Part shown: piece by piece, positions 1 to 64,000 of the stretch | How the letters are laid out: each line of letters opens with the position of its first letter | How positions within the stretch are numbered: the stretch's first letter is position 1 | Assembly: GCA_029781975.1 (NCBI GenBank) | Contig: JAKOVQ010000016.1 | Coordinates: 124,001-188,000 of the forward strand | Reading direction: 5' to 3' | Length of the DNA stretch: 64,000 nt | Source: Acidobacteriota bacterium | GTDB taxonomy: Bacteria; Acidobacteriota; Thermoanaerobaculia; UBA5066 | The notes under the pieces: generated by a model | Database searches by the model: none | What the model was told of the DNA's origin: nothing | The model's input: the letters and a program-made list of their open reading frames with translations, nothing else | Program-made: the position numbers and the translations under genes

Positions 1-737
1 ACGTCGGTGGGGGGCGTCCGGTAGTCGACGTTGAAGAAGACCCAGCGGCGCTGCTTCACCTCCGGCCACCGCGTCGACCGGCCGAGGACGAGGACCGGCG
101 ACTTCATCAGGACGCTGTTCGGGACGATCAGGGTGTCGCCGTTCCTCGACTCGATCGACGTCCGGCGCCAGTTGATCTCCCTCACCTTCCCCGAGACGTC
201 GCCGAACTTCACCCAGTCGCCGGGGCCGAACGCCCCGTCGACCTGGAGGAAGACGCCCCCCATGACGTTCGAGAGGGTCTCCTGCATCGAGAAGCCGATC
301 ACCGCGGTCACCACCGCCGAGGTGGCCACGATCCCCGCCACGTCGACCTTGTGCGTCGCGAGGAGGTAGAAGGTGAAGCCGACGTAGGCCAGCGCGACCG
401 CCAGGTCGCGGACGATCCGGGGGACGTCGAGCCGCGCGAGCGGGAGGAGCCCCGCGAAGAGGATCACGGCGAGGAGGCCGAGGCCGGCGAGCCCCTCCAG
501 GAGCTGCGCGAGGAATCGGACCGCCTCGGCCCCCCTGAGAAGGCCGGCGAGATGCAGCCCCTCCGCCACCACCCGGAGGGCCAGCGACCCCGCGAACGCG
601 ACGCCGAGCCGCGCCAGGTGGGCCCTCTCGCGCCTCACGAGGAGCGACGTCAGCACCGCCACCACGGCGAAGAGGAGCCCCGCCCGGAGCGTCTCCGGCT
701 CCCTCAGCAGCGCGGCCTCGAACGCCTGCATGGCCAT
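1..737 (-). CDS. MscS-family mechanosensitive channel (3' end outside window)
   Basis: This is an inner-membrane channel of the small-conductance mechanosensitive family, which releases solutes when membrane tension rises. About 245 residues are visible and the C-terminus is cut by the window edge. Five hydrophobic stretches (about residues 18-34, 44-66, 79-100, 109-127 and 133-150) lead into the MscS core: the pore-helix region VIGFSMQETLSN, then the beta domain with GPGDWVKFGD and NGDTLIVPNSVL near residue 200. The start is ATG at 737, with a second ATG at 731; no clear ribosome-binding site decides between them. It diverges from the antiporter genes. Some relatives carry a C-terminal cyclic-nucleotide-binding domain, which cannot be judged here. 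Confidence 0.88.
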   Translation of the reverse strand, partial: MAMQAFEAALLREPETLRAGLLFAVVAVLTSLLVRRERAHLARLGVAFAGSLALRVVAEGLHLAGLLRGAEAVRFLAQLLEGLAGLGLLAVILFAGLLPLARLDVPRIVRDLAVALAYVGFTFYLLATHKVDVAGIVATSAVVTAVIGFSMQETLSNVMGGVFLQVDGAFGPGDWVKFGDVSGKVREINWRRTSIESRNGDTLIVPNSVLMKSPVLVLGRSTRWPEVKQRRWVFFNVDYRTPPTD

Positions 738-860
738 CGACCACGCTAGCACAGGAGGCGGCCGCCGGCTCCCCCGCGGAGCCCGCTGGAAGGGGGCCGG
801 GAATGGCCCGCCCCCGTCCATCGTTGACAATCCCCACGGGCCCCCGGGCCCGTCGAACCG

Positions 861-1955
861 ATGACCGTCCTCCTCTTCCTCCTCGGGATCGGCCTCCTCG
901 TCCTCGGGGCCGACCTCCTCGTCCGTGGCGCGGCCCGCCTCGCCACCGCGGTCGGGATCTCCCCCCTCGTCGTCGGGCTGACCGTCGTGGCCGCCGGGAC
1001 GGGCTCCCCGGAGCTGGCCGTCAGCCTCCGGGCCGCCCTCGCGGGGAATGCGGACCTCGCCTACGGGAACGTCGTCGGGAGCAACGTCGCGAACGTCCTC
1101 CTGATCCTCGGCATCAGCGCCGCCGTGGCCCCTCTCGCGGTCTCCCCGGCGCTCCTCCGGCGGGACCTGCCGTGGATGGCGGGAGCCTCGGTGCTCACCC
1201 TCCTCCTCGCCCTCGACGGGCGGATCGGCCGGGTCGACGGGGCGGTCCTCCTCTCCCTCGGCGTCGCCTACACCCTGATCTCCGTCCGCGCCGGGCGCCG
1301 CGAGGCGCGGCCGGTCCCGGTCGACCCGACGGGGCAGGCCGCCCGCCGCCCTTCGTGGCCGCGCGACGCCGCCTCTGTCGCCGCGGGCCTCGCGCTCCTC
1401 GTCCTCGGCGCGCGGTGGCTCGTCGACGCGGCCGTCGCGTTCGCGCGCGCCCTCGGGGTCTCCGACCTCGTCGTCGGGCTGACCGTGGTGGCGGTCGGCA
1501 CGTCGCTCCCCGAGGTCGCCACCTCCGTCCTCGCGTCGGTCCGCGGCGAGCGGGAGATCGCCGTGGGGAACGTCGTCGGCAGCAACGTCTTCAACCTCCT
1601 CGTCGTCCTCGCCCTCACCGCGCTGGTGGCACCCGCCGGGATCGAGGTGGCGGCGGGTGCTCTCCGGGTCGACACCCCGGTGATGATCGGCGCGGCGCTG
1701 GTCTGCTTCCCGGTCTTCCTCACCCGCCACCTCGTCGCCCGGCCCGAGGGGTTCCTCCTCGTCGGCCTCTACGGCCTCTACACCGGGCACCTCGTCCTGG
1801 CCGCCCAGGCGAGCCCGTACCACGGCCGCTTCGCGGCCTTCACCGTCTTCGTCGTCCTGCCCGCCGTCACCGCGCTCCTCGGCCTCGCCCTCCTCCGGGC
1901 GCGGCGGCAGCGCGCTCCCGGGGCGGGGAATCCGCCCCGCGTGGCCGACGCGTAG
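861..1955 (+). CDS. Calcium/cation antiporter, CaCA (YrbG-like) family, copy 1
   Basis: This 364-residue inner-membrane protein belongs to the CaCA superfamily and exchanges Ca2+ or other cations against Na+ or H+. It has the usual inverted repeat of two five-helix halves. The alpha-1 repeat (about residues 39-80) has GLTVVAAGTGSPELAVS and YGNVVGSN. The alpha-2 repeat in the second half has GLTVVAVGTSLPEVATSV and VGNVVGSNVFN. The serine expected in the first GTSxPE motif is replaced (GTGSPE), unlike the second half and unlike the next gene. ATG start. A second, full-length paralogue follows 20 bp downstream on the same strand, so the pair is a tandem duplication and probably co-transcribed. 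Substrate is not predictable. Confidence 0.9.
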   Translation: MTVLLFLLGIGLLVLGADLLVRGAARLATAVGISPLVVGLTVVAAGTGSPELAVSLRAALAGNADLAYGNVVGSNVANVLLILGISAAVAPLAVSPALLRRDLPWMAGASVLTLLLALDGRIGRVDGAVLLSLGVAYTLISVRAGRREARPVPVDPTGQAARRPSWPRDAASVAAGLALLVLGARWLVDAAVAFARALGVSDLVVGLTVVAVGTSLPEVATSVLASVRGEREIAVGNVVGSNVFNLLVVLALTALVAPAGIEVAAGALRVDTPVMIGAALVCFPVFLTRHLVARPEGFLLVGLYGLYTGHLVLAAQASPYHGRFAAFTVFVVLPAVTALLGLALLRARRQRAPGAGNPPRVADA

Positions 1956-1975
1956 TCGCCCCGGCCGAGTCGCTC

Positions 1976-3061
1976 GTGGAACCCTCCTCGCTCCTCCTCC
2001 TCGCCGCCGGCACCGCGCTCCTGATCGTCGGGGCCGAGCTGCTCGTCCGCGGGGCCTCCCGGCTGGCCGCCGCCTTCGGAATCTCGCCCCTCGTCGTCGG
2101 CCTGACGGTCGTGGCCTACGGCACCAGCGCGCCGGAGATGGCCGTCAGCGTGAAGGCCTCTCTCGCCGGGCAGGCGGGCCTGGCCTACGGCAACGTCGTC
2201 GGGAGCAACCTCTTCAACGTCCTCTTCATCCTCGGCGTCAGCGCCCTCGTCGCGCCGCTCGTCGTCCAGCGCCAGCTGCTGCAGCGGGACGTCCCCCTGA
2301 TGGTCGGCGTCTCCCTCCTGGCGCTCGTCCTCGGCCTGGACGGGACGATCGGGCGGCTCGACGGCGCGCTCCTCGTCGCCGGAGCCGTCTCCTACACGGT
2401 CCACTCCATCCGGGCGAGCCGGAAGGAGGAGAGCGCCCGGCCGCAGGAGGGGGACGGGGGCGAGCCGGGCGGGCCCCGGGGGCGCCGGGCCGTCGACGCC
2501 GCCCTGGTCGGCGGCGGCCTCGTCCTCCTCGTCCTCGGGTCGCGCTGGCTCGTCGAGGGGGCCGTCTCGGTCGCCCGCGGCCTCGGCGTGAGCGAGCTCG
2601 TCATCGGCCTGACGCTCGTCGCGGCCGGGACGTCGCTCCCCGAGGTCGCCACCTCCGTCCTCGCGGCGGCGCGCGGCCAGCGGGACATCGCGGTGGGGAA
2701 CGTCGTCGGGAGCAACATCTTCAACGTCCTCGCCGTCCTCGGCCTCGCCGCCCTCGCCGCGCCCGCGGGGGTCCCGGTCCCCCGGGAGGCGCTGGCCTTC
2801 GACACGCCCGTGATGGTCGGCGCGGCGATCGCGTGCCTGCCGGTCTTCTTCACGGGCCACCTGATCGCCCGGTGGGAGGGGGGGCTCTTCCTCGGGTTCT
2901 ACGTCGCCTACGTCGCCTTCCTCTTCCTCTCGGCGACCGCGAGCCCGCACCTGCCGGCCTTCCGGGACGCCATGCTCCTCTTCGTCCTCCCGCTCGTCGC
3001 GGTGACCCTCGGCGTCCTGTCGTTCCGGGCGTTCCGGGCCCGCCGGGGACGGGCCGCGTGA
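1976..3061 (+). CDS. Calcium/cation antiporter, CaCA (YrbG-like) family, copy 2
   Basis: This is a second CaCA-family cation antiporter of 361 residues, clearly paralogous to the gene just upstream. Both alpha repeats are canonical: GLTVVAYGTSAPEMAVS with YGNVVGSNLFN in the first half and GLTLVAAGTSLPEVATSV with VGNVVGSNIFN in the second. I start it at GTG 1976 because the reading frame upstream is only arginine/proline-rich read-through antisense-like sequence overlapping copy 1, and the first membrane segment begins right after this codon. Its stop overlaps the start of the uracil-DNA glycosylase gene (GTGA), so the two are translationally coupled although functionally unrelated. Confidence 0.9.
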   Translation: MEPSSLLLLAAGTALLIVGAELLVRGASRLAAAFGISPLVVGLTVVAYGTSAPEMAVSVKASLAGQAGLAYGNVVGSNLFNVLFILGVSALVAPLVVQRQLLQRDVPLMVGVSLLALVLGLDGTIGRLDGALLVAGAVSYTVHSIRASRKEESARPQEGDGGEPGGPRGRRAVDAALVGGGLVLLVLGSRWLVEGAVSVARGLGVSELVIGLTLVAAGTSLPEVATSVLAAARGQRDIAVGNVVGSNIFNVLAVLGLAALAAPAGVPVPREALAFDTPVMVGAAIACLPVFFTGHLIARWEGGLFLGFYVAYVAFLFLSATASPHLPAFRDAMLLFVLPLVAVTLGVLSFRAFRARRGRAA

Positions 3062-3768
3062 CGGCCTCCCGGCGCGGACCCCTCGCGGACCTCGAGCGGG
3101 AGGTCGTCTCGTGCCGGCTCTGTCCGCGGCTCGTGGCCTGGCGGGAGGCCTGCGCCGCCGACCCGCCCCGCCGCTTCCGTTCGGAGCGCTACTGGGCGCG
3201 GCCGGTCCCCGGCTTCGGCGACCCCGCGGCGCGCCTCCTCGTCGTCGGCCTCGCCCCCGCCGCGCACGGGGGGAACCGGACCGGGCGCGTCTTCACCGGA
3301 GACTCCTCCGGGGACTTCCTCTTCGCGGCCTTTCACCGCGCGGGCCTCGCCAACCAGCCGGGGTCGACCTCCCGCGGCGACGGGCTCGTCCTCAGCGACG
3401 TCTACGTCGTCGCGCCGGTCCGGTGCGCCCCGCCCGACAACCGGCCGACCCCAGCGGAGTTCGAGCGGTGCCGCCCCTTCCTCGTCCGCGAGTGGGACGC
3501 CCTGCCGCGGGTGAGGGCCGTCCTCGCGCTCGGAGCGCTCGCCTGGGGGTCGGCCCTCGCCCTCCTCGGCGAGCGGGGCGCGCCGCCGCCACGCCCTCTC
3601 CCCCGCTTCGGCCACGGCGCCGAGGTGCGGGTCGAGGTGCCCGGGCGGGGGGCCGTCGCGCTCGTCGGGTCGTACCACGTCAGCCGGCAGAACACGAACA
3701 CCGGCCGCCTGACCGCTGCGATGTTCGACGCCGTCCTGGCGCGGGCCCGCGCCCTCGTCGCGCCGTGA
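3058..3768 (+). CDS. Uracil-DNA glycosylase, family 5 (UdgB-like)
   Basis: This 236-residue DNA-repair enzyme removes uracil, and in this family also hypoxanthine or other deaminated bases, from DNA. The N-terminal CRLCP cysteines fit the [4Fe-4S] cluster of family 4/5 enzymes. Motif A is GLAPAAHGGNRTGR, where the usual catalytic acid of family 4 is absent, as expected in family 5. The C-terminal motif is YHVSRQNTNTGRLT. The start is the GTG that overlaps the antiporter stop by 4 bases (GTGA). Family 5 enzymes are typical of thermophiles and high-GC bacteria, where cytosine deamination pressure is high. It converges with the site-2 protease gene across a 58-bp gap with no obvious terminator. 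Confidence 0.9.
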   Translation: MTASRRGPLADLEREVVSCRLCPRLVAWREACAADPPRRFRSERYWARPVPGFGDPAARLLVVGLAPAAHGGNRTGRVFTGDSSGDFLFAAFHRAGLANQPGSTSRGDGLVLSDVYVVAPVRCAPPDNRPTPAEFERCRPFLVREWDALPRVRAVLALGALAWGSALALLGERGAPPPRPLPRFGHGAEVRVEVPGRGAVALVGSYHVSRQNTNTGRLTAAMFDAVLARARALVAP

Positions 3769-3826
3769 GCGGCGAGCGGCCGGGGTCCCCGGGCCGGCGC
3801 TCCCGCGGCGTCCGGCGGGCGAGCCG

Positions 3827-4963
3827 TCAGCCCGCCTGCTCGGCCGCCAGGCGCCTCTTGTCCCGCAGCTGGACGAAGCTCGAGACGAGGAGGGCCTCGG
3901 CGATGTCCTCCTGGCTGACGAGGCCGAGGTACCGCTCTCCCTCGTAGACGGCCGCGACCCGCTCGCCCTTCTCGCCGAGCTGCCGCCGCACGTCGTCCAG
4001 CCCCTGGTTCGCGTCGACCGCGAGGACCTCCCGCTTCATCACCCCGGCGACGTAGAGGTCGTCGAGGTTCGTCGCGAGGGTCTTCAGGACGTCGTCGCGG
4101 GTGACGACCCCGAGGAGCTTCGTCCCCTGCACGACGGCGAAGTCGGGCTGGTAGCTCGTCAGGATGAAGTCGATCACCTTGCTGACGTGGTCGCCCGGGG
4201 CGAGGCTCAGCGCGTACTTGTTGTAGGCGTCGCCGACGCGGAGGGTCGTCAGGACGGTCCGCGCCACCTCCTCGGCCCGCTCCTGCCCCGCCGCCATGAA
4301 GACGAAGAGGGCGACGAGGGCGAGGAGGAAGTTCCCCGAGAGGACCCCGAAGAGGCCGAGGGCCATGGCGATGAACTGCCCGACGGCGGCGGCGACCTGC
4401 GTCGCCCGCGAGAAGCCGAGCTTCATCGCGAGGGCGGCGCGCAGGACCCGTCCTCCGTCCATCGGGAAGGCGGGGATCAGGTTGAAGAGGGCGAGCGTGA
4501 CGTTCGCGGCGAAGAGCCAGACGAGGAGCGTGCCCCAGGACGGCGTGGAGAGCTTCCCGTTCACGAGCCCCTGGCCGTCGAGGACCCCGAGGTTCACGGC
4601 CACGCCGCCGACGAAGAAGAAGACGACCGCGAGCGCGACGTTGACGAGCGGACCGGCGGCCGCGATCAGGAGCTCGTGGATCGGCTTCTCGGGGTTCTTC
4701 TCCATCCGGGCGACGCCGCCGATGGGGAGGAGGACGATCTCCCTCACGGTCAGGCCGAAGTGCTGCGCGACGAGGCTGTGCCCGAGCTCGTGGAGGACCA
4801 CGCAGGCGAAGAGGAGGATCATCAGGGCCATCCCGAAGAGGGCCCCCGGGGTCCCGTGCGGCGTCCCCCACTGGAAGGCGCCCAGGGCGAGGATCAGCGC
4901 GAACGTGACGTGGCCCTTGATCTCGATCCCGCGGACCCGTGCGATCTGGTACGACCACTTCAT
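3827..4963 (-). CDS. Site-2 protease (M50 family) with C-terminal CBS domains
   Basis: This 378-residue integral membrane metalloprotease belongs to the S2P/SpoIVFB group, which cleaves substrates within the membrane. Zinc ligands are visible: HELGHS at residues 58-63 (H58, E59, H62) and the NLIPAFPMDGG motif with D169. Four to six hydrophobic helices fill residues 15-235. Residues about 245-370 look like a pair of CBS domains, which in other S2P enzymes bind adenine nucleotides and control activity. The gene lies 19 bp downstream of the radical SAM gene on the same strand, so they are probably co-transcribed. No anti-sigma factor substrate is encoded nearby. Confidence 0.9.
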   Translation of the reverse strand: MKWSYQIARVRGIEIKGHVTFALILALGAFQWGTPHGTPGALFGMALMILLFACVVLHELGHSLVAQHFGLTVREIVLLPIGGVARMEKNPEKPIHELLIAAAGPLVNVALAVVFFFVGGVAVNLGVLDGQGLVNGKLSTPSWGTLLVWLFAANVTLALFNLIPAFPMDGGRVLRAALAMKLGFSRATQVAAAVGQFIAMALGLFGVLSGNFLLALVALFVFMAAGQERAEEVARTVLTTLRVGDAYNKYALSLAPGDHVSKVIDFILTSYQPDFAVVQGTKLLGVVTRDDVLKTLATNLDDLYVAGVMKREVLAVDANQGLDDVRRQLGEKGERVAAVYEGERYLGLVSQEDIAEALLVSSFVQLRDKRRLAAEQAG

Positions 4964-4982
4964 GCTTCGAGGCCCCTTCCTG

Positions 4983-6320
4983 CTAGCGGCCCGCCGTCGT
5001 CTCCGTCCGCGTCGCCTCCCCGGATTCGGCCGCAGGCGGGGGCGCCGGGACGAGCCCCGGGGCGAGCGGCCGCGGCCGGCTCTTCCAGGCCGCGTAGGGG
5101 CGGACGAGGAGCTTCAGCGCGGCCCGCTTCCACTCGTAGAGGTCGAGGAACCCGGCGTCCGGCATCAGGTCCTTTCCCTCCTCCGGCTGGACGACGAGCG
5201 ACACCTTGATGTTCGGGAGGATCCCGACGGCGATCCCGGCCCGACGGCTCGCCTCGTACTGGTACGCCATGACGCTCTTCATCTCCTCCGGGTCGGGCGA
5301 GGGGAGGTGCGCCAGGTTGCTCCCGACCAGCGGACGGAAGATGCAGACCGTGGGGAAGGCTCCCGCCTCCACGATCCGGTCTATGGCCTTGAACGTCGAC
5401 TCGAGCGGCTCGATTCCCGCGATGATCTCGCCCGAGACCCGTCCCTTGCCGAGCTTCCGGGCGGTGTAGGCCATCGCGTCGAAGAAGGCGTCCTGCCCGA
5501 CCGTCGTCGCCTTCCCGGGGCAGATCGACTCGAAGGTGTTCCGGTCGAGGAACTCGACGCAGAAGGAGAAGTGGTCGCAGCCGAGCTCGATGAGCGCGTC
5601 GTACTCGTCGTAGCACTCCTTGAGGACCGGGACGGCCTGGACCCCGATGAAGCCCCCGACGCGGCTCCTCACCGCCGCGACGAAGGGGCGCGCCTGGACG
5701 ATGCCGTGATGGGCCTTCTTCGAGGGGTCGTCCTCCCAGTGGTAGCCGGTGTTGAAGTGCGTGAACGTGACCCCCGACTCCCGGCGGGCCGCCAGGGCGA
5801 CCTCGACGACGTCGTCGACCCGCTTCTTCTCCTCCTCGTTCTTCCCGACGTTGACGCCCGTCGTGCAGAACTGGCAGTTCGCCGAGGCCGGCTTCGAGTA
5901 CCAGTACATGCAGGTCTCGGCGAAGTAGATCCCGAGGTAGGTCCCCTGCAGGACGCCGACGCGGGTCATCGGGACCCCGCGGGAGGTGGTCTGGGCGTAC
6001 CAGGACGGGATGGGCGACAGGGCCACCGGGTAGACGACGTCCGGCAGCCGGGAGTCGCGGACCGCGAAGGAGCCCCCCTCCGACAGGAGGGTGAACGGGG
6101 TCTTCCTCACGAAGGGCTCGTCGACCGGGACGTTCATCCAGATCTGGTCCCGGCCGCGGGGGATCACCAGCTCCACGCCCGAGCCGAGACCCGCACGGGT
6201 CCGCGCGACGCGCCGGGCCTCGACGGCGGCACGCGCGCTCGCGTCGACGAGGAGGCCCCGACAGAAGAGCTCGACCTCGAGCTCCACGGGGTTGAAGGGT
6301 CGGGTCGGATTCGGGCTCAT
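4983..6320 (-). CDS. Radical SAM protein with a non-canonical CX11CX2C cluster motif
   Basis: This 445-residue protein looks like a radical S-adenosylmethionine enzyme. The cluster cysteines appear as C137, C149 and C152 (ETCMYWYSKPASANCQFC), that is CX11CX2C rather than CX3CX2C. Support for the fold comes from the NTGYHW segment, GVQAVPVLK, the FCVEFLDRNTFE segment and the SGEIIAGIEPLES segment, which resemble the strands of the SAM barrel in biotin-synthase-like enzymes. An N-terminal domain of about 130 residues precedes the barrel and a proline-rich tail follows it. The reaction is unknown. It sits upstream of the site-2 protease gene (19 bp) and diverges from an aldo/keto reductase. Confidence 0.75.
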   Translation of the reverse strand: MSPNPTRPFNPVELEVELFCRGLLVDASARAAVEARRVARTRAGLGSGVELVIPRGRDQIWMNVPVDEPFVRKTPFTLLSEGGSFAVRDSRLPDVVYPVALSPIPSWYAQTTSRGVPMTRVGVLQGTYLGIYFAETCMYWYSKPASANCQFCTTGVNVGKNEEEKKRVDDVVEVALAARRESGVTFTHFNTGYHWEDDPSKKAHHGIVQARPFVAAVRSRVGGFIGVQAVPVLKECYDEYDALIELGCDHFSFCVEFLDRNTFESICPGKATTVGQDAFFDAMAYTARKLGKGRVSGEIIAGIEPLESTFKAIDRIVEAGAFPTVCIFRPLVGSNLAHLPSPDPEEMKSVMAYQYEASRRAGIAVGILPNIKVSLVVQPEEGKDLMPDAGFLDLYEWKRAALKLLVRPYAAWKSRPRPLAPGLVPAPPPAAESGEATRTETTAGR

Positions 6321-6394
6321 CGACGCATTTTCCTGGAAACGGGCCGTTTAGGGTACCCGGTGCCGGTCCGGCGTGGGTTATCGTTCCGCGGCCG

Positions 6395-7804
6395 ATGCCG
6401 CAGCCCCACCCGACCGAGGTCCCACGCGTCCCGCTCGGCGCCGACGGGCCCCTGGTGTCGCGAGCCGGCTTCGGCTGCTACCGCGTCGACGACCGGAGCC
6501 CGGTTCACCGGGAGGCGCTCCGGCTCGCGCTCCTTTCGGGGGTGAACCTCGTCGACACGTCGACGAACTACGGGGACGGCCACAGCGAGCTCCTCGTCGG
6601 CCAGGTCGTCGCCGAGCTGGCGGGGTCGGGCGAGGTCCCCAGGGACGGGGTCGTCGTCGTCACGAAGGCGGGGTACGTCCAGGGAGGCAACCTGCGCGAG
6701 GCCCTCCGCCGCCAGCGCGAGGGGAACGCCTGGCCGGAGATGACCGAGTACGCCCGGGACTGCTGGCACTGCGTCTCGCCGGCATTCCTCGGCGACCAGC
6801 TGACCGCCTCCCTCGGCCGGCTCCGGATGCCGCGGGTCGACGTCCTCCTCCTCCACAACCCGGAGTACTTCCTGATGGACGCCGCGCACCGCGGCGTGCC
6901 GCTCGGGGAGGCGCGCGACGTCTTCTACGACCGTCTCGCCCGCGCCTTCGCCCACCTCGAGCGCGAGGTGGCGTCCGGCCGGATCGGGGCCTACGGGATC
7001 TCGTCCAACACGCTCGTCGTCCCGCACGAGAGTCCCGACGCCGTCGACCTCCTGCGCGCCACGGCCGCGGCCGGCCCCGGCTTCCGCGTGGTCCAGCTCC
7101 CGATGAACCCGCTCGAGCTCGGCGCCCGCGAGCCGATCCACACCGTCGACGGAAGGAGCGTCCTCGACGTCGCCCGGGAGCGGGAGCTCGGGGTCCTCGT
7201 CAACCGCCCCTTCAACGCCTTCCGCGGCGGGAGGCTCGCGCGGTTCGCGCGGGTCGAGCCCCCCGTGCCGCTCGTCCCCGACCCGCCCCCGGACGCCCGG
7301 GAGGCGCTCCGCGCCCTGGAGGCCGAATGGGCGCGGAGCTACGCGCCGCGCCTCTCGGCCGGGCAGGGGAGCGAGCCCCCGGAGAGCTTCTTCTCGGTCT
7401 CCCCTCTCCTCCAGGAGATCGAGCGGCGGGGCGTCGACCTCGCCGCCGTCCGGGACGTCTGGGCGTCGACGGTGGCCCCGCGGCTCGAGGAGCTCCTCCC
7501 CCAGCTGCGGCAGCTCCTCGCGCGCGACTCCGCGTTCGGCGCCTGGGCCGACGCCTTCGAGAGGCGCCTCGGCGAGGCCGCCTCGGCCGTCCTGGCGCCG
7601 CTCGTCGCGCGCGAGGAGAAGCGGGCCGCGGAGCTCGAGGAGACGGTGACCGCCGCGTTCCACGGCGCCCGCGGGGGAACGCTCTCCCAGCGGACGCTCC
7701 GCGGCCTCCTCGAGACCCCGGGGGTCACGTCGGTCCTCGTCGGGATGCGGCGGCCCGAGTACGTCGGGGACGTGGTCGGGGGGCTCGCCGAAGCGGGGCC
7801 CTAG
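6395..7804 (+). CDS. Aldo/keto reductase family protein with a large helical insertion
   Basis: This 469-residue protein has an aldo/keto reductase barrel, an NADPH-dependent carbonyl reductase fold. The catalytic tetrad is present: D54 and Y59 in DTSTNYGDG, K91 in VVVVTKAGY and H154 in VDVLLLHNPEYF. The C-terminal cofactor-binding end appears as TPGVTSVLVGMRRPEYV. Ordinary members are about 280-340 residues. Here roughly residues 285-430 are an additional, charged and mostly helical segment placed between the late barrel strands and the cofactor end. ATG start; a TATCGT hexamer lies 11 bp upstream. Substrate unknown. It diverges from the radical SAM gene with a 74-bp gap. Confidence 0.85.
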   Translation: MPQPHPTEVPRVPLGADGPLVSRAGFGCYRVDDRSPVHREALRLALLSGVNLVDTSTNYGDGHSELLVGQVVAELAGSGEVPRDGVVVVTKAGYVQGGNLREALRRQREGNAWPEMTEYARDCWHCVSPAFLGDQLTASLGRLRMPRVDVLLLHNPEYFLMDAAHRGVPLGEARDVFYDRLARAFAHLEREVASGRIGAYGISSNTLVVPHESPDAVDLLRATAAAGPGFRVVQLPMNPLELGAREPIHTVDGRSVLDVARERELGVLVNRPFNAFRGGRLARFARVEPPVPLVPDPPPDAREALRALEAEWARSYAPRLSAGQGSEPPESFFSVSPLLQEIERRGVDLAAVRDVWASTVAPRLEELLPQLRQLLARDSAFGAWADAFERRLGEAASAVLAPLVAREEKRAAELEETVTAAFHGARGGTLSQRTLRGLLETPGVTSVLVGMRRPEYVGDVVGGLAEAGP

Positions 7805-7841
7805 CGCCGTCCCGCCCCGCGTCTCCCGGGCCCCCGGCCCG

Positions 7842-9287
7842 CTACGGGACGACGGCCGGCGGGGCCCCCCAGACGCCCTCGTGGACGACCGCCCGGAGGA
7901 CGAGCCGCCCGCCGATCGCACGGAAGGCGAGGACGTCGCCCGCAAAGCCCGGGACGAGCGCCTCCCCACCGGCCCAGCCGGCCGCCTCGCGGGCGAGGCC
8001 CGCCAGGTCGAGATCGAGCGCTCCCGTCCGGTCCGCCAGACCGCGCCCCGCGAGCTTCGCGACGACGGCGGGCCAGGCGGCGAGGCCTCCCGGCGGGGCC
8101 GGGGCGAGGACCAGGTCGCGCGCCGAGACCTCGTCCAGCCCCCGGAGGTGCGTGAGGTCGCCCGAGTCGACCACCTCGGCGCGGCCCTGTCGGGGGCTGT
8201 CCCCCGCGAAGCGCCGCGGCCTCACGAAGGCGAGGTCTGCGAGGAACGGGGGGACGTCGCGGCCGTCGACGACCGTGGCCTCCCGGACCAGGAGGTCGAC
8301 GAGGTGGCCGCGCTGGTTGAGCGGGATCGCCGCGTAGCCGGCCGGATCGCGGGCCTCCCGGGGCGTCGAGGCGAGGGCGTCGAGCGCCGCCACGAGGGCG
8401 ATGAAGTTGAGGCGGACGAGCCGCTCGTCCTCGCCCGGCCCCTGCCAGCCGCCGGTCTCGACGAGGACGGTCGGGGTCCCCCAGCGCGACATCGAGTCGC
8501 CGAAGGCGCGCTCGGTGTACGCCATGTCGTACCGGCTCACCCGGCCGGGCGCCCACAGGCCCGCCGTCCGGGCGACGGTGGCCGCGAGCCACTCCTTCAG
8601 CCGGAGCGACGGGTTGACCGCCTCGTCCTGCTCGTCCGCCGACGCGGGGACGGCGAGGACGCAGAGGGCCGCCTGCGGGCCGGCGCGACCGGCGGTCACG
8701 AGGGGGTTCTGGCTGTGGAGGTTGAAGCCGGCCATCGGCCGGTAGCGGTCGCGGACCGACTTGAGGAACCGCCCCTCGGGCGTCTGGAGCCTCACGGCGT
8801 CGCGGTTCACGTCGATCCCCTGGGCGTTGCGGCGCTCGACCCTCGCGGCGCCGTCCGGGTTGAGCATCGGGAGGACGAGGAGCGTGAGGCGCGACAGGAC
8901 CCGCCGGGTGACGGGCTCCTCGCGGGTCCTGCCGAGCCACGAGAGGACGTCCATGAGGGCGCAGGTCGCCGTCGTCTCGTCGCCGTGCATCTGCGACCAG
9001 AGGAGGACCGTGTCCGGCCCGTCCCCCGCGCCGAGGACGACGAGGGGTCGCCCCTCGGCCGACGTCCCCTGCTCCTCCACCCTCAGGAGGCCCGGGTACC
9101 GGTCCTGAAGGCGCGCGATCTCCGCCTGGAGCTCCTCGGGCGCGTAGGTCCCGGACGGGGGGGAGACGCGGGCGCCGGGCCAGGCGTCCCAGACGGCGGC
9201 CGGGTCGAACGCCGGGGCGGGCCCGGGGGCTGCCGCCCGGACGGGGAGGGCGACGGCGAGGAGGAGGGTCGCGGCGAGCGTACGCAC
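7842..9287 (-). CDS. Secreted M14-family zinc carboxypeptidase
   Basis: This 481-residue exported peptidase removes C-terminal residues from peptides. A signal peptide is evident at residues 1-19. The zinc site is intact: H101 and E104 in QMHGDETT and H191 in NLHSQNP. The substrate-binding region shows NPDG and GIDVNRD, and the general-base glutamate is E277 in VLVETGGW. The roughly 150-residue C-terminal part is not recognised and may be a beta-rich accessory domain. The gene converges with the aldo/keto reductase over 37 bp and diverges from the STAS gene. Likely periplasmic or extracellular scavenging of peptides. Confidence 0.88.
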   Translation of the reverse strand: MRTLAATLLLAVALPVRAAAPGPAPAFDPAAVWDAWPGARVSPPSGTYAPEELQAEIARLQDRYPGLLRVEEQGTSAEGRPLVVLGAGDGPDTVLLWSQMHGDETTATCALMDVLSWLGRTREEPVTRRVLSRLTLLVLPMLNPDGAARVERRNAQGIDVNRDAVRLQTPEGRFLKSVRDRYRPMAGFNLHSQNPLVTAGRAGPQAALCVLAVPASADEQDEAVNPSLRLKEWLAATVARTAGLWAPGRVSRYDMAYTERAFGDSMSRWGTPTVLVETGGWQGPGEDERLVRLNFIALVAALDALASTPREARDPAGYAAIPLNQRGHLVDLLVREATVVDGRDVPPFLADLAFVRPRRFAGDSPRQGRAEVVDSGDLTHLRGLDEVSARDLVLAPAPPGGLAAWPAVVAKLAGRGLADRTGALDLDLAGLAREAAGWAGGEALVPGFAGDVLAFRAIGGRLVLRAVVHEGVWGAPPAVVP

Positions 9288-9421
9288 CGGCGAACCGTAG
9301 CAGATCGGGGCGCGTCCGCTCGCCTTGACAGGTCCATCCCCCGTGGCAATCTCGCTGTCCGGAACCCGGGCGGACCGGCCGCGGCGGCCCCGGCCGCGGG
9401 CGGGCCGGAGGAGAAAGACGC

Positions 9422-9763
9422 ATGAACCTCACGCTCGAGCCCGCCGAGGGGTACCTGGTGGCCCGGGTCGAGGAGTCGCGCTTCGACGCGCTCTCCGCGC
9501 CGGACTTCAAGGCGCGTCTGACCGCCGCCCTCGCCGGCGCCGCGCCCCGGGTCGTCCTCGACCTCAGCCCGGTCTCCTTCATCGACTCGGCCGCCCTCGC
9601 CGCGGTCCTCTCGGTGGTGAAGGGGCTCCCCCCCGGGGGCGACCTCCGCCTGGCCGGCGCGAGCGAGCCGGTCCGCGCCGTCCTGCGCCTGACCCGTCTC
9701 GACAAGGTGCTGGCCATCTACCCGACCGCCGAGGAGGCCTCGGCTTCCTTCGAGGGCCGGTGA
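9422..9763 (+). CDS. STAS-domain protein (anti-anti-sigma factor type)
   Basis: This 113-residue single-domain STAS protein resembles SpoIIAA/RsbV anti-sigma factor antagonists. The conserved core VVLDLSPVSFIDSAALAAVL places the candidate phospho-acceptor at S56. No partner kinase or sigma factor is encoded in the window. The stop codon overlaps the GTG start of glycogen phosphorylase (GTGA), so the pair should be made together. A TTGACA sequence lies at 9325-9330 in the upstream intergenic region, but a matching -10 element is weak. Confidence 0.85.
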   Translation: MNLTLEPAEGYLVARVEESRFDALSAPDFKARLTAALAGAAPRVVLDLSPVSFIDSAALAAVLSVVKGLPPGGDLRLAGASEPVRAVLRLTRLDKVLAIYPTAEEASASFEGR

Positions 9764-12243
9764 GCACCTCCCTCGCCGGACCCTTCCTCGCCTCGACGCC
9801 GGAGGAGATCCGGCGCTCGATCCGCTGGCACGTCACCTACTCCCTCGGCAAGCGGTGGGAGGACGTCCACCCGGCCGACCTCTTCCAGGCGCTCGGGCTC
9901 ACGGTCCGCGACCGCGCGTGGGAGCGGCTCCTGGCGACCGAGAACCGCTACCGGGAAGCCGACGCCAAGCGCGTCTACTACCTCTCGATGGAGTTCCTGA
10001 TCGGCCGGTCGCTGGGCGACTCGCTCCGGAACCTCGAGATCTACGAGAACGTGCGGGAGGCGCTTTCGGAGTGGGGGGTCGACCTCGAGAGCCTGCGCGA
10101 GGAGGAGGTCGACGCGGGGCTCGGCAACGGGGGCCTGGGGCGGCTCGCCGCCTGCTTCCTCGACTCCCTGGCGACGCTGGACCTGCCGGGCTACGGCTAC
10201 GGCCTCTTCTACCAGTACGGCCTCTTCCGGCAGGAGATCGACAACGGCTACCAGCGGGAGAAGCCCGACCGGTGGCTCCACGCCACGATGCCGTGGATCG
10301 TCGAGCGGCCCGAGGAGGCCTGCCTCGTCCCGGTCTACGGGAGGATCGTCGACGGCGTCGACCGGCGGGGGCAGTACAACCCGATGTGGCTCGACTGGAG
10401 GATCCTCGTCGGGGTCCCCCACGAGATGCCGGTCGTCGGCTTCGGGGGGAAGACGGTGAACGCCCTCCGCCTCTACTCCTCGCGCGCCTCGGACGAGTTC
10501 GACATGGCCACCTTCAACACGGGGGACTACGTCCAGGCCGTCCAGGAGGCGATCGGGTCCGAGACGATCTCGAAGGTCCTCTACCCGTCGGACCGGGTCC
10601 AGAAGGGGCGCGAGCTCCGGCTCCTGCAGGAGTACTTCTTCGTCGCCTGCGCCCTGCGCGACATCCTCCGCCGCTACCTGCGCGAGAGGAGCGACCTCGA
10701 GGCCTTTCCCGACAAGGTCGCCATCCAGCTGAACGACACGCATCCCGCCCTGGCGGTGGCCGAGCTGATGCGCCTCTTCGTCGACGAGCACGACCTCCCG
10801 TGGGACAAGGCCTGGCACCTGACCCAGGCGACGCTCGGCTACACGAACCACACGCTCCTCCCCGAGGCGCTCGAGAAGTGGCCGGTCCCGCTCCTGGAGA
10901 CGGTCCTCCCCCGCCACATGCAGCTGATCTACGAGATCAACCGCCGGTTCCTCGACGAGGTCGCCTACCTGGCGCCGGGCGACACGGGCGCCCTCGCGCG
11001 CCTCTCGGTCGTGGAGGAAGGGGAGCCGAAGAACGCGCGGATGGCCAACCTCGCGGCCATCGGGAGCCACTCGGTGAACGGGGTCGCCGCGCTCCACTCG
11101 GAGCTGATCAAGGAGACGCTCTTCCCCGACCTCTTCAGGCTCCAGCCCGGGAAGTTCAACAACAAGACGAACGGGGTCACGCCGCGCCGGTGGATCCTCA
11201 AGTCGAACCCCGGCCTCTCCGCGCTCCTGACCGAGGTGGCGGGGCCCGGCTGGGTCACCGACCTCGGGAAGGCCCGGGCCCTCGAGGGGGTGGCCCGCGA
11301 CGCGTCGTTCCAGGAGCGGTTCCGCGAGGTGAAGCTCGCGAACAAGAAGCGCCTCGCCCGCGTCATCGCCGACACCGTCCGCGTCCGCGTCGACCCCGAG
11401 GCGCTGTTCGACGTCCAGATCAAGAGGATCCACCTCTACAAGAGGCAGCTCCTCAACGCCCTCCACGTCATCCACCTCTACCTCCAGATCGTGGAGGACG
11501 GGGTCGTGCCGCCCTTCCCGCGGGTCTTCCTCTTCGCCGGGAAGGCCGCGCCCGGCTACTGGGTCGCCAAGCAGCTGATCAAGCTGGTCCACTCCATCGC
11601 CGACCGGGTGAACCGCGACACCCGGGTGAAGGGGCTCCTGAAGGTCGTCTTCCTCCCCGACTACCGCGTCTCCCTCGCCGAGCGGATCATCCCCGCGGCC
11701 GACCTCTCCGAGCAGATCTCCACCGCCGGGATGGAGGCCTCGGGCACCGGGAACATGAAGCTCGCGATGAACGGGGCCCTGACGATCGGGACGCTCGACG
11801 GCGCGAACATCGAGATCATGGAGGAGGTCGGGGCCGAGAACGTCTTCATCTTCGGCCACACCGCCGCCGAGATCGTGAGGATGAAGGACCCGGAGGTCTA
11901 TCGCGCGAGCCAGGTCTTCGAAAGCGACGCGCGGGTCCGCCGCGTCCTGAACGCGCTCCGGTCCCCCCTCTTCGCCCCCTTCGAGCCCGGGATCTTCGAG
12001 TGGGTCTGGGAGAACGTCCTGACGAGCTTCGACCCCTACTTCCACCTCGCCGACTTCGACGCCTACGCGGCGGCGCACGTCCGGGCCGCGGGCGAGTTCG
12101 GGGACCGGGCCCGCTGGACGGAGAAGGCGATCCTGAACGTCGCCCGGATGGGGAAGTTCTCGAGCGACCGGACGATCCGCGAGTACGCCCGGGACATCTG
12201 GGGGCTCGAGCCGGTCCCGCCGCCCGAGGGCTCCGCGGGCTGA
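9760..12243 (+). CDS. glgP: Glycogen/alpha-glucan phosphorylase
   Basis: This 827-residue cytosolic enzyme releases glucose-1-phosphate from glycogen or maltodextrin using pyridoxal phosphate and phosphate. The length is that of full-size GT35 phosphorylases. Recognisable blocks include YYLSMEFLIGR, GLGNGGLGRLAACF, YGLFYQYGLFRQ, QLNDTHPALAV and, near the C-terminus, EASGTGNMKLAMNGAL with the PLP lysine at K667. The start is the GTG overlapping the STAS stop; sequence further upstream in frame overlaps the STAS gene and is not protein-like. It ends 88 bp before the acyl-reductase-like gene. No other glycogen gene is present in the window. Confidence 0.96.
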   Translation: MSTSLAGPFLASTPEEIRRSIRWHVTYSLGKRWEDVHPADLFQALGLTVRDRAWERLLATENRYREADAKRVYYLSMEFLIGRSLGDSLRNLEIYENVREALSEWGVDLESLREEEVDAGLGNGGLGRLAACFLDSLATLDLPGYGYGLFYQYGLFRQEIDNGYQREKPDRWLHATMPWIVERPEEACLVPVYGRIVDGVDRRGQYNPMWLDWRILVGVPHEMPVVGFGGKTVNALRLYSSRASDEFDMATFNTGDYVQAVQEAIGSETISKVLYPSDRVQKGRELRLLQEYFFVACALRDILRRYLRERSDLEAFPDKVAIQLNDTHPALAVAELMRLFVDEHDLPWDKAWHLTQATLGYTNHTLLPEALEKWPVPLLETVLPRHMQLIYEINRRFLDEVAYLAPGDTGALARLSVVEEGEPKNARMANLAAIGSHSVNGVAALHSELIKETLFPDLFRLQPGKFNNKTNGVTPRRWILKSNPGLSALLTEVAGPGWVTDLGKARALEGVARDASFQERFREVKLANKKRLARVIADTVRVRVDPEALFDVQIKRIHLYKRQLLNALHVIHLYLQIVEDGVVPPFPRVFLFAGKAAPGYWVAKQLIKLVHSIADRVNRDTRVKGLLKVVFLPDYRVSLAERIIPAADLSEQISTAGMEASGTGNMKLAMNGALTIGTLDGANIEIMEEVGAENVFIFGHTAAEIVRMKDPEVYRASQVFESDARVRRVLNALRSPLFAPFEPGIFEWVWENVLTSFDPYFHLADFDAYAAAHVRAAGEFGDRARWTEKAILNVARMGKFSSDRTIREYARDIWGLEPVPPPEGSAG

Positions 12244-12331
12244 CCCCCGCGGCCGGCGCGCCCGCGTCGCCGCCGGGCTCGCCCCCCGGGGCGCTTTCGC
12301 GCGACAATGGCGGTCCCCCGGGAGGAACGTG

Positions 12332-14326
12332 ATGCCGAAGAAGACCGTCCGCGGGCGGGCGGCGCGGACGCCCCGCCGCCCCGGCCCCGTACCAGCTCCC
12401 GCACCGGCGCCCGAGCCGGCCCTGGCCACCGCCTCGGCCGCCGCGGGCGGTCCCGGCGCCGGCAGCGGGTCGCTCGAGCTCCAGCCCCGCCCGAACCCCG
12501 AGGGGGTCTTCCTCTGGGAGAGCTCCCCGTCGCAGTACATCGCGAAGGTCAGCCTCATCACGGGCCGGGAGATCCTCCGGCCGCTCGACCCCGAGGACCT
12601 CCTCGTCCACGCCCACCGCGACCGAAACCCGGTCGAGGTCCTCGCGCAGTTCGTCGCCAGCCGCGTCATCGACGCGACCGGCAACGAAGAGTCGGTCCGC
12701 GAGGGGATGCGCAAGGTCAACCAGATCGGGACGAGGCTCGCCGAGCAGCTCGGGTCGATGACCGGGAGCAAGACCGTCGAGAAGCAGGCGAAGAAGCTGA
12801 TCGGCGTCGTCGACCGGGAGGTCTTCTTCCAGTTCCGCGAGCCGACCCGCCTCTCCGAGAAGGAGGTGAAGGCGCGGATCGCCCGCCTCCAGGCCGAGGC
12901 GCGCGCCGCGCTGAAGGCGCGTGGCCGGAGCCCGCGGCTGAGGGTCCTCCTGACCGGCGCCACCGGCTTCCTCGGGAAGGAGATCCTCGTCCAGGCCGCG
13001 GCCGACCGGCGGATCGCCGAGGTGGTCTCGGTCATCCGCCCCGAGAGGATCCGCGACCCGAAGACGAAGGAGGTCGTGAAGGTCCTCTCCCCCGCCGAGC
13101 GGGGCCGGCTCCTCCTGAAGAGGCTCGGGATCGACGGGCCGCGGGCGCGGAAGTTCCGGTTCGTCGACGGCGACATCGAGAAGCCCCGCCTCGGGATCGA
13201 GGCGCGGGAGCTCGCGCACCTCGAGAAGACGATCACCCACGTCGTCCACTGCGCGGCCAGCGTCTCCTTCGACGACACCTACGAGAACTCGTTCCGCGCC
13301 AACGTCGTCGGCTGCAAGAACGCCCTCGCGTTCTCCCTCGCCCTGCAGAAGGCGCCGGGGTCGCCCTTCGTCATGCACCTGGCGATCGAGACGTCGTACA
13401 TCCACGGCCGCAAGAAGCGGTCGATCGCCTCCGAGAGCGCGCTCGTCTTCCCGAAGAACTTCTACAACAACTACTACGAGCTGACGAAGGCGATGGCCTC
13501 GATCGAGACCGACCGCCACATGGTCGAGAAGGGGCTGCGCGTGGCGCAGCTCCTCCCCTCCATCGTCATCGGCCACTCGCGGACGGGGAACAACCGCGGC
13601 GACACGAAGGTCGTGAACGCGCCGGTCAACGCCTTCGGCCGCGCGAAGGAAGCCCTCGCCCGGCTCGAGGGGACGCCGTTCGGGAGGTCGAAGGCGGCGG
13701 CCCTCGCCTCGTTCGCGATGGTCTTCCCGGGGGACCGCTCCGCCGAGATCAACCTGGTCTGCGTGGACCGGGTCGTCGAGGGGATCCTCGCGGCGCTCAC
13801 GCGGCCCGAGGCGATCGGCGAGCGGATCCACCTGGCCACCGACAACAGGATCCGGACCGAGGACATCGTGAGGATCGAGGACGAGGAGCTCGGCGTCGAC
13901 GTCCGCCTGACCGACCCGACCCTGTTCAGGAACCTGACGATGCCCGTCGTGAAGACGGTCCTCCTCCGGATGAACGAGCCGAAGCTCGCCAACGCGCTCG
14001 AGAAGCTCTCGAACATCTTCGGGGGGTACGGCGAGTGGGGGCAGCCGATCCACAGCGTCGGCAACGACGTCCGCCTCCTGGGCCTCTCCATCCGCCGGCC
14101 CGACACGATCCACGCCTTCCGGATGCTCTGCCGGCACAACAAGTACGTGCAGGACTTCGGGACCGTGCGCGACCCGGACGAGATCGCCCGGCGCGAGCGC
14201 CTCTGGGAGGAGACGATCGCCGCGATCGAGCACGAGACGGGGCGTGAGGTGGCGTCCCTCGACCCGGAGGAGTTCCGCAAGGAGATGTCGGCGCGGATCG
14301 ACCTGAGGAGCTTCACGCCGAAGTGA
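12332..14326 (+). CDS. NAD-binding fatty acyl reductase-like (extended SDR) protein
   Basis: This 664-residue protein has a Rossmann domain of the male-sterility/fatty acyl-CoA reductase type. The dinucleotide loop is LLTGATGFLGKE near residue 204, and the SDR catalytic pair appears in YYELTK around residues 382-386. Family members reduce activated acyl chains or other carboxyl groups with NAD(P)H. The first 200 residues are unusual: a proline/alanine-rich leader of about 45 residues and then a helical domain of unknown type. I use ATG 12332, with GGAGG 6 bp upstream, rather than the GTG at 12329, which lies too near that site. Substrate is not predictable; a role in lipid or wax metabolism is a guess. 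Confidence 0.8.
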   Translation: MPKKTVRGRAARTPRRPGPVPAPAPAPEPALATASAAAGGPGAGSGSLELQPRPNPEGVFLWESSPSQYIAKVSLITGREILRPLDPEDLLVHAHRDRNPVEVLAQFVASRVIDATGNEESVREGMRKVNQIGTRLAEQLGSMTGSKTVEKQAKKLIGVVDREVFFQFREPTRLSEKEVKARIARLQAEARAALKARGRSPRLRVLLTGATGFLGKEILVQAAADRRIAEVVSVIRPERIRDPKTKEVVKVLSPAERGRLLLKRLGIDGPRARKFRFVDGDIEKPRLGIEARELAHLEKTITHVVHCAASVSFDDTYENSFRANVVGCKNALAFSLALQKAPGSPFVMHLAIETSYIHGRKKRSIASESALVFPKNFYNNYYELTKAMASIETDRHMVEKGLRVAQLLPSIVIGHSRTGNNRGDTKVVNAPVNAFGRAKEALARLEGTPFGRSKAAALASFAMVFPGDRSAEINLVCVDRVVEGILAALTRPEAIGERIHLATDNRIRTEDIVRIEDEELGVDVRLTDPTLFRNLTMPVVKTVLLRMNEPKLANALEKLSNIFGGYGEWGQPIHSVGNDVRLLGLSIRRPDTIHAFRMLCRHNKYVQDFGTVRDPDEIARRERLWEETIAAIEHETGREVASLDPEEFRKEMSARIDLRSFTPK

Positions 14327-14432
14327 GCCCCGGCCCGCCGGGGCCGGGCGGTCCTTCCCGCCCCGTCCCGGCCGGGTCCGCGCCGGGCGCGGCCCGCGGC
14401 GGCGGGGTGGCCGCGGCGCAGAATGGGGTCCC

Positions 14433-15512
14433 GTGCGGAAGATCCTCCACGTCGACATGGACGCCTTCTACGCGTCGGTCGAGCAGCGCGACGATCCCTC
14501 GCTCCGCGGGAAGCCCGTCGCCGTCGGCGGCGACCCCGGCCGGCGCGGCGTGGTGGTCGCCGCGAGCTACGAGGCGCGGGCTTTCGGGGTCCGGTCCGCC
14601 CTGCCGATGGCGCAGGCCCTCCGCCTCTGCCCCCGGCTCCGCATCGTCCGCCCCGACATGGCCCGCTACCAGGCCGTCTCGCGCCAGGTCTTCGCCCTCT
14701 TCCGCGAGGTCACGCCGCTCGTCGAGCCCCTCTCTCTGGACGAGGCCTACCTCGACGTCACCGAGAACGCCTGGGGCGAGCCGCTCGGCGTCGCCGTCGC
14801 GCGGCGCCTGAAGGCCCGGATCCGGGAGGAGACCGCGCTCACCGCGTCGGCCGGGGTCGCCCCGAACAAGCTCCTCGCCAAGATCGCCTCCGGCTGGAGG
14901 AAGCCCGACGGCCTCACGGTCGTCGCCCCGGAGAGGGTGGAGGCGTTCCTCCGGCGGCTCGACGTCGACGCGCTCTGGGGCGTGGGCCCCGTCACCGCCC
15001 GCAAGCTCCGCGAGCTGGGGTTCGTCCGCCTCGTCGACCTGCGGAAGGCCGACCCCGCCGCCCTCGAGCTCGCGCTCGGGCGGCACGCCGGCGAGCTCCT
15101 CCGCCTCGCCCACGGGATCGACGAGCGGCCCGTCGTCCCCGACCGGCCCCGCAAGTCCGTCGGCGCCGAGACGACCTTCGACGAGGACCTCACCGACCTC
15201 GAGGAGCTCCGCCGGGTGGGAGCCCGGATGGCGGAGCGCTGCGCGGCGTGGCTCCTCCGCAAGGCGCTCGGCGCGCAGACGGTGACGCTGAAGCTCCGCT
15301 ACGCCGACTTCACGACGGTGACCCGGAGCGCGACCGGCCCCCCGGTGAGGACCGCCGCCGAGGTCGCCGCGCGCGCCGGCGCGCTCCTCGACCGGACCGA
15401 GGCAGGGGCGCGGCCGGTCCGGCTCCTCGGCGTCTCGGTGCACGGATGGGTCGGCCCCGGGGACGAGGAGCCGCGCGGGCAGCTCCTCCTTCCCTTCCCG
15501 CCGCTCCCCTGA
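14433..15512 (+). CDS. dinB: DNA polymerase IV (Y-family)
   Basis: This 359-residue translesion DNA polymerase carries the catalytic carboxylates of the Y family: VDMDAFYASVEQ at the N-terminus and LSLDEAYLDVT around residue 105. The helix-hairpin-helix thumb region shows LWGVGPVTARKLRELG, and the little-finger domain runs from about residue 235 to 345. GTG start. The C-terminus ends in QLLLPF, which resembles a beta-clamp binding peptide (QLxLF). No SOS box is recognisable in the 106 bp upstream. It converges with the lipoprotein gene over 16 bp. Confidence 0.95.
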   Translation: MRKILHVDMDAFYASVEQRDDPSLRGKPVAVGGDPGRRGVVVAASYEARAFGVRSALPMAQALRLCPRLRIVRPDMARYQAVSRQVFALFREVTPLVEPLSLDEAYLDVTENAWGEPLGVAVARRLKARIREETALTASAGVAPNKLLAKIASGWRKPDGLTVVAPERVEAFLRRLDVDALWGVGPVTARKLRELGFVRLVDLRKADPAALELALGRHAGELLRLAHGIDERPVVPDRPRKSVGAETTFDEDLTDLEELRRVGARMAERCAAWLLRKALGAQTVTLKLRYADFTTVTRSATGPPVRTAAEVAARAGALLDRTEAGARPVRLLGVSVHGWVGPGDEEPRGQLLLPFPPLP

Positions 15513-15528
15513 GCGCCCGCTCCGCGCC

Positions 15529-15990
15529 TCAGGGGGCCTGGTCCCCGCCCTCCTGGCGCCACGACGCCCAGCTCACCTTCCACTCCTTCCCCTCCGGGAC
15601 GAGGGTCAGCTCGAAGCGAAGCTTCACGGAGCGGGGGAGCCAGCCGTCCAGCCCGCCGAGCTTGCGCGGGGTGCCGGAGACGTCCGCCCGGAAGGTCGCG
15701 CGCGCCAGGTCGGCGCTCCGCGTCACCTCGACGTCGGCGAGGGACACGGAAAGAGCCTCGTAGGCGGCGAGGTACCGCTTGAGGGTGAGGAGCGCCTCGG
15801 TCCGGTCGCCCCCCTGGGCGTCGCGGTAGCCCGCGGCGAGGTGGGAAGCGGCCTTCTCCGCGTCGGTCCTCTCGACCGCGCGCGCGATCCCGTCGAGCGT
15901 TGCCCGGACCGGGTCGCCCTTCGGGCCGCAGGCCGTCGCGACGGCGGCGGCGGCGAGGGCCGCGACGAGGAGCGGGCGGCGGGACGTCAC
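15529..15990 (-). CDS. Small lipoprotein, NTF2-like in appearance
   Basis: This 153-residue protein has a lipoprotein signal: a charged start, an alanine-rich hydrophobic stretch and a lipobox-like VATAC with the lipidation cysteine at C21. The remainder alternates helices and beta strands (RAVERTDAEKAASHLA, then KLRFELTLVPEGKEWKVSW) in a way that recalls SnoaL/NTF2-like folds, but I cannot assign a family. GTG start, 7 bp after the MFS transporter stop. It is the last gene of the feoA-feoB-MFS run. Confidence 0.7.
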   Translation of the reverse strand: MTSRRPLLVAALAAAAVATACGPKGDPVRATLDGIARAVERTDAEKAASHLAAGYRDAQGGDRTEALLTLKRYLAAYEALSVSLADVEVTRSADLARATFRADVSGTPRKLGGLDGWLPRSVKLRFELTLVPEGKEWKVSWASWRQEGGDQAP

Positions 15991-15997
15991 CCCCGCA

Positions 15998-17185
15998 TCA
16001 TCCCACCGGCTCCGGCGAGGGGGGTGCCTTCGGGCCGGCGAGGAAGCCGGCCGCGGAGACGAGCCCCGCCACGAAGGCCCCGCCCCAGAGGACCGTCCCG
16101 CCCAGCGTGTCGAGGACGACCGCGCCGGCCCAGGGCCCGACGGCGAAGGCGAGGTTGAAGGTGGTCATGTAGAGGCCCATGTAGGCGCCGCGCCGCGCGG
16201 CCGGGGCGAGGTCCGCGACGGCCGCGCTGAGAGAGGGGAAGAGGATCATCTCGCCGAAGGTCCAGACGACGACGGTCGCGGCCACCGCCGGGAGGTCGCG
16301 CACGAAGGCGAGGAGGCCGAAGCCGATCCCCGTCAGGACCGCCCCGAGGGCCAGCGCCCGGCCGTGGGGCCAGCGCGCCATCGCCGCGTTGAGGGGGACC
16401 TCGACCGCCACGATGATCAGCGTGTTGAGGGTGAAGAGGAGGCCGTACGCGCTCTCGGGGAGCCGCAGGTCCCGGACGAGGAAGAGGGCGAACGCGCTGA
16501 CGTGCTGGAAGAAGACGAGCGCGACCGGGACCGTCGCCAGGAGGAGGAGGAGGAGGCGCCGGTCCCCCAGCGGCGAGCCCCCCTCGCCCGGCCCAGCGTC
16601 CGCGCCCTCCGTCCGCCGCCCCGGACCCGCGACGCGGAACAGGATCGCCGCGGAGGCGAGGGACGTCACGCCGTCGAGGACGAAGAGCGTCGGGTAGGAG
16701 ACGGTGGCGAGGAACCCGCCCGCCGCCGGGCCGACGCTCATCCCGAGGTTGATGGCGAGCCTGTTGAGGGCGAAGACGAGGCGGCGCTGCTCGGGCACGG
16801 CCAGGTCCGAGAGGATGGCCAGGCTCGCGGGGCGGAAGAGCTCGGCGACGGCGGCCCAGGCGACCGTCAGGGCCGCGACCGCGAGCGGCGGGCGGACGAA
16901 GGGGAAGCAGAGGAGGAGGAGGCCCGAGCCGAGGAGCGAGGCGCGCATCACCGGGAGGGCGCCGAGCCGGTCGCAGAGGCGTCCGGAGAGCGGGGCGGCG
17001 ACGATGGCCGTCGCCCCGTAGAGGGCGAGGATCACGGCGGCGTGCGAGGCGGTGAAGCCCCTCTCGCGCGTCAGGAAGAGGAGGAGGAACGGGAGGACCA
17101 TCGTCCCGGCGCGGTTGACGAGGGTCGCAAGGAGGAGGATCCAGACGTCGCGCGGGACCGCGCGAATGTCGCGTCGGAGCGCCAC
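15998..17185 (-). CDS. Major facilitator superfamily transporter
   Basis: This 395-residue protein has about twelve hydrophobic helices in two six-helix halves with a charged central loop (around residues 195-215). Motif A appears as GRLCDRLGALPVMR between helices 2 and 3. It resembles MdtH/YajR-type drug or small-molecule exporters, but the substrate is unknown. GTG start 7 bp after the feoB stop, so it is probably co-transcribed with the ferrous iron uptake genes; a role in exporting a siderophore or metal is possible but not supported by any motif. Confidence 0.88.
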   Translation of the reverse strand: MALRRDIRAVPRDVWILLLATLVNRAGTMVLPFLLLFLTRERGFTASHAAVILALYGATAIVAAPLSGRLCDRLGALPVMRASLLGSGLLLLCFPFVRPPLAVAALTVAWAAVAELFRPASLAILSDLAVPEQRRLVFALNRLAINLGMSVGPAAGGFLATVSYPTLFVLDGVTSLASAAILFRVAGPGRRTEGADAGPGEGGSPLGDRRLLLLLLATVPVALVFFQHVSAFALFLVRDLRLPESAYGLLFTLNTLIIVAVEVPLNAAMARWPHGRALALGAVLTGIGFGLLAFVRDLPAVAATVVVWTFGEMILFPSLSAAVADLAPAARRGAYMGLYMTTFNLAFAVGPWAGAVVLDTLGGTVLWGGAFVAGLVSAAGFLAGPKAPPSPEPVG

Positions 17186-17192
17186 GAGCGCG

Positions 17193-19106
17193 TCAGCCGA
17201 CGAGGGCGGTGACGACCCGGTTCGCCACGAAGGCCCCGATCCACGCGAGGACCCCCATGTAGGCGAACTGGAGGGCCGGCCACCGCCAGCCCCCCGTCTC
17301 GCGGCGGACGACGGCGATGGTGGACATGCACTGCATCGCGAAGGCGAAGAAGACGAGGAGCGCGACCGCCCCGCCGGGCGTCAGGTCCCGGCGGAGGGCG
17401 GCCTGGAGCCCTCCGGCGTCGGCGTCCCCCTCGATGCCGTAGATCGTCCCGAGCGTGCCGACGATGACCTCGCGGGCGGCGAGCGACGTGACGAGGCCGA
17501 CGCCGATCTTCCAGTTGAAGCCGAGCGGCTCGATCGTCGGGGCAACCGCGCGCCCGATGGTCCCGACGAGGCTGTCGGCGATCTTCGGCGCGTGCCCCGC
17601 CTTCGGGGGGACGTGGGCGAGGACCCAGAGGGCGACCGAGACGCCGAGGATCACGGTGCCCGCCCTGCCGAGGAAGACCTTCGCCCGGTCGAGGAGGCGG
17701 AGCCCCACCTGGCGGAGCGTCGGCATCCGGTACGGGGGCATCTCGAGGAGGAACGGGGTCTTCTCGCTCCTGAGGACCGAGGACTTGAGGAGCCGGGCCG
17801 TGGTGACGGCGGCGAGGAAGCCGAGGGCGTAGAGGCCGAGGAGCGCGGCCGCGCGCGTTCCGACGAGCGGGCCGAGGACCGGCCGCTCGGGGAGGAACGC
17901 CGCGATGATCAGGGTGTAGACCGGCAGCCGCGCGGAGCAGGTCATGAACGGGGCGATCAGGATCGTGGCGAAGCGGTCCCGCTTGTTCTCGATGGTCCGG
18001 GTCGCCAGGACCGCCGGCACCGCGCACGCGTAGGCCGAGAGGAGCGGGATGAACGACTTCCCCTGCAGGCCCACCTTCGCCATCGTCCTGTCGGCGATCA
18101 GGGCCGCGCGCGCCAGGTACCCCGAGTCCTCCAGGAGCCCGAGGAAGAGGAAGAGGAGGAGGATCTGGGGGAGGAAGACGAGGACCGAGCCGACTCCCGA
18201 CCAGACGCCCTGGACCAGGAGGTCCCGGAAGAGCGACGCGGGCAGGGTCGCCGCGAGCCACTCTCCCGAGGCGGCGACGCCGCGGTCGATCAGGTCCATC
18301 AGCGGGGGCGCCGCGGAGAAGATGGCCTGGAACACCGCGACGACGACGAGGCCGAAGATGGCCGGGCCGGCGACCGGATGGAGGAAGACGGCGTCGAGGC
18401 GCCGCGTCCAGAGCGGCGGGGCCGGCGGCGAGTAGCCCGCCTCCTTCCCGAGGCGCGCGGCCCACTGGTGGCACTTCGGGATGTCGGAGATCACCGGGAG
18501 GTCGATCGGCCGCGGGACGGCGATCGAGCCGCCGAGGAACTGGAGGACCGCCTCCCACCCCTCTCCCGACGCCGCGCTGATGAGGGCGACCGGCACGCCG
18601 AGCCGCGCCGCGAGGGCCGCCACGTCGACGTCCCCGCCCCGCGTCTTCAGCTCGTCGGCCATGTTGAGCACCACGAGCGTCGGGAGGCCCAGCGAGAGGA
18701 CCGAGGCGGCGAGGCTCAGGTGCCGCGCGAGGTTCGTCGAGTCGAGGATCAGGAGCACCGTGTCGGGACGCGGGACCTCGCTCGTCAGCCCCATCAGGAC
18801 GTCGTGCGTCACCTGCTCGTCCTCCGAGCGCGGGCTGAGCGAGTAGACCCCCGGCAGGTCGACGACCAGCGCCGCCGTCCCGTCCGAGAGGCGGATCCGT
18901 CCCAGCTTCTGCTCGACGGTCACGCCGGGGAAGTTCGCCACCTTCTGGCGCAGCCCGGTGAGCCGGTTGAACAGCGTCGACTTCCCGGAGTTGGGGGGCC
19001 CCACGACCGCGATGACGCGGGAGATCCCGGCGGGGCGGGCGGAGCCGGGCGGGACCGGCGGCCCGGGCGTCGCGGAGGCGGGGCCGCCTCCGGCGATCGC
19101 GCTCAC
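17193..19106 (-). CDS. feoB: Ferrous iron transport protein B
   Basis: This 637-residue inner-membrane protein takes up Fe2+ and has a cytosolic GTPase domain. G-protein motifs: G1 GPPNSGKSTLF (about residue 37), switch region ANFPGVTVE, G3 DLPGVYSL and G4 NMAD. The membrane part has the paired gate motifs, including APFMTCSARLPVYTL. At 637 residues it is shorter than E. coli FeoB, mainly in loops. The GTG start overlaps the feoA stop (GTGA), giving translational coupling. G1 reads GPPN rather than the usual GNPN, a mild deviation. Confidence 0.96.
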   Translation of the reverse strand: MSAIAGGGPASATPGPPVPPGSARPAGISRVIAVVGPPNSGKSTLFNRLTGLRQKVANFPGVTVEQKLGRIRLSDGTAALVVDLPGVYSLSPRSEDEQVTHDVLMGLTSEVPRPDTVLLILDSTNLARHLSLAASVLSLGLPTLVVLNMADELKTRGGDVDVAALAARLGVPVALISAASGEGWEAVLQFLGGSIAVPRPIDLPVISDIPKCHQWAARLGKEAGYSPPAPPLWTRRLDAVFLHPVAGPAIFGLVVVAVFQAIFSAAPPLMDLIDRGVAASGEWLAATLPASLFRDLLVQGVWSGVGSVLVFLPQILLLFLFLGLLEDSGYLARAALIADRTMAKVGLQGKSFIPLLSAYACAVPAVLATRTIENKRDRFATILIAPFMTCSARLPVYTLIIAAFLPERPVLGPLVGTRAAALLGLYALGFLAAVTTARLLKSSVLRSEKTPFLLEMPPYRMPTLRQVGLRLLDRAKVFLGRAGTVILGVSVALWVLAHVPPKAGHAPKIADSLVGTIGRAVAPTIEPLGFNWKIGVGLVTSLAAREVIVGTLGTIYGIEGDADAGGLQAALRRDLTPGGAVALLVFFAFAMQCMSTIAVVRRETGGWRWPALQFAYMGVLAWIGAFVANRVVTALVG

Positions 19107-19414
19107 GGAGCGCCCGCGGCGTTCGGGGTGTGGGGAACGCGGAGGAGGAGGTGGGCCGCCGTCTCCCGGCGGAGCGCCACCTCGATGCCGTCGACCCGGA
19201 AGACCCGCGGATCGCCGCCCGGCGCGGCGCGGGCCGCGACGACGCGCGTCCCGGGGAGGAACCCCATCTCCATCAGGCGACGGCAGACGTCGTCGGGGAG
19301 GTCGATCTTCTCGAGCACCGCCTCCTCACCCTGGCGCAGGTCGCGCAGGCTGAGAGGCTCCTTCTGCTGGTCCTTCGCGGGAGAGCCCTTCCGGTACCTG
19401 AAACGCCGTCTCAT
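19103..19414 (-). CDS. feoA: Ferrous iron transport protein A
   Basis: This 103-residue protein carries a FeoA domain (SH3-like barrel) that binds and modulates FeoB. Signature segments are SLRDLRQGEEAVLEKI, RRLMEMGFLPGTRVV and the C-terminal VALRRETAAHLLL. It has a basic N-terminal extension of about 20 residues. ATG start. On the minus strand a TTGACA sequence at 19452-19447 lies upstream, but the -10 position is poor. No Fur box is recognisable in the 97-bp upstream gap. First gene of the feoA-feoB-MFS-lipoprotein run. Confidence 0.92.
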   Translation of the reverse strand: MRRRFRYRKGSPAKDQQKEPLSLRDLRQGEEAVLEKIDLPDDVCRRLMEMGFLPGTRVVAARAAPGGDPRVFRVDGIEVALRRETAAHLLLRVPHTPNAAGAP

Positions 19415-19511
19415 CCATCGCGCATCTTCCGACTCGGCCGACGGGGTGTCAAGGCTGGGTCCCGGCGACGGTCGGCGACGCGGCGGCTCCCAGGGCTCGG
19501 CCGAAAGGGAA

Positions 19512-20573
19512 TCACCGATCTCGTGACGGCCGGACTCGACGTCGGGCCCCGTCCGGGGCCGGGGCGCGCACGGGGGCCTCGGCCGGAGGGGGCGTGCCGG
19601 CGGCCTCCCGGACGACCGGCTCCAGACAGGCCGCCGCGCGGGAGCAGCGGCGCCGCTCGCAGCCGCCGCAGGCGGCGGAGCGGCTCGACGCGGCCGGACC
19701 GCGCAGCCCGGTCCTCGCGGGGCGCGTCGGGCCGTAGCACCCGACGACCCGCGCCCCGGCGAGCGCCGCGACGTGTGCCGGGCCCGTGTCCGCGGCCACG
19801 ACGCGCTCCGCGCCGAGGGCGAGCGCGACCGAGTCGAGGAGACCGAGGCGGCCCGTGCAGTCGATCACGCCGCCTCGGGCGGGGACGAGCCCGGCCGCGT
19901 CCGGGCCGCCGACGAAGACGTGGGTCACGCCGCGCGGCAGGTCGATCTCCCCGAGGGGGAGCCTCTTCGACGGCCACCGCGCCGCCGGCATGAGGACACG
20001 GTAGGGGCGGCAGAGCCCCAGGTCGCGGCGAAGCCGGGCCGTGCGGGGCGCGAGGGCGCGGGCGAGCTCCCGCCCGGCCTCCTCGCCCGCGTCCGCGACC
20101 GCTGCGGCCTCCACCCCGAGAAGGGAGAGGGCCCGCGCGGTGTTCTCGACCGCGTGCGGCGTGGCCCCGTCGTACATTGCGACGGAGCGGTGGAGCCACG
20201 GCCACCGTCCCCGGCCGACGCGGGTGCGCGCCCCGGACCAGACGGTCCAGAGCGAGCTCCTGAGGAGTCCCTGCAGGTCGACCGCGACGGCGTACCGGCA
20301 GGCGCGGAGCTCCCCGGCGAGCCGATCGAGCTCCTCGCTCAGCGCGCCCCAGCCCGCGGCGAGCGCCGCGTCCGCCGCGAGGACGTGCGTTCGCCGGACG
20401 AACGGGAGCGACGCCACGAGGGGGGCCGCCGGCGGCTCGACGAGCCAGTCCACGGGCCCCCGCTGCCGCGCGAGCGCCGCGACGCCCGGGATCGCGTGGA
20501 CGACGTCCCCGATCGACGACAGCTTCACGACGAGGACGGGTCCCGCTTCCGGAGGCACGGCGTCCGCTATCAT
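19512..20573 (-). CDS. Glycosyltransferase family 9 (heptosyltransferase-like)
   Basis: This 353-residue protein belongs to the GT9 family, which adds heptose or related sugars during lipopolysaccharide core assembly. Supporting segments are VVKLSSIGDVVHAIPG at the N-terminus, VDLQGLLRSS, the nucleotide-sugar site AADTGPAHVAALAGARVVGCYGPT and the cysteine-rich tail SAACGGCERRRCSRAAACLE, which is normal for this family. The ATG start is 14 bp from the divergent membrane protein gene, so both must share a very compact promoter region. Acceptor unknown. Confidence 0.88.
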   Translation of the reverse strand: MIADAVPPEAGPVLVVKLSSIGDVVHAIPGVAALARQRGPVDWLVEPPAAPLVASLPFVRRTHVLAADAALAAGWGALSEELDRLAGELRACRYAVAVDLQGLLRSSLWTVWSGARTRVGRGRWPWLHRSVAMYDGATPHAVENTARALSLLGVEAAAVADAGEEAGRELARALAPRTARLRRDLGLCRPYRVLMPAARWPSKRLPLGEIDLPRGVTHVFVGGPDAAGLVPARGGVIDCTGRLGLLDSVALALGAERVVAADTGPAHVAALAGARVVGCYGPTRPARTGLRGPAASSRSAACGGCERRRCSRAAACLEPVVREAAGTPPPAEAPVRAPAPDGARRRVRPSRDR

Positions 20574-20587
20574 GCCCCGGCCCCCCC

Positions 20588-21754
20588 GTGGAGACGCCCC
20601 CGCAAAGCCCGGCCCCGCGCGGTCTGCGCTCCTCCCTCGGCTCCGTGAGGACCGAGCTCTGGCTCGTCCTGGCCGCGGTCGCGGGGTCGTTCCTCGTCTA
20701 CCTCCCGTTCCGCGGCGACATGACGGCGGTCTACCGCGTCTGGGACGGACCGAACTACCTGACCGTCGCGCGGACGCTCTACGACGTCAGGCCCGACAAC
20801 CCGCTCCTGGCCTACGTCCACGAGACCCGCTACTTCCTCCGCCACTTCCCGGTCTACCCGCTCCTGATCCGGCTCTTCTCCTTCGTCGGCTGGCAGCAGG
20901 CGATGCTCCTCGTCCCGATCGCCTGCGCCGCGCTCGCGGCGGTCCTCCTCTTCTGGCTCCTCCGCGACCACTGGAAGGTCCCGCAGGCCGGGTGGCTCGC
21001 CTTCGTCTTCCTCTTCCTGCCGCCGCGGTGGCTCCTCTACAGGAGCGTCGGCTCGAGCGAGGCCCCGTTCCTCGCCCTGGCCCTCGGGTCGCTCCTCCTC
21101 TTCGAGAAGGGGAAGGTGGGGCGGGCATCGCTCCTGGCCGCCCTCGCGACGCTGACGCGGATCCCCGGGCTGATGTTCCTGCCGGCCTTCGGCGTCGTCC
21201 TCCTCCAACGGCGACGCTGGCGCGAGCTTCCGTGGCTCGCCCTGATCCCTCTGCCGCTCCTCGGCTACTTCTGGTTCTGCTCCACGAAGACCGGCAACTT
21301 CCTCGAGTACTTCTCCCAGCACGCCGACAAGATCTCGCCCCCGATGCCGTTCGGGTTCGTCCCGACCCTCTTCAAGGCGGGCTGGTACCACCAGGTCGAG
21401 TTCTACATCCTGCTCGCCCTCGTCTACGCGGTGGGGACGGCGCGCCTGCGGGGGAAGTGGGAGGTGGCGTTCTCGTACAGCGCCTTCATGCTCCTCTTCC
21501 ACCTCTTCATCTCGGTGGAGGACTGGAGCCGCTACTTCCTCGTCTTCTTCCCGACGGCGCTGATCCTCGGGTTCCACGACCTCCTGTCGACGCGGGAGTT
21601 CAAGCTGATCTTCCCGGTCTTCGCGGGGATGTCGTACGTCTACGCCTGGGGGACGATCCCGATCCTCCCCTGCCCGCCGGAGATGTACGCCCACCTGATG
21701 TGGAACCTCGGCCTCTGGAAGGAGTTCCTCCCCTACCTGCCGCTTCGGCCCTGA
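20588..21754 (+). CDS. Polytopic membrane protein, GT-C glycosyltransferase-like
   Basis: This 388-residue inner-membrane protein has roughly nine hydrophobic helices. The first external loop contains DGPNYLTVARTLYD followed by HFPVYPLLIRL, where an acidic residue after the first helix and a YP pair match GT-C mannosyltransferases that use polyprenyl-linked sugars. I cannot name a family with certainty. GTG start. It diverges from the GT9 gene and converges with the AAA ATPase gene over 31 bp. A role in envelope glycan assembly fits its neighbour but is inference. Confidence 0.7.
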   Translation: METPPQSPAPRGLRSSLGSVRTELWLVLAAVAGSFLVYLPFRGDMTAVYRVWDGPNYLTVARTLYDVRPDNPLLAYVHETRYFLRHFPVYPLLIRLFSFVGWQQAMLLVPIACAALAAVLLFWLLRDHWKVPQAGWLAFVFLFLPPRWLLYRSVGSSEAPFLALALGSLLLFEKGKVGRASLLAALATLTRIPGLMFLPAFGVVLLQRRRWRELPWLALIPLPLLGYFWFCSTKTGNFLEYFSQHADKISPPMPFGFVPTLFKAGWYHQVEFYILLALVYAVGTARLRGKWEVAFSYSAFMLLFHLFISVEDWSRYFLVFFPTALILGFHDLLSTREFKLIFPVFAGMSYVYAWGTIPILPCPPEMYAHLMWNLGLWKEFLPYLPLRP

Positions 21755-21785
21755 GCCGGAGGGCGGCCGGAGCCCGCGAGCGGCC

Positions 21786-23636
21786 CTACCTCCGCGTCCC
21801 GACGGTCGCCCGGAGCAGCCGGAGCCGGACGTCCAGCTCCTCCGGCGTCATCGCCGCGTACTTGGGGGGGAGGAGCCGGCGGCTCGAGGTCTCGAAGACC
21901 GCCAGGAGCTCCATGTACTCGAGGAGCTCCGCGTCGCGGCTCGGGAAGTAGTCGGCCGCGGCCCTCACGAAGTTCCCGGCCGTGACCGGCGCGTCGCCGC
22001 CCGTCTCCCGGGCCGCGTCGTCGTTCGCCATCAGGACGACCGCCTCGACGTCCGCGTTGCTGTACCCGACGAGCCTCGCCCCGAACCCCTCGCGGATCGA
22101 CGCGAGGTCGACGTCCGTCCTCACCCGGTTCTTCCTGACGAGGGCCTTCGCGACGGCCTCGACCTCCTCGGCGGTCTGCGAGTAGAGGAACGGGATCTTC
22201 CGGTCGAGGCGCCCGGCCCGCTTGAGGTCGACGTCGAGCTTGTCGGGGCGGTTCGTCATGACGATGAAGAGGATCCGGCCGCGGTTCGAGGTGTCCGACA
22301 TGAACTCCTTGATCCGCGCGATGACGCGGCTCGAGGTCCCGCCGTCCCCCTCTCCCTCGGAGCTGCCGAAGGCCCGGTCCCCCTCGTCGATGATGACGAC
22401 CACCTGCCCGATCGCCTGGATGACCGAGAGGATCTTCTCGAGGTTCCCCTCCGTCGCGCCGACCCACTTGGAGCGGAAGTTCTTCAGCTTGATGGTCGGC
22501 AGGCCGCACTCCTTCGCGAACGCCTCCGCCACGAACGTCTTGCCGGTCCCCATCGGCCCGGTGAAGAGGATCCCCATCGGCACGCGCGCCCGACGCCCCT
22601 CGCGGATGTTCTCCGCCAGGACGAGGAGGTCCTTCTTGACCTCCTCCATCCCGCCGACGACCGAGAAGCCGTGCTGCGGCTCGACGAACTCGACGAGGCC
22701 GAAGCACTCGCGCTCGAGGATCTCGCGCTTCCGCTTCCCGATCAGGAGGTCGATCTCGCGGCGCGCGCGGTCGGCTGCGTCCGCCGCCGCCGCCGCGGCA
22801 GGGTCGGCCGCGCCGGGCGCCAGCAGGGCGCGGATCTCGTCGCGCGAGAGGCCGGACGTCAGCTGGGCGAGCTTGCGGGCCCTCTCGGCCGCGTCGGGGG
22901 CGGCGCCCAGGAGGCCGGAGATGAACGCCTCGCGCTCGGCCCGGTCCTCCTCGGCGGGGGGGGGCGGGGCGAGGATCGCCGTGATCTGGAGGAGCTTCAG
23001 CCCGGCCGTCAGGTCCGCGTACCGCTCGGCGTCCTTCTCGGTGAGCCGCGGGTCCGCAATCCGCGCGGCCGCCCGCCGCGTCTCGCGGTCCGGCATCGGG
23101 ACGTCGACGACCGCGACCTTCGGGTTCGAGACGAGCTTCGGCGAGAGCTCCGTCAGGTTCTCGGCCACGAGGAGGACGACGTTGTCGCGGCTCTCGATCT
23201 GGGGAAGGAACGACCAGCGGTGGAGCGTGACGATCGAGGCGCGGTCGGCGTCCCCCTGGAACGACGGATCGCCCGCCGGCGCGATCGTCTCGGCGTACTC
23301 GACGACGACGCCGACCTTGCGCGCCGTGATCAGGAGGCGCTCGAGCCCCGCGAGGGCCTTGTCGCGCCCTGCCTCCCGGAGGAGCTCGGCCTGGGCCTCC
23401 ACCTCCTTCGCCCTCTTGGCGAACCGGACCCCGGTCGCCAGGTTGTAGACGGCGACGGTGTCGCGGACGTCCTTCCAGAACGTCTCCGTCAGGAACTCCG
23501 TCAGCGGCTTCAGGGCGCCGTCGACGAGGACGAGGTCGTGGACGTTCCCGTGCAGGACGAAGAGGACCGCCTCGTTGCGCAGGTAGCGGCGGCGGAGGTC
23601 CTCGGCCCAGGCGGGGAGGAGGCGGGCTTCGGCCAT
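21786..23636 (-). CDS. Two-domain AAA family ATPase (Vps4/Ycf46-like)
   Basis: This 616-residue cytosolic protein has a C-terminal active AAA module: Walker A GPMGTGKT (360-367), pore-loop region [11 protein letters not shown], Walker [10 protein letters not shown] (412-420), sensor-1 MTNRPD and arginine-finger region RAGRLDRK. Residues about 5-225 look like a degenerate AAA domain, with a Ycf46-like strand ([19 protein letters not shown]) but no Walker motifs. The linker (230-300) is alanine-rich and helical. The SKWVG loop resembles the substrate-gripping loop of Vps4/katanin. ATG 23636 is preferred because GAGGTGA lies 5 bp upstream; the GTG at 23645 is inside that site. It is the last gene of the PspA cluster, 76 bp after its neighbour. 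Confidence 0.85.
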
Positions 23637-23712
23637 GGCGGTCACCTCGGGACGGGTCGCGCGGGACCCGGGGAGTCGGCGTGAACGAAGGGTCCGGGCG
23701 GGGCGGCGGCGG

Positions 23713-24705
23713 TCACGGCTCGCCGAGGCCCGCGGGGTCGAGGAGCGCCTCGGTGTCGCGCGCCGACTCCCGGATCGTCTCCACCCCTTCGAGGAGCTCG
23801 TCCAGCTGCCCCGAGAGCTCGCGGGGCGACTGCATGGTGACGATCTGGTCGGCGATCAGCTGGAACGAGTTCTCGATCAGGTCGAGCTGCCCGCGCGCCA
23901 CGCCGAGGTAGCCCTGGATGTCCTTCATCCGCTCCTGGCGCTTGACGACGATCGCGAGGTTCTTCTGCGCGATCGCGGTCCGCGGGTCCCCCTCGGGCCC
24001 CTTCCTGACGTCGGCGGCGTAGCGCTCCACGTCGCGCTCCAGCGCCCGCGGGTCGACGCCCGCGAGGTAGCGCTGGTAGCGCGCGCAGGTGAGGGCCATG
24101 TCGACGAAGGCGTCGACCAGCCGGTCGGTCTTGGCGAGCTCGCCCCGGAGGAGCTCCCCGGTGAAGGTGGGGTTCTGGGCCGCCAGGGCCTCGATCTCGG
24201 CGCGGCGCGCGTAGAGGCTCTCGACGCGGTCGCGCTCGGCCGGCGGCAGCACCGCCAGGAGCGCGGCCCGGGCCGCGTGCTCCTGCGCGGCCCGCTCCGC
24301 CGCCAGCCGCTTGTCCCACAGGAGGCGCCGGAGGAGCCTGCTCCCGGGCGCGTTCACCAGCCAGATCGTCTCGAGCCCCGCCGTCAGGAGCGCGGGGAGC
24401 GGGTTGAGCGTCAGGACCGAGAGGGCGATCCCCCCCGCGACGAGCGAGAGGTTGTAGGGGTTGGCGAACGCCATCTTCAGGTACGACGTCTCGCGCGTCG
24501 CGGCGTCGCGGAGGGCCGGCCGCGCGGCGGCCGACAGGCGGCTCCCCGCGGCGAGCTCGGCCGCCCGGGCGGCGATCGACCCGGTCTCCTGCCGCGCCGC
24601 GGCCTCCTTCTCCGCGTCCGCGGCGCTGCTCGAGGGCGCCCAGTCCCAGGAGCGGCGCGGCCCGGTCCGCGGAGGGGTCCTCGTCTTCTGGCCGGACCCG
24701 TTCAT
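23713..24705 (-). CDS. Membrane-anchored helical protein of unknown function (PspA cluster)
   Basis: This 330-residue protein is not recognised. A charged N-terminal region (1-75) precedes a hydrophobic hairpin at about 84-118 (two segments, split by a short NPLP turn), and residues 130-330 are predicted by eye to be long amphipathic helices rich in alanine, arginine and glutamate. There is no signal peptide or catalytic motif. The ATG start overlaps the ABC ATPase stop (ATGA), so it is made together with the transporter. Placement between the ABC transporter and the AAA ATPase suggests an adaptor at the inner membrane. Confidence 0.75.
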   Translation of the reverse strand: MNGSGQKTRTPPRTGPRRSWDWAPSSSAADAEKEAAARQETGSIAARAAELAAGSRLSAAARPALRDAATRETSYLKMAFANPYNLSLVAGGIALSVLTLNPLPALLTAGLETIWLVNAPGSRLLRRLLWDKRLAAERAAQEHAARAALLAVLPPAERDRVESLYARRAEIEALAAQNPTFTGELLRGELAKTDRLVDAFVDMALTCARYQRYLAGVDPRALERDVERYAADVRKGPEGDPRTAIAQKNLAIVVKRQERMKDIQGYLGVARGQLDLIENSFQLIADQIVTMQSPRELSGQLDELLEGVETIRESARDTEALLDPAGLGEP

Positions 24706-25526
24706 GCTCCCGCCGCGGCCGCCGGGGACCCGGCGGGGGGCGCGTACAGCATGTCGAGGAGCTTCTTCTCCACCGCGCGGAACTCGGGCGCCGACTTGAG
24801 GTGGACGCCGCGCTCCGCGAAGAAGGGGACGTCGACCCGGTGGAGGAGCCGCGCGGGGCGGGCGGAGAGGACGTAGACGGTGTCGGCGAGGTAGACGGCC
24901 TCGGAGACGTCGTGGGTGACGAAGAGGATCGTGTTGTCCTCGGCCCGCGAGACGTCGAGGAGGAGCCCCTGCATCCCCCAGCGGGTCTGCGGGTCGAGCG
25001 CGCCGAAGGGCTCGTCCATCAGGACGACCCGCGGCCGGTTCACCAGCGTCCGCGCGATGGCGACCCGCTGCTTCATCCCGCCCGAGAGGTCCTTCGGGTA
25101 GCGCCCGGCGAACTCGAGGAGCCCCACCTCCTGGAGGACCTCGCGGGCGCGCTCCCGCCGCTCCTTCGGCGGCAGCCCCTGGAGCTTCAGCCCGTACTCC
25201 ACGTTCTGCTGGACCGTGAGCCAGGCGAAGGACGTGTAGGCCTGGAAGACCATCCCCCGGTCCCGCCCGGGCGGGCCGACCGGCGTCCCGTCCATCAGGA
25301 CGGTCCCCTTCGTCGGCGGGAGGAGCCCCGCCACCGCCTTCAGGATCGTCGACTTGCCGCAGCCCGACGGCCCGAGGAAGACGACGATCTCGCCGACTCC
25401 CGGCTTGTCGGCGATGTCGAACGACACGTCGCGGACGGCCTCCGTCCGCTCGCCGTCGCGCCCGACGTAGGTGATGCAGAGGCCCTGGACCGAGAGGCGC
25501 GGGACCGCCGGCGCCGCCGCGCTCAC
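24702..25526 (-). CDS. ABC transporter ATP-binding protein (nitrate/sulfonate/taurine type)
   Basis: This 274-residue nucleotide-binding subunit has all expected motifs: Walker A GPSGCGKST, Q-loop VFQAYTSFAWLT, signature LSGGMKQR, Walker B VVLMDEPFGALD and H-loop FVTHD. It belongs to the SsuB/TauB/NrtD group that works with permeases of the NitT/TauT type. The GTG start overlaps the permease stop (GTGA). A C-terminal extension of about 30 residues ends in an alanine/proline-rich tail. In this cluster it should power the permease fed by the OmpA-fused binding protein. Confidence 0.93.
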   Translation of the reverse strand: MSAAAPAVPRLSVQGLCITYVGRDGERTEAVRDVSFDIADKPGVGEIVVFLGPSGCGKSTILKAVAGLLPPTKGTVLMDGTPVGPPGRDRGMVFQAYTSFAWLTVQQNVEYGLKLQGLPPKERRERAREVLQEVGLLEFAGRYPKDLSGGMKQRVAIARTLVNRPRVVLMDEPFGALDPQTRWGMQGLLLDVSRAEDNTILFVTHDVSEAVYLADTVYVLSARPARLLHRVDVPFFAERGVHLKSAPEFRAVEKKLLDMLYAPPAGSPAAAAGA

Positions 25527-26320
25527 GTCGACGCCTCCCTCCAGCGGAAGAGGGCCGCCGAGAGGGTCCGGATGGCGAAGTCGGTCAGGAGGCCGATCCC
25601 CCCGATGACGAGGAGCCCGGCGAAGGACCACGACGCCTTCTGGTGCGTCCGCGCCAGCTCGACCATGTACCCGAGGCCGTGCTCGGGGTTCACCGCCTCG
25701 GCCAGGATGACGTACGTCCACGAGATGGCGTTCATCACGCGGAACGAGTCGAAGATCTCGGGCGCCGCGGACGGGAGGAGGACCGTCCGGATCACCTGCA
25801 GGCGGGAGGCCCCGAGCGTCAGGGCGGTCTGGACGAGCTCCTCCGGGACCGTCCGGATCGCCGTCACCACGACGGGGAGGAGGTAGACGAAGACGCCGAG
25901 GAAGAGGAAGGCGATCTTCTGCTTCTCGTAGATCCCGAACCAGAGGATGAGGAGGGGGATGAACGCGGAGATCGGCATGTAGCGGAGGGGCGCCACGATC
26001 GGCTCGAAGACCCGGTTCACCGGCTCGAACGCCCCCATGAGGACCCCGAGCGGGAGGGCGACCGCGGAGGCGAGGAAGAAGGCGAGCGCGATCCGGCGCG
26101 TGGAGACGAGGATCGCGTTCCAGAGGTCGTACTGGAGGAAGAGCTGGAGCGTCCCCTTCACCACCTCGGTCGGGGAGGGGAGGAAGTCGGGCGGCGCAAG
26201 GCCGCCGTACGTGGCGACGCACCAGACGGCCAGGACGCCGACGGGCGCCACGAGGCCGAGCGCGAAGGCGGTCGCCTTCGGCAGCGGGGCCCGGAGCGCG
26301 AAGAGGTCGCGGGTCGTCAC
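25523..26320 (-). CDS. ABC transporter permease (NitT/TauT type)
   Basis: This 265-residue inner-membrane permease has about six helices and the coupling EAA-type loop EELVQTALTLGASRLQVIRT followed by VLLPSAAPEIF. It matches the SsuC/TauC/NrtB family, with the usual GLGYMVELA near the C-terminus. It is coupled by a 4-base overlap to the ATPase gene downstream and follows the binding-protein gene by 67 bp. Substrate is unknown; relatives import nitrate, sulfonates, taurine or pyrimidine precursors. Confidence 0.93.
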   Translation of the reverse strand: MTTRDLFALRAPLPKATAFALGLVAPVGVLAVWCVATYGGLAPPDFLPSPTEVVKGTLQLFLQYDLWNAILVSTRRIALAFFLASAVALPLGVLMGAFEPVNRVFEPIVAPLRYMPISAFIPLLILWFGIYEKQKIAFLFLGVFVYLLPVVVTAIRTVPEELVQTALTLGASRLQVIRTVLLPSAAPEIFDSFRVMNAISWTYVILAEAVNPEHGLGYMVELARTHQKASWSFAGLLVIGGIGLLTDFAIRTLSAALFRWREAST

Positions 26321-26387
26321 GCGAAACCCTCCATCGAGCCCAGGCTCCCCCGGGGCGGGGTGTGGGGGGATCGAGAGACCCCCACGA

Positions 26388-28028
26388 TCACTCCGTCGCC
26401 AGGACGACCTTGATGTCGGTCCGGCGGTTGAGCTGGCGGCCCGCCTCGGTCGCGTTGTCGGCGATCGGCTTGGCCGACCCGTGGCCGATCGTCTGGAAGC
26501 GGGAGGCCTCGATGTTCGGGAAGTTCTTCAGGATGTAGTTCTTCACCGCCAGGGCCCGCCGCTCGGAGAGCTGCATGTTCGCCTGGGCCTTGCCGGTGGC
26601 GTCGGTGTTCCCCTCGACCCGCAGGTAGGTGTTGCCGAACGAGGTCATCGTCTCGCCCAGGGCGTCGAGGACGAAGTACGAGCCCGACATGATCTCGTCG
26701 GAGTTCGGCGTGAAGTGGATCTGGATCTGCTTGTTGATGATCGCCCGGTCCGACGCCGACGGCGCCTTGGCGGCGACCTTCGGCTCCTCGACCTTCTGCG
26801 TCTGGTAGTGAGGGGCGAGGGCCGAGAGGAAACGGGTGTCGGCCCAGTCCTTCGCCTCGACCGGCCGGGTCACGAGCCCCTTCTTCCGCCAGATGACGAA
26901 CGCCGTGTCGAACAGGGTGTCGTAGTGCGCCTTCCCGCCGGACAGGCCGTAGAACTGGGCGTTGTCCGCGTACGGGGTGAGCTTGAGGCCCGAGAGCATC
27001 CCCGAGACCGTCTCGTCGTCCAGCTTGAGGGCCTTCGCGACGACGTTGTACGAGCCCGCGGGGTCCGCCTTGATCATGTCGATCCCGTCGAACCAGCCGT
27101 GGATGAAGTCGCGGACGGTGTCGGGGGCCTTGTCGATCAGGTCCTGCCGGGCGCAGAGGGTGTCGGCGATGATGTTGGTCGCCGCCGCCGTCGAGACGAG
27201 GACGTGCGCCTCGTCGCCGCGCGCGGTCACGGCGGCCGAGAGGTCCGGCTCCCACGTCACCGCGGCGTCCACCTGCTTCGCCTTGAACATCGCGGCGGCC
27301 GCGGGGGCGTCCTGCGTGAAGACGATGTTCTTCTCGACCGCCGCCCTGTCGTCGGGGGAGAGCCCCGACTGCGAGAGGAGGTAGAGGAGGAGGAAGTGCG
27401 AGGGGGTGAACTGGGTGCAGGAGATCTTCTTCCCCTTCAGGTCCTCGATCGACCTGATCGACGAGAGGGAGACGATCCCGTCGCCGCCGCGCGACCAGTC
27501 CTGGAGGATGACCGACTTGGCCTTCTGCCCCTGCTCGGCCAGGATCGACGCCTCGCGCGCCCAGTTGTCGACCGTGTTCCACATGACGTCGACGTCCCCC
27601 TTGCGGAAGGCGGCGAGCTTGGCCGCCGGGTCCTCGAGGAGGACGAACTTCACGTCGAGGCCGTACTTCTTCCGGTACCCCGACGCCGGCCCGGGGTCGA
27701 GCCCGCCGTTGAAGACGATCCCCGGGGCGTGGCCCGCCCAGGTGTTGATCGCCACGACGAGCGGGCGGCTCAGCTTGCCCGAGGTGGCGAGCGCCGCGGG
27801 CGCCACCCCCTCCGAGCCCTTGTCGCGCCCCGCGTCGGGCGGGGCGTTCCTCAGGGCGGCGAAGTCCGTCGCGTCGACGCCGGAGCCCTTCCCGGCGGCC
27901 GGCGCGCTCCCCTTCTCGGCGCCGGCCCAGGAGCGGATCTCGGCCCCCTTGTAGTGCCACACGGCGAACCCGAGGACCCCCGCGATGACGAGGGTGATGA
28001 AGATCTTCGCGAACGGGGTGAGCTTCAT
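26388..28028 (-). CDS. Membrane-anchored ABC substrate-binding protein fused to OmpA domain
   Basis: This 546-residue protein has a single N-terminal membrane anchor (about 7-25, no cleavage motif), a flexible region to about residue 85, an NMT1/SsuA-like periplasmic binding domain (about 88-410; VVAINTWAGHAPG, KGDVDVMWNTVDNW, VDAAVTWEPDLS) and a C-terminal OmpA peptidoglycan-binding domain (430-546; HFTPNSDEI, VEGNTDATGK, LSERRALAVKNYI, GHGSAKPIADN, GRQLNRRTDI). The last segment keeps the asparagine/arginine residues that contact diaminopimelate. The design tethers the binding protein to both the inner membrane and the cell wall. It lies between pspA and its permease. Annotation databases contain a similar binding-protein/OmpA type, so the fusion itself may not be unique. 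Confidence 0.88.
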   Translation of the reverse strand: MKLTPFAKIFITLVIAGVLGFAVWHYKGAEIRSWAGAEKGSAPAAGKGSGVDATDFAALRNAPPDAGRDKGSEGVAPAALATSGKLSRPLVVAINTWAGHAPGIVFNGGLDPGPASGYRKKYGLDVKFVLLEDPAAKLAAFRKGDVDVMWNTVDNWAREASILAEQGQKAKSVILQDWSRGGDGIVSLSSIRSIEDLKGKKISCTQFTPSHFLLLYLLSQSGLSPDDRAAVEKNIVFTQDAPAAAAMFKAKQVDAAVTWEPDLSAAVTARGDEAHVLVSTAAATNIIADTLCARQDLIDKAPDTVRDFIHGWFDGIDMIKADPAGSYNVVAKALKLDDETVSGMLSGLKLTPYADNAQFYGLSGGKAHYDTLFDTAFVIWRKKGLVTRPVEAKDWADTRFLSALAPHYQTQKVEEPKVAAKAPSASDRAIINKQIQIHFTPNSDEIMSGSYFVLDALGETMTSFGNTYLRVEGNTDATGKAQANMQLSERRALAVKNYILKNFPNIEASRFQTIGHGSAKPIADNATEAGRQLNRRTDIKVVLATE

Positions 28029-28094
28029 GTCGGTCTCCCTCCGCTGAAGCCGCGACCGCGGCGGGGGCTCCCGCGCCGTCGCGCTGCCGGCCGG

Positions 28095-28117
28095 TCGGCC
28101 CCGGTCCCGCCGGGGCC
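28095..28117 (-). promoter_or_regulatory. Strong hairpin between pspA and the binding-protein gene
   Basis: A perfect 9-bp GC-only inverted repeat (CGGCCCCGG / CCGGGGCCG) with a 5-base loop lies a few bases after the pspA stop. There is no T tract, so full termination is doubtful. It could stabilise the 3' end of the pspA message or lower expression of the genes behind it. Confidence 0.4.
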
Positions 28118-28122
28118 GGGGG

Positions 28123-28836
28123 TCACATCGTCTTCTGACCTTGCGCGGCCTGCTGGGCCGCGCGCTTGGCCTTGAGCTCCGCGAGCTGCTGCTTGGCCTG
28201 GACGTCGCCCGCCTGGGTCTTGAGCGCCGCCAGCCGCGAGTCGAGCGACGACTCCTGCAGCTCCTTGCCGAGGTTCGCGGCGGCGACCGTGGTCTTGATG
28301 TGCTCGCGGACGTTGTCGAGGGCCTTCACCTCGGCGTCGACCGAGAGGCCGTCGAGCTGCTCCTGGATCTTCAGACGCGCCTGCGCGGAGTGCATCCGGG
28401 CGAGCTGGACGTCGCGCTCGGCCTTCAGCTTCTTGATCTCGCTCTGCACCTGCAGGAGAGAGCTCTTCGCCGCCTCGGCGTCCTTCGAGGCGGTCTCCAT
28501 GTCGGCCTTCAGGTCGTTGGCCTCCGCCTCGAGCTGGTTCTTCTTCTGGATGACGATGACGGCCAGGTCGTCCTGGTTGGTCTCGACCGCCGCGTTCAGC
28601 TCGGCCTCGGTCTGCGCGAGCTCGCGCGTCGCCTTCTTGAGCCGCTCGTCGATGTCCTCGCGCCGCTTGATGATCGCGGCGGTCGCCATCTTCAGCTTGT
28701 TGTACTTCTCCACCATCGAGTTGATCGCGTTCTCGTAGGCGATCTCGGGGTGCTCCTTCTCGATGTCGGAGATCCAGAGGGAGAGGAACCCCTTCCAGAG
28801 GTTCCTCAGGCGGCTGAAGAGACCCACGTCGGCCAT
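28123..28836 (-). CDS. pspA: PspA/IM30 family membrane-stress protein
   Basis: This 237-residue protein is of the PspA/Vipp1 type, which belongs to the ESCRT-III superfamily and assembles on damaged inner membrane. The N-terminal amphipathic helix [18 protein letters not shown] is followed by the long coiled-coil hairpin (about residues 45-150; [21 protein letters not shown] is at its heart) and the helical C-terminal domain to residue 237, ending in an alanine/lysine-rich tail. The N-terminal helix is more hydrophobic than in E. coli PspA. It starts 4 bp after the preceding coiled-coil gene. No pspF or sigma-54 promoter is seen. Confidence 0.92.
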
Positions 28837-28840
28837 GGTG

Positions 28841-29521
28841 TCATCCCTTCCTCTCGGCGGGGGCGCCGGGGTCGATGAGTCGGGGCGACTCCTTCACCAC
28901 CCGGGCGACCTCGTCCTGACCGAAGAACTCGAGGACCTTCTGGACCTCGAGCTTCTTCTCGTTGCACTGCGTCTGCACGGCGGCCTGCTCGGCCAGCTTC
29001 CGGTCGAGGAGGCCGCGGGACTCCTGGATCTTCTTCTCGTAGTCCTCGATCAGCGTCCTCACCTGCTCGGCGAACCCCGCGGTCTGCTGCGCCCCGTGCT
29101 GGATGTACCCCTCGAGCGCCTGGATCGACTGGACCCCCGTCTCGATGATCTTCTCGATCGGGATCCCGAACGCCTTCAGCGAGGCGCCGACGATCTGCCG
29201 CTTCACCGCCGGGTCGGTCCCCTCGGGGAGGCCGGCGAGGAGGGTCTGCGCCTTGGCGAAGAGATCGCGCTCGGAGGAGTCGATCCCGGCGGCGTCGAGG
29301 ACGCCCGCGAAGTCCACCGCGCCGCCCGTCGCCTTCGGCGGCTCCCTCTCGAAGCTGACGCGCGGCGGGGGCGGAGGCGGGGGGGGCTCCCCCGCTCGCG
29401 GGCCGCCGACGGTCGCGTCGGCGGAGGGCTCGGCCCCTCCGTCGGCGGCGGGGCCTTCCCCGTCCTCCTTGACGACGAACCAGCCGAGAACGGTGTGTCC
29501 CCAGTTCTTCTTGTCTGTCAT
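28841..29521 (-). CDS. Coiled-coil protein of unknown function (first gene of PspA cluster)
   Basis: This 226-residue soluble protein is not recognised. Its N-terminal 20 residues ([16 protein letters not shown]) form a conserved-looking patch, followed by an acidic and proline-rich linker that includes eight prolines in a row near residue 50, and then a helical region (about 75-215) with heptad-like segments such as [21 protein letters not shown]. No membrane segment or enzyme motif. The gene is 4 bp ahead of pspA and 27 bp behind the FAD oxidoreductase gene. A TAAGAT hexamer (29548-29543) may be a -10 element. Likely a PspA partner or regulator, by position only. Confidence 0.75.
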
Positions 29522-29548
29522 GGGGTTCCTACGCGGGCCACGATCTTA

Positions 29549-30892
29549 TCAAGCGGGCCCGCCCCCGCGCCCCGCGTCGGCGAGGAGCGCGTCGGCGGCC
29601 TGCCGCCCGAGGCGCACGGCGTAGTTCTGCCCCCGGTCCTCCGGGTAGATCTGGGCCATGCAGGCGGTATAGAGGCCGGGCACCTCCGTCCGGAGCCCCG
29701 GGAGGAGCTCGGAGTAGCGCGCCCCGACCACCGGCTGGGCGTACTCGCCCCGGAAGATCCGCCGGGCGAGGACCCAGCTCTCGTCGAAGCCGGGCCGGAC
29801 CCGCGCGAGCGCCGGGAGGTAGAGGCGCCAGAGCTCCTCGTCGCGCATCCGCCAGCGGGGGTCGTCGGGGAGGACGTAGTTCGAGAGGTAGACGACGTGG
29901 CGGCCGCCGTACCAGTCCGGCGGGAGCAGGTTCGTCTGCTCGATGACGCCGCCGAAGGGGAGCGAGGCGTCGCCGACGTTGAGCCAGTAGTACGGGGTCA
30001 GGCGCCTGTCGAGCTCGAGGAGCGGGCAGAGGGCGTGGGCGTACGCGACCCGGGCCCAGCGCCCGCGCAGCTCCTCCGGGAGGCCCGGGGCGATCCGGAG
30101 GAGCTCGGGGAGGGCGACCGTCGAGAGGACCTTCTCGAACGCCTCCGCCCCGCCGGCCGTCTCGACCCGGAGCCCCCCGCCCTCCCGGGCGACGAGCCGG
30201 ACGGGACGCGCCGTCCGGACGTCGCCCCCTCGGGAGCGGACCCTCGCCAGGAGGGCCGCGATCCCCCGGCCGAACGAGCCACGCATGTAGCCGAGCCGCT
30301 CGCCGAGCCCCGACGCGGAGCGGGACCGGGAGCGGAGCGCGATCTTCCCCCAGAGCCAGACGAGGCCGATCTCCTCCGCGCGGGCACCGTACTTCTGGGC
30401 GAGGAGCGGTCCCCAGACGGTCTCGTACGCCTTCCCGAAGCCGTTCCGGCGCATCCACCCAGCGGCCGTCTCCCCCTCGAGCCGCCGCCAGTCCCGCTCG
30501 CCGCGGAGCCGGAGCGTCGAGAGGACGAACTGGAGGCGCCCGGCGACCCCGAGCGGCGCGAACCTCAGGAGGGAGGCGGGGGTGCCGAAGTCCCAGAGGC
30601 GGCCCGCGGTGAAGAAACCCATCCGCGAGGAGAGCCAGAGGATCTCGCCGTCGAGGCCGAGGTCCCGGGCGAGGTCGACGTAGTCGACGTCGGAGGTGAA
30701 GAGGTGGTGGTAGAAGCGCTCGAGCGGAGCCCCCCCCACCTCGCAGACGCCGACGAGACCCCCGGCCTCGGGGTACTTCTCGAAGACCGTCACCGGGAGG
30801 CCCGCCGCGAGGAGCCGGTCGGCTGCGACGAGCCCGGTCAGCCCGCCGCCGATGACCGCCACGCGCGGCGTGCCGACGCCCTCGCCCGCCAC
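29549..30892 (-). CDS. FAD-dependent amine-oxidase/protoporphyrinogen-oxidase-like oxidoreductase
   Basis: This 447-residue flavoprotein has the N-terminal dinucleotide fold VAVIGGGLTGLVAADRLLAAG followed by the acidic end of strand 2 (VFEKYPEAGGL), as in amine oxidases, phytoene desaturases and UDP-galactopyranose mutases. The C-terminal FAD segment is PGLYTACMAQIYPEDRGQ with NYAVRLGRQAADALL. Such proteins often sit in polysaccharide or glycolipid loci. GTG start, 6 bp from the divergent DUF2298 gene. Its substrate is unknown; a sugar-nucleotide or polyprenol-linked step is plausible given the glycosyltransferases next door. Confidence 0.83.
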   Translation of the reverse strand: MAGEGVGTPRVAVIGGGLTGLVAADRLLAAGLPVTVFEKYPEAGGLVGVCEVGGAPLERFYHHLFTSDVDYVDLARDLGLDGEILWLSSRMGFFTAGRLWDFGTPASLLRFAPLGVAGRLQFVLSTLRLRGERDWRRLEGETAAGWMRRNGFGKAYETVWGPLLAQKYGARAEEIGLVWLWGKIALRSRSRSASGLGERLGYMRGSFGRGIAALLARVRSRGGDVRTARPVRLVAREGGGLRVETAGGAEAFEKVLSTVALPELLRIAPGLPEELRGRWARVAYAHALCPLLELDRRLTPYYWLNVGDASLPFGGVIEQTNLLPPDWYGGRHVVYLSNYVLPDDPRWRMRDEELWRLYLPALARVRPGFDESWVLARRIFRGEYAQPVVGARYSELLPGLRTEVPGLYTACMAQIYPEDRGQNYAVRLGRQAADALLADAGRGGGPA

Positions 30893-30898
30893 GGCGCC

Positions 30899-32956
30899 AT
30901 GCTACCGTGCGCCGCGCCCGTGTCCGCAGGCGCCCTCCTGACCTTCGCCGTCTTCCTCGCGCTCGCCACGCTCGCCGGGGCGGCCGCCCTCGTCCGCGTC
31001 CTGCCCCGGGACGAGGACGCCGACGCGGCCGTGGCGCTCGGGCCGTCGGCCGGCCTTCTCCTGGCGGCGCTCCCCGGGTGGCTCCTCTCGGCGGCGGTGC
31101 GGGTCCCGGCCGGGCTCGTCCTGGCCCTCGGTGCCGCCGCCTGGGCGGCGGCGCTCGGACTCGGCGCCCGCCCGCTCCTCCGCCTCCTCGCGCGTCCCCG
31201 CCGCCTGCTCGTCCCGCTGGCGGTGCCGCTCGCGGCCACGCTCCTCTTCCTCTGGCTCCGCTGGCCGGCCGGCGCGATCCGCGACACGGAGAAGCCGATG
31301 GACTTCGCCGTCCTCTCGGCGGCGATGACGACCCCGTCCCTGCCGCTCGGGGACCCGTGGCTCTCCGGGGAGCGCTTCTCCTACTACCACCTCGGGACCC
31401 TCGCCCTCGCCCTCCCCGCCCGGGCGGCTGGGCTCCCGTCGGAGGACGCCTACAACCTCCTGGCCGCGCTCCTCGCCGGCCTCGCGGCGTCCGCGGCGTT
31501 CGCCGCCGGCCGCCTCCGCGGCGGCGGCCGGCGGCTCGCCCTCGCGGCGTCCGCCGCGCTCGTCCTCGCCGGGACGTTCGACGGCGCCCGGCAGCTCCTC
31601 GCCGGGACCCCGGTCGGGGGGATCGACCTCTGGGCGTCGTCGCGGCGGGTCGCGCACGCGATCACCGAGTGGCCCCTCTTCACACTCCGCCTCGGCGACC
31701 TCCACCCGCACGCCGTCGCCCTCCCCCTCCTCGTGGCCTGGGCCGGCGCCGCCGGCCGGCTCCGCGGGGCCTCGGGGGTGGCGGCGCAGGGGCTCCTCCT
31801 CGGCTCCCTCCTCGCCACCAACCCGTGGGACGCGCCCGCGGCCCTCCTCGTCCTGGCGGCCGGGACGCTGGCGCGCGACGAGCTCCTCCCCGCCGTGAAG
31901 GAGTCCGCTGCGACGCTCCTCGCCGCCGTCCCGGTCCTCCTCCCGTTCCTCCTCGGCCCCCGCCCGCCGTTCCTCGGCCTCTCCCTCTCGCCGGCGGCGA
32001 CCACGAGCCCCGAGGCCTTCCTCCACCTCGGCCCGTTCGTCGCCGTCCCGGCCCTCGCCCTCGGCGTCGCCCTCGTGAGGTCGCAGGACCGTCCCGACCG
32101 GCAGCTCCTCTTCGCCGTCCTCCCGCCGACGATCGGCGTCGCCCTCTCGATCGTCTCCCAGCGGCCGGTCCTCGGCCTGGCGCTCGGCTTCGCCTCCGGG
32201 GTCGCGCTCGTCTGGGGGCGGCTCGCCGGGACGCTCCGGAGCGCGTTCCTCCTCGCCTCCGCCGGCGCCCTCCTCGCCTCGGTCCCGGAGGTGATCGTCG
32301 TCCTCGACCCCTACGGCGACGACTACCGGCGGATGAACACCCTCTTCAAGACGTGGGCCGGGGCGGTGCCCCTCCTCGTCGTCGCCTCGGCCCTCCTCCT
32401 CCCGCTCGCCCTCGCGGCGCGGCGCGGCCGGCGGACGATCCGGGCCCTCCTCCTCGCGACGCTGGCGGGCGCGCTGGTCCACCCGGCGGCGGCCGTCGCG
32501 ACCCGGCTGGCCGCGACCGGCGGAGGGCTCGACGGGCTCTCGGCCCTCGCCGCCGAGGCCCCCGGGGACGTCGCGGCGATCCGCTGGCTCCGCGAGCACG
32601 CCCCGGCCGACGCCGTCGTGGCGGAGGCGCCGGGCGAGGCCTACTCGCTCCACGGGCGGATCTCCTCCGCCACCGGCCGGCCGACCGTCCTCGGGTGGGC
32701 GTCACACGAGGGGATCTGGCGCGGCAGCGCCGCGCGAGAGGAGATCGAGGCGAGGAAGGCGGCCCTGAAGACGCTCTACACCTCGGCCGACGCGGCGGCC
32801 GTCGGCCAGGCCGTCCGGACGTACGGCATCCGGTACGTCGTCGTCGGCCCGCTCGAGCGGAAGGACTTCGGGCCCGGGGCCCTCCGGGCGCGCGCGCTCT
32901 TCACGAGGGTCCTCGACGCCGACGGGACGGAGCTCTTCGAGGTCCGCGCCCCGTGA
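30899..32956 (+). CDS. DUF2298 (Chlor_Arch_YYY) multispanning membrane protein
   Basis: This 685-residue inner-membrane protein has about twelve to fourteen helices. DUF2298 hallmarks are clear: KPMDFAVLSA, GERFSYYHLGTL, AITEWPLFTLRLGDLHPHA, LATNPWDAPAA and YRRMNTLFKTW. The family is thought to be GT-C-like glycosyltransferases using lipid-linked donors, but no member's reaction is established to my knowledge. A soluble C-terminal domain begins near residue 550 (IRWLREHAPADAVVAEAPGE), similar to that of oligosaccharyltransferase-like proteins. ATG 30899 is given; GTG 30920 is also possible. The stop overlaps the next gene (GTGA). Confidence 0.85.
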   Translation: MLPCAAPVSAGALLTFAVFLALATLAGAAALVRVLPRDEDADAAVALGPSAGLLLAALPGWLLSAAVRVPAGLVLALGAAAWAAALGLGARPLLRLLARPRRLLVPLAVPLAATLLFLWLRWPAGAIRDTEKPMDFAVLSAAMTTPSLPLGDPWLSGERFSYYHLGTLALALPARAAGLPSEDAYNLLAALLAGLAASAAFAAGRLRGGGRRLALAASAALVLAGTFDGARQLLAGTPVGGIDLWASSRRVAHAITEWPLFTLRLGDLHPHAVALPLLVAWAGAAGRLRGASGVAAQGLLLGSLLATNPWDAPAALLVLAAGTLARDELLPAVKESAATLLAAVPVLLPFLLGPRPPFLGLSLSPAATTSPEAFLHLGPFVAVPALALGVALVRSQDRPDRQLLFAVLPPTIGVALSIVSQRPVLGLALGFASGVALVWGRLAGTLRSAFLLASAGALLASVPEVIVVLDPYGDDYRRMNTLFKTWAGAVPLLVVASALLLPLALAARRGRRTIRALLLATLAGALVHPAAAVATRLAATGGGLDGLSALAAEAPGDVAAIRWLREHAPADAVVAEAPGEAYSLHGRISSATGRPTVLGWASHEGIWRGSAAREEIEARKAALKTLYTSADAAAVGQAVRTYGIRYVVVGPLERKDFGPGALRARALFTRVLDADGTELFEVRAP

Positions 32957-35900
32957 GCGGGCCGGGGCGCTTCCGGACCGGCCTCGCCCTCGTCGCGCTG
33001 CTCGGCCTCGCGGCCCGGCTCCACGGGATCGGGTGGGACGGGTGGCAGCACCTCCACCCGGACGAGCGCTTCCTGACGATCGTCTCCGACGCGATCCGCC
33101 TTCCGCCCCCCTCCCTCTGGTTCGACACGGCCCGCTCTCCCGCGAACCCGCACAACGCCGGGCAGAGCTTCTACGTCTACGGGACGCTCCCGCTCTTCCT
33201 CTTCCGCGGGATCGCCGCAGCGCTCGGGAAGGCCGACTACGACGGTCTCCTCCGCGTCCAGCGCGGGGTCGCCACCCTGGCGGACTTCGCGACGATCCTC
33301 CTCCTCGGCCTCCTCGCGCGCCGCCTGGCGCCGCCGGGCGCACGAGAGAAGGCGGGTCTCCTCGCGGCGGCGCTCTGGGCGGCCGTCCCCTTCGCGATCC
33401 AGCAGGCCCGCTTCGGGACCGTCGACACGCTCGGGACGGCGTTCGTCGTCGCGGCGCTCCTCGTCTCGGTGACGCGGCGGACGCCGGGCGGAGCGCTCCT
33501 CGCCGGCCTCCTCCTGGGGGCCGCGGGCGCCTGCAAGGTGAACCTCCTCGTCTTCGGCGCCAGCCTCGGCCTGGCGTTCCTCCTCGGGGCGGAGGTCCGA
33601 CGGTCGCCGGCCCGCCTCGCGGCGTGCGGGGCGCTCGGGATTCTCGGGGCGCTCGTCGCGTTCCGCGTCCTCGACCCGTACGCCTTTCGCGGGCCGGGGC
33701 TCCTCGGCGTCGCCCCGAATCCGGCCTGGCTGGCGAACCTCGCCGAGCTCCGCGGGCTCCTGAAGGTGACGTCGTGGTACCCGCCGGGGGTCCAGTGGGT
33801 GGACCGACCCCCGATCGATTTCGCGTCGAGCCTCCTCCTCTGGGCGACCGGCCCGCTCCTCGGTCTCTGGCTCGCGGGGGCCTCCGTCGCCCTCCTCCAC
33901 CGGGCCCTCCTCGGCCGGCGCGAGGTGGCCGTCCGCCTCCTCCCGGTCGTCGCCGTGGCGGTCCCGCTCCTCGTCTGGCAGTCGCTCCAGCCCGTCGCCT
34001 CGGTCCGCCATGCCCACACGGCGCTGGCGCTCCTGGTCGCGGCGGGGGCGGCGGCCTTCCCGCTCCTCCTCGGGCGCCTCGCGCGGCCGGCCGCTCTCGC
34101 CGTCCTCGCGGGCACCGCCCTCGCCGGCGCCGCCTTCCTCGGGATCGCCTCGCGCGAGCACACCCGGCTCGCCGCGTCCCGGTGGCTCGGGACCGCCTTC
34201 CCGAACGGCGCGCGCGTCGCCTTCGAGTACTGGGACGACGCCCTCCCGCTCCCCCTTCCCGACGTCCCGTGGGAGGGGTTCACGGGCGAGGCGCTCCCGG
34301 TCTTCGAGCCCGACTCCCCGCGGAAGGCGGGGCAAGTGCTCACCGCCCTGGCACGATCGGAGGTCTACGTCCTCTCGTCCCGCCGCGCCTTCGCGCCGCT
34401 TTCGCGGCTCCCGGACGCCTACCCGTGGACGTCGGAGCTCTACCGGCTCCTCGACAGCGGGGCCCTCGGGTTCGAGAAGGCCGCCGTCTTCGAGAGCCCT
34501 CCCGGGATCGGGCCCCTGCGCTTCGACGACCGGACGGCCGAGGAGGCGCTCTCCGTCTACGACCATCCCGTCGTCACGATCTACCGGCGAACGTCCCGCT
34601 TCTCGCTCCCGCTCGCCGAGCGGCTCCTCGCGCGCGTGGGCGAGCTCCCGCCCGAGCCTCCCGACCCCGCGACGGTCGAGGCGCGCGGCGTCCCGCCGGA
34701 CGAGTCCCCTCGGGCGCGGGCCCGGGGCTGGCCGGCGCCCCCGCCGCCCCGGCCGAAGGGGCTCGTCGGAGGCGCGGTCGCGGTCGCCGGCTGGCTCCTC
34801 TTCGTCGAGGTCGCGGGCGCGCTGGCGGCCGGGTTGCTCCTGGCGACCGGCTCCCGTCCCTCTCTCGCCTCCGGCCTCGGGCGGCCCGCGGGCTTCGCGC
34901 TGGCCGGGCTCCTCTGGCTCTGGCTCGGCTCCACCGTCCCCGGGTACCCGTTCCTCGCCCTGCCGCTCGTCGTCGCCGCCGCGGCCGCGGCGTGGTTCAC
35001 CCCGGCGGGGCGGCGGGGGATGCGTCTCCTCGGACGGTCGCGGCTCCTCTTCCTCGCCCTCTTCGGCGGGTTCCTCCTCGTCCGCGCCTTCAACCCGGAG
35101 ATCTTCTGGGGCGAGAAGCCGATGGACGGGGCGCTCCTCGGCGCGGCGCTCCGCTCCCCGCGGCTTCCGCTGTACGAGCCGTGGTTCGACGGGGCGCCGC
35201 TCGACTACTACGCGCAGGGCTTCCTCCCGGTCGCGTTCGCGGCCCGCGCCTCCGGGGCCTGGGCGGGGCTCGCGTACAACCTCGCCTGCGCCACCCTTCC
35301 GGCCTTCCTCGGAGGCGCGCTGTTCGCGATCGGGCGCCTCCTCTCGGGACGGCGGCTCGGCGGGTTCCTCGCGCTCCTCCTCGGCCTCCTCTCGGGGACC
35401 CTGGCGCCGCTCCTGAACGCGGGGTGGCGGACCGCCCCGTTCGGGTTCGACGGCTTCTGGGCCGCCTCGCGCGTCGTCCCGCCGGTCGGGATCGACGAGT
35501 TCCCGCTCTTCACCGCCCTCTTCGCGGACCTCCACGCCCACTTCCTTTCGTGGGCGCCCTTCGCCGCGCTCCTCGGCCTCGCCCTCGGGCGGACGCTCCG
35601 GCGACCTCGGGCCGGGAGCCGGGCCGACCGGGGCGGGGCCCTCCTCCTCGGCGCGCTCGCCGGCGCGGTCCACCTGACGAACCCGTGGGAGACGCCGCTC
35701 GCGGCTCTGCTCCTCCTCGCGGCGCTCCCTCCCCGCCGGCCGAAGGGCGAGCCGCTCCGGGCCGCGGCCGCGACGGCGCCGTTCCTCCTCGCCGGAGGGG
35801 CGGCCCTCCTCGCCGCCCTCCCTTCGCTCCTCGCCGTGAGGACGAGCCCCGTCGGGGTGGAGCTCGACGCGCCCCATCCGGGGGTCCTCCTTCCCTACGT

Positions 35901-36624
35901 CGAGCTCTACGGCCTCCCCGTCGCGCTCCTCCTCCTCGCCTGGGTCGTCCGGGGGACGGGCGAGACGCGGCGCGAGCGGGTCGCGCTGGCGGTCGGCCTC
36001 GCGGGCCTCCTCCTCGTCGCCGGCGCCGAGGTCGTCGTCGTCTCCGACCGGATGAACACCCTCTTCAAGTTCGGGCTCCAGGCGCGGCTCCTCCTTTCGG
36101 TCGGCGCCGCGGCCGCCGTCCCCCCGCTCCTCTCCGAGGCCCGGAGCCGGCGCCTCGCCGTGGGGATCCCGCTCGCCCTGGCCGCCCTCCTCGGGGCGGT
36201 GACGCTCGTCGCGGGCGCTTCCCACGTCGTCGCGGTGGTGAGGACCCGCCGGGTCCCCGGTCCGCGCCCGGCGCTCGACGGGTACGCGTACGTCGCGTCG
36301 TGGGACCCGGCGCTCGACGCCCGGGGGCTCTCGCTCGGGCGCCGCGCGGGCTTCCCCGCGATCCTCGATCCGCCGGGCGAGCCCTACTCGCCCTCCCTTC
36401 AGGTGACGATGCGGACCGGATGCCCGACACTGGTCGGGTGGCCCTGGCACCTCGTCCAGCGGCGCCGCTCGCCGGCCCAGATCGCCCTGAGGGAGGGGGA
36501 CGTGAGCCGGCTCCTCTCGGGGCCGAGGGACGAGCTCTGGGCGCGGCTGAGGGAGAGCTACGGCCTGAGCGCGGGGGACGTCGACGCGGCGATCGCGGCG
36601 ACGGCGGGGAGCCGGAGGTGGTGA
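32953..36624 (+). CDS. PMT/ArnT-like glycosyltransferase fused to DUF2298 domain
   Basis: This 1223-residue membrane protein is a fusion. Residues 1 to about 560 form a GT39/PMT-like unit (first loop HLHPDERFLTIVSDAI with paired acidic residue, later ARFGTVDTLGTAFVV, VASVRHAHTALAL) with its own soluble region (about 395-590). Residues about 600-1223 form a DUF2298 unit (GEKPMDGALLGAAL, PLDYYAQGFLPVAF, IDEFPLFTALFADLHAHF, HLTNPWETPLAA, SDRMNTLFKFGLQ). GTG start overlaps the previous stop. In total more than twenty helices. It sits next to a separate DUF2298 protein, so the two DUF2298 units may act in sequence or as a pair. Function: transfer of sugars from polyprenyl-phosphate donors, inferred. 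Confidence 0.85.
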   Translation: MSGPGRFRTGLALVALLGLAARLHGIGWDGWQHLHPDERFLTIVSDAIRLPPPSLWFDTARSPANPHNAGQSFYVYGTLPLFLFRGIAAALGKADYDGLLRVQRGVATLADFATILLLGLLARRLAPPGAREKAGLLAAALWAAVPFAIQQARFGTVDTLGTAFVVAALLVSVTRRTPGGALLAGLLLGAAGACKVNLLVFGASLGLAFLLGAEVRRSPARLAACGALGILGALVAFRVLDPYAFRGPGLLGVAPNPAWLANLAELRGLLKVTSWYPPGVQWVDRPPIDFASSLLLWATGPLLGLWLAGASVALLHRALLGRREVAVRLLPVVAVAVPLLVWQSLQPVASVRHAHTALALLVAAGAAAFPLLLGRLARPAALAVLAGTALAGAAFLGIASREHTRLAASRWLGTAFPNGARVAFEYWDDALPLPLPDVPWEGFTGEALPVFEPDSPRKAGQVLTALARSEVYVLSSRRAFAPLSRLPDAYPWTSELYRLLDSGALGFEKAAVFESPPGIGPLRFDDRTAEEALSVYDHPVVTIYRRTSRFSLPLAERLLARVGELPPEPPDPATVEARGVPPDESPRARARGWPAPPPPRPKGLVGGAVAVAGWLLFVEVAGALAAGLLLATGSRPSLASGLGRPAGFALAGLLWLWLGSTVPGYPFLALPLVVAAAAAAWFTPAGRRGMRLLGRSRLLFLALFGGFLLVRAFNPEIFWGEKPMDGALLGAALRSPRLPLYEPWFDGAPLDYYAQGFLPVAFAARASGAWAGLAYNLACATLPAFLGGALFAIGRLLSGRRLGGFLALLLGLLSGTLAPLLNAGWRTAPFGFDGFWAASRVVPPVGIDEFPLFTALFADLHAHFLSWAPFAALLGLALGRTLRRPRAGSRADRGGALLLGALAGAVHLTNPWETPLAALLLLAALPPRRPKGEPLRAAAATAPFLLAGGAALLAALPSLLAVRTSPVGVELDAPHPGVLLPYVELYGLPVALLLLAWVVRGTGETRRERVALAVGLAGLLLVAGAEVVVVSDRMNTLFKFGLQARLLLSVGAAAAVPPLLSEARSRRLAVGIPLALAALLGAVTLVAGASHVVAVVRTRRVPGPRPALDGYAYVASWDPALDARGLSLGRRAGFPAILDPPGEPYSPSLQVTMRTGCPTLVGWPWHLVQRRRSPAQIALREGDVSRLLSGPRDELWARLRESYGLSAGDVDAAIAATAGSRRW

Positions 36625-38165
36625 GCCGGCGCGAGAAGGCCGCCTGGGCCGCCCTTCTCCTCCTCGCCCTCGGGCTGAGGCTGTGGGGGCTCGCCGACCG
36701 CCCGTTCCACCATGACGAGTCGGTCCACGGCTGGTTCACGCACCAGCTGGTCCATTCCGGCGAGTACGTCTACGACCCCGTCTACCACGGGCCGGTCCAG
36801 TACTACGCGGTGGCCGTCTCGTTCCTCCTCCTCGGCGAGTCCGACTTCACCGCCCGCCTCCCGGCGGCCCTCGGCGGGACGGCGCTCGTGGCGCTCGCGC
36901 TCCTCCTCCGGCCCCGCTTCGGCCGGCGGGCGGCGTTCGCGTCGGGCGCGCTCCTCGCCCTCTCCCCGAGCCTCCTCTACTACACCCGGTTCTGCCGCGA
37001 GGACGTCTGGAGCCTCCTCGGGACGGCGGGCGCGCTCCTCTTCCTCGACGTCTGGGTGCGGCGCGAGCGGCTCGGAGACCTCGTCGTCGCCACCCTCTTC
37101 GCAGCCTGCGCCTTCGGCGCCAAGGAGAACTTCTACGTCCTCCTCGCCCTGATGGTCCCCTCCGTCGCCGCCGTCACGCTGGAGCCGGGGCGCGGGCTCG
37201 ACCTGCGGCGCCGGGCGGACGAGCTCCTCGCCTTCCTCTCGCGCCACGCCGTCGCCCTCGCGGGGGCCTTCCTCCTCTTCTTCGTCGTCTCCGAGCTCCT
37301 CTACACCTTCTTCCTCGTCCACCCCGCCTCGGGGAACCCCGCCTGGACGGCGATCTCCTACTGGTGGGGCCAGCACAAGGTCGAGCGGATCGGCGGGCCG
37401 AAATGGTTCCACCTGCCGCGCCTCCTCCAGTACGAGTTCGCCATCCTCCTCCCGGCCTTCGCGGTGATCGCCCGCTGGCGTCGCCTCTCGGCCGTGGAGC
37501 GGTTCCTGGCGGGCTGGGGCCTCTCGTCGATCGCGATGTACGCCTGGCTCGGCGAGAAGACGCCGTGGCTGATCGTCCACCAGATCCTGCCGTTCGTCCC
37601 GCTGGCGGGGCGGGGCTGGGCGGGCGTCTCGCGGCGGAGGTGGGCGTGGCCGCCCGGCCTCGCGGCCGCCGCCGCCTCCGTCGTCACGGCGCTCTCCCTC
37701 TCGTTCTGGCACCCGGTCCTCACCCCCGCCGACCCGCGCGCAGAGTCCCTGGTCTACGTCCAGACGGCGCCCGAGCTCCTGGCGGTCGAGCGGGAGATCG
37801 AGTCGGTCGCGCGCGCCGGCGTCAGCCCCGCCGCCGCGGTCGACGGGGAGGCCGCCTGGCCGCTGAGCTGGTACCTCCGGGACGTCCCCGTGAGGTGGGG
37901 GAAGCCGACGGCGACGGAGAAGCCCCCGATCGTGATCGTCGACCCCGCCTCGGCCGACGAGGTGGCGGCCGTCCTCGGGCCCGCCTACACGCGCGCGGAG
38001 GTCCCGCTGAGGGTCTGGTGGCTTCCCGAGGTCTCGGCGGACCCGCTCCACCCGACGCCGCGCGAGCTCCTCCGGTACCTCCTCACCCGGGTCCCGTGGT
38101 CGCCGATCGGGTGGCAGCCGGTGACGGTCTTCCGGGAGACGGGCGAGAATCGCGGGACGCCGTGA
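36621..38165 (+). CDS. Agl23-like (TIGR03663) GT39-type membrane protein
   Basis: This 514-residue membrane protein matches the group named for archaeal Agl23 (TIGR03663), a GT39-like protein linked to glycan export or transfer. Key features: first periplasmic loop RPFHHDESVHGWFTHQL, YHGPVQYYAVAVSF, LYYTRFCREDVWSLL and AFGAKENFYVLL, then WWGQHKVERIGGPKWFH. About ten helices precede a soluble tail from residue 375. The GTG start overlaps the previous stop (GTGA) and GGAGG lies just upstream. It is part of the coupled four-gene operon with DUF2298 proteins and the GT2 gene. Confidence 0.83.
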   Translation: MSRREKAAWAALLLLALGLRLWGLADRPFHHDESVHGWFTHQLVHSGEYVYDPVYHGPVQYYAVAVSFLLLGESDFTARLPAALGGTALVALALLLRPRFGRRAAFASGALLALSPSLLYYTRFCREDVWSLLGTAGALLFLDVWVRRERLGDLVVATLFAACAFGAKENFYVLLALMVPSVAAVTLEPGRGLDLRRRADELLAFLSRHAVALAGAFLLFFVVSELLYTFFLVHPASGNPAWTAISYWWGQHKVERIGGPKWFHLPRLLQYEFAILLPAFAVIARWRRLSAVERFLAGWGLSSIAMYAWLGEKTPWLIVHQILPFVPLAGRGWAGVSRRRWAWPPGLAAAAASVVTALSLSFWHPVLTPADPRAESLVYVQTAPELLAVEREIESVARAGVSPAAAVDGEAAWPLSWYLRDVPVRWGKPTATEKPPIVIVDPASADEVAAVLGPAYTRAEVPLRVWWLPEVSADPLHPTPRELLRYLLTRVPWSPIGWQPVTVFRETGENRGTP

Positions 38166-39142
38166 ACGCCCCAGACCTCTCCGTCGTCCTCCCCGTCTTC
38201 AACGAGGCCCCGGGGCTCGGGGAGCTGAGGGAGCGCCTCGAGCGGACGCTCGCCGGCACGGGCCGGAGCTGGGAGGTCGTCTTCGTCGACGACGGGAGCC
38301 GGGACGGCTCGTTCGAGGCGATGACCGCCTTCGCCCGCGACGACCGCCGGTTCCGAGCCCTCCGCCTCTCGCGCAACTTCGGCCACCAGATGGCGCTGAC
38401 GGCCGGGGTCGACGCGGCCCGCGGCCGGTGCGTCGCCGTGATGGACGCCGACCTGCAGGACCCGCCCGAGCTCCTCCCGGCGCTCCTCGCGAAGCTCGAC
38501 GAGGGGTACGAGGTCGTCTACGCGCAGCGGGAGCGGAGGGACGGCGAGGGCGCGTTCAAGCGGGCGACCGCCCACGTCTTCTACCGCCTCCTCAGGCGCC
38601 TGACCTCGGTCGACATCCCGGTCGACACGGGCGACTTCCGGGTCATGGGGCCGCGCGCGACGGCGGCGTTCCGGCGCCTCCGGGAGCGGCACCGGTTCAT
38701 CCGCGGCCTCTCGGCGTGGGTCGGGTTCCGCCAGACGGGGGTGCCGTACGCGCGGCCGCCCCGCCGCTCCGGCGAGACGAAGTTCCCGTTCCGGCGCATG
38801 GCCACCTTCGCCCTCGACGCCATCACGTCGTTCAGCCACGTCCCCCTCCAGCTCGGGACGTGGCTCGGGTTCGGCGTCTCCCTCTTCGCCTTCCTCTACA
38901 TCCTCGTCGTGGTCGCCCTGAAGGTGCTCGGGATCAACGAACGGGGCTGGACCACCCTCATGGGGTGGATGCTCCTCCTCGGCGGCGTCCAGCTGATGCT
39001 GATCGGCGTCCTCGGCGAGTACCTGGGGCGGATCTACGACGAGGTGAAGGGGCGCCCCCTCTACCTCGTCGCGGACGAGGTCGGGGGGGAGCCGGAGGAG
39101 ACCGCGCCCGCCGCCGAACCGTCCCCGGGGCCGCTGTCGTAG
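38162..39142 (+). CDS. Glycosyltransferase family 2, dolichol-phosphate-mannose-synthase/ArnC-like
   Basis: This 326-residue protein transfers a sugar from a nucleotide donor to polyprenyl phosphate. GT2 motifs: LSVVLPVFNEAPGL, VVFVDDGSRDGSFE, metal-binding VMDADLQDPPELL and the acceptor region TGDFRVMG. Two C-terminal helices (about 228-252 and 268-290) anchor it, ending in EYLGRIYDEVKGRPLY, typical of GtrB/ArnC-type enzymes. The GTG start overlaps the upstream stop. It would supply lipid-linked sugar for the three GT-C proteins encoded before it. Confidence 0.92.
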   Translation: MNAPDLSVVLPVFNEAPGLGELRERLERTLAGTGRSWEVVFVDDGSRDGSFEAMTAFARDDRRFRALRLSRNFGHQMALTAGVDAARGRCVAVMDADLQDPPELLPALLAKLDEGYEVVYAQRERRDGEGAFKRATAHVFYRLLRRLTSVDIPVDTGDFRVMGPRATAAFRRLRERHRFIRGLSAWVGFRQTGVPYARPPRRSGETKFPFRRMATFALDAITSFSHVPLQLGTWLGFGVSLFAFLYILVVVALKVLGINERGWTTLMGWMLLLGGVQLMLIGVLGEYLGRIYDEVKGRPLYLVADEVGGEPEETAPAAEPSPGPLS

Positions 39143-39154
39143 AGTCGGGCGGGG

Positions 39155-40186
39155 ATGAAGAGCGGCCACTGGAACCGGTCCCAGGGGGACCTGAAGAGGC
39201 GCCTCGCAGCCGCCGTCGGGCACGACCTCCTCAGGGAGCTCCACCGGAAGGTGCCCGCACGGCACTTCGCGGTCGCCGTGCGGCAGGCGCTCCTCTTCGC
39301 GGCGGCCTTCTGCGCCGGGTGGCTCGTCGACGACCCCTGGGTCCGGGTCCCGGCCGCCCTGGTCCTGGGCGTCGTCGTCTTCGACGGAACGATCCTCCTC
39401 CACGAGGTCGTCCACCGGGCGGTCTTCCGGGACGACAGGCCCCGCGCCTACCGCCTCCTCGGGCTCCTCTACGCCCTCCCGTCCGGCATCTCGCCGACCC
39501 AGTTCACCCGCTGGCACCTCGACCACCACGCCGAGCTCGGCTCGAGCGTCGACGACCCGAAGCGGGCGCACCTGTCGCCGAAGCGGAACGCGCGCTGGCT
39601 GAAGCTCCTCTACGCCACCCCGGCGCTCTTCCCCATCTACTTCCGGGCGGCGCGGCGCGAGACGGCGACCTACCCCGAGCCGCTCCGGCGGACGATCGCC
39701 CTCGAGAGGCTCGCGGCGACCGCGCTCCACGTCGGGGTCGCCTCGGCCATCGGCCTCCTGGGAGGCGTCGACCGCCTCGTCTGGCTCTACCTCGTCCCGG
39801 TCTTCGTCGTCTTCCCGCCCGCCTTCACCCTCAACCGGCTCGGCCAGCACTACGACGTCGTCCCGTCGGAGCCCGCCCGCTGGGGGACCCGGATGGCCCG
39901 CTCGCGGCTCTGGGAGACGGTCTACCTCTGGTCGAACTACCACCTCGAGCACCACTACTACCCTGCCGTCCCGTTCTACCGCCTCCCGGCCCTGGTCCGT
40001 GCCCTCGAGCCGTTCTTCGAGCGGGAAGGGATCCCGGCGCGGACCTACCGCGGGCTCGTCCTCGACTGGATCGTGAGGAACCGGGCCCCGCACACGGACT
40101 GGCGCGGGGCCGGGACCCATCCGGGACTCTGCTACTCTCGCCCGAAGGCGGGCGCGGCGGCCCCCGAAGTGCACGACGGAGACTGA
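39155..40186 (+). CDS. Membrane fatty acid desaturase
   Basis: This 343-residue membrane di-iron enzyme has the three histidine boxes: H83/H87 (HEVVH), H121/H124/H125 (HLDHH) and H263/H266/H267 (HLEHH), plus H232 before the last box. Four hydrophobic segments surround them. It introduces double bonds, or in sister families hydroxyl or ketone groups, into acyl chains or carotenoids. ATG start with GGGCGGGG upstream and a TAGAGT hexamer 15 bp before the start. It follows the GT2 gene by 12 bp and may belong to the same transcript. Confidence 0.88.
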
Positions 40187-40190
40187 CCCG

Positions 40191-42332
40191 ATGACGACTG
40201 ACGTGTCCTCGCCGAAGCGCGCCGACCTCAAGGGCCTTTCGGCCGACGACCTCGTCCGCGCCTTCCGGCTCGCCTACGCCTCGCGGCGGCTCGACGACCG
40301 CGAGATCCAGCTCAAGCGCCAGAACAAGATCTTCTTCCAGATCAGCGGCGCGGGCCACGAGGCGCTCCAGGTCGCCGCCGGGCTCCAGATGCGGCCCGGG
40401 TCGGACTGGCTCTTCCCCTACTACCGCGACCGGGCTCTCTGCCTCACGCTCGGCGTGACGCCGCGCGAGATGCTCCTCTCCGCCGTCGGCGCGCGGGAGG
40501 GCGAGTCGTCGGCCGGCCGGCAGATGCCCTCCCACTGGGGCTCCCGGCCCCTCCGGATCTTCACCACCTCCTCGCCGACCGGGTCCGAGTGCCTCCCCGG
40601 CGTCGGGGCGGCGGAGGCCGGCCGGTTCCTCTCCCGCCCCCAGGGGCGCGCCCTCTCGGCCGCGGGGACCGCCGAGAGCGCTGCCGACGACGAGGTCGTC
40701 CTGGTCACCATCGGCGACGGGTCCACCTCCGAGGGGGAGTTCTGGGAGGCGCTTTCCTACGCCTGCACGCGGAAGCTCCCGGTCGTCTTCCTCGTCGAGG
40801 ACAACGGCTACGCGATCTCCGTCCCGGTGGAGGTGAACACGCCCGGCGGGTCGATCTCCCGCGTCGTGCGCGGCTTCCCCGGGCTCTTCGTCGCCGAGGT
40901 CGACGGCTGCGACCTCCTCGCCTCGCACGACGCCCTGAGGTGGGCCTTCGCCTACTGCCGCGACGGCAAGGGGCCCGCGCTCGTCCACGGCCACGTCGTC
41001 CGCCCCTACTCGCACTCCCTCTCCGACGACGAGCGGCTCTACCGCCCGGCCGAGGAGCGGCGGCAGGAGGCCGAGCGCGACCCGCTCGCCCGCCTCGAGA
41101 GGCTCCTCCTCGAGAGCGAGGCCGTCACGGCCGACGAGCTCTCGGCGCTGAAGGCCGACGTCGACGCCGAGGTCGCCCGCGCCTCCGAGGAGGCCGAGCG
41201 CAGCCCCCAGCCCGACGCGTCCGAGGTCCTCCTCCACGTCACCTCTCCCGACGCGGACCCGGCCTCGCCGGCCTTCGACGGCGAGGACACCCCCGACTTC
41301 CGCGGCGAGCCGACCACGATGGTCGACCTGATCAACGCGGCCCTGAAGGACGAGATGGCGCGCGACGGCCGGGTCGTCGTCTGGGGAGAGGACGTCGCCG
41401 ACGCGACCCGCGCGGAGGTCCTCTCCGAGTGCAAGGGGAAGGGGGGCGTCTTCAAGGTGACCGCCGGGCTCCAGAAGGCCTTCGGGCCCGAGCGCGTCTT
41501 CAACGCCCCGCTCGCCGAGGCGAGCATCGTCGGCCGCGCCATCGGCTGGGCCGCCCGGGGACTGAAGCCGGTCGTGGAGATCCAGTTCTTCGACTACATC
41601 TGGCCGGCGATGCAGCAGCTGCGCGACGAGCTCTCGAACGTCCGCTGGCGCTCGGGGGGACGCTTCTCCGCTCCCGTCGTCGTCCGCGTGGCGATCGGCG
41701 GCTACCTGACGGGCGGGGGACCGTACCACTCGCAGTGCGGCGAGGTGACCTTCACGCACATCCCGGGCCTCCGGGTCGTGATGCCCTCGACCGCCCTCGA
41801 CGCCAACGGCCTCCTCCGGACGGCGATCCGCTGCGAGGACCCCGTCCTCTTCCTCGAGCACAAGCACCTCTACCGTCAGACCCACAACAAGGGGCGGAAC
41901 CCGGGCCCCGACTTCCGGGTCCCGTTCGGCAAGGCGCGGGTGGCGCGCCCCGGCGCCGACGCCACCGTCGTCACCTACGGCGCCACGGTCTTCCGGAGCG
42001 TCGTGGCGGCCCGGAAGATCGCCGAGGACTCGGGGAAGGAGGTCGAGGTGATCGACCTGCGCTCCCTCGCCCCGTGGGACTTCGAGGCCGTCGCGAAGAG
42101 CGTGAAGAAGACCGGGCGCCTCCTCGTCGTCCACGAGGACTGGCTGACGCACGGCTTCGGCGCCGAGGTCGCCGCCCGCGCGGCGGACGAGCTCTTCGAG
42201 TGGCTCGACGCGCCGGTCCGCCGGGTGGGGGCGAAGGACGTCTTCTGCGGCTACGCGCCGCAGCTCGAGGACGCGACGCTCCCCCAGAGCGCCGACGTGG
42301 AGGCGGCCCTCCGCTCGCTCCTGTCATACTGA
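40191..42332 (+). CDS. 2-oxoacid dehydrogenase E1, fused alpha and beta subunits
   Basis: This 713-residue thiamine-diphosphate enzyme decarboxylates a branched-chain 2-oxoacid or pyruvate and passes the acyl group to an E2 lipoyl domain. The alpha half (1 to about 330) has the ThDP motif [14 protein letters not shown] ending in VEDNGYAI. After a helical linker the beta half (about 370-713) shows [27 protein letters not shown] and [14 protein letters not shown]. Alpha and beta are separate genes in most bacteria; fused forms are known in Bacteroidota and Acidobacteriota. No E2 or E3 gene is nearby. It starts 4 bp after the desaturase stop. Confidence 0.92.
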
Positions 42333-42339
42333 CGGGTCG

Positions 42340-43278
42340 ATGAGCCCCCGGCGCCTCGGCGCCGCGGCCGCCCTGGCCGCGGTCGGCCTCGTCTCCCTCC
42401 TCTTCGGCGCCGTCGCCGCCGACCCGGTCGGGGCCGTCCTCGCGGGGGAGGCGCTCCGCCTGAGGGCCGCCGGCGCCCGCTCCTCGACGTTCCGGGCCGA
42501 CGACGGGACGGTCCTCTTCGTCCGCGAGCTGGGCCCGCGCTCCGCCGCCGTGCCGGTCGTCCTCCTCCACGGGCTGGGCGCGACGTCGCTCTACTGGACC
42601 GACGCGGCGCTGGCCCTCGCGAAGGCGGGGCGGACGGTCCTGATCCCCGACGCCCCAGGCTCCGGGGAGAGCGAGCCGCCCCGGGACGCGGTCTCCGGCT
42701 GGGGAATCCCGAACCGCGTCGCGGCGGTCGCCTCCCTCCTCCAGGCGCTCGGCGTCCGCCGCGCCGACGTCGTCGGCCACTCCCTGGGCGGCTGGACCGC
42801 CGGGGCGTTCGCCCGGGCCCATCCCTTCGCGGTCCGCTCGCTCGTCCTCGTCGACGCCGCCGGGTTCACCCCGCTCGACGCCGAGGAGGCCGACGCCCTG
42901 CGGCGCCGCCTCTCTCCCGGCGGGCGGGCCGGCGGGCAGGCGCTCTACGACCTCCTCTTCTTTCGCAAGCCGGCGCCGGCGTTCGGGTTCGTCGTCGAGG
43001 GGATCGCGCGGAACTACCGCCGGGAGAACGTCGTCAGGACCCTCGCCGCGCTCGACGCCCGCGACGGCCTCGCCGGGCGGGAGGCGGAGCTCCCCCGAGG
43101 GACCGTCTTCGTCTGGGGGGGCCGGGACCGGATCTGCCCGGTCGCGGACGCGCGGACGAGCGCGGCCCGCGTCCCCGGGGCCCGCCTCTTCGTCTTCCAC
43201 GGGGTCGGCCACGACACCCCTCTCGAGGCGAGGGACCTCTTCCGCCACGTCCTCCTCGACGTGCTGCCGCGCGACTGA
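42340..43278 (+). CDS. Alpha/beta hydrolase, membrane-anchored or exported
   Basis: This 312-residue hydrolase has the nucleophile elbow GHSLGG, an acid in VWGGRDRICPV and the base in FHGVGHDTP. The oxyanion segment is LLHGLGATSLYW. A hydrophobic N-terminal stretch (about 6-27) may be a signal anchor. Esterase, lipase or C-C hydrolase activity cannot be separated by sequence. It follows the E1 gene by 7 bp, so it may be co-transcribed. It converges with the GT-C gene over 18 bp, where an inverted repeat spans both stops. Confidence 0.85.
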   Translation: MSPRRLGAAAALAAVGLVSLLFGAVAADPVGAVLAGEALRLRAAGARSSTFRADDGTVLFVRELGPRSAAVPVVLLHGLGATSLYWTDAALALAKAGRTVLIPDAPGSGESEPPRDAVSGWGIPNRVAAVASLLQALGVRRADVVGHSLGGWTAGAFARAHPFAVRSLVLVDAAGFTPLDAEEADALRRRLSPGGRAGGQALYDLLFFRKPAPAFGFVVEGIARNYRRENVVRTLAALDARDGLAGREAELPRGTVFVWGGRDRICPVADARTSAARVPGARLFVFHGVGHDTPLEARDLFRHVLLDVLPRD

Positions 43279-43296
43279 CGCGCCGCGGGCGCGCGG

Positions 43297-45165
43297 TCAG
43301 GGGGCGGGCAGCGGGACGAGGAAACCGTCCGGTCCACGGACCTCGACCCGGTCCGCCCCGGCGCCGGCCCGGAAGAGGCGGTGCGCCCCCGCGGCCAGGT
43401 GGATCGTGACCGACCGCGCCGAGCGCGATCCGCCGAGGAGGGGAAGCCCGTCGACGGAGATCTCGGCGCCCGGCGGCGCCGAGAGGGTGTAGAGGCCGTC
43501 CTCGCGCGCCACGAGCTCCCGGTCCCCGGTCGGGACCGCCGCGGCCCCGGGAGGCGCGGCCCCGAGCGCCGGCACCGCCGCGAGCCGCTCCCGCGCGGCC
43601 CGAATCGCGGTCGCCGCCGGGACGCGGATCAGCGCCCAGCCGCTCCACGCCCCGAGCGGCTCACCCCGCGCGACGACGGTTCCACCCAGGGCGAGGGCGT
43701 CCGACCCCGCCTGGTCGTCGCCGCAGGCGTCGAGGACGTCCCCCTCCGGCTGGAATCGGTATCCCTCGCGGGCGAGGTCGCCGAGCCGGACCACGGGCCG
43801 TCCCCCGCCCGACGGAGAGCCGAGGAGGACGTCCACGACGTACGGGTTCCGAGCCGCGCGCGGCCCGAGGACGACCGTCGCCGGACCGTTCGCGGCGAGC
43901 TCGGCGCGGACCGCGTCGGCCAGCTCCCGCTCGGGCCCCCCGAACGCTCCGCGGAGCCTCTCCGACGAGGCCCACGAGACGAACGTCGCCACCTCGCCCG
44001 CGGCGACGGCGGCCGCGGCGGCGCCGAGGAGGATCGCGGCGGCGCCGCGCCGCGCGGGAGGGACCCGGTCGAGGAGGAGGAGCGCCCCCGCTGCCGCCAG
44101 GACGACGAGGAAAGGCGCGACCGGCGAGATCCGGTAGGCGTTCCCCCCTTCGTCCGGCGCGGAGAGGAGGCCGCCGAGGAGGAAGGCTCCCGCCGCGAGG
44201 GCGACGAGTCGGCCCCGCCCTCCGCGGAGCGCCCCGGCGGCTCCGATCGCCGCGAGGCCGGTCAGGAGCGGCGGGAAGACGGGGCGGCCGGGGTCCCCGT
44301 GCCGCTCGTTCCGGTCTCCCGAGACGAGGAAGAGGCGGCCGTAGGACGTGGCGTTCGCGACGACGTTCCGCAGGGTCCCTCCCGCGCCGCCCGAGACGAC
44401 CGAAACCTCACGCGCGCGCGCCAGGGCGCGGTCCGGGTGCCGGGCGAGGTGGACGCCGAGCGGCAGCGCGACGGCGATCGCCGCGGCGACGGCGAGGGCC
44501 GCGAGCCGGGCCTCGGCCCCCTTCCTCCGGGCGAGGGCCCAGCCGAGGACGACGAGCGGGAGCGGGAGGAGGAGCCGCGCCGCCACGTAGCCGTACTGCG
44601 CGAGGCCGACCAGGGCGCCCGACAGGAGCGCCGCACCGGACGAGCCGCGGCGTCCCGCCCGGAGAGCGCAGGCGACGGCGAGGACGGCGACGGCCGTCGT
44701 CGCCACGGCGTCCCACCCCCAGCGTCCGGTCGTCAGGAGCCAGGAGGACGTCGAGAGCCAGAGGAGCGCGAGGAGCGTTCCCCCCCGGTGCGGGCGGAGC
44801 GCCTCGAAGGCGAGGAGCGCCGCGGCGAGAAGGAGCGCGAGCGCTGGGCCGATCGAGAGGGCCCGGACCGAGGCGATCCCCCCGCCCGCCGTCCGGTCGA
44901 CCCATCCCGCGAAGGCGAGGTAGAGGTTCGAGGGCCAGGAGTTGACGAACCCGGCCTCGGGAGGGGTGAGCGGGGAGGTGGCGAGGAGCGACGCCGCGGG
45001 GTCCGCGGCGAGGAGGCGCGCGGCCCGCAGGGCGTAGGCCTCGTCGATCCACGGCCCCGGCGGCCACTCCGCCCACCTCATCAGACGGAGCCCCGCGCCG
45101 AGGCCGAGGATCAGGAGGACGGCCGCCCAGGTGGCCGCTCGGGATCGCCCGGCCGGCGTCGTCAC
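43297..45165 (-). CDS. GT39/ArnT-like membrane glycosyltransferase
   Basis: This 622-residue inner-membrane protein has about twelve helices. The first loop, WPPGPWIDEAYALRAARLL, carries the acidic residues used by GT-C enzymes for donor binding and catalysis, and the region SWPSNLYLAFAGW matches the PMT family. From about residue 430 a soluble periplasmic domain follows; its end (GAEISVDGLPLLGG) resembles a PEGA-like strand pair. The GTG start overlaps the phosphatase stop (GTGA). Its acceptor is unknown. Confidence 0.82.
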   Translation of the reverse strand: MTTPAGRSRAATWAAVLLILGLGAGLRLMRWAEWPPGPWIDEAYALRAARLLAADPAASLLATSPLTPPEAGFVNSWPSNLYLAFAGWVDRTAGGGIASVRALSIGPALALLLAAALLAFEALRPHRGGTLLALLWLSTSSWLLTTGRWGWDAVATTAVAVLAVACALRAGRRGSSGAALLSGALVGLAQYGYVAARLLLPLPLVVLGWALARRKGAEARLAALAVAAAIAVALPLGVHLARHPDRALARAREVSVVSGGAGGTLRNVVANATSYGRLFLVSGDRNERHGDPGRPVFPPLLTGLAAIGAAGALRGGRGRLVALAAGAFLLGGLLSAPDEGGNAYRISPVAPFLVVLAAAGALLLLDRVPPARRGAAAILLGAAAAAVAAGEVATFVSWASSERLRGAFGGPERELADAVRAELAANGPATVVLGPRAARNPYVVDVLLGSPSGGGRPVVRLGDLAREGYRFQPEGDVLDACGDDQAGSDALALGGTVVARGEPLGAWSGWALIRVPAATAIRAARERLAAVPALGAAPPGAAAVPTGDRELVAREDGLYTLSAPPGAEISVDGLPLLGGSRSARSVTIHLAAGAHRLFRAGAGADRVEVRGPDGFLVPLPAP

Positions 45166-46835
45166 TGGGGGCCGCCCGGCTCGAAGGTCACGATCACCGG
45201 GATGCTGGTCCTGAGGGAGAACCGCTCGTCGAAGACCTCCGCGAGGACGCGGCCGTCCATGTCGCGCGCCACGGGCTCGCCCGCCAGGACGAGGAGCGTC
45301 GGGGCGAGGTCGGCGACCGAGGCCGAGGTGAGGCGGACGCCGGCGCGGATCCCCGAGCCCCAGAGGACGACGAAGCCGTCCCGCCCCGCGTCGGGCGTCG
45401 CCGCGGGCTCGCGCCCCAGGAGGAAGCGGACGACCGAGCGGAAGAGGGTGGGGGGGCCGTAGCCGACCGGCGAGAAAACGCAGACGGTCCGGTCCCTTCC
45501 GCCCCGCTCGAGGAGGTCCCCGAGCGTCTCGTCGAGGAGCCGGTAGTACGCGAGGAGGGCCTTCTCGCGCGCGTCGGCCTCCGGCGCGGGGCTCCCCCAG
45601 TACCGGCCCGGCTCCGCCGCCGGCCCGTAGCGCCGGGCCACCGAGGCCAGGCCGGAGAGACACAGGGCGGAGACGTTGCCGGGCCCCGACGGGACGAACG
45701 CCAGCGTCGCGGCCGCGACCGTCAGGTCGCGCGCCGCCCCGGTCACGGCGCCGACCGCCTTCCGGTCGGCGCTGGCGAGCGCCTCGGGCTCGAGGGCGCG
45801 GGCGAGCGGACGGTCGAGGTTCGCCGGCGGGACGGCGAGGAGGCGGACGCGCGACGCCGCCTCCGGCGGGAGGCCGGCCTCGATCCCGGGATCGTTCCCG
45901 AAGAGCCGCTCGGTGGCCCAGACGACCTGCCCGGGCCGCGGCGGGTCGGCCGCCGGCCAGCCGAGGACGGCCGCCTGGTGCCCGCGCGCGGCGAGGATCT
46001 CCCAGAACGCGAGGCTCCGGCGGTGGGAGAGGTCGGCCGGCCGCCGCCGCGACAGCGGGAGGGAGTCCGGCGGCGGGAAGTCGAGGAGGCGCGGGAGGAG
46101 GCGGAGGTCCCCGAGCGGCGTCTCGAACAGGGTGCCCGAGACGACGCCGTGCTTCGACGGCCGCTTCCCGGTCGCGGCCGTCGTCCAGAGCGCGGCTCGG
46201 TCGTAGGGGGCGAGCGAGGCGAGGGGGCCTCCCGCCCCTTCCTTCAGGAGGCGCCCCAGGACCGGAAGACGCCCCTCGGACGCGAGGCGCGAGACCAGCT
46301 CCCACGACGCTCCGTCGATCCCGACGACGAGGACGTTCCGGGTCGCCGTGCCGGGGACCGCCTCGGGCGCGGCGAGGGGCGAGGGGCGAGGGCGGCGCTG
46401 GCCGTAGAGGGGGATCGCCGCCAGCGCGACGAGGAGCGGGACGAGGAGCCGCCGGGGCGGCTTCGGGGTCGCGCGGACGGCGCGGACGAGGGCGAGGAGG
46501 GCGAAGACCCCGGAGACGAGGGTCGTCGCGACGAGGAGCCGCCGCGCGCCGTGATGGAGGAAGAAGTAGTAGAGCGTCCGCTCGTGCTCGGCGAAGAGCG
46601 CCAGCGCCGCGAGCGCGGCCGCGAGGCACGCCCAGAAGCCCCGGCCCGGGCCGCCGCGCAGGAGGAGCGACGGCGCCGCGGCGACGGCTCCGACCAGCGC
46701 GGCTCCGCCCAGGGCCCGGACGACGCCGGCGACGGAGAGGAGGTCCGGGTTCAGCGCGAGGAGGACGTTCCCCGCTCCGAGGCCGAGCGCCGCCCCGAAG
46801 ACGATGAGGTGGAAGGCGCGCCGCGCGTCGCTCAT
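45162..46835 (-). CDS. Membrane-anchored alkaline-phosphatase-superfamily phosphodiesterase
   Basis: This 557-residue protein has an N-terminal membrane domain of about five helices (to residue 165) and a C-terminal type I phosphodiesterase/nucleotide-pyrophosphatase domain starting at VLVVGIDGASWELVSRLA. The metal-binding aspartate in GIDG and the nucleophile region YDRAALWTTAATGKRPSKHG are visible, though the later metal ligands are less clear: SPVGYGPP stands where a histidine is usual, so activity could be lost or altered. I use ATG 46835; the frame extends further upstream but would overlap the divergent pyrK gene. Paired with a GT-C gene. Confidence 0.75.
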   Translation of the reverse strand: MSDARRAFHLIVFGAALGLGAGNVLLALNPDLLSVAGVVRALGGAALVGAVAAAPSLLLRGGPGRGFWACLAAALAALALFAEHERTLYYFFLHHGARRLLVATTLVSGVFALLALVRAVRATPKPPRRLLVPLLVALAAIPLYGQRRPRPSPLAAPEAVPGTATRNVLVVGIDGASWELVSRLASEGRLPVLGRLLKEGAGGPLASLAPYDRAALWTTAATGKRPSKHGVVSGTLFETPLGDLRLLPRLLDFPPPDSLPLSRRRPADLSHRRSLAFWEILAARGHQAAVLGWPAADPPRPGQVVWATERLFGNDPGIEAGLPPEAASRVRLLAVPPANLDRPLARALEPEALASADRKAVGAVTGAARDLTVAAATLAFVPSGPGNVSALCLSGLASVARRYGPAAEPGRYWGSPAPEADAREKALLAYYRLLDETLGDLLERGGRDRTVCVFSPVGYGPPTLFRSVVRFLLGREPAATPDAGRDGFVVLWGSGIRAGVRLTSASVADLAPTLLVLAGEPVARDMDGRVLAEVFDERFSLRTSIPVIVTFEPGGPQ

Positions 46836-46838
46836 AAT
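46833..46838 (+). promoter_or_regulatory. Possible -10 element for pyrK-pyrD-pyrF
   Basis: CATAAT stands in an otherwise GC-rich stretch 30 bp before the pyrK start and matches five of six bases of the TATAAT consensus. No convincing -35 element is seen. It overlaps the start codon of the divergent phosphatase gene. Confidence 0.3.
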
Positions 46839-46868
46839 CGCCGCCCGGCGAGTCTCGCCGCCTTCCGC

Positions 46869-47675
46869 ATGCCGGTCAACGAAACGCTCCGGATCCTGAG
46901 GACCGTCCGCTACGACGCGAAGCACTACTCGCTCTTCCTGCAGGCGGGCCGGGTGGGCCCCGCGACGCTCCCGGGACAGTTCGCGATGCTCCAGGCGGGC
47001 GACGGCCTGAGGCCCTATCTGCGGCGCGCCTTCTCGGTGGCCGACGTCGCGACGCTCGCCGGGGTCCCCTGCATCGAGTTCGTCGTCCGGGTCGTCGGCG
47101 TCGGGACGGAGGCGCTCGGCCGGTTCGCGGAGGGGACGCCGATCCCCGTCCTCGGTCCCCTCGGGACGCCCTTCCCGATCGACGACCTCCGGGTCTCCGA
47201 CCGCGTGGCCCTCGTCGCCGGGGGGATCGGCCTGGCCCCTCTCGTCCTCCTGGCGCGGCGGCTCGCGGAGCGCGGCGTTCCCGCCGACCTGTTCTACGGC
47301 GGCCGGAACGAGAGCGAGGTCCTGAAGCGCCCCGACTTCGAGCGCCTCCTCGGCGCCCCGCGCTGCCGCTACGCGACCGACGACGGGTCGCTCGGGAGGC
47401 GCGGCCTCGTGACCGACCTCCTCCAGGCCGCGCTCGACGCGGGCACCACGTACCGCCGCGTCTTCGCCTGCGGCCCGCAGGCGATGTTCCGGACCCTGGC
47501 CGCCCTCCTGGCGCGGACGGGGACCGACGCCTCGTTCGCCCTCGAGTCGGAGATGGCGTGCGGCTTCGGCGTCTGCCTCGGCTGCGTCGTCCCGGGCCGC
47601 GACGGCCGGTTCCTGACGGTCTGCAAGGAGGGCCCGTGCCTGCCGCCGAGCGCGATCGACTGGGGGGCGGTGTGA
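46869..47675 (+). CDS. pyrK: Dihydroorotate dehydrogenase electron-transfer subunit
   Basis: This 268-residue protein carries FAD and a [2Fe-2S] cluster and passes electrons from dihydroorotate dehydrogenase to NAD+. The flavin motif is RRAFSVAD, the nucleotide-binding loop GGIGLAPLVLLARRL and the cluster cysteines lie in MACGFGVCLGCVV and TVCKEGPC. ATG start. It is the first gene of a pyrK-pyrD-pyrF operon for late pyrimidine synthesis, 16 bp before pyrD. Confidence 0.95.
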   Translation: MPVNETLRILRTVRYDAKHYSLFLQAGRVGPATLPGQFAMLQAGDGLRPYLRRAFSVADVATLAGVPCIEFVVRVVGVGTEALGRFAEGTPIPVLGPLGTPFPIDDLRVSDRVALVAGGIGLAPLVLLARRLAERGVPADLFYGGRNESEVLKRPDFERLLGAPRCRYATDDGSLGRRGLVTDLLQAALDAGTTYRRVFACGPQAMFRTLAALLARTGTDASFALESEMACGFGVCLGCVVPGRDGRFLTVCKEGPCLPPSAIDWGAV

Positions 47676-47691
47676 CGGGGGAGCGGGTGGG

Positions 47692-48645
47692 ATGAACGCC
47701 GGCGACGTCGACCTGACGGCGCGGCTGGGGCCGCTCGTCCTGAAGAACCCGGTCGCGACGGCGTCCGGGACGTTCGGCTACGGGCTGGAGTTCACCGACT
47801 ACGTCTCGCTCGCCTCGCTCGGCGCGATCACCGTGAAGGGGCTCTCGCTGCGCCCCTGCCTCGGGAACCCGCCGCCGCGCATCTGCGAGACCGACGCCGG
47901 GATGCTGAACGCGATCGGGCTCCAGAACATCGGCGTCGAGGCCTTCCTGACCGAGAAGCTCCCGGAGCTCCACGCGCGCGGCGCCACGGTCATCGCGAAC
48001 GTGTGGGGCGACACCGAGGACGAGTTCCGCTCCGTCGTGGAGCGGATCGGAGACGACCCGCGCGTGGCCGCGATCGAGCTGAACGTCTCCTGCCCCAACG
48101 TCGTCAAGGGGGGGATGGTCTTCGGCAACGACCCCGCCGCGCTCGGCGCCCTCGTCTCCGCCGTGAGGCCGCTCGCCCGGCGTCCCCTGATCGTCAAGCT
48201 CTCGCCCAACGTGACCGACATCGTCGCGTGCGCCCGCGCCGCCGTCGACGCGGGCGCGGACGTCCTCTCCCTCATCAACACGCTCGTGGGCCTGGCGATC
48301 GACCTCGAGACCCGCGAGCCGAAGATCGGCTTCACGACGGGGGGGCTCTCCGGGCCCGCCATCCGCCCCGTCGCCGTCCGGATGGTCTGGGAGGTCCGCC
48401 GCGCGCTCCCCGGCGTCCCGCTCTTCGGCATCGGAGGGATCGAGACCGCCGAGAACGTGGTGGAGTTCCTCATCGCGGGGGCCGACGCGGTGCAGGTCGG
48501 CACGGCGAGCTTCCGGGACCCGGGGCTCGCGGGCCGTCTCGTCCGCGAGGTGGCCGAGTGGTGCGCCCGCCACGGCGTCCAGCGCTCCTCCGACCTCGTC
48601 GGGACCCTCAAGACCCGGCCGCGCGCCGAGCATCGGTATGCCTGA
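47692..48645 (+). CDS. pyrD: Dihydroorotate dehydrogenase, class 1B catalytic subunit
   Basis: This 317-residue cytosolic FMN enzyme oxidises dihydroorotate to orotate. The class 1 catalytic base is cysteine C134 in ELNVSCPNV, which distinguishes it from the membrane-bound class 2 serine enzymes. Other motifs are TASGTFGYG, NAIGLQNIG, LIVKLSPNV and the C-terminal phosphate loop FGIGGIETAENV. It works with the adjacent pyrK product as a class 1B heterotetramer. It overlaps pyrF by 8 bp. Confidence 0.97.
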   Translation: MNAGDVDLTARLGPLVLKNPVATASGTFGYGLEFTDYVSLASLGAITVKGLSLRPCLGNPPPRICETDAGMLNAIGLQNIGVEAFLTEKLPELHARGATVIANVWGDTEDEFRSVVERIGDDPRVAAIELNVSCPNVVKGGMVFGNDPAALGALVSAVRPLARRPLIVKLSPNVTDIVACARAAVDAGADVLSLINTLVGLAIDLETREPKIGFTTGGLSGPAIRPVAVRMVWEVRRALPGVPLFGIGGIETAENVVEFLIAGADAVQVGTASFRDPGLAGRLVREVAEWCARHGVQRSSDLVGTLKTRPRAEHRYA

Positions 48646-49369
48646 CGCCCGGGGGCGGCTCGCCGTGGCGCTCGACGCCTCGGACCGGGCGACGATCGTC
48701 TCGCTGGCGCGCCTGATCGCTCCCGAGGCGGGGCTCGCGAAGATCGGCCTGGAGGCCTTCGTCTCGCACGGCCCGGACCTCGTCCGCGAGGTCGCGGCCC
48801 TCGGCCTCGACGTCTTCCTCGACCTGAAGCTGCACGACATCCCGAACACCGTGGCGGGGGCCGCGGCCGCGGCGGCCCGGACGGGGGCGTCGATCGTGAA
48901 CGTCCACGCGGCGGGCGGGAGCGACATGATGCGGGCCGCGCGCGACGCCGCGCGCACGGCCGCAGCGGAGGCCGGGCGAGCCGCCCCGCGCGTCATCGCC
49001 GTCACGGTCCTGACGTCGCTCGACGCCGCGGCCGTCACGTCGGTCGGCCTCTCCGGGACGCCCCGGGAGGCCGCGCTCCGCCTCGCCGTCCTCGCGCGGG
49101 AGGCGGGGCTCGACGGCGCCGTCTGCTCCGCCGAGGAGGCGGCCGCGATCCGCGCCGCGTGCGGGCCCGGGTTCCTCCTCGTCGTCCCCGGCATCCGCCC
49201 CGCCGGGAGCGCCGCCGGAGATCAGAGGCGGATCGCGACGCCGGCCTCGGCCATCCGCGACGGCGCCGACGTCCTCGTGGTGGGCCGCCCGATCACCGGC
49301 AGCCCGGACCCCGCCGGCGCCGCCCGCGCGGTGGTCACCGAGATCGCCGGGGCGCTCGCCGGCTCCTGA
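48638..49369 (+). CDS. pyrF: Orotidine 5'-phosphate decarboxylase
   Basis: This 243-residue TIM-barrel enzyme makes UMP from OMP. The catalytic Lys-Asp array appears in FLDLKLHDIPNTV, the N-terminal strand in LAVALDASD and the phosphate-binding end in RIATPASAIRDGADVLVVGRPI. It overlaps pyrD by 8 bp (TATGCCTGA), giving coupled synthesis of the two last enzymes of the pathway. The sequence after its stop is the 80-bp repeat. Confidence 0.96.
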   Translation: MPDARGRLAVALDASDRATIVSLARLIAPEAGLAKIGLEAFVSHGPDLVREVAALGLDVFLDLKLHDIPNTVAGAAAAAARTGASIVNVHAAGGSDMMRAARDAARTAAAEAGRAAPRVIAVTVLTSLDAAAVTSVGLSGTPREAALRLAVLAREAGLDGAVCSAEEAAAIRAACGPGFLLVVPGIRPAGSAAGDQRRIATPASAIRDGADVLVVGRPITGSPDPAGAARAVVTEIAGALAGS

Positions 49370-49380
49370 GGGCCGGGGCC

Positions 49381-49549
49381 CCCCGGGACCGACCCGCGAG
49401 CCGCCCGGTCGGAGGGGGGTCCGGGGGGAACCGGCGGCTGGCCCGCAGGGCCGGGGTTCCCCCCGGGACCGACCCGCGAGCAGCCCGGTCGGAGGGGGGT
49501 CCGGGGGGAACCGGCGGCTGGCCCGCAGGGCCGCGGTTCCCCCCGGGAC
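49381..49549. repeat. 80-bp tandem direct repeat with internal palindromes
   Basis: Two adjacent 80-bp units (49381-49460 and 49461-49540) differ at two positions and are followed by the first 9 bases of a third. Each unit contains CCGGGGGGAACC, whose exact reverse complement GGTTCCCCCCGG spans the unit junction, and an inner GGCCC/GGGCC stem. The element fills the 183-bp gap between the convergent pyrF and small unknown genes. It has no T tract. It could be a bidirectional transcription stop, a mRNA-stabilising element or a REP-like repeat family. Confidence 0.9.
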
Positions 49550-49552
49550 AGG

Positions 49553-49942
49553 TCAGTCGATCGGGATCTTCGTATACCGCGCGCCCGCCTTGCGCGCCTC
49601 GGCCACCCGCTCGGCGTAGGCGATCTCCTCGTCGAGGAAGTCCCGCAGCGCCCGGAGGAGCTCCACGCCCGACGCGGCCGCGTGGGTCACCGAGCCGGTG
49701 TGACCTCGCCGCGCGATCTCCGCCGCGAAGCGCGCGACGAGGTCCGCGACGGGCTTCAGGAGGCACCCGTCGCCGCCGCACGGGATCCCGGGGAGGGGAC
49801 CGGACCCGGCGCCCCGGCCCGGGGACCGCTCGCCCGGTCCGGCGCCGGCGGGACCCGGGTCCGACCACGGCTCTGGGCCGAAGTCGGCCTCGAGCGGCGG
49901 CTCCTTCGCCCGCCTACCGCGGCCGTTCGGACGGCTGCTCAC
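49553..49942 (-). CDS. Small protein of unknown function downstream of ArsA-like ATPase
   Basis: This 129-residue protein is not recognised. The first half is basic and proline/glycine-rich with a CGGDGC pair of cysteines (about residues 55-60); the second half (65-129) reads as a helical domain (PVADLVARFAAEIARR, VELLRALRDFLDEEIAYAER) ending in ARYTKIPID. GTG start; it overlaps the ArsA-like gene by 29 bp, which suggests coupling. The second half looks more protein-like than the first, so a shorter start is possible. It may be a partner of the ATPase. Confidence 0.55.
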   Translation of the reverse strand: MSSRPNGRGRRAKEPPLEADFGPEPWSDPGPAGAGPGERSPGRGAGSGPLPGIPCGGDGCLLKPVADLVARFAAEIARRGHTGSVTHAAASGVELLRALRDFLDEEIAYAERVAEARKAGARYTKIPID

Positions 49943-51146
49943 GCCTTTCCTTCCCCGCGGCTGCGGGCCTTTCGAACCGGATCGTCAGCCTCCCCTGCTC
50001 GACGCGCGCTCCGCTCGGGACCAGCGACGAGAGGGTGCGCGGGATCGGGATGTGGTGGCGGAAGTTCCCGACGCCGACCACGAGGTCGCCGGCCGCGACG
50101 GCGAGCTGGACCTCCTCCTTGGCGACGAAGGGGAGGTCGACCGTGAGGACGTAGGAGCCGTTCCGCTTCGCGTAGCTGTAGGGGGCCGCGACGCGGTGGG
50201 AGGCCGCGGGGTCGATCCCCGCGTAGAGGACGTCGCCGAGCGCCCTGAGGTCCGCGCTCCCGACGACCTGGTCGTCGCGCAGCGGGACGGTCCAGATGGG
50301 GACGGGGTCGAAGTAGCGCCGGGCCTCGGCGAGGAACCCCTGCTGGGTCCGGTGCCACTTCTCGAAGAACGGGTCGCGCACCCCGTCGGGGAGGAGCCGG
50401 TTGACGACGACGGCGTCGACCGTGAAGCCGTAGAGCGCGAAGTACATGAAGGCGCGCTGGGTCTCCCTGAGGACGATCTTCTCGGCGTTCGTGACGAGCC
50501 GGACCGTCGTCTTCCCCGGGTCCTTCAGGAGGCCGTCGACGCCGTCCAGCTTCTCGGAGAGCGACTTGACGTTGTCGAAGTACCGGTCCGGCGGGAGGGG
50601 GACGTCCGCCACCTTCGCGGCGACGGGCCGCGCCACCTTCACGAGCGAGCGCTGGATCCGGAAGACCTTCTTCATGTACCAGTCGAGCGTCGTCGGCAGC
50701 GAGATGAAGCGGAGCGACTCGCCGGTCGGCGCGCAGTCGAGGATGAGGACGTCGTAGGCCTCCTCCCGCGCGTAGCGGTTGACGTAGAGGAGGGCCGAGA
50801 CCTCGTCCATGCCGGGGAGGATCGCCAGCTCCTCGGCGAGGACCTCCTCCACGCCCGTGACGGCGAGGAGGGTCGAGATGTAGCCGGCGATGTCCGACCA
50901 GTGGCGGCCGATCTCCTCCGTGACGTCGATCTCCTGGATCCAGAGGTTGTCGGCCACCGGGACGGGCGCCCCTCCGCGGCGGTCGGTCAGACCGCCCGGG
51001 AGGTCGAAGGCGTCCGCCAGCGAGTGCGCCGCGTCCACCGACATCACGAGGGTCCGGAGCCCGCGCGCCGCGAGCGTGAGCCCGGTCGCCGCGGCGATCG
51101 TCGACTTCCCGACGCCGCCCTTTCCGGTGTAGAGGAGGACCCGCAT
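49914..51146 (-). CDS. ArsA/Get3-family ATPase with C-terminal Hsp20-like domain
   Basis: This 410-residue cytosolic ATPase has the deviant Walker A GKGGVGKST at the N-terminus, switch regions VDAAHSLADAF and DCAPTGESLR, and the family region VVVNRLLPD. Residues about 320-395 form an ArsA_HSP20-like beta domain (YVLTVDLPFVAKEEVQLAVAAGDLVVGVG). It lacks the arsenite-binding cysteines expected in true ArsA pumps and no arsB is present, so it is more likely a targeting or chaperone ATPase. ATG start. The tail overlaps the small unknown gene. Confidence 0.88.
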   Translation of the reverse strand: MRVLLYTGKGGVGKSTIAAATGLTLAARGLRTLVMSVDAAHSLADAFDLPGGLTDRRGGAPVPVADNLWIQEIDVTEEIGRHWSDIAGYISTLLAVTGVEEVLAEELAILPGMDEVSALLYVNRYAREEAYDVLILDCAPTGESLRFISLPTTLDWYMKKVFRIQRSLVKVARPVAAKVADVPLPPDRYFDNVKSLSEKLDGVDGLLKDPGKTTVRLVTNAEKIVLRETQRAFMYFALYGFTVDAVVVNRLLPDGVRDPFFEKWHRTQQGFLAEARRYFDPVPIWTVPLRDDQVVGSADLRALGDVLYAGIDPAASHRVAAPYSYAKRNGSYVLTVDLPFVAKEEVQLAVAAGDLVVGVGNFRHHIPIPRTLSSLVPSGARVEQGRLTIRFERPAAAGKERREQPSERPR

Positions 51147-51181
51147 GGCCGAACGGCGATGTTACGCCCGGTCGGCGCGGC

Positions 51182-51598
51182 TCAGCGGCCCCGCAGCCGG
51201 TCGCGCTCGCGCCGCTCGCGATGGGAGAGCTTGCCGGCGCCGTCGTCCCGGCGCGGGGCGAGCTGGCGGTCGAGCCAGCGCCGCTCGAGCTCCTCCGCGG
51301 TGGGCTGCGGGGTCGTCTCCTCCACGAGCGTCCGGGCCAGGGCCTTCGGGACGTGGCGGTCAATCACCTCCCGGATCACGAAGGTCCGCCTCCCCGACGG
51401 GAGGGTGATCGCCAGGGCGTCCCCCGGCCGGACCACCTTGTTCGGCCGAGCCGCGGACCCGTTGACGTCGACCTTCCCCCCCTCGCACGCCTCCTTCGCC
51501 CTGGAGCGGGTCGGGAGGAGGCAGCTGACGTCGAGGAAGACGTCGAGCCGGACCCCGGCCTGCGCCCGGTCGCCCTCCGGGGCCTCCCCCTTCCTCAT
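51182..51598 (-). CDS. S4-domain RNA-binding protein (Hsp15/RluB-like S4)
   Basis: This 138-residue protein has an N-terminal S4 RNA-binding domain: VRLDVFLDVSCLLPTRSRAK, then GGKVDVNG and VVRPGDALAIT. The second half is charged and ends in a basic tail (KLSHRERRERDRLRGR). Relatives such as Hsp15 bind stalled 50S subunits. ATG start. It lies 35 bp upstream of the ArsA-like gene on the same strand. Confidence 0.85.
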   Translation of the reverse strand: MRKGEAPEGDRAQAGVRLDVFLDVSCLLPTRSRAKEACEGGKVDVNGSAARPNKVVRPGDALAITLPSGRRTFVIREVIDRHVPKALARTLVEETTPQPTAEELERRWLDRQLAPRRDDGAGKLSHRERRERDRLRGR

Positions 51599-51675
51599 CC
51601 GATCACGCCCCGCCGCCCGGCGGCTCCCCGGGGCGCGAGGAAATCGGGAGCTCCACGCTGCCGGCCTTCCCGCCG

Positions 51676-52044
51676 TCAGAAGATCGGCTTCTGCACCGTC
51701 CGGTCGAAGACGTAGGTGTACTTGTACCCGAAGATGTTCACCGACTGCGTGTACTTCGCGTCGATGATGATGTCGCTGCCGTACCGGCGGATCTTGATGT
51801 CGTTCAGCGCCAGCGGGACGTGCTCGTCCTGGGCCTTGACGTAGATCTCGTAGGCGATCTTCTCGAACGGCTTGACGCCGGCGAAGTTCGCCTGCTCGCT
51901 CATCGTGTCGTAGATGGTGTTTCCCGAGATGTGGAGCGGGACGATCTTGAAGAGGCCGTAGCAGACGACCACCAGGAGGACGATCCCGACGATCGTCCCG
52001 AACGCCCCTTCGCCCCGGACCCCGCTCCGCTTTGCGACCCGCAT
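51676..52044 (-). CDS. DUF4845-like membrane-anchored protein
   Basis: This 122-residue protein has one N-terminal helix (about 15-37) and a small soluble domain (YTQSVNIFGYKYTYVFDRTV). In Proteobacteria a DUF4845 protein is encoded directly after lepB; position and layout here match that (lepA-lepB-this gene), although the sequence match is only by general pattern. It probably sits at the outer face of the inner membrane. ATG start, 37 bp after lepB. Confidence 0.65.
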   Translation of the reverse strand: MRVAKRSGVRGEGAFGTIVGIVLLVVVCYGLFKIVPLHISGNTIYDTMSEQANFAGVKPFEKIAYEIYVKAQDEHVPLALNDIKIRRYGSDIIIDAKYTQSVNIFGYKYTYVFDRTVQKPIF

Positions 52045-52081
52045 GGCCGGCTCCTCCTTCTTCCCCTGCTCCGGCGTGGCC

Positions 52082-52819
52082 TCAGCGGACCGCCCGGAAC
52101 GATCGCCTCCAGCGCGACCTCTCGAAAAAGTATAGCGCGGTGTCGAGGAGCCGCCGAACCCCGGCCCCCCGGCCGGTGAAGGAGGCCCCGCCCGCGTCGT
52201 ACGACCAGTAGACCAGGACGGCCCGCCCCTTGACCCCGTCGAGGGGGGCGGGACCCCAGAAGCGCGAGTCCCGCGAGTCGTCCCTGTTGTCCCCCATGGC
52301 GAAGAACGTCCCGGCGGGGACGCGGAGAGGACCGAACGCGTCGCGGCCGCGCAGGGTCTCCGGGACCCCGGGACCCGTCAGGACGGCCGGGTCGCGGTGG
52401 CTCGCCCAGGGCTCCGCCGGCTCGGTCCCGTCGACGAGGAGCCGCTTGGCCTCGACCCGGACGGTCTCCCCGCCCAGCGCGACGGCCCGCTTCACGAAGT
52501 CGCGCCCCGGCTCCTCGGGGCTCCGGAAGACGACGACGTCCCCCCGGGCCACGTCGGCGTACGGGAGGAGGCGGCCCCACGGCCCCCGGTGGGCGCCGTA
52601 GACGAACTTGTCGACGAGGACGTGGTCCCCGACGAGGAGGGTTTCCTCCATCGACGCGCTGGGGATCTGGAACGCCTCGACGACGAAGGCCTTCGCGAAG
52701 AGCGCGAGGATGACCGCGACGAGGATGGCCTCGAGGTAGTCGCGCACGGCCGCGGCGGCGCCCCGGCCGCGGGGCGCCCCGCCTTCCGCCTCCCGGACCG
52801 AGGGCCCCTCCGCGCCCAT
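52082..52819 (-). CDS. lepB: Signal peptidase I
   Basis: This 245-residue inner-membrane protease cleaves signal peptides. One helix (about 28-48) precedes the catalytic serine S56 in IPSASMEETL; the general-base lysine is K110 in RDFVKRAVALGGE and the conserved box GDNRDDSRDSRFWG follows near residue 172. The N-terminus has an extra glycine/alanine-rich leader. ATG start, 6 bp after lepA, forming the widespread lepA-lepB operon. Confidence 0.95.
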   Translation of the reverse strand: MGAEGPSVREAEGGAPRGRGAAAAVRDYLEAILVAVILALFAKAFVVEAFQIPSASMEETLLVGDHVLVDKFVYGAHRGPWGRLLPYADVARGDVVVFRSPEEPGRDFVKRAVALGGETVRVEAKRLLVDGTEPAEPWASHRDPAVLTGPGVPETLRGRDAFGPLRVPAGTFFAMGDNRDDSRDSRFWGPAPLDGVKGRAVLVYWSYDAGGASFTGRGAGVRRLLDTALYFFERSRWRRSFRAVR

Positions 52820-52825
52820 GCCGCG

Positions 52826-54628
52826 TCAGTCTTCGACGCGGAGGACGGCCAGGAAGGCTTCCTGCGGGAGGTCGACGCGGCCGACCTTCTTCATCCGCTT
52901 CTTCCCTTCCTTCTGCTTCTCCAGGAGCTTCTTCTTCCGGGTGATGTCGCCGCCGTAGCACTTGGCCAGGACGTTCTTCCGGAGGGCCCTCACCGTCGAC
53001 CGCGCGAGGATCTTGCTGCCGATCGCCGCCTGGATGACCACCTCGAACATCTGCTGCGGGATCATCTCCTTCATCTTCTCGACGAGGGAGCGTCCCTTCG
53101 TCGGCGCCTTGTCGCGGTGGACGATGAAGGCGAGGGCGTCCACCGGGTCGCCGTTGATCAGGACGTCGAGCTTGACGAGGTCGCCCGGCCGGTAGCCGAT
53201 CAGCTGGTAGTCGAAGGAGGCGTACCCCTTGGAGATCGACTTGAGCTTGTCGTAGAAGTCGAGGACGACCTCGTTGAGCGGGATCTCGTACTTCAGGACC
53301 GCGCGCTGCGTCCCGGCGTACTCGAGGGAGACCTGCCGGCCCCGCCGCTCCTCCGCGAGCGCGAGGATCCCCCCGAGGAACTCGTCCTTGGTGATGATCG
53401 TCGCCAGGATGTAGGGCTCCTCGATCCGGTCGATCAGCTGCGGCTCGGGGAGCTTCACCGGGTTCGAGATCTCCACGACCTCGCCGCGCGTCGTCGTGAT
53501 CCGGTAGGGGACGGACGGGGCGGTCGTGATGAGGGAGAGGTCGAACTCCCGCTCGAGCCGCTCCTGGACGATCTCCAGGTGGAGGAGGCCGAGGTAGCCG
53601 CAGCGGAAGCCGAAGCCGAGCGCGGTGGAGGACTCCGGCTCGAACGTGAACGACGCGTCGTTCAGCCGGAGCTTGTCCATCGCGTCGCGCAGGTCCTCGT
53701 ACGCGTCGCTCTCGGTCGGGAAGACCGAGGCGAAGACCATCGGCTTGACGTCCTGGAAGCCGGGGAGAGGCTCCGTCGCCGGCCGGTCGGCCTCCGTCAT
53801 CGTGTCTCCGACCTTCGTCACGTGAAGGTCCTTGATCCCCGCGATGACGTACCCGACCATCCCGACCGTCAGCTCCGGGACGACCTGCGCCTTCGGCGTG
53901 AAGACCCCGACCTCCTGAACCTCGGCCACCACGCCCGTGCCCATCATCCGGATCCTCAGCCCCGGGCGGATCGCGCCGTCCTTCACCCGCACGAGGCAGG
54001 TCACCCCGCGGTAGAGGTCGAACCAGGAGTCGAAGAGGAGCGCCCGGAGCGGCCCGTCGGCGTCCCCGACGGGCGGCGGGATGTCGTGGACGATCTGCTC
54101 CAGGAGGTCCCGCACCCCCGTCCCCGCCTTGCCGGAGGTGAGGACCGCGTGCCGCGCGGGGATCCCGATCACCTCCTCGATCTGCTCGCGGGCCATCTCC
54201 GGGACCGCCGAGGGGAGGTCGATCTTGTTGATGCAGGGAAGGATGGTGAGGTCGTTGTGGATCGCGAGGTAGGCGTTCGCGAGGGTCTGCGCCTCGACCC
54301 CCTGGGTCGCGTCGACGACGAGGACGGCCCCCTCGCACGCCGCCAGGGAGCGGGAGACCTCGTAGGTGAAGTCGACGTGCCCCGGGGTGTCGATCAGGTT
54401 GAAGGACCAGTCCTCCCCGTCCTCGCTCCGGTACTTCAGGCTCACGGCGCGGGCCTTGATGGTGATCCCGCGCTCCTTCTCGATCGGGTTGTCGTCCAGG
54501 ACCTGCTCGGTCATCTCGCGGGCGGTCAGCGCCCCCGTGATCTCGAGGATCCGGTCGGAGAGCGTCGTCTTCCCGTGGTCGATGTGGGCGACGATCGAGA
54601 AGTTGCGGATGCGGGAGGGGTGGGGCAT
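52826..54628 (-). CDS. lepA: Elongation factor 4
   Basis: This 600-residue ribosome-bound GTPase has full family length. G motifs: G1 [15 protein letters not shown]3 DTPGHVDF, G4 NKIDLP. The signature C-terminal domain ends in [20 protein letters not shown] start at 54628. The 5' leader carries three short direct repeats. It is first in the lepA-lepB-DUF4845-like run. Confidence 0.97.
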
Positions 54629-54631
54629 GGG

Positions 54632-54660
54632 TGGGGTCTCTGGGGTCTCCGGGGTCTCCG
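54632..54660 (-). repeat. Triple decamer repeat in the lepA leader
   Basis: Three near-identical decamers (TGGGGTCTCC on the plus strand) are in tandem directly upstream of the lepA start. On the lepA strand each contains GGAGA or GAGA, so the leader holds several Shine-Dalgarno-like sites in a row, the nearest being the weakest. Confidence 0.7.
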
Positions 54661-54674
54661 GCGACCCGAACCCG

Positions 54675-55772
54675 TCATTGTAGCGCGGTCCCCCGGAGGG
54701 GCGGCAGCTCCGGCAGGGGCCACCTCGACCGGGCGGGTGCCGCGAATCCTTCGTGCGGGGCGCCGCTCCGGTGCCGGACGAGCCCGGCGAAGGCGATCAT
54801 CGCGGCGTTGTCCCCCGTCAGCGCCCGGGGAGCCAGCAGGACCTCCACCCCGCGTCGCCTCCCCCACGCCTCCAGCCTCTCCCGCAGGAGGCCGTTGGCC
54901 GCCACCCCGCCGGAGACGGTCAGCAGCGGGATCGGGCCGTCCTCGTGGAGCCGCGTCAGGCGGTCCTCGACCTGGGCGACGACCGCCTCCTGGAAGTCGG
55001 CCAGCAGGTCGAGGAGCGGGGCGGGAAGGGACTCCTCGCCGCGCAGCTCCCGCGCCGCGAGGACTCCGGTGCGCGGCTCGAGCCCGAGGGCGAGGAGCCG
55101 CTCGCGGACCGCCGTCTTCAGCCCGGAGAACGACAGGTCCCGCGACCCGTCCTTGAACTGGGGCACGGGGAACGGTCCGGTCCGCCTCCCGAGCCGGGCC
55201 AGCCGGTCGACGACGGGTCCGCCGGGGTAGCCGAGCCCCGACATCTTCGCCACCTTGTCGAAGGCCTCGCCCGCCGCGTCGTCGCGGGTCCGCGCCAGGC
55301 AGGAGATCCCCTCGGGCGCGTACCGGAAGACGTGGGTGTGCCCTCCCGAGATGGCGAGGGCGAGGAACCGCTCCGGGACGGCGCGCGCCGCTCCCCCGGC
55401 GGGCGAGAGGAACGGCGAGAGGGCGTGAGCCTCGATGTGGTGGACCGGGACGAACGGCACGCCGAGCCCGAAGGCGATCCCCTTGGCCTCGGAGAGGCCG
55501 ACGAGGAGGGCGCCGACCAGCCCCGGCCCCGCCGTCGCCGCGACGAGGGAGACGTCGCCGAGCGGGACGCCCCCCTCGGCGAGCGCCGCGTCGAGGAGCC
55601 CCGGCAGGTTCGTCAGGTGGGCCCGGGCGGCGATCTCGGGGACGACGCCGCCGTATCGGCCGTGGGTCGCGACCTGCGAGGAGACGACCGAGGAGAGGAT
55701 CGTCCCGTCGCCGCGGACGAGAGCGACCGACGTCTCGTCGCACGAGGACTCGATGCCGAGGACCAGCTCCAC
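54675..55772 (-). CDS. tsaD: tRNA N6-adenosine threonylcarbamoyltransferase
   Basis: This 365-residue enzyme of the ASKHA fold transfers the threonylcarbamoyl group to A37 of tRNAs reading ANN codons. Motifs: [15 protein letters not shown] at the N-terminus, metal-binding [22 protein letters not shown], and [13 protein letters not shown] with [13 protein letters not shown]. The GTG start at 55772 gives the normal family N-terminus; sequence upstream in frame belongs to the mtnA region. It follows mtnA by 8 bp. Confidence 0.96.
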
Positions 55773-55780
55773 GCCCCCCC

Positions 55781-56887
55781 CTAGCCCCGGAGGAGGCGCG
55801 CCAGCCCCGTCGCGTGGGGCGGCTCGGAGACGCCCCGCTCCGTGACGATGGCGTCGACCAGGGCGGACGGCGTGACGTCGAAGGCCGGGTAGAGGGCCTT
55901 CACCCCCTCCGGCGCGACGCGCAGCGGGCTCTCCCCCGACGGGTCGAGGAGGAGGACCTCCTCGCCGTCCCGCCATTCGATCGGGATCCCCGCGCCCGTC
56001 GCGCAGGCCGGGTCGAGCGTGGTCGTCGGGGCGGCGACGACGAACGGGACGCCGTGCGCCCGGCAGGCGAGGGCGACGCCGTAGGTGCCGACCTTGTTCG
56101 CGACGTCGCCGTTGGCCGCGATCCGGTCCGCCCCGACGACCACGGCGGCGACCTCTCCCGACGCGATCGCGGCGGCCGCCGCGACGTCCGGCAGGAGGGT
56201 GACGTCGAGGCCGTCCCGGTCGAGCTCCCACGCCGTGAGCCGGGCCCCCTGCCAGAACGGGCGCGTCTCGTCGGCGAGGACCGCCACCGGCCTGCGGGCC
56301 GCGAGGCTCCGGATCACGCCGAGGGCCGTGCCGATCCCCGCCGTCGCGAGCGCGCCGGCGTTGCAGTGGGTCAGGAGGCGGTCCGGCCGGCCCCCGACCG
56401 GCGGGAGGCGCCGCTCGAGCCAGTCGGCGCCGTGCCGCCCGATCGCGGCGCAGGCCTCGCGGTCCTCCTCCTCGATCCGTCCGGCTTCGACCCGGAGAGC
56501 GCGGACGAGAGCATCGGCCCCGTCCCCTTCGCGCTCCACCACGGCGAGCATCCGGGCGACGGCGTTCGCCAGGTTGACCGCCGTGGGCCGCGCGGCCGTC
56601 AGGCGCCCCGCGGCGCCGCGCAGCGCCGCGCGGAGGTCGGGGGCACCGTCCCCGGCGAGGCGGCGCGCCTCCACCGCGATTCCCCAGGCGGCCGCGACGC
56701 CGATGAGCGGGGCGCCTCGCACCGCGAGGGTCCGGATCGCCTCCTCCGCGTCGGCGGCGCTCGCGCAGGGGAGCCACGCCTCTTCCCGAGGCAGGCGCCG
56801 CTGGTCGAGGAACCGCACGGCGTCGCCGTCGTGGGCGACCGGGCGGACGACGGTCGAGATCGGGGCGGTTGGCGGGGGCGCGGTCAT
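55781..56887 (-). CDS. mtnA: Methylthioribose-1-phosphate isomerase
   Basis: This 368-residue enzyme isomerises 5-methylthioribose-1-phosphate in methionine salvage. The catalytic cysteine is in [11 protein letters not shown] and the catalytic aspartate in [20 protein letters not shown]. The [13 protein letters not shown] segment is the usual substrate loop of this eIF2B-like family. ATG start. It diverges from pgk over 74 bp. No other methionine salvage gene is in the window. Confidence 0.95.
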
Positions 56888-56895
56888 GCCCGGAC

Positions 56896-56903
56896 TATAG
56901 AAT
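56896..56903 (+). promoter_or_regulatory. Possible -10 element for pgk
   Basis: TATAGAAT is the only A/T-rich stretch in the 74-bp gap before pgk and begins 9 bp after the mtnA start codon. It resembles a bacterial -10 element; no good -35 element is found at the normal distance. Confidence 0.35.
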
Positions 56904-56961
56904 CGACGGGTTCCGGGCTGCCGCGCCGGCGCGCGAGCCGGCCGGCCGAGGAGAAAACGCC

Positions 56962-58152
56962 ATGGCTGCTCTTCCTCGAAGCATCCGCGAGCTCTCGCTC
57001 GACGGGAAGCGCGTCTTCCTCCGCGTCGACTTCAACGTTCCCCTCAAGGACGGCGTCGTCCGCGACGACACCCGCGTCGTCGAGGCGCTCCCGACGATCC
57101 GCCTCGCGCGGGAGATGGGGGCCCGCCTCCTCCTCGCGTCGCACCTGGGAAAGGCGAAGGGGACCCCCGACCCGAAGTACTCGCTCGGGCCGGTCGCGAA
57201 GACCCTCGAGGCGAGGCTCGGGGCTCCCGTGGCCTTCGCCGCCGACTGCGTCGGGAAGGCCGTGGAGGAGGCGGCCGCGGCGCTCCCCCGCGGCGGCGTT
57301 CTCCTCCTCGAGAACACCCGGTTCCACGCGGGCGAGGAGAAGAACGACCCCGCGTTCGCCGCCGAGCTCGCGAAGCTGGCGGACGTCTACGTCAACGACG
57401 CGTTCGGGACGGCGCACCGGGCCCACGCCTCGACGGCCGGCATGGCCGTCCACTTCGCGCGCGACGCCCGCGGCGTCGGCCTCCTGATGGAGAAGGAGCT
57501 GACGGCCCTCGGCCGGGTCGTCGAGGGGATCGAGCGCCCGTTCGTCGGCATCCTCGGCGGCGCGAAGATCCTGGGGAAGATCGCCGCGCTCGAGGCGCTC
57601 GTCGAGCGGGCCGACACGCTCCTGATCGGAGGCGGGATGGCGAACCACTTCGTCGCCGCCCTGGGCCTCCCCGTCGGCAGGTCGCTCCTGGAGCCCGACG
57701 GGGTCCCGATCGCACGCAAGGTCATCGACCGGTGCAAGGAGCGGAAGGTGAACCTCGTCCTCCCCTCCGACTTCCTCGTCGCCCCGTCCCTGGAGGACGC
57801 CGCGAAGGCACGGGCCGTGGCGATGGACGCGATCGGCGCGAACGAGGCCGCCTTCGACGTCGGCCCGAAGACCCTCGAGATGTTCCGGCGGATGACGTCG
57901 ACCGCGAAGACGATCTTCTGGAACGGCCCGATGGGCGTCTTCGAGACCAAGCCGTTCGACGCCGGGACGCGGGCGGTGGCGCAGCTCCTCGCGGACTCCG
58001 CCGCGTTCACCGTCGTCGGCGGCGGGGAGAGCGTCGAGGCGGTCAACGAGGCCGGGCTGGCCCCGCGGATCTCCCACGTCTCCACCGGCGGGGGCGCGTC
58101 GCTCGACCTCGTCAGCGGCAAGACGCTCCCGGGCGTCGAGGCCCTCCTCTGA
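56962..58152 (+). CDS. pgk: Phosphoglycerate kinase
   Basis: This 396-residue glycolytic kinase has the family N-terminus [14 protein letters not shown], the substrate-binding HLGKAKG and [29 protein letters not shown] and the ATP-binding C-terminal [13 protein letters not shown]. Length is standard. ATG 56962 has GAGGAGA 7 bp upstream. It lies 8 bp before tpiA, forming a glycolytic operon. Confidence 0.98.
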
Positions 58153-58160
58153 GGCCGCCC

Positions 58161-58946
58161 GTGAGCGCGCGGACCCCCTTCGTCGTCGCGAACTGGAAGA
58201 TGAACAAGACCGCCACGGAGGCGGAGGCGTTCGTCGCCGGCTTCCGGGGTCTCCTCCCCGCCCCCCCCCCCGGGGTGGACCTCGCCATCGCCCCGCCGTT
58301 CCCCGCGCTCGAGCGGACGGGCCGCGCGCTCGCCGGGAGCGGCGTGGGCCTCGCGGCCCAGGACGTCCACGCCGAGCAGAAGGGGGCCTACACCGGCGAG
58401 GTCGCCGCGTCGATGCTCGCCGACCTCGGGGTCGCCTTCTGCCTCGTCGGCCACAGCGAGCGGCGGCGGGACCGCCACGAGACCGAGGAGCAGTTCGCCC
58501 GGAAGATGAAGCGGCTCGTCGAGGCCGGGATCGCCCCCCTCTACTGCGTCGGCGAGACGCTCGAGCAGCGCGACCGCGGCGAGACGGACGCCGTCCTGGC
58601 GGACCAGCTCACGGCGCTCGACCTGTTCGGCCCGGATCTCCCTCCGGGCTTCGTCCTCGCCTACGAGCCGGTCTGGGCCATCGGCACGGGGCGGGCCGCC
58701 ACGCCCGAGATGGCCCAGGCGGCCCATCGGCACCTCCGGACCTTGCTGTCGCGCCGTGCCGGCGCCGTGGCCGCCGAGGCGGTCCGGGTCCTGTACGGGG
58801 GCTCCGTGACCCCGGCGAACGCCCGCGAGCTCTTCTCCCAGCCGGACATCGACGGCGGCCTGGTGGGAGGGGCCTCCCTGAACCCGGCCGACTTCGCGGC
58901 CCTCGCCGAGGCGGCCGCTGCCGCCACGGCCGCCCCCGGTTCCTGA
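58161..58946 (+). CDS. tpiA: Triosephosphate isomerase
   Basis: This 261-residue TIM-barrel enzyme has the lysine of VVANWKMNK, the catalytic histidine in LVGHSERRRDR, the glutamate in LAYEPVWAIGTG and the phosphate loop LYGGSVTPANA with GGLVGGASL. GTG start 8 bp after pgk. It is followed by a hairpin and secG. Confidence 0.97.
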   Translation: MSARTPFVVANWKMNKTATEAEAFVAGFRGLLPAPPPGVDLAIAPPFPALERTGRALAGSGVGLAAQDVHAEQKGAYTGEVAASMLADLGVAFCLVGHSERRRDRHETEEQFARKMKRLVEAGIAPLYCVGETLEQRDRGETDAVLADQLTALDLFGPDLPPGFVLAYEPVWAIGTGRAATPEMAQAAHRHLRTLLSRRAGAVAAEAVRVLYGGSVTPANARELFSQPDIDGGLVGGASLNPADFAALAEAAAAATAAPGS

Positions 58947-58967
58947 GGCCGGACCGGCTGAGGTATC

Positions 58968-59002
58968 ATCTCCGGCCCTTCCCTGCCGGAAGGGCCGGAG
59001 AT
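58968..59002 (+). promoter_or_regulatory. Perfect 15-bp hairpin covering the secG ribosome-binding site
   Basis: ATCTCCGGCCCTTCC (58968-58982) and its exact reverse complement (58988-59002) flank a 5-base loop. The GGAG at 58997-59000, the only plausible Shine-Dalgarno of secG, is inside the right arm. A TATCAT hexamer at 58964-58969 overlaps the left arm. The stem could act as an attenuator between tpiA and secG or hide the ribosome site. Confidence 0.6.
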
Positions 59003-59009
59003 CGACTTC

Positions 59010-59372
59010 ATGCTCTACGTCCTCGTCCCCGTCTACATCGTCGTCTGCGTCTTCCTGATCCTCGTCGTCCTCCTCCAGCAGGGCAAGGGGGCCGACGTGG
59101 CGAGCGCGTTCGGGGCGTCGTCCTCCCAGACCACCTTCGGCGCCCGCGGGGCCGCGACCCTTCTCGAGAAGGTGACGACGTGGGCCTTCGTCGCTTTCGC
59201 CGTCCTCGCGGTGGTCATCTCGCTGATCCAGGCGAAGCCGCACGGGTCGGTCCTCTCGAAGGTCGCCCCTCCGGCCGCGCCGGCTCCGAAGCCCGCCGCT
59301 CCGGCGGCCGCCATCCCCGCCCCCTCGACGGCCGCTCCAGCCGCACCCGCTCCGGCCCCGGCGCAGAAGTAG
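59010..59372 (+). CDS. secG: Protein translocase subunit SecG
   Basis: This 120-residue membrane protein is a SecYEG component. Two helices (about 4-22 and 50-70) surround the family loop QQGKGADVASAFGASSSQTTFG. The C-terminus is a long alanine/proline-rich tail (from about 85), which is more extended than in E. coli and likely disordered in the periplasm. ATG start. The pgk-tpiA-secG-tRNA-Leu order is common in bacteria. Confidence 0.95.
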   Translation: MLYVLVPVYIVVCVFLILVVLLQQGKGADVASAFGASSSQTTFGARGAATLLEKVTTWAFVAFAVLAVVISLIQAKPHGSVLSKVAPPAAPAPKPAAPAAAIPAPSTAAPAAPAPAPAQK

Positions 59373-59379
59373 AACGGCC

Positions 59380-59407
59380 TTGATTCTGGTCGCCGGGCGG
59401 GTATCAT
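59380..59407 (+). promoter_or_regulatory. Promoter for tRNA-Leu
   Basis: TTGATT (59380-59385) and TATCAT (59402-59407) are 16 bp apart and would start transcription about 10 bp before the tRNA. This is the best sigma-70-like promoter in the window. Confidence 0.5.
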
Positions 59408-59423
59408 TCCCCTCCCGCGCCGT

Positions 59424-59508
<85 letters not shown>

Positions 59509-59535
59509 CGTGATCTCCCCGGAACCTGGAACGAC

Positions 59536-59565
59536 GGCCCGCCCGACGGCGGGTCTTTCGCTTTT
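59536..59565 (+). terminator. Intrinsic terminator after tRNA-Leu
   Basis: A stem of CCCGCC/GGCGGG with a CGAC loop, extendable by one GC and one GT pair, is followed directly by TCTTTCGCTTTT. This is the clearest rho-independent terminator in the window. Confidence 0.6.
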
Positions 59566-59644
59566 CCAGGGAGCCCCCGTCGCCGCTGCCGACCGAGCGC
59601 GCCGGAGAGGTGGCGCCGGTCGCGCCGTCCCCCCCGGAGCGCGG

Positions 59645-60013
59645 TCAGAGGCGCGTGACGAGGTCGCTGAGCCCGGGGACGGCGAACCGCTTCCCCGAGA
59701 CGGCGTTCACGATCCCCAGGACCACGAGGACCAGGTAGGCCAGGGAGACGAGGGGCTGCAGGGTCCAGAAGAGGCCGACCACGCCTCCGAGGATGCCCAG
59801 CCCGGCCGAGACGGCGGCGAACGCGAGGAAGAGGAGGAGCCCGTTCCGCGCGTGCCACCGGACCTCCCGGTCGTTCCTCTCGGAAAGGAGGGGGATCAGG
59901 GCGAGGAGGCCGAGGTAGGAGAGGACGAGCATTCCCTGGCTGGACCGCCCCGCCGACGGGGGCTTCACCACCGGGGGCCGGGGGATCGGGGGGGTGCCGG
60001 ACCCGGGCTCCAT
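59645..60013 (-). CDS. DUF4870 small membrane protein
   Basis: This 122-residue protein has three hydrophobic segments (about 29-43, 57-78 and 86-104) after a proline-rich N-terminus. LSYLGLLALIPLLSER and WHARNGLLLFLAF are typical of the DUF4870 (Tic20-like) family, and the end LSDLVTRL is usual. Function unknown; membrane located. ATG start. It follows the DUF4097 gene by 46 bp on the same strand. Confidence 0.82.
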   Translation of the reverse strand: MEPGSGTPPIPRPPVVKPPSAGRSSQGMLVLSYLGLLALIPLLSERNDREVRWHARNGLLLFLAFAAVSAGLGILGGVVGLFWTLQPLVSLAYLVLVVLGIVNAVSGKRFAVPGLSDLVTRL

Positions 60014-60059
60014 CCCGCCCGGAATCCCCGTCAGAGCGCCCCGCGGCCGCGGGCCGAGG

Positions 60060-60905
60060 TCACCGCGCCGCGTCTCCGCGCGGGCTCCCGACGACGAGCC
60101 TCACCTCGCCGTTCACCGTCTCCACCGACAGGCGCTCGCGGCCGCCGGCGATGGCGCCCCGAGCCTCCTTCGGTCCCCACTTCCCCTCGGGGATCACCTC
60201 GGGAAAGTCGGACCGGATCCCGCCGTTGACCGTCTGGAGGTCGAACCGGATCGAGGAGTCGCGCGCGCAGGCCACCGTCACCGAGCCGTTGACCGTCTCG
60301 AGCTTCGAGGCGTGCAGGGCCCCGGCGAAGCTCACCTCGACCGAACCGTTGACGGTGTTGACCTGGACGGGGGCGTCGTGCCCCTCGACCCGGACGCTGC
60401 CGTTGACCGTGTTGAGGGTGAGCGGCGCCGTCCTCCTCTCGGCGGAGACGCGCCCGTTGACCGTCTCGACGTCGACGGGGAGGGTGCCGGGGAGCTCGAG
60501 CTCGTACGCGACCTCGGCCGCCGGGTCCGAGCCCCAGCGGAAGAAGCCGAGGAACCTCTTCTGGCGCGGGAGGATGGTCTCGATGTCGAGGACCGCCCCG
60601 GCCTTGACGACCCGGATCTCGGTGTCTCGCAGGATCTCCTCCGCGCTGGAGCCGCGGGCCTTCTTGACCGCCACGACGTGGGCCGTCGGCCGGTCGACCG
60701 TGGCGAGGCGGACGCTGCCGTTGACGTTCTGGAGCCGGACCTTCGTGATCCCCGTCAGGTCGTAGGTCTTCTCGAAGCGCTCGGTGGCCGGCTCCCCGGC
60801 CCTGAGGGTCCCGGCGGGGCCGAGCAGGACCGCGAGGGCTAAGAGACCCAGGGGAAGGAGCGCCGGCACGCGGCGGCGGGCGGGGGGGCTCGGGTGCGGG
60901 CTCAT
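60060..60905 (-). CDS. DUF4097 exported beta-repeat protein
   Basis: This 281-residue protein has a signal peptide (about 1-36) and a body built of short beta repeats with the recurring motif VNGSV or VNGxV (for example VQVNTVNGSVEV and LETVNGSVTVA), at least seven copies about 18-26 residues apart. This is the pattern of DUF4097, a putative adhesin or bactofilin-like beta-helix. No anchor motif at the C-terminus. ATG start. It lies 45 bp downstream of the RDD gene. Confidence 0.82.
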   Translation of the reverse strand: MSPHPSPPARRRVPALLPLGLLALAVLLGPAGTLRAGEPATERFEKTYDLTGITKVRLQNVNGSVRLATVDRPTAHVVAVKKARGSSAEEILRDTEIRVVKAGAVLDIETILPRQKRFLGFFRWGSDPAAEVAYELELPGTLPVDVETVNGRVSAERRTAPLTLNTVNGSVRVEGHDAPVQVNTVNGSVEVSFAGALHASKLETVNGSVTVACARDSSIRFDLQTVNGGIRSDFPEVIPEGKWGPKEARGAIAGGRERLSVETVNGEVRLVVGSPRGDAAR

Positions 60906-60950
60906 GGTCGTTCTCCAACTCCGAGGAACGCAGACGGCCGGGAAAAGTTC

Positions 60951-61472
60951 TCACCCCTCGACGACGCGGGTCCCGGCCATCCGGTCGCCGTCGCGCCTGC
61001 CGCCGGCCCTCCGAAGGACCGCCCGGGCTTCCAGGACGTTCCATCCCGGAACGAGGAGAGGGACGTTCCGGAGGGCGGAGCCCAGGAGCCCCGGCGTCTC
61101 CCCGCCCTCCGCGACGACGTGGAGGCCGAGAAGCGCCTTCCCCGGGCTCGCCCCCCGGGCGTCGCGGACGAGGAACAGGACGACGAAGGCGAGCTGGGCG
61201 GCGCGAAAGGCCCACGCGAGCGCCGGGGGAGGGGTCACCGCGACGACCACGACCCCGAAGACGAGGACGGTGGCGGCCAGGAGCGGCCCCCCGGCCAGGA
61301 CGACGAGGTCGATCCCGAGGGCGGCCGCCCGGAGCCAGAGCCTCTCGCGCGGGATGGGGCCCGACGGGACGCCCCTCCCGTACGATCGGGGGGCGTGAGA
61401 GCCCTCCCCGGCCCCGTCGCGAACGAGCTCCTCCGGCTTCGAAGCGCCGGGCTGGCCGAGCGGCACCTCCAC
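60951..61472 (-). CDS. RDD-family membrane protein
   Basis: This protein, about 130-173 residues long, has an RDD domain: RERLWLRAAALGIDLVVL, then VVVVAVTPPPALAWAFRAAQLAFVVLFLVRD (two helices) and the family end RGASPGKALLGLHVV. RDD proteins are small transporters or membrane adaptors of unclear role. The start is uncertain. The only in-frame normal starts are GTGs at 61472 and 61466, which would overlap the divergent deaminase gene by about 75 bp; a rare ATC start near 61350 is the alternative. The confident coding part is 60951-61360. Confidence 0.7.
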   Translation of the reverse strand: MEVPLGQPGASKPEELVRDGAGEGSHAPRSYGRGVPSGPIPRERLWLRAAALGIDLVVLAGGPLLAATVLVFGVVVVAVTPPPALAWAFRAAQLAFVVLFLVRDARGASPGKALLGLHVVAEGGETPGLLGSALRNVPLLVPGWNVLEARAVLRRAGGRRDGDRMAGTRVVEG

Positions 61473-62429
61473 CTCGAGGGGGCGATCCGGCCCGCCACCG
61501 CGGTCGCCCTCGCCGCGCGGTGGCCGTCCTCCCTCTTCCCCGACGGGGCCGCGTTCCGCGCCCGGAGGCGGTTCGAGGACTTCCGCGGCTTCCTGACGCT
61601 CTACCGGGACGTCTGCCGGCTCCTCCGGAGCCCGGCCGACTACGCCCGGGTGGCCCGGGACCTGACCGGGCGCCTCCGGCGCGAGCGGATCGTCGACGCC
61701 GAGGTCTACGTGTCGCCCGCGGTGGTGGAGCGGATCGGCCTCGACTGGGTCGACGTCCGGGACGCCCTCGAGGCCGTCTTCGCCGCGCACGAGCGGCGGG
61801 GCGGCGGCCGGCTCGCGGTCCTCCTCGACTCCGTCCGGCAGTGGGGTCCGGAGGCGGCCCACCGCGTCCTCGACCTGCACGAGAGGCATCCGTGGTCCCG
61901 CGCCGTCGGCTTCGGCCTGGGCGGGGACGAGGCCGCCGTCCCCGCGAGCGCCTTCCGGGAGGTCTACCGGAGGCTTCCGCGGCTCGGCCTGGCGCCGCTC
62001 GTCCACGCCGGGGAGTGGGCCGGCCCCGAGTCCGTGGCCCAGGCCCTCGACGCGCTCCGCCCCGTCCGGATCGCCCACGGGATCCGGGCTGCCGAGGACC
62101 CCGCTCTGGTCCGGCGCCTCGCGCGGCTCGGCACCTTCCTGGACGTCTGCCTCGCCTCCAACGCCGCGACCGGCGCCGTCGCCGACCCGTCGCGCCACCC
62201 CGTCCGGCGGCTCCTCGCCGCCGGGGTCCGGGTGACGCTCTCCACCGACGACCCGGGGCTCTTCGGGACCACCCTCCTCGGCGAGTACCGGCGGCTCGCC
62301 CGCCTGGGCGCGGGGGTTGGCGAGCTGCGGGCGGTGGCGGCGCACGCGCGTGCGGCCGCGCTGGTCGGCGGACCTTCGCGTCACGGCTCGGCGGGCGGCT
62401 CCGGGAGAGCGGCCAGGACGCGCTCGTAG
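61395..62429 (+). CDS. Adenosine-deaminase-family metal hydrolase
   Basis: This 344-residue TIM-barrel deaminase has the zinc ligands in ERHLHLEG and LVHAGEW, plus GFGLGGDEA, RIAHGIRA and LSTDDPGLFGTTLLGEY with the catalytic aspartate. The usual CPxSN motif reads CLASN. It could act on adenosine, adenine or aminofutalosine; the altered motif does not decide. GTG start at 61395. The 3' end overlaps the convergent bshA gene by 49 bp, so the last 15 residues are a poor match to any family end. Confidence 0.83.
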   Translation: MRALPGPVANELLRLRSAGLAERHLHLEGAIRPATAVALAARWPSSLFPDGAAFRARRRFEDFRGFLTLYRDVCRLLRSPADYARVARDLTGRLRRERIVDAEVYVSPAVVERIGLDWVDVRDALEAVFAAHERRGGGRLAVLLDSVRQWGPEAAHRVLDLHERHPWSRAVGFGLGGDEAAVPASAFREVYRRLPRLGLAPLVHAGEWAGPESVAQALDALRPVRIAHGIRAAEDPALVRRLARLGTFLDVCLASNAATGAVADPSRHPVRRLLAAGVRVTLSTDDPGLFGTTLLGEYRRLARLGAGVGELRAVAAHARAAALVGGPSRHGSAGGSGRAARTRS

Positions 62430-63523
62430 ATCGCCACGTACCGGCTCACCATCTCCTCCGCGGTGAAGAGCCGGGTCGCGCGCTCGCGGGAGGCCTCGGC
62501 GACCACGGCGTAGCGCTGGTCGTCCAGGAGGACCCCGACGGCGGCCTCCGCCAGGCCGTCGACGTCCCCCACCTCGCGGAGGAACCCCGTCTCGCCGTCC
62601 ACGACCACCTCGGGGAGGCCTCCGGCGCGGTAGCCGAGGACCGGGATGCCGCACGCCTGCGCCTCGAGGGCCGACAGGCCGAACGACTCCGAGTCCGACG
62701 GCAGGAGGTAGAGGTCCGCCGCCGGGACGATCGTCTCGACCGCCGGCGTGTTCCCGACGAAGTGCGCGTGCGCCGCGATCCCCTTCCTGCGGCAGAGCTC
62801 CTCGGCCGCGGGCCGGTCGGGCCCGTCTCCGACCATCAGGAGGCAGCAGGGAACGCGCTTGCGGACCCGGTCGAACACCTCCACCACGTCGAGGACGCGC
62901 TTGACGGGCCGGAAGTTCGAGACGTGCAGGAGGAGCCGCGAGCCGGCGTGCGCGTAGCACCCCTCGCGTCCGCCGGCCACCGGGCGCCAGCGCTCGGGGT
63001 CGACGAAGTTCGGCACCACCTCGATCTCCTGGCGCGGCGTGAAGACCTCCTCCGTCACCTTCCGGAGGTACTGCGACACGGCCGTCACCGCGTCGGAGCG
63101 CTCGATGCCGAAGCGGGTGATCGGGAGGTACGAGCGGTCCTGCCCGACGATGGTGACGTCCGTGCCGTGGAGCGTCGTGACGACGCCGAGCCGCCGCGGG
63201 AGGAGCATCTCGCGCGCCAGGTGCGCCGAGATGGCGTGCGGCAGGGCGTAGTGCGCGTGGACGACGTCGAGCCCTTCGTGGAGCGCCACGTCGACGATCC
63301 TCGTCGCGAGGGCGAGGTCGTAGGGCGGGTAGGTGAAGAGCGGGTAGGTCGGGACCGCCACCTCGTGGTACGACACGCGCTCGGCGAAGACGTTGAGGCG
63401 CGAGGGGACGGCGTAGGTGACGAAGTGGACCTCGTGGCCGCGCCGCGCCAGCTCGTGCCCGAGCTCGGTGGCGACGACCCCGGAGCCGCCGAAGGTCGGG
63501 TAGCAGGCGATCCCGATCCGCAT
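62381..63523 (-). CDS. bshA: N-acetyl-alpha-D-glucosaminyl L-malate synthase
   Basis: This 380-residue GT4 glycosyltransferase joins GlcNAc and L-malate, the first step of bacillithiol synthesis. The N-terminal IACYPTFGGSGVVATELG and the middle VTTLHGTDVTIVGQD, GIERSDAVTAVSQYL and VPNFVDPERW are characteristic of BshA, as is SDSESFGLSALEAQACG near residue 275. The ATG start overlaps the bshB1 stop (ATGA), so the two are coupled. No bshC is seen here. Confidence 0.94.
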   Translation of the reverse strand: MRIGIACYPTFGGSGVVATELGHELARRGHEVHFVTYAVPSRLNVFAERVSYHEVAVPTYPLFTYPPYDLALATRIVDVALHEGLDVVHAHYALPHAISAHLAREMLLPRRLGVVTTLHGTDVTIVGQDRSYLPITRFGIERSDAVTAVSQYLRKVTEEVFTPRQEIEVVPNFVDPERWRPVAGGREGCYAHAGSRLLLHVSNFRPVKRVLDVVEVFDRVRKRVPCCLLMVGDGPDRPAAEELCRRKGIAAHAHFVGNTPAVETIVPAADLYLLPSDSESFGLSALEAQACGIPVLGYRAGGLPEVVVDGETGFLREVGDVDGLAEAAVGVLLDDQRYAVVAEASRERATRLFTAEEMVSRYVAIYERVLAALPEPPAEP

Positions 63524-64000
63524 CAGAAGCCCGGCTCGAACCCCTCGAAGGCGGCGAGCGGGTCGGCGAGGAGGGGCGGGCGCGGCGCGACGAAGGCCTC
63601 GGCCGCGGCGACGTTCGCCAGGAGGCCGTACGCCCGGGCGCGCGCGAGGATCGCCTCGAGGAAGAGGGGCGAGGAGATGAAGGTCGAAGGCTCCTTCGAG
63701 GCGGGGTCGAAGAACTGGCTCCGGTAGGCGCGGATCGCGGCGACCTTCGTCTCGAGGGCTCCCGAGACGTCGACGAGGAACGAGGGCGCGGCGAGGTACG
63801 CCGACGGGTAGTAGACGACCTGCTGCGGCCTGTGCGGCGGCAGGCCGGTCTCGAGCGCCCGGAGCCCCGCGTAGAAGGTCGCGTCGGTGACGAGCCTCCC
63901 CGCCCGGACGTGGTCCGGGTGCCGGTCGTCCGGGAGCGGCGCGACGACGAGCCGCGGCCGGCGGCGCCGGACCACCTCGATCACGTCGAGCTCGGCCGCG
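63523..64000 (-). CDS. bshB1: Bacillithiol biosynthesis deacetylase (5' end outside window)
   Basis: The visible 159 residues are the C-terminal part of a PIG-L/LmbE zinc deacetylase that removes the acetyl group from GlcNAc-malate in the second bacillithiol step. The histidine segment LPDDRHPDHVRAG and VVYYPSAYLAAPSFLVDVS match BshB1; the N-terminal HPDD zinc site lies beyond the window. It precedes bshA and overlaps it by 3 bases. Confidence 0.88.
   Translation of the reverse strand, partial: AAELDVIEVVRRRRPRLVVAPLPDDRHPDHVRAGRLVTDATFYAGLRALETGLPPHRPQQVVYYPSAYLAAPSFLVDVSGALETKVAAIRAYRSQFFDPASKEPSTFISSPLFLEAILARARAYGLLANVAAAEAFVAPRPPLLADPLAAFEGFEPGF

Follow-up and report, generated by a model that had tools for sequence, protein, structure and literature searches.

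Multi-component transmembrane glycosylation systems have been described in which a GT2 enzyme of the GtrB/CsbB type is combined with a flippase and a GT-C glycosyltransferase (PMC8035078). The Agl23 protein of Haloarcula hispanica is a hexose-P-dolichol flippase candidate, and has been reported to rescue yeast rft1-delta and to translocate M5GN2-PP-Dol across liposomes in vitro (PMC11182771). A D-x-H motif has been reported for the GT-C enzyme AglB (PMC6801728). DUF2298 proteins (PF10060; Chlor_Arch_YYY, TIGR03662) are found in archaea and several bacterial phyla; the literature searched contained no biochemistry and no functional paper for any of them, and no tandem GT-C fusion was recognised among its titles and abstracts.

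The window – the 64,000-nucleotide stretch of an Acidobacteriota genome analysed here – contains four genes, A to D, which overlap consecutively by 4 bp in one operon on the forward strand. Gene A (30899–32956, ATG start) codes for a stand-alone DUF2298 protein of 685 residues, and gene B (32953–36624, GTG start) for a protein of 1223 residues in which a PMT-like module is fused to a DUF2298 module; this genome has exactly these two DUF2298 proteins. Gene C (36621–38165) codes for a PMT_2-like member of TIGR03663 (‘flippase activity-associated protein Agl23’; 271.7 bits against a cut-off of 126.25) that contains an HHDE motif. Gene D (38162–39142) codes for a GT2 protein of the polyprenyl-phosphate-sugar synthase type (PgfS/ArnC-like; PF00535, 111 bits) with hydrophobic C-terminal segments, which scores 251.7 bits against the PgfS model, under the equivalog cut-off of 500. 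In its gene types the operon resembles the multi-component systems, with a polyprenyl-phosphate-sugar synthase type (D), a flippase-associated type (C) and a GT-C type (A and B). It differs from them in that the predicted GT-C modules number three or four, of which B joins two in a single chain, and in having an Agl23-like protein in place of a GtrA-type flippase. It is followed on the same strand by gene E (39155–40186), a fatty-acid-desaturase-like gene (PF00487, 110 bits) that closes the cluster and is conserved in that position within the same family, with 75–77% identity at the loci L035, L039 and L040. On the reverse strand, the divergent gene X (29549–30892) codes for an FAD-dependent amine-oxidase-like oxidoreductase (PRK07233; NCBIfam 444.7 bits, cut-off 252), and genes of this type also adjoin the stand-alone DUF2298 gene in L035, L037, L039, L040, L090 and L124.

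The original prediction had described B as a fusion of these two modules beside a second DUF2298 protein, and had allowed that a reading-frame error might have joined two genes. The frame of B is uninterrupted, codon-position GC is constant across the linker (third-position GC is 93–98% across it, and 0.94 at residues 541–610), and the same single-frame fusion turns up in about 75 loci that were assembled independently and come from at least seven phyla. Because codon-position GC does not shift and the fusion recurs independently, a frame error is excluded, and B is a real single-frame fusion. Module 1 (residues 1–562; 32953–34638) is PMT-like with a predicted C-terminal periplasmic dome at about residues 416–546, the linker (residues 563–603; 34639–34761) is Pro/Arg-rich and modelled with low confidence (pLDDT below 50 at residues 579–592), and module 2 (residues 604–1223; 34762–36624) is a DUF2298 GT-C module with extra N-terminal transmembrane (TM) helices in the prediction. 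Pfam places PMT_2 (PF13231) marginally at residues 106–237 (27.6 bits against a cut-off of 26.1), with higher scores in relatives (e.g. 54.4 bits in L066), and DUF2298 at residues 667–1008 with 195 bits. Protein A is above the cut-offs of both DUF2298 (207 bits) and TIGR03662 (330 bits, cut-off 300), which bears out the second DUF2298 protein; module 2 of B is above the Pfam cut-off only, reaching 242 bits against TIGR03662, and matches A in a profile comparison (E 5e-132), but unlike plain members of the family it is fused to a PMT-like module. A recent internal duplication was considered for B and rejected; when the profiles of its two halves were compared, the sole match was weak and local, at 58% probability over 70 columns, so that the halves represent distinct families with a common fold.

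Structure prediction gives a GT-C glycosyltransferase fold for A and for both modules of B (pLDDT 94 for DUF2298, being 93.8 in the AF2 model of A, and 88 for the PMT half). In Foldseek, the significant matches of A are GT-C enzymes only (DPY19, STT3, AglB and AftD; E 8e-7 to 4e-4), and alignment with VIA-align gives Z scores of 17.0 for STT3, 16.5 for AglB, 15.4 for ArnT, 14.5 for Pmt4 and 14.2 for AftA. In the predicted model of B, the PMT half superposes on the protein O-mannosyltransferase Pmt4 (GT39; residues 1–549, Z 28.8, rmsd 3.4 over 379 residues) and on AglB (Z 29.3), and residues 634–1200 align with AftA (Z 13.8). The arabinofuranosyltransferase AftA (GT85) aligns with nearly all of A (residues 32–684, rmsd 4.8), with some of the extra TM region at the N terminus included, but no sequence relation between the two was found and the role of AftA is in mycobacterial galactan priming. 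A profile search found no relative of DUF2298 with a solved structure by sequence; the best such match, triosephosphate isomerase, was discarded as a chance resemblance over 30 residues.

Motifs were counted over 111 DUF2298 sequences (42 stand-alone and 69 fused), with catalytic residues assigned by their position in the secondary structure and not by superposition. As in other GT-C enzymes, the motifs follow TM1 and precede a later TM helix, and in both modules the expected active-site residues vary little or not at all. The PMT half of B carries a DE motif after TM1, as Pmt4 does (H35-P-D-E-R39, 33055–33069), with D37-E38 present in all 66 sequences covering the site, and a second acidic position, D158 (33424–33426), that is Asp in 59 of 69 and Glu in the other 10. 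In the first external loop of the DUF2298 modules there is an acidic motif – E131-K-P-M-D135 in A (31289–31303) and E721-K-P-M-D725 in B (35113–35127) – in which the Glu is invariant (42/42 and 69/69) and the second position is acidic throughout (Asp or Glu in 42/42; 46 Asp and 23 Glu in the fusions). This E-x3-[DE] spacing, found in 111/111, is unlike the usual DxD or DD of GT-C enzymes. The second loop contains D267-L-H269-P-H271 in A (31697–31711) and D859-L-H861-A-H863 in B (35527–35541), where D-L-H resembles the D-x-H of AglB; both histidines are invariant in all 111, D859 is present in 69/69 fusions, and D267 in 38/42 stand-alone proteins, the remaining four having Cys. The original prediction had suggested a search of the DUF2298 halves for catalytic aspartates of the GT-C type, and both copies indeed pair a predicted GT-C fold with acidic and histidine motifs conserved at the GT-C positions.

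The gene order A-B-C(-D) recurs in L044, L046/L054 and L057. Many relatives have an NHL propeller as a third domain, which is absent from the copy in the window, and C also differs from Agl23 in carrying such a propeller in many relatives. Within the phylum, stand-alone DUF2298 is constantly accompanied by gene C; of 199 genomes of the phylum, 14 have a strong TIGR03662 match, and TIGR03663 exceeds its cut-off in every one of them, as against 39 of the 199 overall (p 1.4e-11 for co-occurrence, ignoring kinship), and the two genes lie close together on the contig. A DUF2298 gene of Pseudobutyrivibrio lies within a polysaccharide cluster, and at L059 and L060 the cluster has a phosphoribosyltransferase-like UbiA gene directly beside it and nearby, respectively. 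No PMT-like/DUF2298 fusion was found in the plasmid records searched.

Taken as a whole, the locus probably encodes a tandem GT-C enzyme, B, whose two modules add sugars stepwise together with A, with D supplying the donor and C possibly flipping it. On the cytoplasmic side, protein D would synthesise a polyprenyl-phosphate sugar, and this lipid would reach the periplasmic face, possibly via C. There both modules of B, together with A, would make successive transfers to an acceptor outside the cytoplasm, for which a lipid-linked or surface glycan is the most likely candidate. Each module of B has its own predicted periplasmic active site; with a periplasmic dome closing the PMT half and extra TM helices placed ahead of the GT-C core in the DUF2298 module, both sites could face the periplasm. 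The loop-1 acid of the DUF2298 modules, E131/E721 (with D135/D725), may serve as catalytic acid/base. In the same modules D-L-H-x-H may bind a metal or else the phosphate of the donor, in the manner of D-x-H in AglB, and R-M-N-T-x-F-K may be a phosphate-binding motif. It is the gene context (GT2 and Agl23) that points to a polyprenyl-phosphate(-pyrophosphate) sugar as donor. A pentose donor was also considered, and is a lead only because this genome has no more than a weaker homologue of the phosphoribosyltransferase-like UbiA gene, about 13 kb before the window (139 bits, cut-off 234). The proposal of a multi-step lipid-linked sugar transfer fits the operon, with its GT2 protein, Agl23-like protein and multiple GT-C modules, and is partly supported, its reaction, donor and acceptor being putative. 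The Agl23-like and GT2 genes that follow B, and the third NHL domain of many relatives, are additions to the original prediction. More tentatively, DUF2298 may be a separate GT-C family with an AglB-like D-L-H-x-H metal site which, in at least seven phyla, is joined to a PMT-like GT-C, frequently with an NHL propeller as well, to form a processive assembler of periplasmic glycans that has two sites and passes a lipid-linked sugar chain between them.

A protein acceptor for the two sites of B, as in O- or N-glycosylation by PMT or STT3/AglB, is rather unlikely. AglB/STT3 (GT66) and Pmt4 are among the best fold matches of both halves, and AglB/STT3 share with A and B the GT-C fold with a C-terminal globular dome (Z 17–29) and a D-x-H-like second motif. 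However, A and B lack the WWDYG motif and have no match to STT3 (PF02516) or to the oligosaccharyltransferase (OST) models of NCBIfam, B has PMT_2 but no PMT (PF02366) match, and both families differ from B in its tandem of PMT-like and DUF2298 modules in one chain; moreover, OST fold similarity is common to lipid- and polysaccharide-directed GT-C enzymes (ArnT, AftA and ALG12). A search of this genome for a canonical OST gave only partial PF02516 matches, none above about 37 bits, in long membrane proteins.

It is also doubtful that sugar transfer is confined to the PMT-like half of B (and to C), with DUF2298 as a non-catalytic GT-C-fold partner that binds the acceptor or lipid carrier, as PIG-U does in the GPI transamidase. 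GT-C-fold accessory subunits exist, the fold comparison of A also yielded PIG-U (7wld_U, Z 9.8), and D267 is replaced by Cys in some stand-alone proteins. PIG-U, with its GT-C fold, has no known transferase activity, and together with an Agl23 reported as a flippase it illustrates that the fold alone does not prove activity. Nevertheless, the loop-1 Glu and both histidines are invariant in all 111 sequences and D859 in all 69 fusions, whereas a partner without catalytic function should have lost some of these residues across several phyla, and a stand-alone DUF2298 gene is also found without an adjoining fusion.

That A, B and C are mainly flippases (scramblases) of polyprenyl-linked sugars is improbable: C belongs to the Agl23 family, whose Haloarcula member has the reported activities (PMC11182771), and A is tightly linked to C, but B and C both retain intact active-site motifs of the GT-C type, and Foldseek gives A a probability of 1.0 for GT-C and at most 0.15 for an MFS-type transporter fold. 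A frame error in B, for which the two adjacent genes encoding the same modules in Caldilineaceae L126 might be cited, can be dismissed, as in a tree of the 111 DUF2298 domains the fused copies form one clade in which only the L126 copy has separated again.

Viewing DUF2298 as a GT-C family with named candidate catalytic residues, an Agl23 partner and a fused transferase makes its function directly testable. The recurrence of the fusion in several bacterial phyla beside a standard kit for carrying sugars across the membrane makes it testable as a surface-glycan assembly enzyme, and a natural chain with two putative GT-C active sites would be a useful object for the study of stepwise lipid-linked glycan assembly outside the membrane. 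An uncharacterised extracytoplasmic glycan pathway is indicated in Acidobacteriota, Chloroflexota, Myxococcota and others.

The PMT-like/DUF2298 fusion gene (B, 32953-36624, + strand, 1223 aa; PMT_2 and DUF2298) lies in a cluster from a 5.37 Mb genome with relatives in the Thermoanaerobaculia group of the Acidobacteriota, in a stretch with a GC content of approximately 70-78%. It is preceded by a stand-alone DUF2298/TIGR03662 gene (A, 30899-32956, +, 685 aa) and followed by genes for an Agl23-like protein (C, 36621-38165, +; TIGR03663), a GT2 glycosyltransferase of the PgfS/ArnC type (D, 38162-39142, +) and a fatty-acid desaturase (E, 39155-40186, +), all assigned with Pfam and NCBIfam. Because there are 4-base overlaps (GTGA) at the A/B, B/C and C/D junctions, A-D appear to form a single unit with coupled translation. 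A genome search found no DUF2298 proteins beyond A and B, and PMT_2-type proteins are numerous. An amine-oxidase-like FAD oxidoreductase gene (29549-30892, −) is divergent from A, and such genes are beside or near stand-alone DUF2298 genes in several phyla (L090:4293-5627, L124:1220-2557, L059:5825-7144). Elsewhere in the window, one protein (26388-28028, −) combines a periplasmic binding domain resembling NMT1/THI5 with an OmpA domain and is adjoined by a PspA/IM30 gene (28123-28836), and a 622-aa protein with no Pfam match (43297-45165, −) has a 4-bp gene overlap with a type I phosphodiesterase-family gene (45162-46835).

The fusion noted in the original prediction is real, and it is old. 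At third codon positions, GC is 93-98% throughout B and 94% in the linker between its halves. DUF2298 scores over cut-off in 31 of 61 genomes searched, with the fusion present in all twenty loci examined from them, and a scan of named genomes recognised fusion-type frames in 77 of 80 loci, a set in which a few loci share one genome bin and some duplicate others already numbered. The 77 are distributed among Chloroflexota (33), Acidobacteriota (25), Myxococcota (7), Binatota (2), CSSED10-310 (2), Pseudomonadota (1) and Thermodesulfobacteriota (1), with six unassigned. A quick tree search with 111 DUF2298 domains placed every one of the 69 fused copies in a single clade (SH-aLRT 97), along with one stand-alone copy. 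The latter is from a Caldilineaceae genome (L126) with the PMT-like and DUF2298 modules as two neighbouring genes (1654-4275 and 4279-6852), and its nesting within the fused clade is best explained by the fusion having split afterwards. Among 32 loci with at least 5 kb known on both sides, 20 have a stand-alone DUF2298 gene and 17 an Agl23-like gene.

The fusions vary in composition. Many (L066:9641-14761, L072, L082, L101, L064 and others) have a third, C-terminal domain, an NHL beta-propeller (PF01436; 117 bits in L066) predicted to be periplasmic. Such a propeller is also found on many Agl23-like partners and is absent from B and the fusions of L044, L045, L046/L054 and L057. In L097:9647-15985 a single frame carries two DUF2298 units as well as a PMT-like module (DUF2298 600 bits), and L129:2-6145, with a start inside the PMT part, resembles it. 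In three loci of the window's family (L035, L039, L040) the order is oxidoreductase, A, C, D, E, with no B between A and C and a longer, propeller-containing B a few kb upstream; bin R1_Bin_272 contains both short and long forms (L054, L085). The two forms may therefore replace each other. Replacement or exchange of B is suggested by the different closest kin of its neighbour A (L113/L066/L072/L094, 52% identity) and of B itself (Thermoanaerobaculum-type short fusions, L054/L055/L057).

A is modelled with very high confidence (pLDDT 93.8, pTM 0.94), and all its significant fold matches are GT-C enzymes: STT3 (Z 17.0, 457 residues), AglB (16.5), ArnT (15.4), Pmt4 (14.5, rmsd 4.5), ALG12 (14.5) and AftA (14.2), the last aligning almost the entire chain (479 residues, rmsd 4.8). 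At its C-terminus, A has a domain that aligns with the globular domain of AglB (Z 10.5, rmsd 2.9 over 113). For some proteins of 600-850 aa (in G126, G084, G074, G145 and others) the TIGR03662 match is confined to the C-terminal 70-190 positions; these are apparently other GT-C-like proteins sharing the periplasmic dome. The B model (residues 1-1200; pLDDT 87.9, pTM 0.85) has two modules, with residues 1-549 matching AglB (Z 29.3) and Pmt4 (Z 28.8, rmsd 3.4), and 634-1200 matching AftA (Z 13.8). A and the DUF2298 half of B are clear sequence homologues (E 5e-132), whereas the two halves of B match weakly and locally. Extra N-terminal transmembrane helices of the DUF2298 module would allow it to come after the PMT-half periplasmic dome and still have its own site in the periplasm as well.

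GT-C enzymes have an acidic motif directly after TM1 and more conserved residues in later external loops, and in the second metal motif of AglB, His replaces the second Asp (PMC6801728). Putative active-site motifs were placed by secondary structure and conservation. The PMT half of B has H-P-D-E-R straight after TM1 (66/66) and D/E at 158 (69/69). In both DUF2298 copies, E-K-x-M-[DE] lies where the helix following TM1 begins (E and fifth-position D/E both 111/111), and D-L-H-x-H precedes a later helix (each His 111/111; Asp 69/69 among fusions and 38/42 among stand-alones). The two copies also share R-M-N-T-x-F-K.

Of 199 phylum genomes, 14 match TIGR03662 strongly (best E below 1e-45), and TIGR03663 scores over cut-off in 39, including all 14 (hypergeometric p 1.4e-11, kinship ignored). 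In each of the 14 an Agl23-like gene shares a contig with the DUF2298 gene and is near it, with B between them in the window. Haloarcula hispanica Agl23 has been reported to act as a flippase of lipid-linked sugars (PMC11182771). Among the neighbours seen in other phyla are GT2, GT4, additional PMT_2 proteins, TIGR00374 proteins resembling flippases, methyltransferases and NHL proteins, and in a rumen Pseudobutyrivibrio a DUF2298 gene is part of a polysaccharide cluster, alongside GT2, O-antigen ligase-type and sugar epimerase genes. A UbiA gene resembling decaprenyl-phosphate phosphoribosyltransferase, below the cut-off of 234 bits, is directly after A-B-C in L059 (15334-16182, 215 bits) and near A in L060 (3203-4105, 210 bits), and is a possible pentose-lipid donor source in these genomes.

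The simplest account is that A-D form an extracytoplasmic glycan assembly system. D would charge polyprenyl phosphate with a sugar, the sugar lipid would cross the membrane, possibly through C, and the GT-C modules of A and B would add sugars on the periplasmic face, B contributing two sites within one chain. Such a system would work like multi-component transmembrane glycosylation systems (PMC8035078) and the ALG/Aft enzymes. B qualifies neither as an OST, since it lacks the defining WWDYG and a PF02516 match, nor as a PMT, since it does not match the defining PF02366. No functional work on DUF2298 was found in the literature searched. The TIGR03662 description presumably includes a second class distinguished by additional N-terminal sequence, and Pfam may already place DUF2298 among GT-C families. 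If these entries hold, the assignment of DUF2298 to the GT-C fold is confirmation rather than discovery.
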